From the NCBI GenBank assembly GCA_026392115.1, contig JAPLCQ010000157.1, forward strand, positions 1 through 37,684: a stretch of 37,684 nucleotides of DNA, given 5' to 3'. This document shows positions 1 to 37,684 of this stretch, in pieces (position 1 is the stretch's first letter; each line of letters starts with the position of its first letter). The notes under the pieces were generated by a model that was not told where the DNA came from, made no database searches, and saw only the letters and a program-made list of their open reading frames with translations. The stretch comes from Armatimonadota bacterium (lineage in GTDB: Bacteria; Armatimonadota; Chthonomonadetes; Chthonomonadales; CAJBBX01). The translations under genes were made by a program, and so were the position numbers.

Positions 1-14
1 GTCGAAAGTCGAAA
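1..14. repeat. short heptamer tandem repeat (2 copies of GTCGAAA)
   Basis: Two exact copies of the heptamer GTCGAAA are followed by a degenerate third unit (GGGGAAA). The array touches the left window edge, so more copies may lie outside. The unit resembles the reverse complement of the four-unit heptamer array at 12039-12066 (CGAANGG-like), so both may belong to one dispersed heptamer repeat family. This is a sequence observation only; no function is implied. Confidence 0.4.
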
Positions 15-28
15 GGGGAAAGTATAGA

Positions 29-61
29 AGGCCGGGCCATGGGTTCGCCGTGGCCCGGCCT
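29..61 (-). terminator. intrinsic-terminator-like hairpin at the end of the cell-wall operon
   Basis: A perfect 11-bp inverted repeat (AGGCCGGGCCA at 29-39 pairs with TGGCCCGGCCT at 51-61) encloses an 11-nt loop. The right arm overlaps the stop codon of the YcxB-like gene (60-62). On the minus strand the stem is followed by a pyrimidine-rich stretch (TCTATACTTTCCCC), weakly U-rich. Its place at the end of the three-gene minus-strand operon fits a transcription terminator. Confidence 0.6.
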
Positions 62-602
62 ATGCCGCGGCGCGCCGCTGCTCGATCTCGGAGGCGAACT
101 CCGCGACGGCGGCATCGTCGGCGAAGGCGCCGCGAGGGACGATGTGCGCCATGTTGGCGCCCACGTAGATCAACACGTAGCCGGCCGTCGTCTCCACCCG
201 CTCGACGGCCGACCACTTCGTTCGGCTGCTGCCTGCGGCGTACTCCGTGTCGAGACCGTCCGACGTGAGCCGCAACGTCCGCACTCCCACCAGCGTCGGG
301 TTCGGCGCTTCCCGGAGCAGCTTGCGGACCCGGCCCGCGGAGGCCCAGAGCCAGTACTTGTCGGCAAAGAGCAGGGCCAGAACGATGGCCACCCCGTATC
401 CGATCAGCACCGTGGTCGACCGCTCGGTGACCAGGAAGACCCCGGCGCCGGCCATCACCAACCCCGCGACAATCTGCACCGTGAACATCCGGCGTTGCCG
501 CCGCAACAAGGGCGACTGCTCCATCCGGTGCATGTTGAACCAGAGCAGGTCGCTGTCGGTAACGTCAAACGTGATCTCGGTCGTGGCGCTCGGATCGGTC
601 AT
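60..602 (-). CDS. YcxB-like membrane protein
   Basis: This 180-residue protein has two closely spaced hydrophobic segments (about residues 44-60 and 64-82). They are followed by a soluble C-terminal half with the pattern of YcxB-like domains: a beta-rich stretch beginning LRLTSDGLDTEY, then a conserved W (WSAVERVE), an aromatic strand (YVLIYVG) and a short 'IVPRGAF' turn. The function of YcxB-like proteins is not established. The start is supported by a GAGGAG Shine-Dalgarno sequence a few bases upstream. The gene begins 28 bp after the PBP2 gene on the same strand and is the last gene of that operon, so a link to envelope growth is a reasonable inference from position only. Confidence 0.75.
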   Translation of the reverse strand: MTDPSATTEITFDVTDSDLLWFNMHRMEQSPLLRRQRRMFTVQIVAGLVMAGAGVFLVTERSTTVLIGYGVAIVLALLFADKYWLWASAGRVRKLLREAPNPTLVGVRTLRLTSDGLDTEYAAGSSRTKWSAVERVETTAGYVLIYVGANMAHIVPRGAFADDAAVAEFASEIEQRRAAA

Positions 603-630
603 TCACGGCTCCTCAATGGATGCGGAGGCG

Positions 631-2472
631 TCAGTCTCCGGCGTCCACCGGGGCGGGCGCCGTCGGCTTGATCTTCAGGTAGGCGGCGATCATGGCCCGC
701 GCGATAGGCCCGGCGACCGCGCCACCGTGGCCGCCCTCGTCCACCGTCACGCAGACGGCGATCTTCGGGTTCTCCAGCGGCGCGAAGGCGATGAACCACG
801 CGTTGTTGATCATCTTCCCGTGGCGGCGCTTCTGGGCGGTGCCGGTCTTGGCCGCCATCTCGATGCCGGGCACGGAGCAGCGGTAGGCCGTGCCGCCCGG
901 CGACGCCGCGGCGTGCATGCCCTCGACCACCCGGCTCAGCGTCGCCTGCGAGACGCCCACCTTGCCGTTCACCGTGACGGGCTGCTTGCGGCTGGTCACC
1001 TGGCCATTGGCCTCGTAGGTGGTGATCGACTCGGCCAGCCGGGGCCGATAGAGCGTGCCGCCGTTGGCCAACGCCGCCGTCATCGAGGCCATCTGGATCG
1101 GTGTCACCGCCAGGAAAGACTGTCCAATGGCATAGTCCACCGTGTCGCCGCCCACCCATGGGCCTCGACGCGGGTTCTTCTCCTTCCAGGCGATGGTCGG
1201 CACCACACCGGCCTGCTCCACGCGGGGCAGGTCGACGCCCGTGCGGCTGCCGAGGCCGTACTTCACGGCGAATCGGGCGATGGTATCCGGCCCCATGCGC
1301 TGGCCCATGCGGTAGAAGTAGACATCGCACGACTCGGCCATGGCCGCCGTCAGGTCCACGGAGCCGTGGCCCGCGTGTTTGTGGCACCGCTTGGTCCACC
1401 TGCCCAGGCGAATGGCGCCGGTGCAGACGACGCGCTCGTAGGGGTTCATCAGCCCGGTCTCCAGCCCTGCCGAGGAGGTGATGGGCTTGAAGGTGGAGCC
1501 CGGAGCCGACGCCCCCGCCACGGCGCGGTTGATCAGCGGGTTGCGCTTGTCCTCCTGCAGCCCGTTCCACGTCGTGCTGGAGATGCCGAGCATGAAGTCG
1601 TTGGGGTCGTATCCGGGCACCGAGGCCAGGGCGATCACCGAGCCGTCGTTGGGGTCCAGCGCCACCGCCGCGCCGGGCTTGCCCTTCTGCGCCAGTGCGG
1701 CGAGGCCCTCGTAGGCGGCGCGTTGCACCGCCCGGTCGACGGTGAGGCGAACGGTGGCGCCGGGCACGGGGCTGTGACTGGAGAGCACGCGATGCGCGCG
1801 GCCAGTGGCGTCCACCTCCACGACCGTGGCCCCGTCGGCGCCGCGGAGGACTCCGTCGAGGCTGCTTCCCTCCACGCCCAGCTTGCCGCAGAGGTCGCCC
1901 CGCTGGTAGCCGAGTGCGGCCTTGTCTTTCTCGTCGCGGTCGTCCACCTGGCCCAGGTGGCCCAACAGGTGGCCGAAGAGCTTGCCGTCGGGATAGTGGC
2001 GCACCGGCTCCGGGCCTATGGTGACGCCCGGCAGTTCGCTCAGCCGCTCCTCGATGGCCGTGGCGCGGTCCATGGTGACGTCGCGGCCCACGGCCACGGG
2101 GTCGAGGTCGTTGCGCTTGCGATCGGCGATGGTGTTCAGCAGTTCGACGTCGGTGACGCCCAGTAGGCGGGCGAGCAGCGAGAACTCCGACGCGCTCTTC
2201 GCCAGCACGGCCGGCACCACATGGACGATCACCCGCGTTCGGTTGGTGGCCAGGACGGCGCCCGTGCGATCCTCGATGACGCCGCGCGGAGGCTGCCGGC
2301 GGATGGTGCGGCTCCGGTTCCGCTCCGAGCGGGCGCGAAGCTCCGGCCCCATGACGATCTGCAGATACCAGAGCCTCGCGGTCAGGCACAGCACGACCGC
2401 CAGCACCAGGTACGCGGCAAAGCGTACGCGGCGCGGGTCCATGGGCGGGCCGGGCTCCCGTATGAGGGACAC
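631..2472 (-). CDS. mrdA: penicillin-binding protein 2 (class B transpeptidase, MrdA type)
   Basis: Monofunctional D,D-transpeptidase that cross-links peptidoglycan, in rod-shaped cells as the elongasome partner of RodA. One N-terminal membrane anchor (about residues 18-38) is followed by the dimerisation/pedestal domain with the class B signature PPRGVIEDRTG (61-71). The transpeptidase domain follows: SxxK as STFK (Ser326, Lys329), SxD as SCD (381-383) in the MrdA-like context AESCDVYFYRMG, and KTG (542-544). At 613 residues it matches the usual PBP2 length. The longest frame starts at a GTG (2472) with a weak ribosome site; an in-frame ATG at 2442 (residue 11, MDPRRVRF) is a good alternative just before the anchor. 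It lies 28 bp downstream of the class A PBP gene and 28 bp upstream of the YcxB-like gene, so co-transcription is very likely. Confidence 0.95.
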   Translation of the reverse strand: MSLIREPGPPMDPRRVRFAAYLVLAVVLCLTARLWYLQIVMGPELRARSERNRSRTIRRQPPRGVIEDRTGAVLATNRTRVIVHVVPAVLAKSASEFSLLARLLGVTDVELLNTIADRKRNDLDPVAVGRDVTMDRATAIEERLSELPGVTIGPEPVRHYPDGKLFGHLLGHLGQVDDRDEKDKAALGYQRGDLCGKLGVEGSSLDGVLRGADGATVVEVDATGRAHRVLSSHSPVPGATVRLTVDRAVQRAAYEGLAALAQKGKPGAAVALDPNDGSVIALASVPGYDPNDFMLGISSTTWNGLQEDKRNPLINRAVAGASAPGSTFKPITSSAGLETGLMNPYERVVCTGAIRLGRWTKRCHKHAGHGSVDLTAAMAESCDVYFYRMGQRMGPDTIARFAVKYGLGSRTGVDLPRVEQAGVVPTIAWKEKNPRRGPWVGGDTVDYAIGQSFLAVTPIQMASMTAALANGGTLYRPRLAESITTYEANGQVTSRKQPVTVNGKVGVSQATLSRVVEGMHAAASPGGTAYRCSVPGIEMAAKTGTAQKRRHGKMINNAWFIAFAPLENPKIAVCVTVDEGGHGGAVAGPIARAMIAAYLKIKPTAPAPVDAGD

Positions 2473-2500
2473 GTCCGCCCGCTACCCTGCGCCGCGCGGG

Positions 2501-4849
2501 CTAGCCATCGGGCTCGCCGGTATGGGTGGTGCAGGAGCGGGGCACGGCCGAGGCGCGCGCGCGCCGCTCCACGGTGATGGGACAGTAGCGCGTGGCCCGG
2601 AGGCCCGTGTCGGCGCAGGCGCGGTAGGTCACCTCGCGGGGCGGCTCCGGCGCGCGGGTCTCGGCGCCGATCCTGCCCGTGGGCTGCACGACCGGGGGCG
2701 GCTCGGCGACCGGGGTCGGCGCCGCGGGCTGCGGCGCGGGAGCCGGGGGTTCCGCGGTCACGGCGCCGTCGGCCAGCGGGTCATCGGCGCCCGGCGCGGG
2801 CACGGTGTCGCCCTCCTGCGGCGCGGCTTCGGTCGGCTCGGCGGCCTCGGGCGCCGTACGGCGCTTGCGCGGCGGCTCCACCACCTTGACGGCGCTCGGC
2901 TCCTCGCCGCGATCGACGGCCTCGTTGATCTGCCGCTGCAGCGGCGAGGCGAGGAGCATGAACCGGCGCCAGACCGGCACGCAGAGGCGAGCGCCGGAGG
3001 CCTGCGGCATCTCCTTGTACAGGAAGCCGTTCTTCGTGCGGTGCTCGCTGGCGACCCAGACGACGGTGCTCAGCTCCTTGGTGTAGCCGTCGAACCAGGC
3101 GTCGCGGTTGCCGCTGGTGGTGCCGGTCTTGCCGCGGGCCTCGGGCACCGCGCCGGCCAGCCGGCCCGTGCCGCTGGTGACGACGCCCCGGAGCCCCTCG
3201 TCGATCTGCTCGACGGCGTCGGACCGGAGGTTGGTGTCCTCCAGGACAGGCGGCTCCTCCTCGATGATGTCGCCGCCCCGGTCCAGCACGCGCACGATGC
3301 CGCGGGGAACGGCGCGCTTGCCCAGGTTGGCGAAGACGCTGTAGGCCGAGCACATCTCCAGCGGCCGCACGGCCGAGGCGCCCAGCGCCAACGGCATGTA
3401 GGGGTCCAACGGAGACGTGATGCCCAGCAGGCGGGCGTACTCGATCGCCTTCTCCGGCGTCAGCTCGGCAAGCACCTTCACGGCCACGGTGTTGACGGAG
3501 CGCCGGATGGCCGCGGCCACCGTCATGTTGCTGTAGGAGTAACGGCGCGTGTAGTTGCGCGGAATCCACTTGTCGCGGCCCTTCCACGCGAAGTTGGGAT
3601 CGTCGCGGTAGGTGCTGCGAAGGGTGCAGATGCCCTCATTGAACGCCGCCACGTAGATAATCGGTTTGAAGCTGGATCCGGGCTGCCGCCGTCCCTGGGT
3701 CACATTGTTGGTCTGGTTCTCGCTGAAGTTGGCCCCGCCCACCATGGCCTTGACGTACCCGGTACGGTTGTCCAGGCTCACCAGGCAGCCCTGGTTGGCC
3801 AGCGAACGGTTGTGCGAGAGCGTCTCGTCCAGCGCGGCCTCGGCCTCGCCCTGCATGCGCGAATCCAGCGTTGTGTAGACCTGCAGGCCGCTGTAGGTCC
3901 GGTCCTGGCCGAACTTGCGGAGGAGGGCCGCCACCACCCAGTTCACGAAGTGCGGCGCGCCGTTGATGGTGTTGCCGGTGCGGGCGGCTTTGCGGAGGCG
4001 CAGCGGCTGGAGCTTGGCCGCCGCGCATTGCGCGAGGCTGATCTTGCCCTCCGACACCATGTGGTCCAGCACGGTGTCGCGGCGGCGCTTGCCGGCGTCG
4101 CGGTCGGAGCCGTAGCGCGAGGGCCACTGCGGCGCGCCGGCCAGGAAGGCGGCCTCGGACAGCGTGAGATCGGAGGCCTTCTTGCCGAAGTAGGCATGCG
4201 CGGCCGCCTCGGCGCCATAGGCTCCGTTGCCGTAGTAGACGAGGTTCAGGTAGAGTTCGAGAATCTCGGGCTTGCTGTAGGTCTCCTCGATGCGCTTGGC
4301 CAGAATCGCCTCGCGGATCTTGCGCATGAAGCGCTTCTCCCGCGTGAGGCCCAGCTCGGCCACGTTTCGCGCAAGCTGCTGCGTAATGGTGCTGGCGCCC
4401 TCGCCTCGCAACGTCCGGCCGGCGAAGTTGCGGAAGATGGCGCGGGCGATCCCGTAGTAGTCCACCCCGCTGTGCTCGTAGAAGCGGCGGTCCTCAATGG
4501 CGATGGTGCCGTTCTGGAGGTCCCTCGAGATGGCGCTGAGCCGCACCGGCGCCCGGTTCGCCGCGGCGAGCACGGCCAGCACGCGGGGCTTGCCCTGCTC
4601 GTCGGGATCGGCGTAGTAGAGCTTGGTGGCGCCGGCCACGTCCAGGTTGCCGATCTCGGAGACCGACGGCAACGACCGCGACTCACGCACGTAGACGATG
4701 AGCCCCGAGACGACGGCAATGGCCACGGGCGCGAGGACGAGCAGCAACAGGAACCCGAAAAACGTCTTGACGCGGCGACGGGATGCCGCGTGGCGGGCGG
4801 CCATGGCCGACGTCGCGCCCGGACGCCTACTTCTTGACTTCATGGGCAT
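2501..4849 (-). CDS. bifunctional class A penicillin-binding protein (PBP1A family)
   Basis: Peptidoglycan glycosyltransferase plus transpeptidase, anchored by one membrane helix (about 29-52). The GT51 domain shows EDRRFYEHSGVD (catalytic Glu119), GEGASTITQQLARN (149-162), RKIREAILAKRIE and ILELYLN. The transpeptidase domain has SSFK (Ser392, Lys395), SVN (451-453) and KTGT (574-577). At 782 residues it is typical. The C-terminus is a Pro/Ala/Glu-rich linker (about 640-730) ending in a Cys motif (Cys745, Cys756, Cys773; 'CADTG...YCP...SC..H'). Comparable Cys-containing tails are known on class A PBPs of Gram-positive and related phyla. The start is uncertain: ATGs lie at 4849 and 4843, and a consensus promoter sits so close upstream that the mRNA may be leaderless. 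It is the first gene of the cell-wall operon and divergent from a thiol-redox operon. Confidence 0.96.
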   Translation of the reverse strand: MPMKSRSRRPGATSAMAARHAASRRRVKTFFGFLLLLVLAPVAIAVVSGLIVYVRESRSLPSVSEIGNLDVAGATKLYYADPDEQGKPRVLAVLAAANRAPVRLSAISRDLQNGTIAIEDRRFYEHSGVDYYGIARAIFRNFAGRTLRGEGASTITQQLARNVAELGLTREKRFMRKIREAILAKRIEETYSKPEILELYLNLVYYGNGAYGAEAAAHAYFGKKASDLTLSEAAFLAGAPQWPSRYGSDRDAGKRRRDTVLDHMVSEGKISLAQCAAAKLQPLRLRKAARTGNTINGAPHFVNWVVAALLRKFGQDRTYSGLQVYTTLDSRMQGEAEAALDETLSHNRSLANQGCLVSLDNRTGYVKAMVGGANFSENQTNNVTQGRRQPGSSFKPIIYVAAFNEGICTLRSTYRDDPNFAWKGRDKWIPRNYTRRYSYSNMTVAAAIRRSVNTVAVKVLAELTPEKAIEYARLLGITSPLDPYMPLALGASAVRPLEMCSAYSVFANLGKRAVPRGIVRVLDRGGDIIEEEPPVLEDTNLRSDAVEQIDEGLRGVVTSGTGRLAGAVPEARGKTGTTSGNRDAWFDGYTKELSTVVWVASEHRTKNGFLYKEMPQASGARLCVPVWRRFMLLASPLQRQINEAVDRGEEPSAVKVVEPPRKRRTAPEAAEPTEAAPQEGDTVPAPGADDPLADGAVTAEPPAPAPQPAAPTPVAEPPPVVQPTGRIGAETRAPEPPREVTYRACADTGLRATRYCPITVERRARASAVPRSCTTHTGEPDG

Positions 4850-4854
4850 GGCCG

Positions 4855-4884
4855 ATTATGGGCTTCCCTTCCTCTGAGTGTCAA
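4855..4884 (-). promoter_or_regulatory. sigma70-type promoter for the PBP operon, possible leaderless start
   Basis: On the minus strand a perfect -35 box TTGACA (4884-4879) is followed after 18 bp by a -10 box CATAAT (4860-4855). The -10 box ends only 5 bp before the ATG at 4849, so transcription would start at about the first codon. A GGGAAG at about 4871-4866 is upstream of the -10 and too far away to act as a Shine-Dalgarno site. Either the mRNA is leaderless or translation starts at a later ATG (4843 or 4804). Confidence 0.65.
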
Positions 4885-4995
4885 TGGCGAAGCGCCTCTC
4901 CATAGACGCGCGAACACCCTTCCGCGTTCTACGCCGCCGGAATGGCCGCTTCGCCCAAGGGTAGACTGGCGCAAGGGAAAGGAATCCGGAAAGCC

Positions 4996-5244
4996 ATGAG
5001 GATCGACATCCTGGGTCCTGGATGCGAGCGATGCGACGCACTGCACGAGCGCGTGACCGCCGCCGTGGCGGAACTGGGCCTGTGCGCCGAGGTCGGTCGC
5101 GTGCAGGGCCTCCGCGAACTGGCCGAGCGCGGCGTGGCCGCCATCCCCGCGCTTGCGATCGACGGCGACATCAAAGTGATGGGCGCACTGCTCACGGTGG
5201 CGCAGCTCAAGCGCATCCTCGCCCCCGGAGCGGCGAACGCGTGA
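4996..5244 (+). CDS. small thioredoxin-fold CxxC redox protein
   Basis: An 82-residue protein with the compact thioredoxin fold of the 'redox-active disulfide protein 2' / TM0996-like family. It has an N-terminal beta strand (MRIDILGPG), the redox motif CERC (Cys10, Cys13) and a likely cis-proline turn (AIPALAIDG, Pro51). It has no signal peptide or membrane segment, so it is probably cytosolic. The start at 4996 is chosen over an in-frame ATG at 4942 because homologues begin at MRIDILG and the AAGGAATCCGGAAAG purine-rich site precedes it. Its stop overlaps the GTG of the next gene. It probably exchanges electrons with the CcdA-like membrane protein encoded two genes downstream; that partnership is inferred from the operon. 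Confidence 0.85.
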   Translation: MRIDILGPGCERCDALHERVTAAVAELGLCAEVGRVQGLRELAERGVAAIPALAIDGDIKVMGALLTVAQLKRILAPGAANA

Positions 5245-5639
5245 CCACGCGCACCTACCGCCTGGCGGCCGGCGCCGCGGTGGCCGCCGCACTCGTCCTG
5301 ACCCTGGCCGCTCGAAGCCTCCGGCCGACGCGCCATCGGTTGCCGGCCCCGGCTCCGGCAGGACTGCCCCGCCTGGTGGAGGTGGGCGCCGACTCCTGCG
5401 CGCCCTGCAAGGCCATGGTCGGCGTGCTGGCCCGGCTCCGGCGCGACTACGCCGGGCGGCTGGCTGTGGAGCACATCGACTCGTGGGACCGCCCGGAGGA
5501 GGCCCGACGCCTCGGCGTCAAAACGAGCCCCACGATCCTCCTCTACGACGCAAAGGGGCGCGAGCTCCGGCGCATGGAGGGCTACGCGCCCGCCGACCGC
5601 ATCGTGCAGGTCTTCCGCAAGCTGGGCGTGGAGCTGTAG
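5241..5639 (+). CDS. membrane-anchored thioredoxin-like protein
   Basis: A 132-residue protein with an N-terminal hydrophobic anchor (about residues 8-24) and an extracytoplasmic thioredoxin domain. The active site is CAPC (Cys53, Cys56) in the context ADSCAPCKAM, with the cis-proline at TSPTI (Pro97) and a C-terminal 'G...ADRIVQVFRKLG' helix. It starts at a GTG (5241) that overlaps the previous stop (GTGA), which implies translational coupling; extending further upstream would run through the previous gene in another frame. With the CcdA-like transporter 2 bp downstream it forms a module that would carry reducing power to proteins outside the membrane. Its targets are not shown by the sequence. 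Confidence 0.85.
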   Translation: MTTRTYRLAAGAAVAAALVLTLAARSLRPTRHRLPAPAPAGLPRLVEVGADSCAPCKAMVGVLARLRRDYAGRLAVEHIDSWDRPEEARRLGVKTSPTILLYDAKGRELRRMEGYAPADRIVQVFRKLGVEL

Positions 5640-5641
5640 CC

Positions 5642-6325
5642 GTGGACGCGCTGTTCGACGCCTTGAGCCGCCTGGGCCGGGGCGCTCTGCCCGTCGCCTT
5701 GCCTGCCGCGGCGGCGTGGGGCGCGCTGAGCATCGTGCTGAGCCCCTGCAGCCTGGCCGGGCTGCCGCTGCTCATGGCGGCGCTGGCCGGCGGCGGAGCG
5801 CGGGGCCCGCGCCGTGCGCTGCTCATCTCCGGCGCGTACGCCCTGGGCCTGCTGATCTCCGTAGCCTGCCTGGGCGTCGCCGCGAGCTGGGCGGGCCGGC
5901 TGGAGGGTCCGTGGACCCGATGGGCGGGCGGCATCGTGTTGCTGGGAGCCGGCCTCGTGCTGCTGGACGTGATCCCGGTTCGCCTGGCCACCGGGCGCGC
6001 ACCGGGAAAGCTGCGCGGACCCGCGGGCGCACTGGCTCTGGGCCTGCTCTACGGTGTGGCGCTGGCGCCCTGCTCCGCGGCCTTCCTGGCGCCGGTCCTC
6101 GCGGCGGCGGCCGAGGCGGCCCCGGGCAGGCCGTGGGCGGGCGGGGCCATGGTGGCGGCCTTCGGGCTGGGGTACGGCGGCGCGGTGGTGGCCGTCGGCA
6201 GCTCGTTCGAAAGGGCCGAACGCCTGCTGGGCTGGGCCCAGCAGGCGCGGCGCGGAACGGTGGTACGGCGCGCACTGGGTGCGCTGGTGGCGGTCGCCGG
6301 CCTTGCGGCGATCTACTGGGCGTAG
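5642..6325 (+). CDS. CcdA/DsbD-type thiol-disulfide transporter
   Basis: A 227-residue polytopic membrane protein with about six predicted helices. The two signature cysteines of the CcdA/DsbD transmembrane family are present: Cys36 in LSPCSLAGLPLL and Cys144 in LAPCSAAFLAPV. They sit in two related halves of the protein, as in the family's internal repeat. The family moves electrons from cytosolic thioredoxin to extracytoplasmic thiol proteins. The GTG start at 5642 lies 2 bp after the upstream stop. The gene converges on the lipoprotein gene with only 14 bp between their stops. Together with the two upstream thioredoxin-fold genes it makes a complete cytosol-membrane-exterior relay. Confidence 0.88.
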   Translation: MDALFDALSRLGRGALPVALPAAAAWGALSIVLSPCSLAGLPLLMAALAGGGARGPRRALLISGAYALGLLISVACLGVAASWAGRLEGPWTRWAGGIVLLGAGLVLLDVIPVRLATGRAPGKLRGPAGALALGLLYGVALAPCSAAFLAPVLAAAAEAAPGRPWAGGAMVAAFGLGYGGAVVAVGSSFERAERLLGWAQQARRGTVVRRALGALVAVAGLAAIYWA

Positions 6326-6343
6326 CCGTCGGGCCGAGGCTAC
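6322..6343. terminator. bidirectional hairpin spanning two convergent stop codons
   Basis: A perfect 6-bp inverted repeat, GTAGCC (6322-6327) and GGCTAC (6338-6343), has a 10-nt loop. Each arm contains the stop codon of one of the two convergent genes (CcdA-like TAG at 6323-6325; lipoprotein TAG at 6342-6340). There is no U-tract, so function as a terminator is inferred from position. Confidence 0.4.
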
Positions 6344-6885
6344 TGGCCCTTCAGGGTGACGATGCCGATGGTCGTCTTGCCGGCCTCCGAGGAGGCTGTG
6401 ACGGTCACCTGCTGCCCGCCCTTGCTCTTGCCCATGACCATGGCCCCCTCGGGCATGTTCATGCTGGTGGCGTCCGTCAACTGCCCCTTGTACCAATCGA
6501 CGACCTTCTGCGGCGGGTCGGGTGTGATAAGGGTGACGCCGTGGGTGGCGCCGGTCGAGGTCTCCACCTTGAGCTGGCTCCCCTCATCCTTCAGCGTGGC
6601 GCCCGGGTACTGCGGCACACCGAGGCCGGACATGTCGACGTTCTTGCCGCCCTCGGCCTTCACCGCCTTGCCCGACGCATCAGTGCCCTCGAAGACGGTC
6701 TTGCCGTCCACCGAGCTGGAGCGGGAGATCGAGCCGTCCTTGCCGGTGACCTCCACCATGCCGCCGTCTCCGGTTACCGTCACGGCGCCGTCGGGCGTTT
6801 TCACCTCAACGGTCTTGTTCGGCTTGCTGCAGCCGGCCAGCGCCGCAGCCAACACGAGTGAAATGCACCATGCTGCTCTGGACAT
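6340..6885 (-). CDS. predicted lipoprotein of unknown function
   Basis: A 181-residue protein with a clear lipoprotein signal: MSRAAWC, a hydrophobic core, and the lipobox LAGC with Cys19 as the lipidation site. The mature part starts with a Gly/Asp/Thr/Val-rich repetitive stretch (alternating 'DGAVTVTGDGG' and 'GKDGSI' units, about residues 25-85) that looks like short beta turns. It then has a compact domain with a VPQYPGAT motif (about 90-97) and a 'DPPQKVVDWYKGQL' helix. I do not recognise a named family. The start is placed at 6885 because of a strong AAGGAGG site just upstream; a longer frame to 6933 lacks one. It follows the URO-D-like gene by 105 bp on the same strand. Confidence 0.8.
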   Translation of the reverse strand: MSRAAWCISLVLAAALAGCSKPNKTVEVKTPDGAVTVTGDGGMVEVTGKDGSISRSSSVDGKTVFEGTDASGKAVKAEGGKNVDMSGLGVPQYPGATLKDEGSQLKVETSTGATHGVTLITPDPPQKVVDWYKGQLTDATSMNMPEGAMVMGKSKGGQQVTVTASSEAGKTTIGIVTLKGQ

Positions 6886-6980
6886 GAATCGCCTCCTTGG
6901 AAGGACTTGCGCCATGTGCCGGATTGCATCCAACCGCCGGGCGGACCCGGCGCAGGCCGTCTCGTTGCGGCGCCCGAGAA

Positions 6981-6996
6981 GGGTAGCGGACTACCC
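6981..6996 (-). terminator. short hairpin at the stop of the URO-D-like gene
   Basis: GGGTAG (6981-6986) and CTACCC (6991-6996) form a perfect 6-bp stem with a 4-nt loop. The stop codon of the URO-D-like gene (6993-6991) is part of the stem. No U-tract follows, so a terminator role is only suggested. Confidence 0.3.
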
Positions 6997-8229
6997 TCCC
7001 TCGGCGACCTCCATGGCCACGCGGGCCCACTCGAACAGGCGCTGCGGCTCGTAGCGGACGGTGCTGATGTCCTTCAGGATGTACTCCAGCGGGCAACCGT
7101 TCCGCTTGCAGACTTCGCGCGTGGTCACCAGGTCCTCGCGGACGGCGTCCAGCGCGTAGTTGTCCCACGCCAGGAAGGCGGGGTTGGGCTTGCGGCTGAA
7201 GACGAAGTCGCCGGAAATGTTCGCGGCGCCCTTCTCCTGGTTGGCCCACGGGCTCATGGAGACCTTGCGGACGTGCGGGATCATGCCGACCTCGCGCATC
7301 TTGCCGTCCAGCGGGTCGCAGCAGCCGTAGTAGGTGAGCCCGAAGCGACTGAAGAGCTTGCTCGCGTAGTCGACCTCGTACTCCTTGAACATCTTCGGCG
7401 AGACGGTGGAGAACATCTGGGCGAGGCCCATGCCCCAGAGGTCGGCGCAGCGGGGCTTGGCCGGGTCATAGCCGGGCGCCGGCAGGTCGTCGGTCCAGGC
7501 GCCGGTGCAGTGGATGAGGCTCTGCGGCCCGCAGAGGAGTCCCTGCTCCTCGAGCTGGTCCAGCATGACGCCGTAGCCGTCGGTCATCCGGCCCACAAGG
7601 CGGTGCATGTAGTCCGGCTCGTCGGCGATCTTGTAGAGGGCTCCCTGTACGCCCATCCAGGTGCTGATGGGATCCCAGAGCGAGAGGTTCAGGTCGGCGC
7701 CTTCGGCGCGGACATCGATGATCCCGTCGAACAACTCGTGGGCCGCGGCCAGGCGGCGGTCGGTCTCCTCCGCCACATGCCAGACCTTCGGCATCTGGAT
7801 CTTCTCCAGGTCGTCCTCGGTCTCGAACTGGTTGGTGAACATATGTCCCACCACCGAGTTGGTGGGGTCGCCAACGACGATGTCCTCTTGCACGCGGATG
7901 CCGAACCCGGTGTTGGCGATCGCTTTGGGGACCCGGATGAAGGGCTCGACCACCATGTCCACACGGAAGTTGCGCCACTGGAAGAGGGTGCTCCGCAGGG
8001 CCCACTCATAGCCGCGGCATTCGGCGTCTTCGCACCGCAGCGTGAGCGCGTCATCGACGTTGATCTCGTTCCAGCAGACCTGGTCGATCATCACCATGGG
8101 CCGCTCGGGCTTGAGGCCGTTCAGCTTGCGCCAGAGGCGGCGCTTCTCCTCCTGCACGGGCAGAGCCGCGATCTCGGCCACCTGCCGGGCCAGTTCCCGA
8201 ATGATGGCGGTATCCTGCAGTCCGGGCAT
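6991..8229 (-). CDS. uroporphyrinogen decarboxylase (URO-D)-like protein
   Basis: A 412-residue protein related to the URO-D/MtaA/CmuA superfamily, which includes haem-pathway decarboxylases and corrinoid-dependent methyltransferases. Recognisable parts are an N-terminal helical region, a long barrel with 'LIHCTGAWTDDLPAPGYD' (about residues 247-264), and a C-terminal YYGCCDPLDGKM motif. A late KPNPAF segment follows. The adjacent Cys pair and the loss of classic haem-pathway context argue for the methyltransferase-like or unassigned branch rather than HemE. The start at 8229 has a good AGAGGGGG ribosome site; the frame could extend to 8400 but without support. It is divergent from sdhC. The substrate cannot be deduced. 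Confidence 0.85.
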   Translation of the reverse strand: MPGLQDTAIIRELARQVAEIAALPVQEEKRRLWRKLNGLKPERPMVMIDQVCWNEINVDDALTLRCEDAECRGYEWALRSTLFQWRNFRVDMVVEPFIRVPKAIANTGFGIRVQEDIVVGDPTNSVVGHMFTNQFETEDDLEKIQMPKVWHVAEETDRRLAAAHELFDGIIDVRAEGADLNLSLWDPISTWMGVQGALYKIADEPDYMHRLVGRMTDGYGVMLDQLEEQGLLCGPQSLIHCTGAWTDDLPAPGYDPAKPRCADLWGMGLAQMFSTVSPKMFKEYEVDYASKLFSRFGLTYYGCCDPLDGKMREVGMIPHVRKVSMSPWANQEKGAANISGDFVFSRKPNPAFLAWDNYALDAVREDLVTTREVCKRNGCPLEYILKDISTVRYEPQRLFEWARVAMEVAEGG

Positions 8230-8486
8230 GTCGCACCCCCTCTGACGTGGTATTCGTCGGGCGCCTTCGGCGAACTCAGGCCGCCGGACGCTCTGATTGC
8301 GTGTAGTGTACCGAACGAACCGCGCGGCAGCGGCGCAAACGGCGAGCCCCGCGCGGCCGCCGCCGGGAATCTGGAGGGCCCTTGGAACCGTATGGCCCAC
8401 TACGGCCTGTCGCCGGCCGGGTGGCAGGTGCTATAGTCTGGCAATCACGGGCGCAGAAGCCCGGCCGGTCGGGAACGGAGGAAGAC
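8230..8486. other. divergent intergenic region between the URO-D-like gene and sdhC
   Basis: This 257-bp stretch should contain promoters for both directions. I see an extended -10 site for sdhC at 8429-8437. For the minus strand only a weak TACACT hexamer (8310-8305) without a matching -35 is visible. No ORF, RNA gene or riboswitch is recognised. Confidence 0.5.
8429..8437 (+). promoter_or_regulatory. extended -10 promoter element for sdhCAB
   Basis: TGCTATAGT matches an extended -10 element (TGnTATAAT with one mismatch). No good -35 box is present at 16-18 bp. Start of transcription near 8444 would give a leader of about 43 nt that contains the GGAGG site before the sdhC ATG. Confidence 0.4.
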
Positions 8487-9143
8487 ATGCTGGCGGTGCT
8501 CGCGTCGTACCGCACGTTGCTGGGCAAGAAGGGCGCCATGGCGATCACAGGCGCCGCGCTCTTTTTCTTCTTGATCGGCCACCTGCTGGGCAACATCCAG
8601 ATCTTCTTCGGTCCGGAACACCTCAACAACTACGCCGCCTTCCTGAAGAGCACGGGCGAGGTCCTCTGGTTGCTGCGGGCCGGGGTGCTGGCCTGCTTCC
8701 TGCTGCACATCTACTCCAGCCTCCTGGTGACGGTGGCCAACCAGCAGGCGCGTCCGCAGGGCTACGCCGCGAAGCGCTCCCTCGAGACCAGCGCGGCGGC
8801 CCGCACCATGATCTACACGGGGTCCATGGTCCTGCTCTACGTGATCTACCACCTGATGATGTTCACGTTCCTGCGGACGGGACCGGGCTACAGCCCGCAC
8901 GACGTCTACCGCAACGTGGTCCTCTCGTTCCAGCAGCCGGCCATCTCCGCCGTCTACATCGCCGCCATGCTGCTGCTCGGCGCGCACCTCTTCCACGGCG
9001 CCTGGAGCATGGCGCACACGCTGGGACTCAGCGGTCCGGGCTACAAGCCGTGGCGGCGCATGGTGGGTCCGGCGGTGGCCGCGGCCATCGTGGCGGGCTA
9101 CATCTCGATCCCGGTGGCCGTGCTTGCGGGATGGGTTCGATGA
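8487..9143 (+). CDS. sdhC: succinate dehydrogenase/fumarate reductase cytochrome b subunit
   Basis: A 218-residue membrane anchor of the class-B succinate:quinone oxidoreductase type, with five predicted helices. Histidines suited to ligate two b hemes sit at His32 (LIGHLLGN), His74 (LLHIYSS), His122 (IYHLMM) and His167/His170 ([10 protein letters not shown]). The [10 protein letters not shown] motif is characteristic of this single-subunit anchor, so no sdhD is expected and none is present. The start at 8487 has a GGAACGGAGGAAGAC ribosome site; the upstream in-frame extension to 8382 overlaps the promoter and is rejected. It is followed by sdhA after 25 bp. Confidence 0.93.
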
Positions 9144-9168
9144 CGGCGGCGACGGGGAGGATGACGCC

Positions 9169-11085
<1,917 letters not shown>

Positions 11086-11104
11086 CGGCCACGGAGCGGA
11101 CCCT

Positions 11105-11872
11105 ATGAAACTGACACTTCGCATCTGGCGGCAGGACGGCCCCCGGGACAAGGGCAAGTTCGTCGCCTATCCCGTGGATGACGTTGCCGAGGATATGTCG
11201 TTCCTCGAGATGCTCGACGTGCTGAACGAGCGCCTGACCCTGAAGGGCGAGCGGCCGGTGGCCTTCGACAGCGATTGCCGCGAGGGCATCTGCGGCGCTT
11301 GCGGCTTCATGGTCAGCGGCGTGGCCCACGGGCCGCAGAAGCTCACCACGGCGTGCCAGCTCTTCATGCGCCACTTCAAGGACGGCGAGACGGTGGTGGT
11401 GGAGCCCTTCCGGGCGCGGGCGCTGCCGGTGCTCAAGGACCTGATCATCGACCGGTCGGCGCTGGATGCCATCGTGCAGGCCGGCGGCTTCATCTCGGCG
11501 CGCACGGGCAGCGCACCCGAAGCCAACGCCATGCTCATCGCCAAGCCCGTGGCGGATCGGTCCATGGATGCGGCGGCCTGCATCGGCTGCGGCGCCTGCA
11601 TCGCCGCGTGCCCCAACGCCTCGGCCATGCTCTTCACGGCCGCCAAGGTCTCCCACCTCGGCCTCCTGCCCCAGGGCCAGCCCGAGCGGCGCCAGCGCGC
11701 GCTCCGCATGGTGGCGAAGATGAACGAGCTCGGCTTCGGCGGCTGCTCCAACCACGGCGAGTGCGAGGCGGCCTGCCCCAAGGGCATCAGCATCGACTTC
11801 ATCGCGAGGCTGAACCGCGACTACCTTTCCGGCAGCCTCTTCGAGAAGCCCGAGCCGCTCAGCAGCGTGTAG
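11105..11872 (+). CDS. sdhB: succinate dehydrogenase/fumarate reductase iron-sulfur subunit
   Basis: A 255-residue electron-transfer subunit. The N-terminal ferredoxin domain binds [2Fe-2S] through Cys58, Cys63, Cys66 and Cys84 (CREGICGACG...TTAC). The C-terminal domain carries CIGCGACIAACP (Cys159, 162, 165, 169) and CSNHGECEAACP (Cys214, 220, 224), the ligands for the [4Fe-4S] and [3Fe-4S] clusters. It follows sdhA by 19 bp with a CGGAG ribosome site. With sdhC and sdhA it makes the complete complex in the order C-A-B. The extended frame upstream to 10982 overlaps sdhA and is rejected. Confidence 0.97.
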   Translation: MKLTLRIWRQDGPRDKGKFVAYPVDDVAEDMSFLEMLDVLNERLTLKGERPVAFDSDCREGICGACGFMVSGVAHGPQKLTTACQLFMRHFKDGETVVVEPFRARALPVLKDLIIDRSALDAIVQAGGFISARTGSAPEANAMLIAKPVADRSMDAAACIGCGACIAACPNASAMLFTAAKVSHLGLLPQGQPERRQRALRMVAKMNELGFGGCSNHGECEAACPKGISIDFIARLNRDYLSGSLFEKPEPLSSV

Positions 11873-11879
11873 GCGCCGC

Positions 11880-12028
11880 TTCCCTCCCTCCCCTTGCGAA
11901 GCAGGGGGAGGGCCGGGGTGGGGGTTTGGCCGTTAGATCATACATTTTCCGATTTGCCTGCCTTACGGCTACCCCCATCCCGGCATTCCCCCTCCGCGAC
12001 TGCGTCGCGCAAGGGGAAGGAGCACGGC
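11880..12028. mobile_element. MITE-like palindromic repeat element
   Basis: Two related arms face each other around a roughly 35-bp centre. The left arm (about 11883-11936) reads CTCCCTCCCCTTGCG, AGGGGGA, GCCGGGGTGGGGGT, GCCGTTA; the reverse complement of the right arm (about 11961-12023) reads CTCCTTCCCCTTGCG, AGGGGGA, GCCGGGATGGGGGT, GCCGTAA, with small indels. The left arm also folds on itself (11888-11897 with 11901-11910, 9 of 10 bp). No ORF lies inside. The layout fits a non-autonomous palindromic element or a REP/BIME-like repeat placed just after sdhB. No target-site duplication was identified. Confidence 0.5.
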
Positions 12029-12038
12029 CACGGCTCCG

Positions 12039-12066
12039 CCACTCGCCACTCGCCATTCGCCGTTCG
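12039..12066. repeat. degenerate heptamer tandem repeat (4 units)
   Basis: Four consecutive 7-mers, CCACTCG, CCACTCG, CCATTCG and CCGTTCG, follow the consensus CC(A/G)(C/T)TCG. They resemble the short tandemly repeated heptamers known from cyanobacterial genomes. The repeat lies directly beside the palindromic element, and a similar unit occurs at the window's left edge. Confidence 0.5.
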
Positions 12067-12080
12067 CCTCCCTCACATCT

Positions 12081-12115
12081 CCTTCATAACCGGGTCGTCT
12101 GTAGGGTTGTGAAGG
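12081..12115 (+). promoter_or_regulatory. stable inverted repeat upstream of the small membrane protein
   Basis: CCTTCATAACC (12081-12091) and GGTTGTGAAGG (12105-12115) form an 11-bp stem with a single T-G wobble and a 13-nt loop. It lies 58 bp before the ATG of the small membrane-protein gene. It could be an operator or an RNA structure in the leader; no U-tract follows it, so it does not look like an intrinsic terminator. Confidence 0.3.
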
Positions 12116-12173
12116 GTGCAGGGACCGGTTGTTCCCGACCATGGGACAGGCCCGGCGCCCGAGGAGGTGTACG

Positions 12174-12485
12174 ATGCATCAGCGATTCCATCTGGCAGCC
12201 TGGGCCGTGACGCCGATCTCGGCCTTCGCCCCCGTGGCCCGGTCCGCGGTGGCCGCCGCGGGATGGGCGGCCGCCCTTGCGGCCTCCGCGGTCTGCGCGG
12301 TGGTCTGCGCGGCCCTGCTCTTCGCTCCGCCGTTCGTCATGCTCCTGGCGCTCAGCGCGGCGGGGCTGCGGCGCTCGTCCGAGGCCATCGCCCGGTCCGC
12401 ACGGCGGGCGCGATACGAGTGGCGCGTGCTCTGCGCCGCCACCGACGCCCACCGCTTCGGCCCGCATGCCCCGCAGGCCCTGTAG
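12174..12485 (+). CDS. small hypothetical membrane protein
   Basis: A 103-residue protein with a long Ala/Val-rich hydrophobic stretch that could form two helices (about residues 24-40 and 42-62). A short basic C-terminal tail rich in Arg and Ala follows. I recognise no family. The ATG at 12174 is preceded by a strong GAGGAGG ribosome site at 12161-12167, which is the main support for the gene being real. An in-frame ATG at 12129 lacks such a site. It stands alone between the repeat region and a convergent gene. Confidence 0.55.
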   Translation: MHQRFHLAAWAVTPISAFAPVARSAVAAAGWAAALAASAVCAVVCAALLFAPPFVMLLALSAAGLRRSSEAIARSARRARYEWRVLCAATDAHRFGPHAPQAL

Positions 12486-12492
12486 CCGCCGC

Positions 12493-12533
12493 GGGGCGGC
12501 CATGGGGCCAGGGCGGCCACGGGGGGCCGCCCC
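12493..12533. terminator. GC-rich inverted repeat between convergent genes
   Basis: GGGGCGGCC (12493-12501) and GGCCGCCCC (12525-12533) form a perfect 9-bp stem around a 23-nt loop. The right arm touches the stop codon of the GxGYxYP gene (12535-12533), and the small membrane-protein gene ends at 12485. The element may be a bidirectional terminator or a copy of a dispersed GC-rich repeat. Confidence 0.45.
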
Positions 12534-14242
12534 TACGGGTTGGCTTCGTTGAAGAGGCGGACGTACTCGGCCAGGGTGACGGGCACGTATTCCGGGCCCA
12601 GGCGCCGCATGACCTCCACGTACTCAGTGGGATTGTACGTCCAGCTCAGCGCCATGGCGTGCATGAAACCGGGGCGGGCGGTGGGCGCATGGGCCCGGAC
12701 ATCGTTCACCAGCCAGTCGACGCTCTGCTCCTTGGTGCGCGAGCCGAAGCCGGTGTCCCACCGCGTCAAGCAGTGTGAGACCAGCACGGATCGGCTCCCC
12801 AGCCGGTAGTTGCCGTTGTCGCCGGTCAGCTCGCCGTCGCGGCCCATGCCCAGTTCAACCGAGCGGACCTCCGGGATGCCCTCGATGAACCGTAGCGTGA
12901 CCGGGTCCAGCCTCTTGCGGTCGAAGGGCTTCCACGAGTCGGTGTAGAGCTGCAGGTCTCGCAGTCCCATCCTCCGCATGTAGTCGCGCGTCTGCCGCAG
13001 GTACTCGCTCCATGCGCGCTCGGGCTCCTTCACCTTCGCGAAGAGGTTGCGGTAGGGGTGGTTGTAACCCGCGCCGGAGAGGGCGACGAAGAAGAAGTCG
13101 TTCGGCGTGGCGTCGTCGTAGAAGCGCTCCATGATGGCCGGGGCCAGGTCCAGCACGGCGGGACCTACGTTCCAGTTGAAGGGGAGCTTGCCGCGCTGGG
13201 GGTCTTGCCACTGCTTCCACTGCACGTGCTGCAGGTAGAAGGGCGAATCGCCGGACTCGGTGAACTCGAAGCAGACGTAGATCTTCGACCGGTCCAGCGC
13301 CGGGGCCGCCCGCTCGTCCAGGCGGGCCTGGTAACGTCGCACCGCGGCGGGCCAATCGACCTTCACGCCGCTGAGCAGCGAAATGTTGCCGCAGAGGCTC
13401 GTCACCAGCGTGTACTGACCCGTCTCCCCCGCCATCCCCACGCCGGTGTACTCGTTGATGCCCGGGTCGGCGCCGGTGAACCAGAAGCCCGCCACCGGGA
13501 TGTTTGGCCGCGAGGCCCGCAGCACCTTCTCGACCACGGCACGCTCGGCCCCGTGGTTGCGGGCGACGCCGTCGCTCATCTCCTCGCCGGTGATCCAGAA
13601 GGTGAAGACGCGGTTGGCCACCAGGTAGTCGTAGTGCGAAATCTCGGCCGCCTGCGGGTTCATGGAGGCGAGGAGACGCTTGCTCATGCGAGGAAGCAGA
13701 TGCCGGCGAGCCCATTCCAGAGCCTCGGCGTTGGTGCGCCAGCGGCCGCGCAGGTCCACCACGGGCCTGCCGCCCGCCAACCGTTGGGCGTCGTCCGGCG
13801 CGCAGGCGAGGCCGTTCTCCAGCGATCCGAGCATGACGGCGGCGTTCATGCTCCCCGTGAGGTCGGGATCGTAGAGGAAGACCTTACGGTAGCAGCGACC
13901 GTAGCGCGCGGGCATGTCGGCCGGGACCAGCGCCTTCGACGCGCGCACGTAGCCCTTGCGCTTCAGGCGCTCGAGCCAGAACGCGTCGGACGGCCCCGGG
14001 TGCAGTAGATAGACGGTCGCGCGTGGGCCGCGGTTGGCCAGTCCCTGCAGCATGGTCAACGTCAGGCGCATGGCCGGCGTCTGCGCGGAGACGTCCACAA
14101 CGTCCACCACGGCCGCGGGCGGCGGTCCCATGGGCCAGATGCGCCGCGAGACGCCGACCTCGGCCCCATGCGCGCCGGCCATGCAGAGGACGCAACCGGT
14201 CAATGCCGCCGCGTCCCGAAGGATTCCGCCGCCGGATGTCAT
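12533..14242 (-). CDS. GxGYxYP-domain putative glycoside hydrolase, secreted
   Basis: A 569-residue protein matching the GxGYxYP family, whose members occur with carbohydrate-degrading genes in Bacteroidetes, PVC and Armatimonadota genomes and are thought to act on glycans. The N-terminal part (VVDVVDVSAQTPAMRLTLTMLQGLANRG) is the typical first domain. The family's naming motif appears as GAGYNHP (about residue 390), with His in place of the second Tyr. A hydrophobic N-terminus beginning MTSGGGILRD and containing CVLCMAGAHGAE looks like a signal peptide. The start at 14242 has a GGGAGAT ribosome site; the longer frame to 14308 does not. It is divergent from the fucosidase gene, with 95 bp between. 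The enzymatic activity is not proven for the family. Confidence 0.85.
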   Translation of the reverse strand: MTSGGGILRDAAALTGCVLCMAGAHGAEVGVSRRIWPMGPPPAAVVDVVDVSAQTPAMRLTLTMLQGLANRGPRATVYLLHPGPSDAFWLERLKRKGYVRASKALVPADMPARYGRCYRKVFLYDPDLTGSMNAAVMLGSLENGLACAPDDAQRLAGGRPVVDLRGRWRTNAEALEWARRHLLPRMSKRLLASMNPQAAEISHYDYLVANRVFTFWITGEEMSDGVARNHGAERAVVEKVLRASRPNIPVAGFWFTGADPGINEYTGVGMAGETGQYTLVTSLCGNISLLSGVKVDWPAAVRRYQARLDERAAPALDRSKIYVCFEFTESGDSPFYLQHVQWKQWQDPQRGKLPFNWNVGPAVLDLAPAIMERFYDDATPNDFFFVALSGAGYNHPYRNLFAKVKEPERAWSEYLRQTRDYMRRMGLRDLQLYTDSWKPFDRKRLDPVTLRFIEGIPEVRSVELGMGRDGELTGDNGNYRLGSRSVLVSHCLTRWDTGFGSRTKEQSVDWLVNDVRAHAPTARPGFMHAMALSWTYNPTEYVEVMRRLGPEYVPVTLAEYVRLFNEANP

Positions 14243-14337
14243 ATCTATCTCCCGGTTGACGCCCATGCCGGGCGCCGCTTCCATGCATAGAGTACCGGAG
14301 AGGTACATCCACCCATGCCGAGCCGGAGGTCCATCCC

Positions 14338-15677
14338 ATGCCGCTGCGCCTTGCTTTGCCCGGAGCCATGCTCCTCATCGCCGCGATGACCGCCCACGCC
14401 GAACAGGCCCCGCCCAGGCCCACGCCCGTCCAGGCCGCCTGGCAGGAGATGGAGCTGGGCATGTTCATCCACTACGATATGAACGTCTTCAAGCCCGGTT
14501 GGGACCACAGGCAGTACGCGACGCGGCCCGGACCGGAGCTCTTCAACCCCGCCAGGCTGAACACGGACCAGTGGCTGGAGGCCGCCCGCGCCATGGGCGC
14601 CAAGTACGCCGTGCTCACCGCCAAGCACGGGAGCGGCTTCATGCTCTGGCAGAGCGACCTCTACCCCTTCGGCATGAAGCAGTCGCCCTTCCAGAACGGC
14701 CAGGGCGACATCGTGCGCGACTTCGTGCGCTCGTGCCGCAAGTTCGGCATCAAGCCCGGCATCTACGCGCACATGGGCTGCAACGGCTACCTGGAGGTCG
14801 ACAACCCCGGCCTGGTGAACCGGGGCCGCGGCGGCACGCCCGACGAGCAGGCGCGCTACGCCCGCATCTGCGAGGGGATGCTGAACGAGCTCTGGGGCCG
14901 CTACGGCAAGCTCGCCGAGATCTGGTTCGACGGCGGCGTGCTGGACCCCGACAAGGGCGGCCCCGACATGCTCTCCATCCTGCGGAAGCGGCAGCCCAAT
15001 GCCACCGTCTTCCAGGGACCGGCGGCCACGATCCGCTGGATCGGCAACGAGGACGGCGTGGCGCCCTACCCCTGCTGGGCCACCGTGCCCGCCGAGCGCG
15101 ACTACGCCGGTACCCCGACGGCGTCCGCTGGCTGCCGGGCGAGTGCGACGTGCCGGTCCGTGCGGGCATCTGGATGTGGGAGCCAAACACCGAGAGCCGC
15201 CTCTTCAGCGTGGATCAGCTCATGGATCGCTACTACCGCTCCGTGGGCCACAACTGCAACCTGCTGCTCAACGCCAACCCCGGGCCGGACGGGCTCATCC
15301 CCGAGGCCGACATGCGCCGCTACAAGGAGTTCGGCGACGAGATCCGCCGCCGCTTCGGCCGATGCCTCGCCCAGACCTCGGGCAGCGGCGCCACGGTGGA
15401 GCTGCCGCTGCGCAAACGCGCACGCATTGATCATGTGATCACCATGGAGGCGATCGCGCAGGGCGAGCGGGTCCGCGAATATGTCGTTGAGGGGCTCGTG
15501 GGCGGGCAGTGGCGCGAGCTGTGCCGCGGCGAGGCCATCGGCCACAAGAAGATCGACCGGTTCGCGCCGACGGAGGTGAGCCGGGTTCGCTGGCGCTGCC
15601 TCAGCTCCGTGGCCGAGCCCTCGCTGCGCCGGTTGGCCGTCTACCGCGTCGACGCGGCTCCGGAGGTGAAGCCGTGA
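14338..15677 (+). CDS. GH29 alpha-L-fucosidase, interrupted by a -1 frameshift
   Basis: A retaining exo-fucosidase of family GH29 with a signal peptide (about residues 1-21). Visible motifs are MELGMFIHYD (38-47), TAKHGSGFMLW (94-104) and EIWFDGG (194-200), with Asp198 as the likely nucleophile. The first frame runs to about 15112 and then turns to nonsense ending at 15438. The correct continuation lies in the -1 frame (PDGVRWLPGECDVPV...) and ends at 15677. Adding one C to the CCCC run at 15113-15116 restores the typical GTPDGVRW sequence and a 446-residue protein. The C-terminal part (about 360-446) is an additional beta domain. The downstream acetyltransferase GTG overlaps the restored stop (GTGA). 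The defect may be a sequencing error or a recent mutation; no standard slippery heptamer is present. Confidence 0.85.
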
Positions 15678-16408
15678 GCGAGACCTCCATGCATCCGTTC
15701 CGGGCGCGCCTCGACGAAGCCGCCCGGCTCATCGGCGATGGCCTGGATGGGGCCTCCATCCGCCGCGTCCTCCGGCTCTGCGAGGCGCCGATCCCCAGCG
15801 ACGAGGCGTTGGACCACCTGCGGCTCTACAGCGAGACGCTCCCCAAGGGGCGCGAACCGGGCTTCACCGACGAGCAGCGCTACCTCCACGCGCTGTGGGA
15901 CCTCTTCGACCGCGGCCCGGCCTCGATCACGGTGAACTTCTCCATCCCGTTCCGCAGGCTCATCGCGGCCAGGCTCTTCCGGCAGTGCGGCCCGGCCTTC
16001 ATCTGCGAGGAGCAGGTGCGGTTCAACTTCGGCCAGTTCATCGCGGTGGGGCAAAACGTCTTCTTCAACCGCGGCGTGTTCCTGGACAGCAAGGGTGGCA
16101 TCGCCATCGGCGACGACGTGGCGCTGGCCGAGGACGTCCGGATCTTCACCCACGGGCACTCCGAGGCCTCGCACATGGAGCGGACCTACCAGCCCGTCAC
16201 CATCGGCAGCCGAGCCAAGGTCTACGCTGGCGCCACGATCCTGCCGGGCGTGACCATCGGCGAGGATGCCATCGTCGGCTCCGGCTCCATCGTCTCGCAC
16301 GACGTACCCGCCGGCATGGTGGCCGTGGGCGTTCCCGCCAAGGTCGTCCGCGAGCGCCGCACGGAGGGGCGCCACGGCGAGGACCTCGACCACCTCTGGC
16401 TCTTCTGA
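15674..16408 (+). CDS. left-handed beta-helix O-acetyltransferase
   Basis: A 244-residue protein. The N-terminal roughly 110 residues are mostly helical; the C-terminal part has hexapeptide repeats (GGIAIGDDVALAEDVRI, VTIGSRAKVYAGATI, VTIGEDAIVGSGSIV) of the left-handed beta-helix fold. It ends in VGVPAKVVRER, the usual end of sugar O-acetyltransferases of the LacA/NodL/Maa type. His160 and His162 in FTHGHS fit the catalytic histidine region. It uses acetyl-CoA to acetylate a sugar hydroxyl; the acceptor is unknown. The GTG start at 15674 overlaps the fucosidase stop and has a GGAGGTG site; an ATG at 15689 is an alternative. It lies in a sugar-degradation operon. Confidence 0.85.
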   Translation: MSETSMHPFRARLDEAARLIGDGLDGASIRRVLRLCEAPIPSDEALDHLRLYSETLPKGREPGFTDEQRYLHALWDLFDRGPASITVNFSIPFRRLIAARLFRQCGPAFICEEQVRFNFGQFIAVGQNVFFNRGVFLDSKGGIAIGDDVALAEDVRIFTHGHSEASHMERTYQPVTIGSRAKVYAGATILPGVTIGEDAIVGSGSIVSHDVPAGMVAVGVPAKVVRERRTEGRHGEDLDHLWLF

Positions 16409-16440
16409 GCCCGCGCCAAGACACGAGGAGAGAACGCATC

Positions 16441-18201
16441 ATGGCCATCTGGGTCTGGGCGCCGGCCGCCGGGCTGGCGCTCCTTGCGATGGGCGGCGGG
16501 CGACAGCAAGCGCTCGGACGGGAGGCGCCAACCATGACGGGCATCACCCTGACCCTCGACCGGGCCACGCTGAACCCGGTCCGCGAGCCCGGCCGAACGG
16601 CGGCCCTGACGCTCACGGCCCAGTATGCCGACGGCACATGGCGGCGCCTGCCGCTGGCCGAAGCGAAGCTCCGGGTGCGCACCGCGGCGGCCAGCGGCGG
16701 AGTGGAAGTGGCGCGCCTGGTCCGGGGACGCGTGGCGCCGCTGGAGGGCGGCGTCGCCGAGGTCGAGGCCGAGGTCGCCCGCGACGGCAGGACCTTCCGC
16801 GCATCGGCACGCCTGGTCGTGCGCCCCTACTACCGTGAGTACCACCAGACGCTGGTCCTGAAGCTCTTCATGGGGATGGAGGGCAAGCCCGTCGAGCGCC
16901 TGGAGTCCGATCCCATGTTCCAGAAGCCGCACGACGTGCTCTGCACGTTCGAGCAGGCGCTGGAGGCGATCCGCAAGACCGACAGGTTGACACGCGGCAT
17001 GCCCAAGATCGTCTACCTCGTCGGATGGCAGAAGGGCGGCCACGATCACGGCTACCCCTCGTGGGACGAGGTGAACCCCGGGCTCAAGCGCGCCGAGGAC
17101 GCCACCGCGCTGGAGAGCCTCCGCTGGCTCATCCGCGCCGCCCGGCGATACCACACCACCGTGAGCCTCCACCTCAACATGCTGGACGCCTACCGCCAGA
17201 GCCCCCTGTTCGAGGAGTACGCGGCCCGCGACCTCTTCGCCCGCGAGGCCGACGGTCGCCTGCTGGTGGCCGGCATCCAGATGCGGGGCGAGGAGATGTA
17301 CAACGTCGTCTACCCCCGCGAGTGGGACGCCGGCCTGGCCCAGCGGCGGATCGACCTGCTCATCAAGAGGATTCCAGAGCTGGCCGCGGGGCACACGATC
17401 CACGTGGACGTCTTCATCGCCCAGCGGGCCGAGTACGACCGCTTCCGTAACGGCGACCCGATCAGCCCCTGGCACGCCAGGCCCGAGAACGGCGGCCTGA
17501 CGCCCGACCGCTACGTGGAGACGCAACGCAAGACCTTCCACTACTGGCGCGAGCGGGGCTTCGACGTGACCGGCGAGGGCATCTTCTGGGCGCACCCGCC
17601 CGGCGAGGGCTTCACCGGCCTCCAGTCGATGAGCTGGTGGTACCCCGGCGACACGGGCTACCAGATGCTGATCCCCGAGCGGCTCATGGCGCGCGGCCGC
17701 ACCGACCGGGGCGGGGACGGCGACTTCCGCTTCGGCTCCAGTATGCACGGCGAGGAGATCTTCAAAGAGGACCTGCAGCGGCTGCCCGGCTTTCTGGGCA
17801 TGTTCTGCCGCGCCACCCTCCCCTGGGCCTACCTGAGCCGTCTGGAGCGGGAGCGGTTGGACGGCGAGACGCTCCACTACAGCGGCGGCGTGACCGCGGG
17901 CATGGAGAGCGGGCGCAGGACCATCCGCAAGGGCGACTTCATCCTGCGCGACGAGGACGACCTCTTCGTGCCGGCCGTCTGGAAGCGGCGCGAGATCATC
18001 GCCTACAGCCGCAAGGGCTACGCCGAGCGCACCTGGCGGCTTCCCGACGATTGGGCGGGCGTTGCGGCGGTCGATGTGCAGACGATCACGCTGGAGGCAC
18101 CGGCCCCCGTTCGGAGAGGCGTCCCGGTGCGCGACGGGCGGGTCCGCCTGGCCCTGGCGCCGGAGGAGGCGGTGGCCGTCGTGCCGGCCCGGGCCAGGTA
18201 G
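16441..18201 (+). CDS. GH101/GH129-like endo-alpha-N-acetylgalactosaminidase family protein
   Basis: A 586-residue protein. A hydrophobic N-terminus (MAIWVWAPAAGLALLAMGGG) suggests secretion. Residues about 33-130 look like an Ig-like beta domain. The catalytic barrel starts near residue 188 with KIVYLVGWQKGGHDHGYPSW, which resembles the GH101 signature. Candidate catalytic residues are the Asp in HTIHVDVF and the Glu in DVTGEGIFW, as expected for a retaining barrel, though the distance between them is larger than in studied GH101 enzymes. GH101 releases core-1 disaccharide from mucin-type O-glycans; the substrate here is inferred only. A short beta domain closes the protein. The start has a GAGGAGAG site. 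It is shorter than the large surface GH101 enzymes of streptococci and bifidobacteria. Confidence 0.7.
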   Translation: MAIWVWAPAAGLALLAMGGGRQQALGREAPTMTGITLTLDRATLNPVREPGRTAALTLTAQYADGTWRRLPLAEAKLRVRTAAASGGVEVARLVRGRVAPLEGGVAEVEAEVARDGRTFRASARLVVRPYYREYHQTLVLKLFMGMEGKPVERLESDPMFQKPHDVLCTFEQALEAIRKTDRLTRGMPKIVYLVGWQKGGHDHGYPSWDEVNPGLKRAEDATALESLRWLIRAARRYHTTVSLHLNMLDAYRQSPLFEEYAARDLFAREADGRLLVAGIQMRGEEMYNVVYPREWDAGLAQRRIDLLIKRIPELAAGHTIHVDVFIAQRAEYDRFRNGDPISPWHARPENGGLTPDRYVETQRKTFHYWRERGFDVTGEGIFWAHPPGEGFTGLQSMSWWYPGDTGYQMLIPERLMARGRTDRGGDGDFRFGSSMHGEEIFKEDLQRLPGFLGMFCRATLPWAYLSRLERERLDGETLHYSGGVTAGMESGRRTIRKGDFILRDEDDLFVPAVWKRREIIAYSRKGYAERTWRLPDDWAGVAAVDVQTITLEAPAPVRRGVPVRDGRVRLALAPEEAVAVVPARAR

Positions 18202-18246
18202 CGCGCCGAGCCGCGGCCGCAGGTATCCTTCCGGCATGGATTGCCC

Positions 18247-19401
18247 ATGGCCTGGCTGACGTTCGGCTCGTACTTCCTCATCGGCACGCTGGCGACGCTC
18301 TTCCCGTCGGTCATGCCCGGCATCATCCGCGGCTTCGGCCTGAGCCTCGTCACGGCGGGGCTCATCTTCCCCGCCAACGCCGTCGGCAGCGTGCTGGGCG
18401 GGCTCGGAGCGGGCGCGGGCTCCGACCGGCTGGGCCGGAAGCCGTTCCTCTGCGCCGGGGCGCTGGTCTCCGGCGCGGCGCTGCTGGCGCTCTGGCATAC
18501 GCGGAGTTGGCCCCTCTTTGTGGCGGCCTACCTCGTACTGGGGCTGGGGCAGGGGGCGCTCTCCAACAGCGTGAACGCCCTCGTGCTGGACCTGAACGCC
18601 ACCCGACGCGGAGCCGCCATGAACGGCCTCCACGGCACCTTCTCGCTGGGCGCCATGGTCTCGCCCTTCCTGATCAGGCTGGCGCTTGGGCCGGGCATGG
18701 AGTGGCGCCCCGTGGTGTTGGGCGCGGCCCTGATCTGGCTCGCCTTCGGGCTGGCGACGCTCTCCGTCCGTTGCCCGGTTCGAGCGCCCGCGCCCTCGGC
18801 GTCGCGCCGGCTCCAGTGGGACCTGCTCCGAAACCAGCAGTTCGCCATGATCTTCGCGGTCGGGTTCATCTACAACGGCGTCTCGTGGTCGCTGCTGGGT
18901 TGGATCAAGGAGAGCCTGCACCGCTCCGGCGCCCGGCCCGAGTTCGGCTCGGCGCTGATCTCGATCTTCTATGTCGGGCTGGCCACCGGCCGCTTCGCCT
19001 GCGCGCGCTGGGCGGAGCAGTGGACCTACGGACGCACGCTGGTCATCTGCGCGGTGGGCGCCTCGCTCACCTACCCGCTGGCGGTCTTCGGCGGCAGCCC
19101 GGTGTGGGTCGCGGTGGGCGTGCTGCTGGCGGGGCTCTTCCAGTCGGGCCTCTACCCCACGGGCCTCGCCTACGCCACGCGCCTCTACCCCGGCCTGGCG
19201 GGAACGGTCACGGGCACGCTCTCCGTCGCCATGACGGCCGGCGCGTCGATCCCGCCCTGGTGGACCGGCGCCATCGGCAGCGCCGTCGGGCTCCCCGCCG
19301 CGCTGCGGATCAACGCCCTGCTGCTGGCGCCCCTCACGCTCCTATGCCTCAGGCTGGCCGCGCAGGAGCGCAAGGGGCGAGCCCACCCGCCCTCGGCTTA
19401 G
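18247..19401 (+). CDS. MFS sugar transporter, FucP/FHS-like
   Basis: A 384-residue major facilitator with 11-12 hydrophobic helices. The MFS loop motif appears as GSDRLGRKP after helix 2. The segment NALVLDLNATRRGAAMNGLHGTFSLGAM is split as NALVLDL and RRGAAMNGLHGTF, and resembles the fucose/glucose permease (FHS) branch, where a 'LN.LH..FG.G' motif is typical. It would import a sugar across the inner membrane. Its place directly after the fucosidase, acetyltransferase and GH101-like genes makes a released monosaccharide, perhaps fucose, a plausible substrate; this is inference. The start is uncertain: ATG at 18247 is preferred over an in-frame TTG at 18241, and the ribosome site is weak. A TATCCT at 18223-18228 could be a -10 box of its own. 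Confidence 0.8.
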   Translation: MAWLTFGSYFLIGTLATLFPSVMPGIIRGFGLSLVTAGLIFPANAVGSVLGGLGAGAGSDRLGRKPFLCAGALVSGAALLALWHTRSWPLFVAAYLVLGLGQGALSNSVNALVLDLNATRRGAAMNGLHGTFSLGAMVSPFLIRLALGPGMEWRPVVLGAALIWLAFGLATLSVRCPVRAPAPSASRRLQWDLLRNQQFAMIFAVGFIYNGVSWSLLGWIKESLHRSGARPEFGSALISIFYVGLATGRFACARWAEQWTYGRTLVICAVGASLTYPLAVFGGSPVWVAVGVLLAGLFQSGLYPTGLAYATRLYPGLAGTVTGTLSVAMTAGASIPPWWTGAIGSAVGLPAALRINALLLAPLTLLCLRLAAQERKGRAHPPSA

Positions 19402-19407
19402 GGGCGG
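19387..19407 (+). terminator. hairpin enclosing the stop codon of the MFS gene
   Basis: CCGCCC (19387-19392) and GGGCGG (19402-19407) form a 6-bp stem with a 9-nt loop that holds the TAG stop at 19399-19401. The next gene is convergent with its stop at 19424. No U-tract is seen. Confidence 0.35.
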
Positions 19408-19423
19408 TCGCAGTTCCACCTCC

Positions 19424-20827
19424 TCACTTCCTCACGATGCCGGGTGCGGCGTACCCCCTCGCCGCGTCGTCCAGCACCAACACCCAGTCCAGCAGCTCGC
19501 CGGGCGTGGGCGTTTGGAAGCGCTTCTCGCCCCTGGCCGCGAACGTGCCCGCCGGGGTCGCCTTGCCGGTGCGCGGGTTGAACCACCAGGCTTTGATGCG
19601 GGCCGCCTTCAGGGCCTCAAGCCGCACCGTGAAGGGCCTGCCCACCGGCGCGTAGACCATGGCGTAGGTCCGCTCCGTGTCCCGCGTGGCGGCGAAGTGG
19701 TAGACCCCCGCCCCGGGCATGGCGCTGGGCACGGCGCCCTCCACCAGCACGTCGTCGGCCGGAACCCGGGTGAAGAAGGGACGCGACTCCATCAGGGCGC
19801 GACCATGCCGCATCTGGGCGGCGCCGGGCTGGAGGATCGCGTCATACCAGGGCATCAGCGGGTTGTTGACCGGTGGCCGCTCGGGAGCCGCCATCTGCCA
19901 GACCGAGTGGTGGCCGTAGGTATGCCCGAAGGCTCCGGCGAACAGGTCCCAGTAGAGCGGGCGGCGGACGTCGGCGGAGACCGAGTGGCCCAGCCGCCGG
20001 GCATTGAAGTCGACCGGATGATCCTCGTAGATCGGCTCGCCGTCGATGACGGGCTTCACGGGCTGCCGGTCGTAGTCGGCGCGGGTCTTCTGGTAGCGCC
20101 CGGTGTACTCCAGGACGTGGCCGTTCTGGCGCATATTGAAGTCGAGCCACGGCTCGTCGTGCAGCCAGGTAGAGGAGCTGTTGGCCCCCGGCGGGTGGAA
20201 GGTCATCAGGTGGGCGCCGCCGTCGCCCTTACGCAGGCCGCGGGCCATGGCTCGGATGATCTCCAACTGCTCCAGCGTCTCCACCGGCCGGTCGCCGCCC
20301 AGAATCCAGACCAGCGATGCGTTCCGATAGCGGCGGCCCAGCCACTCGCCGTAGACCTCGGCGTTGGCGCGGTTGAAGATGGGTGTGCCGTCGTGCCAGA
20401 GGCTGCCCCACGTGGGGAGCATCGCCACGACGATGCCCAGTTCGTTGGCCCGGGCGACGACCCAGTCGACGTTGCCGAAGTACTCCTCCACCGGCCGCGC
20501 CGGGTCGCGATCGACCAGCGGCAGGTGGCCGTAGGCATTGGGCGCGCCTGCGCCGTCAAGCTCCGCCAGCGCAACGGCCTGCACCACCGTGTACCGCAGG
20601 GCGGCCCGGTTTTGCAGGTACCTGGCCGCCTCCTCGCGGTTAAGCCGGTGGAAGAGCTCCCACGCCGTGTCGCCCAGCCAGAAGAAGGGCTCCCCGTGCG
20701 CCGTCACCAGGTAACGGTGGTTCTCGCTCACCTTGAGCATCGGCGCGGGCGGCGCCGCCGAGGCCACCGACAGCCCCAGCGCGGCCGCCGCTCCCAGCGC
20801 ACCCGTCACCGTTCCACGTATCGTCAT
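19424..20827 (-). CDS. GH140 (apiosidase-like) secreted glycoside hydrolase
   Basis: A 467-residue protein with a signal peptide (about 1-24) followed by the DUF4038/apiosidase-like barrel (about 30-360) and a C-terminal beta domain of the 'putative collagen-binding' type (about 375-460). Conserved pieces are the start [19 protein letters not shown] (44-62), VWILGGDRP with Asp179, and [11 protein letters not shown] with Glu264. These match in position and order the acid and nucleophile of the studied GH140 apiosidase. GH140 removes apiose side chains from rhamnogalacturonan II; other substrates are possible in this broad family. The start has a GAAAGGAAG site. It lies 22 bp after the beta-propeller gene on the same strand. 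Confidence 0.87.
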
Positions 20828-20849
20828 GCGTCTTCCTTTCTTGCTCGCG

Positions 20850-22268
20850 TCACCGACCGCCCAGCGTCAGGGCGAACAGGTCGGCGTCTTTCAGTTCCAT
20901 GCTCAATCGCACCGCTACTCCGGCGGCCGCCGCCGGGCCCGCCCGGCCTCGCCACCGCACGGGGAGGCTCAGGCCGTCGCCGGTCAAAGGAATGCAGTCG
21001 GCCAGGCCCCGCCCCTTCAGCGGCTTCCCGTCGGTGTCCAGGAGCGCCACCCGGACCGAGCCGCCCGGACGGATCGCCGCGTTGAGGGTCAGCGCACCGC
21101 CGCCGGCCGTGAGCGCCTGCGTCTCCAGCCAGCCCCCTTCCCTGCCGACCGAGACCGAGACGAATCGGTCGCGCTTCAGCGTCACGCGGCTGTAGGCGCG
21201 CGGCTGTTTGCAGGCCACGAGGTTCTCCAGTTCGGCCTCCTGGTGCTTCAGGGGCGAGCCGGAGTAGTAGAGCCAGACCTCGTCGCCCTCCTCGACGAGG
21301 CCCTGCCCGATGTAGAGCGAGCCGCTGTCCCACGCGCCCGACGGGCCAAGCGGGATGAAAGGACGGTCGCGGTCGGGCCGCTCCCACCGAACGCCGTCGC
21401 GGCTGACCGCCAGGCGGATGTCGAGCGCGTCGATACCCGGCCGCCGGTCATAGATGCTGGGGAAGGCGAGATAGAGCCCCGCGTAGCGGCTGACGGCCGA
21501 GTTGTAGAGGTTGCTGTTGGGCGGGTCGGAGCCGTCGGCGGCCAGCACGGATTGCAGCGGCGGGAAGGAGCGGAAGTCGGCGCTCTCCGACCTGCCGACG
21601 TTGCCCGCCGCGCGACCGTAGAGGATGAACTCGCCCTGCCCGGCAACGCGGAAACCGGTGAACTGGCTGTCGGCGAAGGCGGCGCAGATGGGCTCCGTCA
21701 GGCGTGTCCAGTGGATGCCGTCCGGCGAGACCATGCCCGCCACCTGATGCGGCGGCTGCCGATCCTGCCAGATGCCCTGCGAGACGGCCTTGTAGCGCTC
21801 GGCGGCCGGGGCATCCGGGTCGATCCAGACGCAGGAGCCGTGAACCCGCGACCGCGACGCGCCGGTGCCCACCTGCCTGAAGAGGATGTTGTTGGCGCGG
21901 CTGCCCTGGTAGTCGGTGAGGCCCAGTTCGGGCTTGGTCCAGTGGACGCCGTCGCGGGATTCGGCGGTGCAAAACGATGTGTCATCAGCCGTGGGCCAGC
22001 CCGGCACATCGTAGCATTCGTACCACATGCGGAACCGGGCGCGACGATCCGCCACGCCCCTGTCCTTCAGCACCGTGAACCAGTTGAGGGTGGCGTTCTC
22101 CCAGGGGCGGTCCGCCTGGAGCACCTTCTCCCCCGTCTTGCGCGGCGGGTGGAGGCGCAGGGAGATACCGGAGGAGCGCTCGATCAGCGAGGCATCGACG
22201 AAGAGGCGCCGAACCGGGACGGGGCGTGCCAGCGCGGCCACACCCAGCGCAACCAAGGCGAGGATCAT
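20850..22268 (-). CDS. five-bladed beta-propeller glycosidase-like protein (GH43/GH32-type)
   Basis: A 472-residue protein with a hydrophobic N-terminus (about residues 1-18) and a beta-propeller body. Blade motifs of the form S.DG..W recur: SRDGVHW (104-110), SPDGIHW (181-187) and SRDGVRW (289-295). These are typical of the GH43/GH32/GH130-like propeller superfamily. It ends in a beta-sandwich domain (about 375-472). The exact family and activity cannot be named from the sequence. The ATG at 22268 is preferred over an in-frame GTG at 22280. It lies 79 bp after the exopolysaccharide genes on the same strand, with a hairpin between, and is followed by the GH140 gene. Confidence 0.75.
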
Positions 22269-22320
22269 GGGGCCACCCACCCGAGCGTGATGTGCCCTCA
22301 GGATACCCAGCCCGAGCGGC

Positions 22321-22348
22321 GCCCGTCCCAGCCCGGCGGAGGACGGGC
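22321..22348 (-). terminator. hairpin at the end of the exopolysaccharide operon
   Basis: GCCCGTCC (22321-22328) and GGACGGGC (22341-22348) form a perfect 8-bp stem with a 12-nt loop. The right arm touches the stop codon at 22350-22348. It separates the exopolysaccharide genes from the downstream glycosidase pair. It lacks a U-tract, so full termination is not certain. Confidence 0.45.
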
Positions 22349-23259
22349 TATCGCACGGAGCTGAGGATGAACTTGTCCGGGATCACCATGGCCGCGCCCA
22401 GTTCCACGTTGAGGATCGTGGAGCCGGCCACCAGCACATGGTTGAGCTCCAGGCCCTCGCCGGCGTAGGTATTGTCGGCCACCATGGCATCGGCCACGGT
22501 GCACTTCTTCTCTACGACGCAGCCCCGGCCGATGACGACGTTGGGGCCGATGCGGCTGTCGGCGCCGATCCGAACGTTGTCACCGATGAAGACGGGGGCG
22601 ATGAACTCGACGCTGGGATGCGCCACGGCGCCGCGTCCCATGCGGATGCCCGGCCGCACCTCGCGCCCGGTCAGCGGCGCGGCGGCGGCCTCGCCCTGCA
22701 ACAGGGCGAACTGGGAGGCCAGGAAGGCCGTGTAGTCGGCCATGGAGAGCGTCGTCTCGCAGCGGACGCGGCGGCACCGGGCGTCCAGCGTTGCGCCGGC
22801 GGCCTTGCGGTCGGCGCAGCCCGTCAGGGTCGCCAGCGCGCCCGAGGTGACGATGGCCCAGCCGGTCCACTCGTCGCCGTCGGCCCGGAGCAGGATGCCC
22901 GCCGTCTCGCCGGCCACATCCTCGGCGGCGACGCCGGGGGCCTCATCGGCATGGGCCAGCCAGACCGTCTCGCCCGGTTCGCCGGCGGCGCGCGCCACGG
23001 CGCCGTAGGTATCGTCCGGCGCGGCGCCGACGAACTCGAACGTGCAGCCCCAGCGGGCGCCGTCGCCCAGCAGCTCCCGCCACTTCCGGCCCAACGGCTC
23101 CGACACGAACGTGAGTCGGGTGGCGCCGAGGCTTACCAGACGCTCGACAACGTGCTGCGCGAAGGGCCGGTCGCCCAGCGGCAGCAGCAGGTCCGAGGCC
23201 GCCTCCTGTGCGTCGGGGAAGAGGGACGGGCGGCTGGGTATGACGACGACGGCTCTCAT
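22348..23259 (-). CDS. sugar nucleotidyltransferase-like protein with beta-helix domain
   Basis: A 303-residue protein with the layout of NDP-sugar pyrophosphorylases: an N-terminal Rossmann-like domain (about 1-190) and a C-terminal left-handed beta-helix (about 207-290; e.g. VFIGDNVRIGADSRIGPNVV). The N-terminus reads VVVIPSRPSLFPDAQ where active enzymes have the G-x-G-x-R nucleotide loop, so the loop is missing. A 'LLPLGDRPFAQHVVERLVSLG' stretch, like the substrate-binding 'PL.dkPll.h.ie.l' of the family, is kept. It may be a regulatory or acyltransferase-like paralogue rather than a true nucleotidyltransferase. The start at 23259 (7 bp after the upstream stop) has a GGGAGTGAA site. Confidence 0.75.
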   Translation of the reverse strand: MRAVVVIPSRPSLFPDAQEAASDLLLPLGDRPFAQHVVERLVSLGATRLTFVSEPLGRKWRELLGDGARWGCTFEFVGAAPDDTYGAVARAAGEPGETVWLAHADEAPGVAAEDVAGETAGILLRADGDEWTGWAIVTSGALATLTGCADRKAAGATLDARCRRVRCETTLSMADYTAFLASQFALLQGEAAAAPLTGREVRPGIRMGRGAVAHPSVEFIAPVFIGDNVRIGADSRIGPNVVIGRGCVVEKKCTVADAMVADNTYAGEGLELNHVLVAGSTILNVELGAAMVIPDKFILSSVR

Positions 23260-23266
23260 CGAAGGT

Positions 23267-24640
23267 TCACTCCCTGTCGGCGCGGCCGTTCGGTCGGTAC
23301 CACGCGATTCTCCACAAGAAGACGACATTCCCGATCACGTACCGCTTCCAGAGGCGGCCGGGCTCCTGCAGGAGCCGGTAGGCCCACTCAAAGCCGATGT
23401 CGCGCACCCACTGCGGCGCCCGGCTCACGCGGCCCGAAAAGAAGTCGAACAGGCCGCCCACACCCATGCCCACGCGGGCGCCGGTCCCGGCCAGGTGCTG
23501 CGCGACCCACTCGTCCTGCCGCGGCGCGCCCATGGCGACCAGCAGCAGGGACGGTTGCGCCCGGCGGATCGCGCCGATCACCTCTGGTTCCTGCTCGGGC
23601 GGGAAGTAGCCGTGCTGCACGCCCGCGACCGGAAGGCCCGGGTGGCGCTCGGCGATCCAATCGCGCACACCGTCGGCCACGCCCGGCTTGCCGCCAAGCA
23701 GGTAGATGGAGCGACCGGTCCCCTCCATCTCGGCGCAGAGCCTGGGGAAGAGGTCGGTTCCGTTCACGTTCTGGCGGATGGGCTGCCGCTTCAGTTTACC
23801 GGCGATCTTCATCCCGATGCCATCGGCAAGGACCAGGGCCGCGCGGGCCAGGACGTCGCGGTAGCCCGCGTTCACGACCGAGAGGTTGGCGCAGTCGGCA
23901 TTGACGAAGCAGACCTGCGTCGGCTTCGGCCCGGCCATGTCCGCCATCAGCCGCTCGATGGCATCCGACATCGTGTAGTTGTCGATGCGGATGCCCAGGA
24001 GGCTTACGGCATCGGGAACCTCGGTGTCGCCGGAGCCATAGATGAGCGCCGGGACGGCGCGGAGCGCGATGCCCACATCGGTGCGCAGGCTCGCGTGCTC
24101 CTCATACTCGGCGTCCGAGACGGCCTCACCTTCGAAGTCGACATTCGATCGGCTGCGAATCCAGTGGAGGCAGACCAGACCGGGCCGGGCCGAGCAGGTG
24201 CGCCGATAGAGCCGATCCCGCACCGCGGGACCGACATTGACGGGGCGTGGACCCACAAAGGACATATCGCCGCGAAGGATGTTGAACAGGGCGGGAAGGC
24301 GATGCAGCCGAAGGGCCCGGATGATGCGGTGGGGCCCGACCTCCGGGACGGCGAAGGCGAACTCCTCGAACGGCTCGCACCAGCGGCCCAACTGGGGATA
24401 TCGCCGCATGGGGCCATACGCAAGCCGGAGCAGCAGCAGCAGGGGCCACAGCACGAGGAGTTGCGCGGTCGCCAGCAGGATGTCGAAGCCCCGCTTCAGC
24501 CACGTTTCCCACTGGGCGGCCACGCGATGCGCGAAAACGCTCCAGGCCCTGCGGGCGGAGCGTCGGACACGGTCCTTGGGATCACCAAACCGGAGGAGAG
24601 GATCGACCTCTCCTCCGGTCTGGCCGGGCTCCTGGCCCAT
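23267..24640 (-). CDS. fusion of degenerate phosphoglycosyl transferase and WecG/TagA/CpsF glycosyltransferase
   Basis: A 457-residue two-domain protein. Residues about 45-195 match the bacterial sugar transferase (monotopic PGT) domain: KRGFDILLATAQLL membrane helix, GDMSFVGPRP (124-133) and ARPGLVCLHW. The catalytic DE dyad of the family ('DELPQL') is replaced by HR (LHRLPALFN, 112-120), and the KFRSM segment is absent. Residues about 210-440 are a GT26 domain with FVNADCANL, LADGIGM (271-277) and the C-terminal GGLFDFFSGRVSRAPQW. The GT26 half probably adds a sugar (ManNAc-type in studied members) to the lipid-linked intermediate made by the neighbouring intact PGT, with the dead PGT half serving as membrane anchor or partner. 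It starts 1 bp after the PGT stop. A 13-bp hairpin lies at codons 8-18. Confidence 0.85.
   Translation of the reverse strand: MGQEPGQTGGEVDPLLRFGDPKDRVRRSARRAWSVFAHRVAAQWETWLKRGFDILLATAQLLVLWPLLLLLRLAYGPMRRYPQLGRWCEPFEEFAFAVPEVGPHRIIRALRLHRLPALFNILRGDMSFVGPRPVNVGPAVRDRLYRRTCSARPGLVCLHWIRSRSNVDFEGEAVSDAEYEEHASLRTDVGIALRAVPALIYGSGDTEVPDAVSLLGIRIDNYTMSDAIERLMADMAGPKPTQVCFVNADCANLSVVNAGYRDVLARAALVLADGIGMKIAGKLKRQPIRQNVNGTDLFPRLCAEMEGTGRSIYLLGGKPGVADGVRDWIAERHPGLPVAGVQHGYFPPEQEPEVIGAIRRAQPSLLLVAMGAPRQDEWVAQHLAGTGARVGMGVGGLFDFFSGRVSRAPQWVRDIGFEWAYRLLQEPGRLWKRYVIGNVVFLWRIAWYRPNGRADRE
24589..24619 (-). promoter_or_regulatory. perfect 13-bp hairpin inside the start of the PGT-TagA fusion gene
   Basis: ACCGGAGGAGAGG (24619-24607 on the minus strand) pairs perfectly with CCTCTCCTCCGGT (24601-24589), with a 5-nt loop. 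It lies 22-52 nt after the annotated ATG at 24640. One arm contains a Shine-Dalgarno-like GGAGGAG and the other its complement. It may be an attenuator, a pause site, or, if the true start is downstream (e.g. GTG codon 40), a leader structure. Confidence 0.5.
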
Positions 24641-24641
24641 C

Positions 24642-25412
24642 TCAGTAGGCGCCTTTGCCCATGAGAACGGCCGGGACCGTCATCACCAGCAGCTTCAGGT
24701 CCAAGAGGAAGTTCTGGCTCTCGATGTAGCGCACGTCCAACTGCACCTGCTCGGGGAAGGGGATATCGCCGCGCCCCTCGACCTGCCAGATACACGTGAG
24801 TCCCGGCTTGATCTCCAAGCGTCGCCGGTCGGCCAGCGAGTAGAGGGCCACCTCGCGGGGCACCGGCGGGCGGGGCCCCACCAGCGACATCTGGCCGATG
24901 AAGACGCACCAGAACTGGGGCAGTTCGTCGATGCTCAGCTTGCGGATGATCCGGCCGATCCAGGTGATGCGCGGATCGTTCTTCATCTTGAAGGTGACGG
25001 CGCCGGCGCCGTGATCGTTCTGCTCGATCAGCTTGTCCTTCAGCGCTTCGGCGTTGGTCACCATGGAGCGGAACTTGGGGAAGCGGAAGTGCGTGCCGTG
25101 CCGGCCCACGCGGGTCTGCCAGAAGAGCACCGGACCGCGGTCGGTGAGCCAGATGCAGAGGGCAACGATGCCGAAGATCGGCGACAGGAGCAGCAGCGCC
25201 AGGGCCGAGCCGACGATGTCGATGGCGCGCTTCAACGTCTCGGCGAAGAGCACCGTGTTGCGGAAGGCGGCCATCCGGCTCTTGGCCCGATAATCCTGCA
25301 GCCTGCGGCGCCAGACCGGGTTGTCGTAGCGGCGGCTCAGGTCGTCCACCATCTCCGACCGGGATCGCTCCACCGTCGGGAGGTTCTTGATCTCTTGTGC
25401 CATTGTGGTCAT
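24642..25412 (-). CDS. initiating phosphoglycosyl transferase (undecaprenyl-phosphate sugar-1-phosphate transferase)
   Basis: A 256-residue monotopic PGT that would load the first sugar phosphate onto undecaprenyl phosphate and start exopolysaccharide repeat synthesis. The membrane helix is at about 66-90 (VGSALALLLLSPIFGIVALC). All key motifs are intact: GPVLFWQTRVG (93-103), FPKFRSM (111-117), LSIDELPQF with the catalytic Asp162-Glu163, SLVGPRP (176-182) and the C-terminal 'KPGLTCIWQVEGR'. The roughly 55-residue N-terminal extension before the helix is charged and helical. The first ATG is at 25412; 25403 is an alternative. It follows the GT4 gene by a 64-bp gap, the widest inside the operon, which holds a small CAGCG/CGCTG hairpin and a GATACT hexamer that might be a weak internal promoter. 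Confidence 0.92.
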   Translation of the reverse strand: MTTMAQEIKNLPTVERSRSEMVDDLSRRYDNPVWRRRLQDYRAKSRMAAFRNTVLFAETLKRAIDIVGSALALLLLSPIFGIVALCIWLTDRGPVLFWQTRVGRHGTHFRFPKFRSMVTNAEALKDKLIEQNDHGAGAVTFKMKNDPRITWIGRIIRKLSIDELPQFWCVFIGQMSLVGPRPPVPREVALYSLADRRRLEIKPGLTCIWQVEGRGDIPFPEQVQLDVRYIESQNFLLDLKLLVMTVPAVLMGKGAY

Positions 25413-25476
25413 GTCCTGCACCGCCTTTGCGCTTACCGGAATGGCTGCAGTATCGCGGCACAGCGTTAGCGCTGCA

Positions 25477-26625
25477 TTACCGTCGCCCTGCGGCGTCCTC
25501 CAGCACAGCGAGCGTAGCGGTAGCGGCTCGCTTCCAACTGAACTGCCCGGCCCGATGAAGCCCCGCGGCGCGGAGCTCGGACTGCCGCCGGGGGCTCTCG
25601 GCCACGCCGCGGATCGCCTCCGCCATGCCGGCCGCATCATCAGGATCAAACATCACCACGGCGTCGCCGCCCACCTCGGGCAGCGAAGAGGCCCTGGAGC
25701 AGGCCACGGGAGTGCCGCATCCCATGGATTCTAGAAGCGGCAGCCCAAAACCTTCATAGAGCGACGGAAAGACGAAGAGATCGGCGCCGCGATAGAGGTC
25801 CGGCACCGCGGCGTCGTCCACGAAGCCCAGAAACCGGATGTCGTCGGCGCAACCCGAGTCCGCGGCGGCGCCGTGCACGGCCTCGGCGCCCGACCAGTCG
25901 CTGCCTGCCAGCGCCAGCGTGTGGCTGGGCAGGGCGCCTGCGGCCTTGAGCCTCGCGAACGCCTCGATGAGGCGCACATGGTTCTTGCCGGGGTGCTCGA
26001 TGCGGCTGATGTAGAGCAGGTAGGGGGCCTTGAGCCCGAAGCGTCCGGCAACGGCGGTCTGAGCCGCACCCCGGTCGCCGGGCGTGTAGATGGCGGCATC
26101 GGCGGCCTCGGGGATGACGACGATCCGGTCCTCCGGCACGCGGGCGTGCGCCACGACGTCGCGCTTGCTGCACTCGCTGACGGTGATGGCCCGTGTGAGC
26201 CGCCGACAGAGCGCGGGCAGGGCGCGCCGGATGTAGAGGTCGCGCACGGCGTCGTACTTGCCGGGCACATGGAGGATGCTGAAGTCGTGCACCGTGCCCA
26301 CGGTGGGGCAGGGGCAGTACCAGGGCAGGCGCCGGTTGCCGGCGGGCAAGAAGAGCACGTCGTAGCCGCGCCGCGCGCAGAGCCGGCCCAGCGCCGAGAC
26401 GTGCCAGAGCAGGTTGGGCCGTATGCCCCGAAGCTCCGGCGCCAGCGAGACGGCTCCGATCTTCGAACCTCCCGGCACGAAGATGTCGAGTTCATCGGCA
26501 TAGGCCATCACCTCGAACTCGTGCCCGGTCTCCATGGCCGCGAACTCGCGGATCAGGCTGATGGTGTAGCGGCTGATGCCCGACTTGCCGCCGTCGGCGC
26601 CGCAGGTGCTGATGCCTATCCTCAT
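25477..26625 (-). CDS. GT4 family glycosyltransferase
   Basis: A 382-residue GT-B enzyme of family GT4. The N-terminal acceptor domain begins MRIGISTCGADGGKSGISRY; the donor domain has LLYISRIEHPGKNHVRLIEAF and the E-x7-E motif EGFGLPLLE followed by SMGCGTPVACS. It uses an NDP-sugar to extend the lipid-linked repeat unit on the cytoplasmic side. Its ATG overlaps the stop of the GT2 gene (ATGA). The upstream frame continues to 27564 but only as a shadow of the GT2 gene. Donor and acceptor cannot be predicted. Confidence 0.93.
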   Translation of the reverse strand: MRIGISTCGADGGKSGISRYTISLIREFAAMETGHEFEVMAYADELDIFVPGGSKIGAVSLAPELRGIRPNLLWHVSALGRLCARRGYDVLFLPAGNRRLPWYCPCPTVGTVHDFSILHVPGKYDAVRDLYIRRALPALCRRLTRAITVSECSKRDVVAHARVPEDRIVVIPEAADAAIYTPGDRGAAQTAVAGRFGLKAPYLLYISRIEHPGKNHVRLIEAFARLKAAGALPSHTLALAGSDWSGAEAVHGAAADSGCADDIRFLGFVDDAAVPDLYRGADLFVFPSLYEGFGLPLLESMGCGTPVACSRASSLPEVGGDAVVMFDPDDAAGMAEAIRGVAESPRRQSELRAAGLHRAGQFSWKRAATATLAVLEDAAGRR

Positions 26626-27539
26626 TTGGGGCCTCGCACGGACTCGTGCCGGTCCAGAACCATGCGCTGGCCGGTGGTCACATCCTTGCTGCCCGACGCG
26701 ATGCGCGCCTCGCCGTGGACGTGCCCGCGGTGGTAGGCCCAGGAGTAGACCCAGCGCCGCGCCGGGGTCTCCAGGAGGCCGCGCCAGTCGCCCGCGGCCA
26801 CGTGGGGCCCGATATCCCGCACCGCAGCCGCCAGGGCGCGGCGCAGGGCCGTCGCCGACGTGTCGCGGCCGCCGTAGATGAAGGCGTCGGCCTCGCCCTC
26901 GATGAAGCGCCGGCCGGTGAGCTGCGTCAGGGTGTAGTTGTGCGAGTGCATCACGACCGACTCCGGCACGTAGCGAACCACGAGGCCTGCGCCCGCGGCC
27001 CAGTGGCCCCATTCCGTGTCCTCGGAGCCCCAGGCGTCGGTGTAGAACTTGCGCCGCTCCCAGGCCGACCTGCGCATCCCCGCCAGCGGAAACGAGAGCG
27101 TGATCCACTCCGGCCCGGGCCCCGACGGCGGGAAGCTGACGGCGTAGTCGCGCCGCACCCAGGTGTCGGCCTCCGGGCGCGGCAGCTGCCGGGCGTATGC
27201 GGCGACCACGGCGGGATCGTCGAACGCCGCCACCAGGTTTCCCAACGCGCTCGGGTTCAGCGGGACCACGTCGGAGTTCTGCAAGACCACCAGCTCGGTC
27301 GCCACGGACCCGATGGCGTCGTTCAGCACGGCGCCGGGGTAGTAGTTGCCCGCGGGAATCTCGACGAGCCGGCAGGGGTACTGCCGCACGATCTCCAGCG
27401 TTCGGTCGGTGGAGCCGGAATCGACCACCAGCAGCTCGAAGTCGCGGTAGTCCTGCGAGAAGAGCCCGGAGAGCGCCTGGGCGATCACCCAATCCGAGTT
27501 CTTCGCCCGCATGATGACGGTGACGCGCGGGGCGCTCAT
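26622..27539 (-). CDS. GT2 family glycosyltransferase (rhamnosyltransferase-like)
   Basis: A 305-residue GT-A enzyme. The start VTVIMRAKNSDWVIAQALSG and the donor-site region ELLVVDSGSTDRT and VVLQNSDVVP (NSD at the place of the DxD motif) are typical of GT2 rhamnosyltransferase-like proteins. WGSEDTEWGHWAAGAG contains the ED motif of the catalytic-base region. The C-terminal 90 residues are helical. Start and stop both overlap neighbours by ATGA (27536-27539 and 26622-26625), so it is tightly coupled to the deacetylase-like and GT4 genes. The rhamnose assignment is a guess from family resemblance. Confidence 0.9.
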   Translation of the reverse strand: MSAPRVTVIMRAKNSDWVIAQALSGLFSQDYRDFELLVVDSGSTDRTLEIVRQYPCRLVEIPAGNYYPGAVLNDAIGSVATELVVLQNSDVVPLNPSALGNLVAAFDDPAVVAAYARQLPRPEADTWVRRDYAVSFPPSGPGPEWITLSFPLAGMRRSAWERRKFYTDAWGSEDTEWGHWAAGAGLVVRYVPESVVMHSHNYTLTQLTGRRFIEGEADAFIYGGRDTSATALRRALAAAVRDIGPHVAAGDWRGLLETPARRWVYSWAYHRGHVHGEARIASGSKDVTTGQRMVLDRHESVRGPK

Positions 27540-28375
27540 GCGTGCGCCTCCGCCGACCGCGCACGGTCCGCGTCGTCGATGATTCGGCTCATATGCACGG
27601 TTTCATGGCTCCGCAGGAACTCCAGGATCCGCTGGAACGAGGCCAGCTTGTCGCACAAGTAAAGCGTGATGGGGTGGATGATCATGTTCGAGACCGCGCC
27701 CCTCTCCTCGTGCTCCCGCAGGCCGTCGAGGACGATGTCCGTCCACTCCTCCACCTCGTAGGAGTCCGGCCCGAAGTCGTCTGACCAGTTGTAGCGCTTC
27801 TGCCACCAGGCGACCCACTCGCGGGTGCGCTCCGCGTGGTAGAGATGCTCGTGGTCCGGAATGATGTTGAGCGGGTAGTTGTAGATGCCCGCGCGGTGTG
27901 CGATCGGGCCGCAGCAGTCCCGCTTAACGCCGTCGGAGCAGACGCGCATGCCCGCGCCGGCCAGCGCGCGCTCGGTATGGCGCCCATGCATGTACATGTG
28001 GTTGCGCCAGACGCAGGCGGTGCGGCCCGTCTTCTGCTGGATGATGGCGGCCGTCCGCCGCGCATCCCACCGCTGGAACCAGAGCGGACCGTTGTAGCTG
28101 CCCAGGGCCTTGTTGCAGACCCGGTGGAAGAGCGTGTTCTGGAAGCAGTCCCAGTTGTGCCCGCCGATCTCCACGAGGGGGCTCTCCGTCAGCGGCTTCA
28201 GGTCCTCCCACTCCTCGGCGAAGCACTTGCCCGAGATGAAGAAGGTGGCCTTGACGCCTGCCTCCTCCAGCAACTTCAGGTAGCGGCATGCGACCTGGAT
28301 TTCAGTGATGTCGCAGTGCTGCTGGTTGCCGGTGCGGAGGCTGCTGTGGTGGATGTCGCCGGTCAGGCAGATCAT
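27536..28375 (-). CDS. polysaccharide deacetylase-like (NodB-fold) protein
   Basis: A 279-residue protein that starts with MICLTGDIHHSSL, where Asp7 and the His pair take the place of the NodB 'TFDD' metal motif. It continues with the typical VKATFFISGK strand (41-50) and a VEIGGHNWDCFQN segment (68-80) where a metal histidine is expected. The family hydrolyses N- or O-acetyl groups from sugars; here it might trim the growing exopolysaccharide unit. No signal peptide is seen, so it is probably cytosolic, which is uncommon for deacetylases acting on finished polymers. Both ends overlap neighbours by ATGA. Conservation of the metal set is only partly visible, so activity is uncertain. Confidence 0.75.
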   Translation of the reverse strand: MICLTGDIHHSSLRTGNQQHCDITEIQVACRYLKLLEEAGVKATFFISGKCFAEEWEDLKPLTESPLVEIGGHNWDCFQNTLFHRVCNKALGSYNGPLWFQRWDARRTAAIIQQKTGRTACVWRNHMYMHGRHTERALAGAGMRVCSDGVKRDCCGPIAHRAGIYNYPLNIIPDHEHLYHAERTREWVAWWQKRYNWSDDFGPDSYEVEEWTDIVLDGLREHEERGAVSNMIIHPITLYLCDKLASFQRILEFLRSHETVHMSRIIDDADRARSAEAHA

Positions 28376-29592
28376 GCCGCTGGGCCATCCATGGCCAGGC
28401 CCAACCGCTCCAAGGTCAACCCGAAGTTCACATCGCCGGTGCGCCCCCACGCCGCAAGGTAGGCCGAGCGCAGGTCGTCGGCGCCGGTGGAGGCGGCCGA
28501 GAGCATGCTCTGCGCCATGCGCCGGTAGGCCTCGTCCTCCAGCTCGTAGGCGATGACCGGGAAGAGGATCGGCATGGCGCCCGCCATCCCCGCCGTCATC
28601 GCCCCCAGGGCCGCGTCGAAGGGCAGTCCGCGCACGGGTGTCTCGCGCTTGAGGACGTTCACGAGCTTGCGGGCGATCTGGCGGAGGGTGTCGACGCGGT
28701 CGAACGCCTCGTGGGCCATGGCGCGGCGGGGGTACGTGGCCCATGTCAGCCCCTCGGCTCCCAGCCGCAGCGCCTCGCACTCCAGATGCACGGGCGCCAG
28801 CGCCTGGCGCAGTTCGCGCATCCACGCCACCGGGTCGCGCGAGAGGTAGGCGGCATAGTCGGGCCGGAAGCGGAACTCCACGGCCTCATCGTAGAGGGCG
28901 CGGAAGTCGGGCGCCACGTCGGTCCGGGTCTGCATGCGACGCTGCTTCTCGGCGTAGCTCCAGTGGTAGGCCCGCCGGAAGAAGAGGAGCGCGTCTCCGT
29001 AGCCGATGACGGCCTTCACGGCATGCTTCACCATGACGCGCCGGTCGGCGTCGGTGGGCGCACGCCGCTGCAGGAGGTAGTCGTTGATGACGAGCAGCGT
29101 TCCCCGGTTCACCAACAGGTTCCGCACGTCGTACGCCGCGATGGCGCCCGGCGTGAACCGCGTGAGGGAGGGCACGTAGTCGGCGTCGCCCAGCAGTGTC
29201 TTGTGGCCGAAGCGCATGTCGTGCCACATGACGAGGCATGGAGACACGGCAAGGGCGCCGTCGGTTACGACGCCCGCGTCCAGACCAATGCCGTGCGCCT
29301 CCGACAGGGGCTTCAGGGCTTCGTCCACCTTGCGCTTCAGCGCCTGCGGGTCGCCTGCGCCGGACCGCGCGATCAGCAGGAAGTCGAGGTTGTTGTGCGG
29401 CCGCTCGCCGCCGGGCGTGGCCTCCACTCCGCCCTCGCCCCGACCGTAGCCGCCTATGAGCACGACCGCGCGGTAGGTGGCCGGGTCCAGCGCCGCCGAG
29501 CAGGCCGCAACCGCTTCGGTCACCAGCGAGGTGATACGCTCCTCGACCTCGGGGCTGCCGTACCGCGTGAACCGACCCCATTGCTCGTTCAT
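28372..29592 (-). CDS. nucleotidyltransferase-fold protein of unknown function
   Basis: A 406-residue soluble protein. Residues 46-73 contain IGGYGRGEGG and, after a short gap, NNLDFLLI. This is the pattern of minimal nucleotidyltransferase domains (GG.GRGEG then N-D-x-D/E), but the first metal Asp is Asn (Asn68) while Asp70 is kept. The remaining roughly 300 residues are helical (e.g. 'HAVKAVIGYGDALLFFRRAYHWSY'), resembling the helical partner region of GlnD-like or kanamycin-type NTases. I cannot name the substrate. It sits between a GT4 and a deacetylase-like gene, joined to both by ATGA overlaps, which ties it to polysaccharide synthesis. The start at 29592 has an AAAGGAGG site, the longer frame to 29676 does not. 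Confidence 0.8.
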   Translation of the reverse strand: MNEQWGRFTRYGSPEVEERITSLVTEAVAACSAALDPATYRAVVLIGGYGRGEGGVEATPGGERPHNNLDFLLIARSGAGDPQALKRKVDEALKPLSEAHGIGLDAGVVTDGALAVSPCLVMWHDMRFGHKTLLGDADYVPSLTRFTPGAIAAYDVRNLLVNRGTLLVINDYLLQRRAPTDADRRVMVKHAVKAVIGYGDALLFFRRAYHWSYAEKQRRMQTRTDVAPDFRALYDEAVEFRFRPDYAAYLSRDPVAWMRELRQALAPVHLECEALRLGAEGLTWATYPRRAMAHEAFDRVDTLRQIARKLVNVLKRETPVRGLPFDAALGAMTAGMAGAMPILFPVIAYELEDEAYRRMAQSMLSAASTGADDLRSAYLAAWGRTGDVNFGLTLERLGLAMDGPAA

Positions 29593-30749
29593 AGCCCGCC
29601 TCCTTTGCCCGCCAGTCCGCGCAGCAGCGCCAGCAGGTCGCGCACGTGTCGGTCCGGCCGGAACCGCTCCTCCCACTCCTTGCGGCCCTCAGCGCCGAGC
29701 CGCGCGGCCAGTTCGGGTTCGCCCGCGAGTCTGTCCATGGCCCGCGCCAGTGCGGTCGGGTCGTTGGCCGGCACGGCCAGGCCGGTCCGTTCCGGTGTGA
29801 GCCACTCGCCCGTTCCGCCCACCATGGTGGCGATGACGGCCGTGGATCGGCTCATGGCCTCTGGCCCGACCAGCCCGAAGGTCTCCGGTCCGCGGCTGGG
29901 AAAGACGACGAACCCGGCCTGGGCGTAGGCTCGGGCGAGGCCCGCATCGTCCGCCTTCCCGGCGAAGTCGACGCGGCTGCCCAGCCCCAGCGCCGCGGCC
30001 TGGGCGCGATAGGCCTCCTCGAACTTGCCCGTGCCGTGTACGAGCAACCGCACGGGCTTCCGGCAGAGGGCCAGCGCGTCCAGCAGCGTGTCGAACCCCT
30101 TGGCCATGGCGCCCAGCTGGCCCACGAAGAGGGCCAGGTCGGGCTCCCGCACCGGCCGATCGGCCGGAGCCGGCGGCTCGGTCGTGTAGAGCGGAAGGAC
30201 ATGCGTGCGGGCCTTGTCGAACCCGTGCGCGGCGATGTGGCCCGCCATGTAGCTTGAGCCGACCACGAAGGCCTCCAGCCCCTTGTTGGCCGCCTGTTCG
30301 CGGAGCACGCTCCAGGGCCCCACGAAGCGCAGGCCGCCGTCCTTCACCAGACCGCCGTGGCAGGCCAGGCAGCCCGGTCCCACGGTGCGGGTGCAGGTGC
30401 GGCGCCCGCGAGCCGTGTACTTGTGCTCGCGGGTGCAGAAGAGGCGGTGGTCGTGGAAGAAGCGCGCAACCGGCGCGGCCCCCTGCTCGAAGGCGCGAAC
30501 GGGCGCGATGCCGCTCAGCCGGTGGATGTAGACCACATCGGGCTTCAGGGCGACGAGTTGGCTCGGGATGTCCACCATGGGGAAGGCGGCGTCGAAGGCC
30601 CTGGTGAATGCCGGGTCATGGTCGCCGGCGACCGAGTACATCAGCGTGGAGTGAACGCCGAACTCGCGAAACAGCACGGCCGTGTCGCGCACATAGCGCT
30701 CACAGCCGCCCGTCAGACCGGCGATCTCATTGACCCAGAGCAGGCGCAT
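29589..30749 (-). CDS. GT4 family glycosyltransferase
   Basis: A 386-residue GT-B enzyme. The N-terminus MRLLWVNEIAGLTGGCERYV carries the Gly-rich acceptor loop. A Cys-rich stretch (about residues 106-130: FCTREHKYTARGRRTC, CLACHGG) resembles the Cys-containing loop seen in some GT4 enzymes of polysaccharide loci. The donor domain has LFVGQLGAMAKGFDTLL and the E-x7-E motif PETFGLVGPEAM. It ends in a basic helix (RPDRHVRDLLALL). Its stop overlaps the start of the NTase-fold gene by ATGA. It lies 27 bp after the preceding GT4 gene. Sugar specificity is unknown. Confidence 0.92.
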   Translation of the reverse strand: MRLLWVNEIAGLTGGCERYVRDTAVLFREFGVHSTLMYSVAGDHDPAFTRAFDAAFPMVDIPSQLVALKPDVVYIHRLSGIAPVRAFEQGAAPVARFFHDHRLFCTREHKYTARGRRTCTRTVGPGCLACHGGLVKDGGLRFVGPWSVLREQAANKGLEAFVVGSSYMAGHIAAHGFDKARTHVLPLYTTEPPAPADRPVREPDLALFVGQLGAMAKGFDTLLDALALCRKPVRLLVHGTGKFEEAYRAQAAALGLGSRVDFAGKADDAGLARAYAQAGFVVFPSRGPETFGLVGPEAMSRSTAVIATMVGGTGEWLTPERTGLAVPANDPTALARAMDRLAGEPELAARLGAEGRKEWEERFRPDRHVRDLLALLRGLAGKGGGL

Positions 30750-30776
30750 GGGGCTTCCCTTGTTCCGACGCTGCCG

Positions 30777-32024
30777 TCAGGTTCCGCGTTGCGGGCGCTG
30801 CGCGATGGCGTCTTCGTAGATGCCCACGAGCTTGCGGGTCACAACGTCCCAGCCGTACTCCGCCGCGGCCCTCGCCTTGCCGCGGGCGGCCATGGCGGCG
30901 CGCAGGGGCCGATCCGAGAGCGCCCGGGCCAGTGCGGCCAACACCTGGGCGTCGTCATCGGGGTCGAAGAGCAACCCGTCGGCGCCCTCCACCACGAAGG
31001 AGGGAATGCCGCCCACCCGGCTGGCGACCACGGGCAGGCCCGCGGCCCATGCCTCCAGCACCACGATGCCGAAGGGCTCGTGGACCGAGGGCAGGGCAAA
31101 CAGGTCGGCCGCGTGGTAGGCGTTCACCAACTCGTGGCTGGCCGTGTCCAGGCCGGGTATGAGCGTCAGGTGACCGGTGAGGCCCTGGCGCTGGGCATAG
31201 GCCTCGATCTCCTGCCGGTACGAGGCGTTGGTCACATGGCCGATGAGCACCAGGTGCGCCTTGGGGTCCATGCGGCGAATCTCGGGGAGCAGGCGCAGCA
31301 GGAGCATCTGGTTCTTCTGCACGTCGATGCGGCCCACGGTGAGGATGACGGTGGCCTCGGCCGGGATGCCCCGCCGGGCGCGAAAGCCCGCGCCGTCGCC
31401 GGTCGCGAATCGCTCGGAGTTCACGCCGTTGGGCAGAAGCAGCACGTTCTTGTGCGGGTAGCGCGCCTGCACGGCCTTCTGTTCGCCCGCGCCGACGCAG
31501 AGGATGGCCGAGGCGTCCTCCATCACGCGGTTGCTGCCCACCCACATGCCCAGGGCGCGCCCCCACTCCAAGGCGCCGCGGCTCGGCTCGGTCCAGGTGG
31601 CCGCCTCGCCTCGGGGCACGTCATAGACGCCGCCGTGCAGCGAGACCACATACGGGATGCCCCGCTTCAGGGCCACGTGGCGGCCGATGCCGCCGAGCCG
31701 CTTCTGGGTGTGCAGGTGGATGACGTCGAGCCCCGGCCACTCCTTCAGGGCGCGCATGAGCTGGAAGGAGAAGAGGTTGCCGCCCTTCTTGTCCAGTTGC
31801 CGCCGGGCTTCGACCCGCAGGCCCAGGTAGGGGTAGAAGTAGGGGTAGCGGTGGACCTGCACGCCGTCGATCTCTTCCTCGTTGGTGGCGGCAAGGGCGT
31901 TGGGGCAGGCGATGAAGGTGTCGTGTCCCATCCCCAGCAGGCGCTTGCTGGTCTCAAGGACGACGGTCTCGGTGCCGCCCCACTCCTCCCGCACGAACCG
32001 GCGCGGGACCTGGGCCACTCTCAT
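30777..32024 (-). CDS. GT4 family glycosyltransferase
   Basis: A 415-residue GT-B enzyme. The first strand and loop are MRVAQVPRRFVREEWGGTET; HLHTQKRLGGIGR and SLHGGVYDVPRGE are typical acceptor-domain pieces. The donor domain has ILTVGRIDVQKNQMLLLRLL and the E-x7-E motif HEPFGIVVLEAW. It lies between the Wzz-like gene (15 bp upstream) and the next GT4 (27 bp downstream). It probably adds one sugar of the repeat unit. The specificity cannot be read from the sequence. Confidence 0.93.
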   Translation of the reverse strand: MRVAQVPRRFVREEWGGTETVVLETSKRLLGMGHDTFIACPNALAATNEEEIDGVQVHRYPYFYPYLGLRVEARRQLDKKGGNLFSFQLMRALKEWPGLDVIHLHTQKRLGGIGRHVALKRGIPYVVSLHGGVYDVPRGEAATWTEPSRGALEWGRALGMWVGSNRVMEDASAILCVGAGEQKAVQARYPHKNVLLLPNGVNSERFATGDGAGFRARRGIPAEATVILTVGRIDVQKNQMLLLRLLPEIRRMDPKAHLVLIGHVTNASYRQEIEAYAQRQGLTGHLTLIPGLDTASHELVNAYHAADLFALPSVHEPFGIVVLEAWAAGLPVVASRVGGIPSFVVEGADGLLFDPDDDAQVLAALARALSDRPLRAAMAARGKARAAAEYGWDVVTRKLVGIYEDAIAQRPQRGT

Positions 32025-32039
32025 CTAGCTGATCTCCCG

Positions 32040-34190
32040 TCATGCATCGCGCGTTATGAAGAGCCGGCTCACGCGGTTGAGCAGAACTCCCGCCACGGGC
32101 TTCCCGGCGGCTCCCAGGCGCTCCGCCGCTTGCCGGGCATCGGATCGGCGTGTGAAACGGCTGCGGATCACCAGCGCCGAGGCATCCATATTATGGGCCA
32201 GAAGCTCGGCCTCGACGCCCTCCCGCACGGGACTTGCCAGAACCAGCACCACCGTGTAGGCCGCCGACGCTTCACGCAGCAGGCGCGCCATGCGCTCCGA
32301 GGCCAGCGAATCGGCCTCCATATCGGCTCCGCCGCGCGTAAGGAGCGAGACGCCGTCGATGCCGGTGGGAAGGACGGCGCCCGCGAGCGCGCCTTCGGAC
32401 GCCAGCGCCAGGGCCAGGCCCGCTTCCGGCGCGTCACCGGCCCAGAGGGCCATGCCCGGGGTCAGTTCCGACCGGGCGTCGATGACGAGGACGCGCTCGT
32501 CCTGCCGGGCCAGGCTGACGGCCAGGTTCTGCACGACGGCGCCGGCGCCGACATTGGCGGTTACGCCGGCCAACAGGATGCGGGCGCCCTCCTGCGGGAC
32601 GGCCTGCCGGAGGCGCCGCGCGGCCATGCTGAAGCGCTCGGCCACCGGCTGCGGCGGCATCCAGGGCTCCGACGCGGGCAACCGGCAGGCCGGCAACGAG
32701 CCGAGCGGCTCCAGACCCGTGTGCAGCCGCGCCTCGGAGGTGCAGCGCACGGTGCGGTCCAGCGCCTCCAGGCCGATCACTAGAAGCAGGCCCACGAACA
32801 GGCCGCCCATGAGGATGCCGGCGGCCAGCATCATCTTGTTGGACTTCATCGGGCGCTTGGGCACATCGGCGTCGGTCACCGTCCCGAAGTCCATGCCCAC
32901 CAGATCCTGCACGCGTCGAGCCTGCGAGAGCCGTTCCTCCAGATCCTTGCGCTCCGCTTCAAGGGTGGCGATGTCGCGCGACAGCGTGTCGAACTCCCGC
33001 TGCTGCGCCGGGATGCGGTCCAGCAGAATCTGCACGCGGCTTCGAGCGGAGGACAGCGACCGTACGCGCTCGATCACGGCCACCTTCTGCAACTGGATGT
33101 CGAGGCTGCGGATGAGCGTCTCGCGGAGCACGGGCATGCTGGGCGCGTCGCCGCCGGACTGCGGGATCACGGTGCCTTTTAGGCGCTCCAGCTCCTCGCG
33201 CCAGCCCCGGTCCTTGACGGTGTCGATGGCGGCGATCTTCGCCTTCTCGTGGGCGGTTACGGCCCGCTCGTAATCGGCCTCGGAGATGGCGCCGATCTCC
33301 ATCAGCATCTTGTAACGCGCCATCTCCTGCTCGCGAAGGCGGAGCTCGGCCTCGTCGACCCGCACCTTCTTGTCGTCCGCGATGGCCTCCTTTATCTGCT
33401 CGATGCGAATCTTCACGTCGCTGAGCGTCTCCATGTCGCGGATCGACTTGCTCTCCCTGGCCACCCGGTCCTTCAGCTCGGCGACGATCTTGTCCAGTTG
33501 GGCGGACTGCTGCTCGACGGTCTTTCGGTCGGCCTGGGCCTGCTCCAGAAGCACGCCGTAGTTGTTGTACTCCTCCAGCATGGCCCGCGACTGTTTTTCG
33601 ATATCAACGATCTTGTTTGCAGCCGTGAATGTTTCAAGATCGGCATCTTTTTCTCTGAGCAGGTTTCGAACGCCCTCGAGTTGCCGCTGCAGGCTGGCGA
33701 TGCGGTTGTCGGCGTCCCGCCGGTCTCCACTGCGGTAGTGCTCCAGAAACACGTCGCGCATGGCGCGCGCCAGTGCGGCGGCGCCCTTGCCCGTGGACCA
33801 ATCGGCGCTGATGCGCATGAGGGTCGTGTTCTTGATGACCTCGACTTCGATCGCCTTTCCGACGGTCTCGACCGGCGCGGTGAAACCCACGCGTGAGCGG
33901 ACATCATCCACATTGCTGCGGGTCTTCACCGTGTCCTTGAGCGTGACGACGATGGTCTTCTCGTCGGCGTCCTTGCCCAGTTCGGCGTTGGGCCGGAAGC
34001 GGATCAGCGTCTCGGCGTGATAGACGCTCGATGCGTACTCCGTGCTGAGCGACTTGGCGAACAGACCCGCAACCGCCGCGCAGAGGAGCACGATGGGCAG
34101 CTTGACGGCGACGCTCAGAAGCGTGGCCCGCAAGTCGATGCGGAGCCCGCGGACGGCCGCTGCTGGTTTGGTCTCTTGCGTCTCGGACAT
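32040..34190 (-). CDS. Wzz/GumC-type polysaccharide co-polymerase with degenerate BY-kinase domain
   Basis: A 716-residue inner-membrane protein of the PCP-2 type. Two membrane helices (about 26-46 and 452-474) bracket a long periplasmic part with extended coiled coil (about 160-430, rich in Leu/Glu/Arg heptads). The Wzz-like proline motif before helix 2 is VPKRPMKSNK. The cytoplasmic C-terminus (about 515-716) has the BY-kinase fold, with the Walker A' strand VLVIDA (567-572). The Walker A loop reads VTANVGAGAVVQNLA (543-557) and lacks the lysine, and there is no C-terminal Tyr cluster. It would still control chain length and bridge to the export complex but probably does not autophosphorylate. 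It lies 10 bp after the flippase gene. Confidence 0.9.
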   Translation of the reverse strand: MSETQETKPAAAVRGLRIDLRATLLSVAVKLPIVLLCAAVAGLFAKSLSTEYASSVYHAETLIRFRPNAELGKDADEKTIVVTLKDTVKTRSNVDDVRSRVGFTAPVETVGKAIEVEVIKNTTLMRISADWSTGKGAAALARAMRDVFLEHYRSGDRRDADNRIASLQRQLEGVRNLLREKDADLETFTAANKIVDIEKQSRAMLEEYNNYGVLLEQAQADRKTVEQQSAQLDKIVAELKDRVARESKSIRDMETLSDVKIRIEQIKEAIADDKKVRVDEAELRLREQEMARYKMLMEIGAISEADYERAVTAHEKAKIAAIDTVKDRGWREELERLKGTVIPQSGGDAPSMPVLRETLIRSLDIQLQKVAVIERVRSLSSARSRVQILLDRIPAQQREFDTLSRDIATLEAERKDLEERLSQARRVQDLVGMDFGTVTDADVPKRPMKSNKMMLAAGILMGGLFVGLLLVIGLEALDRTVRCTSEARLHTGLEPLGSLPACRLPASEPWMPPQPVAERFSMAARRLRQAVPQEGARILLAGVTANVGAGAVVQNLAVSLARQDERVLVIDARSELTPGMALWAGDAPEAGLALALASEGALAGAVLPTGIDGVSLLTRGGADMEADSLASERMARLLREASAAYTVVLVLASPVREGVEAELLAHNMDASALVIRSRFTRRSDARQAAERLGAAGKPVAGVLLNRVSRLFITRDA

Positions 34191-34200
34191 CGCCTGGTCC

Positions 34201-35760
34201 TCAGCCCTCGGGGGCGGCTATCGGCTCTGCCTGTGCCCCCCGGCGGCGCAGCATACGGGTCAGGATGAGGCGCTTCTCCGATGGGTCGGTGAAACCCAGC
34301 CAGAGCGCCGCTAGGGCCGCGCCCATGCCGGGCAGGGCGAGCAGCGCCACCTCCCAGAGCCGATGCGGGGGAAAGGCGGCCCGCAACGCCAGCGAGACGC
34401 CCACCTGCGCGGCGGCGGCAGCCGCTCCCGGCACGATCACCCGGCGCAGGTACTGCGGGCCCGTCACCGAGTGGACGCGGCAGGCGTGACCCGTCGCATA
34501 GAGCAGATCGCCGATGATCGTTGCCAAGAGAGTACCCGCCGCCACGCCGGCCATGCCGAGCGGCCGCACCAGAAGCAGGCTGAAGCCCACGTTCAGGACC
34601 ATCCCCACCACCTGCGCCCGCGCCGAGAACGCGTGGTGGCCGCCCATGACGAGCACGATGGCCGCGACCATCTGCGGCACCGAAAGCCACATGGCGGTGA
34701 CGAGCAGGGCCATGGTGGGCGCGGCCCACGCGTAGGCAGGGCCCACCCAGAGCGTGAGCAGGTCGCGCGAGAACGAGGCGGCGGCGGCGGCGGGCAGGCA
34801 GGCGCCCACGAAGGCGAACTTGGCGGCGTTGAGGAGCACGAAGCGAATCTTCTGCTCGTCGCCCTCGCCTTTGAGCATGGCGACAACCGGCGACATGGCG
34901 TTCACGCCCTGCTTGGTGAGCAGGTAGACCGCCTCGGCGATCCGCAGCGCCACCGTGTAGGCGGCCACGGCGGAGAGGGGCAGGAAGAGCTTCAGGATCA
35001 CCGGGTCCGTTCGCAGGCGGACCAGCGCGGCCACATTGACGACCAGCTGCGAGAGGCTGAAGGAGGTCATCTCGCCCAGCAGCGAGCGGTCGGCCAGCCG
35101 GGGCGAGACACGCAGGCCGGGCACGAGCAGGAAGGCCAGGACGACATAGGCCGCGTACTCGGCCAGCATGGCGGCGAGATTGGCCCAGGCCAGCGCGACC
35201 ACGCCGCCGCCTGCCGTCAACGTCAGCACCGTCAGGACCGCGTAGAGCGCGTTGCCGACGATCTGGATGATGTTCACCACCCAGATCTTCTGGTCGCCGA
35301 ACAGCACCCCCTGGAAGAGGCCCAACGGCAGCGCCAGGATCACGTTGCGGAAGCCCAGGATCCAGAGGATCGCCAGCGCGCGGGCGTGCTGCTCGACCGG
35401 GATGGCGAAGACGCGGTTGAAGAACACCGCCAGCAGCGCGATGCAGAGCCCGCCGACCAAGCCGAGGCCCAGGTAGACGATGGCCAGCGTGCTGACCATG
35501 CGGTTGCGCCGATCGAAGTCGCCAGCGCCCCGGCACTCGGCCACGTACTTCACCGTGCTAGTGGCGAAGCCGCAGTCCATCAGCGCCACGAAGCCCAGAA
35601 CGGCGAAGACCAGCGACCAGAGGCCGAAGTCCTGCGCGCCCAGGCGGCCGACCATGAAGGGCGTCAGCGCCAGCATGATCACCATGTTCACGCCGAACCG
35701 CAGGTAGCTGGCTCCGGCGTTCAAGGCGAACTGCGCGCTGCGCGAGATGCGCTCGGTCAT
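34201..35760 (-). CDS. Wzx-type oligosaccharide flippase
   Basis: A 519-residue membrane protein with 12-14 predicted helices, of the polysaccharide transporter (MOP superfamily) group. The N-terminal block (NAGASYLRFGVNMVIMLALT, PFMVGRLGAQDFGLWSLV) is typical of Wzx proteins. It would flip the lipid-linked repeat unit to the outer face of the inner membrane. The start at 35760 overlaps the polymerase stop (ATGA); the longer frame to 35886 runs through the polymerase gene in another frame. With the adjacent Wzy-like and Wzz-like genes it completes the Wzx/Wzy-dependent pathway. Confidence 0.92.
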   Translation of the reverse strand: MTERISRSAQFALNAGASYLRFGVNMVIMLALTPFMVGRLGAQDFGLWSLVFAVLGFVALMDCGFATSTVKYVAECRGAGDFDRRNRMVSTLAIVYLGLGLVGGLCIALLAVFFNRVFAIPVEQHARALAILWILGFRNVILALPLGLFQGVLFGDQKIWVVNIIQIVGNALYAVLTVLTLTAGGGVVALAWANLAAMLAEYAAYVVLAFLLVPGLRVSPRLADRSLLGEMTSFSLSQLVVNVAALVRLRTDPVILKLFLPLSAVAAYTVALRIAEAVYLLTKQGVNAMSPVVAMLKGEGDEQKIRFVLLNAAKFAFVGACLPAAAAASFSRDLLTLWVGPAYAWAAPTMALLVTAMWLSVPQMVAAIVLVMGGHHAFSARAQVVGMVLNVGFSLLLVRPLGMAGVAAGTLLATIIGDLLYATGHACRVHSVTGPQYLRRVIVPGAAAAAAQVGVSLALRAAFPPHRLWEVALLALPGMGAALAALWLGFTDPSEKRLILTRMLRRRGAQAEPIAAPEG

Positions 35761-37094
35761 GCGGGCGCCCCGGCCGCCGCCGGCGGGCAGTCGGCGGACC
35801 GGCCCTTCAGTTGCTCCGCCAGACCCACCGCGAGCCCCGAGCAGACGGCGTACATGAACGTGACCGGAGTGATCCGGAACACCCACTCATAGAAGCCGCT
35901 GACGTGCAGCGCCACGGCGCCCGCCGCGAGTGCGAACAGCAATCCCGCCTCCAGTCCGCGTTTGAGCAACGCCGGGATCAGGGCCAGGCCCAGGAACCGG
36001 ATCAAGATGACGGCGAAGATGTACTTGGCCCCGGTACCCATCTCCGCCGCCGTCAGGTTGTAGATATGGTGGCAGACGCCGGCCTGCTCCTCGTCCTGCA
36101 TGACGGAAACGAAGCCGCTGTACCGCGACTCCTTGGTGAGAGCTTCGGAGAAGTTGTTGACGCCCACACCGAACATGTGGTCGTCGGCCATGCGCTTGGC
36201 GGCCATATTGAACTCGTCCCGCGCCTCTTCGCTGCTCTCCGGCGCGCTCTTTACCCTCTCCATGATGCTCTTGGCGGCCAAAGCCCCTCCGATGCAGACC
36301 AGGATGATGGCGGCCGTCGTGGCGATGCGGACGCGCTTGCCGGGCAGCCGTATGTTGGCGTAGGCGATGGCCCCCATGAAGGTGCCAATGGAGAGGAGCA
36401 TACCCAACCGCGAGAAGGTCGCCTGGGACGCCGCGATCAGGCCCAGCGCCGCCAGCACGGACGCCGCGGCGCTGCGCGGCGACAGCACGGGGTCGCAGAG
36501 GCCCAACAGCACCACCACGGGAAGGAACTGGTTGATGAAGAGGGGCAGCGTGTTGGAGTGGTCGAACGGCCCCGGCACCCGGTACATATGGTACAGGTAC
36601 TTCTGCTTCAGCGCCAGGAAGACGACGTAGAACGCGGAGATGATGAACCCGCGCCAGACGGCCGGCCCCTCGAACCCCACCCGCATCACATGGACCACGG
36701 ACCAGAAGATCACGAACCCGCGCGCCCACTTGAGGAGCGAGAAGGCCGCATAGAGGGGCTGGGAGGCGCCGGCGGCGGAGATCAGCGCGAAGCAGTAGAG
36801 CGCCGCCAGCCAACCGGTGTTGTAGGGCGCCCAGCGAATCTTGTCCGGGTAGCGGGCCGCCACCGCGATGATGAGCGCCCAGGCCACCAGGTCGGTGAGG
36901 TTGAACTCAAAGCCCCGGTCCGGCCCTCTGTACCACTCCATCGAGACGAAGTTGATCTTGGTGCTGTTGCTCAGCGCGGTGGAGAAGATGAGCAGCGTGA
37001 CGAGCCAGCCGCGCGCCTTGGCGCTGTTCATGGCCAGCCAGGCCATCAGGGGCACGCCGGCTACGAGCATGAGACCGAAGACGAGGTACTTCAC
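35757..37094 (-). CDS. O-antigen ligase/Wzy-type polymerase
   Basis: A 445-residue polytopic membrane protein (about 10-12 helices) of the O-antigen ligase/Wzy family. The long periplasmic loop before the last helices contains MFGVGVNNFSEAL and HHIYNLTAAEMGTG, which correspond to the family's 'G.G..nf' and 'H..yl...aE.G' elements. In this Wzx/Wzz context, polymerisation of repeat units is the likely role. It starts with GTG at 37094, 3 bp after the stop of the upstream gene, and its stop overlaps the flippase start. Confidence 0.88.
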   Translation of the reverse strand: MKYLVFGLMLVAGVPLMAWLAMNSAKARGWLVTLLIFSTALSNSTKINFVSMEWYRGPDRGFEFNLTDLVAWALIIAVAARYPDKIRWAPYNTGWLAALYCFALISAAGASQPLYAAFSLLKWARGFVIFWSVVHVMRVGFEGPAVWRGFIISAFYVVFLALKQKYLYHMYRVPGPFDHSNTLPLFINQFLPVVVLLGLCDPVLSPRSAAASVLAALGLIAASQATFSRLGMLLSIGTFMGAIAYANIRLPGKRVRIATTAAIILVCIGGALAAKSIMERVKSAPESSEEARDEFNMAAKRMADDHMFGVGVNNFSEALTKESRYSGFVSVMQDEEQAGVCHHIYNLTAAEMGTGAKYIFAVILIRFLGLALIPALLKRGLEAGLLFALAAGAVALHVSGFYEWVFRITPVTFMYAVCSGLAVGLAEQLKGRSADCPPAAAGAPA

Positions 37095-37097
37095 CGC

Positions 37098-37684
37098 CTA
37101 TGCGCCGACCTCTGCGCGCATGATGGGGTAGATGCCGTCCAGCCGGGAGGGCGGCGCCACGTCCGCGGCGTTGGTGGCGAACATGGCCGCCGAATCCGGG
37201 TGGTCCGGCACATAGCCGTGCATGCCGGGGATGGGCCGCAGGCCCATGAAGCTGGGGCAAATCAGCACGCCTGAGTTGGCCACGAAGAAGAGCTCGCCGT
37301 ACTTGCGGCCCGGGAAGTCGCACCCGAAGCGCACCAGGTCGGCGTCGGAGAGGATGCGCCCCAGCGGTTCGGAGCCCAGGGCTCTCTCGGTGGCGGCGCG
37401 CGCCCCGTCCGTGAGGAACCAGAAGCGGGCCATGGTCGAGTCGTACATCGCCACGTAGTCCTTGCCGAAGCGCAGCCCGGTGGCGCGCATCCGGGCCTGC
37501 AGGTCGCAGGTGGCGGTGACGTCGGCCATGCCGTGGTCGGAGAAGACGAAGACGCGCACGCGCTCATGGCGCGTCTGGGCCTGGGCGATCACGGACCGGA
37601 GCTCGCGGTCGTACTCGGCGATCTTCCGGCCCACCAGCGGCGACTGCGTCCCGTGGGCGTGGAGCACGCCGTCCATGGAGGCCA
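37098..37684 (-). CDS. alkaline-phosphatase-superfamily phosphodiesterase/phosphatase (partial, 5' end outside window)
   Basis: The C-terminal 195 or so residues of a larger enzyme; the frame is open to the right edge and the true start lies beyond it. The visible part has DGVLHAHG (metal-binding Asp and His), VFVFSDHGM (Asp-His metal pair) and GMHGYVPDHPDSAAMF (another metal His). This is the arrangement of type I phosphodiesterase/nucleotide pyrophosphatase-like members. It is the first visible gene of the exopolysaccharide operon and may add, move or remove a phosphate-linked substituent; that role is inferred from place only. The gene ends 3 bp before the polymerase start. Confidence 0.8.
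   Translation of the reverse strand, partial: ASMDGVLHAHGTQSPLVGRKIAEYDRELRSVIAQAQTRHERVRVFVFSDHGMADVTATCDLQARMRATGLRFGKDYVAMYDSTMARFWFLTDGARAATERALGSEPLGRILSDADLVRFGCDFPGRKYGELFFVANSGVLICPSFMGLRPIPGMHGYVPDHPDSAAMFATNAADVAPPSRLDGIYPIMRAEVGA

Follow-up and report, generated by a model that had tools for sequence, protein, structure and literature searches.

The window analysed here, a stretch of 37,684 nucleotides from an Armatimonadota bacterium (assembly GCA_026392115.1, contig JAPLCQ010000157.1, C75 in our numbering), carries on its minus strand a polysaccharide cluster in the gene order phosphodiesterase (cut), Wzy, Wzx, chain-length protein, GT4b, GT4a, nucleotidyltransferase-like protein (NT), polysaccharide-deacetylase-like protein (PDA), GT2, GT4c, polyprenol-phosphate sugar-1-phosphate transferase (PGT), and WecG. 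The features, in the direction of reading, are:

37098..37684, minus strand: phosphodiesterase of the NPP fold (alkaline phosphatase superfamily), C-terminal part, cut by the contig end (PF01663, E 8e-10)
35757..37094, minus strand: putative Wzy-like polymerase (by eye; homologues in other clusters of the same kind)
34201..35760, minus strand: Wzx-like flippase (MatE; family match)
32040..34190, minus strand: Wzz/BY-kinase-like chain-length protein with no GK[ST] Walker-A motif (by eye and weak GNVR/BcsQ matches)
30777..32024, minus strand: GT4b glycosyltransferase (family scan)
29589..30749, minus strand: GT4a glycosyltransferase, 4-bp overlap with NT (PF00534, E 1e-27)
28372..29592, minus strand: NT, an AadA-fold nucleotidyltransferase-like protein (P0001) of 406 aa (ORF reading; model pLDDT 95, pTM 0.93)
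29428..29454, minus strand: GGYGRGEGG, NT residues 47-55, the G-rich motif of the NTase fold (G47, G50, R51, G52, E53, and G54 in 69/69 rows)
29383..29394, minus strand: NNLD, NT residues 67-70, with Asn68 replacing the first metal Asp and Asp70 retained (sequence and 69-row alignment)
29278..29280, minus strand: Asp105, the third carboxylate of NT (opposite the "LEG" Glu of AadA_C-family proteins in the profile alignment)
27536..28375, minus strand: PDA, 4-bp overlap with NT (PF01522, E 1.9e-7)
26622..27539, minus strand: GT2 glycosyltransferase (family scan; in the same place after PDA in many loci of the Asn group defined below)
25477..26625, minus strand: GT4c glycosyltransferase (family scan)
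24642..25649, minus strand: PGT (Bac_transf), start codon uncertain (PF02397, E 1.1e-62)
23267..24640, minus strand: WecG/TagA/CpsF glycosyltransferase, its N terminus carrying a partial Bac_transf part (family scan)

Residues 5-188 of the window phosphodiesterase had a match at the end of another contig of this genome, C48, which probably carries the rest (N-terminal part) of the gene. The window arrangement recurred without GT4b in a further genome (G008), where the cluster read phosphodiesterase, Wzy, Wzx, chain-length protein, GT4a, NT, and PDA. The window cluster shares the PGT, WecG, glycosyltransferases, Wzx, Wzy, chain-length protein, and deacetylase-like protein with Wzx/Wzy clusters in general, and differs from them in the transferase/NPP pair.

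The NT gene begins with the ATG at 29592. Direct reading of the sequence bore out the 406-residue gene, its motifs, and both ATGA overlaps of the original prediction, one formed by the GT4a stop and the NT ATG, with AAAGGAGG just 5' of the latter, and the other by the NT stop and the PDA ATG; its GT4 and deacetylase-like neighbors likewise matched PF00534 and Polysacc_deac_1 (PF01522). The same prediction took the overlaps as a sign of stoichiometric production, a step that goes beyond the overlaps themselves, and the natural GT4-NT fusions found at two loci are better evidence of coupling. Comparison with the copy of a genome of the same genus (G029) gave 17, 14, and 89 differences at first, second, and third codon positions, respectively (dN 0.033, dS 0.357 by NG86), and NT is under purifying selection. 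Because same-genus copies differ mainly at third positions and homologues occur in many phyla, NT is more than a chance ORF. The gene was present as a single copy in its 5.7-Mb genome and its closest relatives were uncultured Chthonomonas records.

A genome scan yielded 547 pattern matches and 290 NT relatives, from which the best 80 of 290 loci were kept; the family alignment comprised 69 rows (the window and 68 loci), with 12 of the 80 loci left out of alignment and tree. Residues G47, G50, R51, G52, E53, G54, N67, N162, R163, K193, G199, and Y209 were invariant across the 69 rows. NT itself had no NCBIfam match and no matching PDB sequence, and its Pfam matches were all below the cut-off (best E 0.051). 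No Pfam or NCBIfam family matched more than seven of the 69 rows; NTP_transf_2 (PF01909) reached those seven (best E 0.0026), the window protein not being among them, and the GlnD model TIGR01693 of NCBIfam matched three (best E 7.8e-4). None of the rows matched AadA_C or LicD (PF04991) in Pfam at E 0.1, a distant relation to LicD being possible, and neither HD nor ACT was found in the window protein or in the set of 14 Pfam families that had a match to at least one row. Single-row matches to DUF2555 (E 2e-4), IsiD (1.8e-5), and an FAD-synthetase model (1.4e-4), together with three PDB sequence matches of family rows at E 0.07-0.8, were taken as chance. Plasmid and phage collections gave no match to NT, plasmid collections gave none to the phosphodiesterase, and the family look-ups against viral structures gave no match at E 0.001. 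The searches of P0001 and the 69 rows assigned no curated family, in agreement with the original prediction of an undescribed component.

The AlphaFold2 model (mean pLDDT 95, pTM 0.93) was closest to the AadA/ANT(9) aminoglycoside adenylyltransferases, in agreement with the predicted nucleotidyltransferase fold, and its seven best structural matches were all ANT(3'')(9)/AadA or ANT(9) enzymes (Z 12.7-13.1 over 213-227 residues, rmsd 3.3-4.0), followed by matches including HalB, kanamycin nucleotidyltransferase, MNT antitoxins, and GlnE (GlnE domains at Z 8.2-8.8); the Foldseek E was weak (2.5e-3 at best). Members of the NTase-fold superfamily are recognized by three features, the hG[GS] motif, [DE]h[DE] after it, and a third carboxylate. 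Alongside the fold (Z up to 13.1 to NTase enzymes), the window protein carries the motif and the third carboxylate, and has Asn in place of the first acidic residue, for which the sister group has Asp. When profiles were compared with four AadA_C-family proteins, N68 aligned with the first SDID Asp and D105 with the LEG Glu (E 0.0014), and as its probability was 17% the alignment is a guide only; the LEG Glu would correspond to AadA Glu87. AadA is reported to adenylate the hydroxyl of a sugar, binding two Mg through Asp47, Asp49, and Glu87 and the ATP phosphates through Arg192, Lys205, and Tyr231 among others, and ANT(3'')(9)/AadA consists of Pfam NTP_transf_2 and AadA_C (PMC6065190).

NT resembles AadA/ANT(9) in its domain order, NTase first and helical second (Z about 13 over 222 residues), and in retaining the second Asp and the third carboxylate, and AadA enzymes act on sugar hydroxyls. 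It differs in that the first metal Asp is Asn, so that the two Asp and catalytic Glu of a two-Mg site are replaced by N68, D70, and D105 as aligned; in its roughly 130 further C-terminal residues (279-406 lie outside the AadA structural matches) and its location among polysaccharide genes; and in the lack of an NTP_transf_2 match in the window protein and of AadA_C in the 69 rows. A further feature of AadA is the set Trp112, Asp182, and His/Asn185 around the modified ring. Likeness to GlnD/GlnE lies in the GGYGRGE-type motif, which we take to resemble that of GlnD, in the weak GlnD matches, and in the GlnE domains among the structural matches. GlnD carries NTase, HD, and ACT domains on one chain, and NT differs in having no HD or ACT match. 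LicD/fukutin proteins (PF04991) are also NTase-superfamily enzymes, one of them from a capsule pathway (PMC11666461), and differ from NT in that its 69 rows gave no Pfam match to them.

The identity of residue 68 divided the family. It was Asn in 26/69 rows, the window included, and Asp in 43/69, and the 12 loci outside the alignment all had Asp68. The comparison of Asn68 and Asp among homologues, which the original prediction had called for, thereby gave an Asn group of 25/80 loci plus the window and an Asp group of 55/80 loci. In a quick tree search the two groups fell on the two sides of one branch (SH-aLRT 100) with a single change; as the tree was rooted at its midpoint, the direction of the Asp/Asn change is taken from the superfamily and not from the tree. 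D70 and D105 were invariant in the Asn group (26/26 rows). The Asp group varied at both positions, with E in 24 and D in 19 rows at position 70, and E in 25, D in 17, and H in one row at position 105. By record titles the Asn group spanned about ten phyla, namely Armatimonadota, Pseudomonadota, Hydrogenedentota, Thermodesulfobacteriota, Spirochaetota, Myxococcota, Planctomycetota, Campylobacterota, Bdellovibrionota, and Gemmatimonadota. Some loci counted here are related, as L058/L059 encode the same protein and L033/L034, L035/L037, and L020/L021/window are close to each other. Most of the Asn-group records are metagenome bins.

Linkage to GT4a was close in the window clade. GT4a lay directly 5' of NT in 22/25 Asn-group loci, was fused to it in two (L040 and L042), and was not adjacent in one (L024). 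Across the 22, the junction ranged from a 2-base offset on the gap side to an 11-base overlap, with a 4-base overlap in 13, these lengths being approximate since start codons at the loci were chosen by position. PDA also lay 3' of NT in 22/25 Asn-group loci and was present in 17/19 Asn-group genomes and 0/11 Asp-group genomes. PDA as an obligate partner was rejected: it was absent from 2/19 Asn-group genomes and from all seven further Myxococcota genomes, four of them read as Asn-type, and occurred at about 41% identity in five Armatimonadota genomes without NT. With GT4a and the phosphodiesterase persistent and PDA patchy, the former two look like the core and PDA like an accessory.

The neighborhood survey upheld the proposed coupling to polysaccharide genes, at least one window-like polysaccharide gene being found in 76/80 loci (25/25 Asn, 51/55 Asp; raw neighborhood counts) and three or more in 54/80. 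An occurrence in polysaccharide contexts only was rejected, as four of the 80 loci had no window-like gene. Among the 10 proteins scanned across these four, L058 had GT and MptE-like neighbors, and the two neighbors scanned at each of L047, L055, and L068 matched no polysaccharide family; at L047, NT and the phosphodiesterase were still adjacent despite the unrelated-looking neighbors. All nine chain-length proteins found in Asn-group loci were without GK[ST] in their C-terminal part.

The phosphodiesterase, which the original prediction had missed, is the closest partner of NT by co-occurrence. Since the window holds only the C-terminal part, a copy from the same genus (L020:1311-2447) was modeled (pLDDT 95.9). 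The model had the NPP fold over its whole length, with Z 28.7-29.7 over 312-320 residues among 50 listed matches and a Foldseek E of 6.7e-17. The NPP assignment covers both this copy and alignments of the family, and a sequence match to ENPP7 was obtained at E 3.5e-8. ENPP6 and autotaxin were among the best matches and snake venom phosphodiesterase among the listed relatives; by title, ENPP6 is a choline-specific glycerophosphodiester-phosphodiesterase and ENPP7 an alkaline sphingomyelinase. The NPP active site consists of Asp, a nucleophilic Ser/Thr, Asp, His, Asp, His, and His. These seven metal/nucleophile positions were complete in 35/38 rows, corresponding to 34/36 distinct proteins in a set that leaves out partial matches, and the exceptions were fusions, with the Ser missing in the AlkP-NT fusions; all seven were kept in each of the seven Asn-group phosphodiesterases readable in full. 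Likeness to NPPs (PF01663) thus covers the whole-length fold (Z about 29) and the conserved active-site positions. The partner differs in having Ser at the aligned nucleophile position, in showing no signal peptide by eye, and in being a bacterial polysaccharide-cluster gene. The nucleophile of NPPs is generally Thr, and the structure 5veo is titled as ENPP5 inactivated by T72A. From its N-termini as read by eye, the phosphodiesterase is apparently cytosolic.

NT and the phosphodiesterase co-occurred at close to 1:1 and were repeatedly adjacent or fused. In Armatimonadota, NT was present in 10/291 genomes and the phosphodiesterase in 10/291, with nine shared and the two others marginal (G265 for NT, E 6.4e-4; G036 for the phosphodiesterase, E 6e-4); these two were counted as absent, and would give nine shared with one of each alone if counted as present. 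In Verrucomicrobiota, NT was found in 51/194 and the phosphodiesterase in 53/194, with 50 shared, G377 (E 9e-8), G480, and G483 being counted as present. The eight of 155 Myxococcota genomes with NT were the same eight that had a strong phosphodiesterase match (E below 1e-60); at E 0.001 the phosphodiesterase count rose to 38/155 through 30 weak partial matches (E 1.1e-6 to 6.5e-4), which were counted as absent. Pooled over the three phyla (640 genomes, marginal matches as absent), 67 had both genes, one NT alone, three the phosphodiesterase alone, and 569 neither, placing the phosphodiesterase in 67/68 genomes with NT and 3/572 without. It was also present in 38/40 genomes taken from NT loci, two of which (G295 and G325) belong to the phylum sets as well. 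Many genomes in these tests are incomplete, and the three with NT and no phosphodiesterase (G391, G307, and G328) possibly reflect incomplete assemblies. The pair was adjacent in L047, L049, L052, L060, L075, L079, G219 (L018), G220 (L017), and G666 (L108), one gene apart in four myxobacterial loci (phosphodiesterase, GT4a, NT, GT2), and fused in L058/L059 and G254.

Such a pattern might also arise with no direct link between the two proteins if both simply belonged to the same large polysaccharide cluster, as both occur in these clusters and may travel together. The genomes are moreover related, so that the Fisher P values are too small and overstate independence, and the comparison gene, WecG, is a common one. 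We consider this the least probable of the alternatives, as the pattern was repeated in three phyla, the pair is fused in L058 and G254, and it is adjacent in L047 beside two scanned neighbors that are not polysaccharide genes. WecG, the sole other cluster gene tested besides the deacetylase, occurred in 275/291 Armatimonadota genomes, and the match of the rare NT with the phosphodiesterase is therefore not a property of every polysaccharide gene.

The best explanation, which we hold as possible rather than probable, is that NT represents an unnamed AadA-fold transferase family of Wzx/Wzy clusters with an apparently cytosolic NPP-fold enzyme as near-obligate partner, the pair putting on and taking off, or processing, a nucleotidyl-type group of a glycan intermediate. 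The fold suggests that a nucleotidyl group is moved to a hydroxyl, the surrounding genes that the acceptor is a sugar intermediate, and the partner that a phosphodiester of this kind is cleaved. NT would bind an NTP and metal, and Asp68 members would transfer a nucleotidyl (or similar phospho-) group to a hydroxyl, carried either by an assembly protein or by a sugar intermediate that is cytosolic and probably lipid-linked, with the phosphodiesterase removing or processing the added group. In the window clade (Asn68, Asp70, Asp105) the transfer would probably be weakened or changed, and the Asn68 protein might work with GT4, whether in the role of a nucleotide-dependent partner or in that of a modified transferase. 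The group need not be a nucleotide, since NPPs act on other phosphodiesters too and ENPP6 and autotaxin were among the best matches.

The window clade might instead have a pseudo-transferase, a subunit that binds nucleotide and regulates or scaffolds the adjacent GT4 with no transfer left, which we regard as doubtful. Asn68 in every row of the clade, the adjacent or fused GT4a in 24 of its 25 loci, and the single change on the tree are consistent with it, and Asn68 should be detrimental to two-metal catalysis. Against it, the alignable site is kept except for this one metal ligand: the G-motif, N162, R163, K193, and Y209 are invariant in both groups, and the phosphodiesterase is retained with its catalytic positions. 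A pseudoenzyme would be expected to loosen its site, but positions 70 and 105 are tighter here than in the D/E-mixed sister group, which leads us to prefer altered chemistry or coupling to GT4a over a dead scaffold, the two readings being close. The original prediction was right about the Asn at the first metal position. This residue is no peculiarity of the window gene, being fixed on a whole side of the tree on which the other two carboxylates do not vary, so that an inactive scaffold is one reading among others.

Two further alternatives concern the group transferred or its acceptor. A LicD-like NT would take a phospho-alcohol (phosphocholine, phosphoglycerol, or phosphoethanolamine) off a CDP conjugate and place it on the repeat unit, with the NPP-fold enzyme trimming the added group or recycling the donor. 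The LicD-family CpsC is described as an NTase-superfamily enzyme of a capsule pathway and the family as using CDP conjugates (PMC11666461), and the titles of ENPP6 and ENPP7 among the NPP relatives fit this chemistry; this possibility is quite unlikely given that none of the 69 rows matched LicD in Pfam at E 0.1 and that the nearest folds transfer AMP. Alternatively, the pair might reversibly nucleotidylate assembly proteins in the manner of GlnE/GlnD, for example the chain-length protein with its degenerate BY-kinase-like part. The GlnD-type motif, the TIGR01693 matches, and the chain-length proteins lacking GK[ST] are in line with this reading, as is the removal of AMP from proteins by NPP-type snake venom phosphodiesterase, as reported in two sources (PMC3612183, PMC12409994). 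It appears a fainter prospect still, in view of the AadA-type helical domain with no HD or ACT match, of the fact that no target was found, and of the fact that the group with motif-less chain-length proteins is the Asn68 group.

A more far-reaching version of the glycan-intermediate explanation, unlikely in our judgment, is that reversible nucleotidylation by an AadA-fold writer and an NPP-fold eraser would be an unrecognized Wzx/Wzy step in more than ten phyla, resembling a protecting group or a licence in the building of chains, with the writer of the Asn branch tied to GT4 and now a sensor of the glycosyltransferase step. The missing phosphodiesterase Ser in the AlkP-NT fusions fits poorly with a simple write/erase cycle.

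In literature searches with most subscription journals outside their coverage, and hence weak as evidence of absence, no title or abstract opening named the NT family or the NT/phosphodiesterase pair. NT is a real and conserved protein that could be assigned to no curated family and is part of a closely paired system. The standard view of surface polysaccharides comprises glycosyltransferases, a flippase, a polymerase, and a chain-length regulator, and a paired transferase and phosphodiesterase suggests an overlooked step of phosphodiester chemistry in many phyla. Through the pairing the partner of NT is identified, complexes are suggested by the natural fusions, and the two sides of the Asp/Asn split lend themselves to a comparison of two catalytic states.

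Two homologous loci carry the nucleotidyltransferase-like protein fused to its NPP-fold phosphodiesterase partner (AlkP-NT fusions), as follows:
L058:8738-11083, AlkP-NT fusion
L007:1015-3408, AlkP-NT fusion
Both fusions are missing the phosphodiesterase Ser and have the canonical Asp at transferase position 68, the opposite of the window's clade (the Asn group, with Asn68). At another homologous locus (L013, genome G042), the next listed open frame after the transferase (L013:9556-10176) encodes a secreted-looking product with, by eye, a PEP-CTERM-like C-terminal tail.

A motif search of the Wzz/BY-kinase-like chain-length protein of the window (32040-34190, minus strand) found no GK[ST]-type Walker-A motif. 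In the C-terminal part, GK[ST] was absent from all nine Wzz/BY-kinase-like proteins found in Asn-group loci and retained in 5/7 of those from Asp-group loci (Asp68). Outside the polysaccharide genes, the window encodes an apiosidase-like plus collagen-binding-like protein (19424-20827; PF13204, E 7e-114). A putative GxGYxYP glycoside hydrolase was identified at 12533-14308, and the 899-aa open frame at 16222-18921, a putative gene, had no Pfam match at E 0.001.

Within the polysaccharide operon, at 23267-25649 (minus strand, both genes together), a WecG protein with a second, partial Bac_transf part directly adjoins a complete Bac_transf priming transferase. Polysaccharide deacetylases usually carry the motifs TFDD and H[ST]xxH. 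In the deacetylase-like protein of this operon (27536-28375, minus strand) these are replaced by GDIHHSS and GGHNWD, and the metal site of this protein may therefore be unusual.
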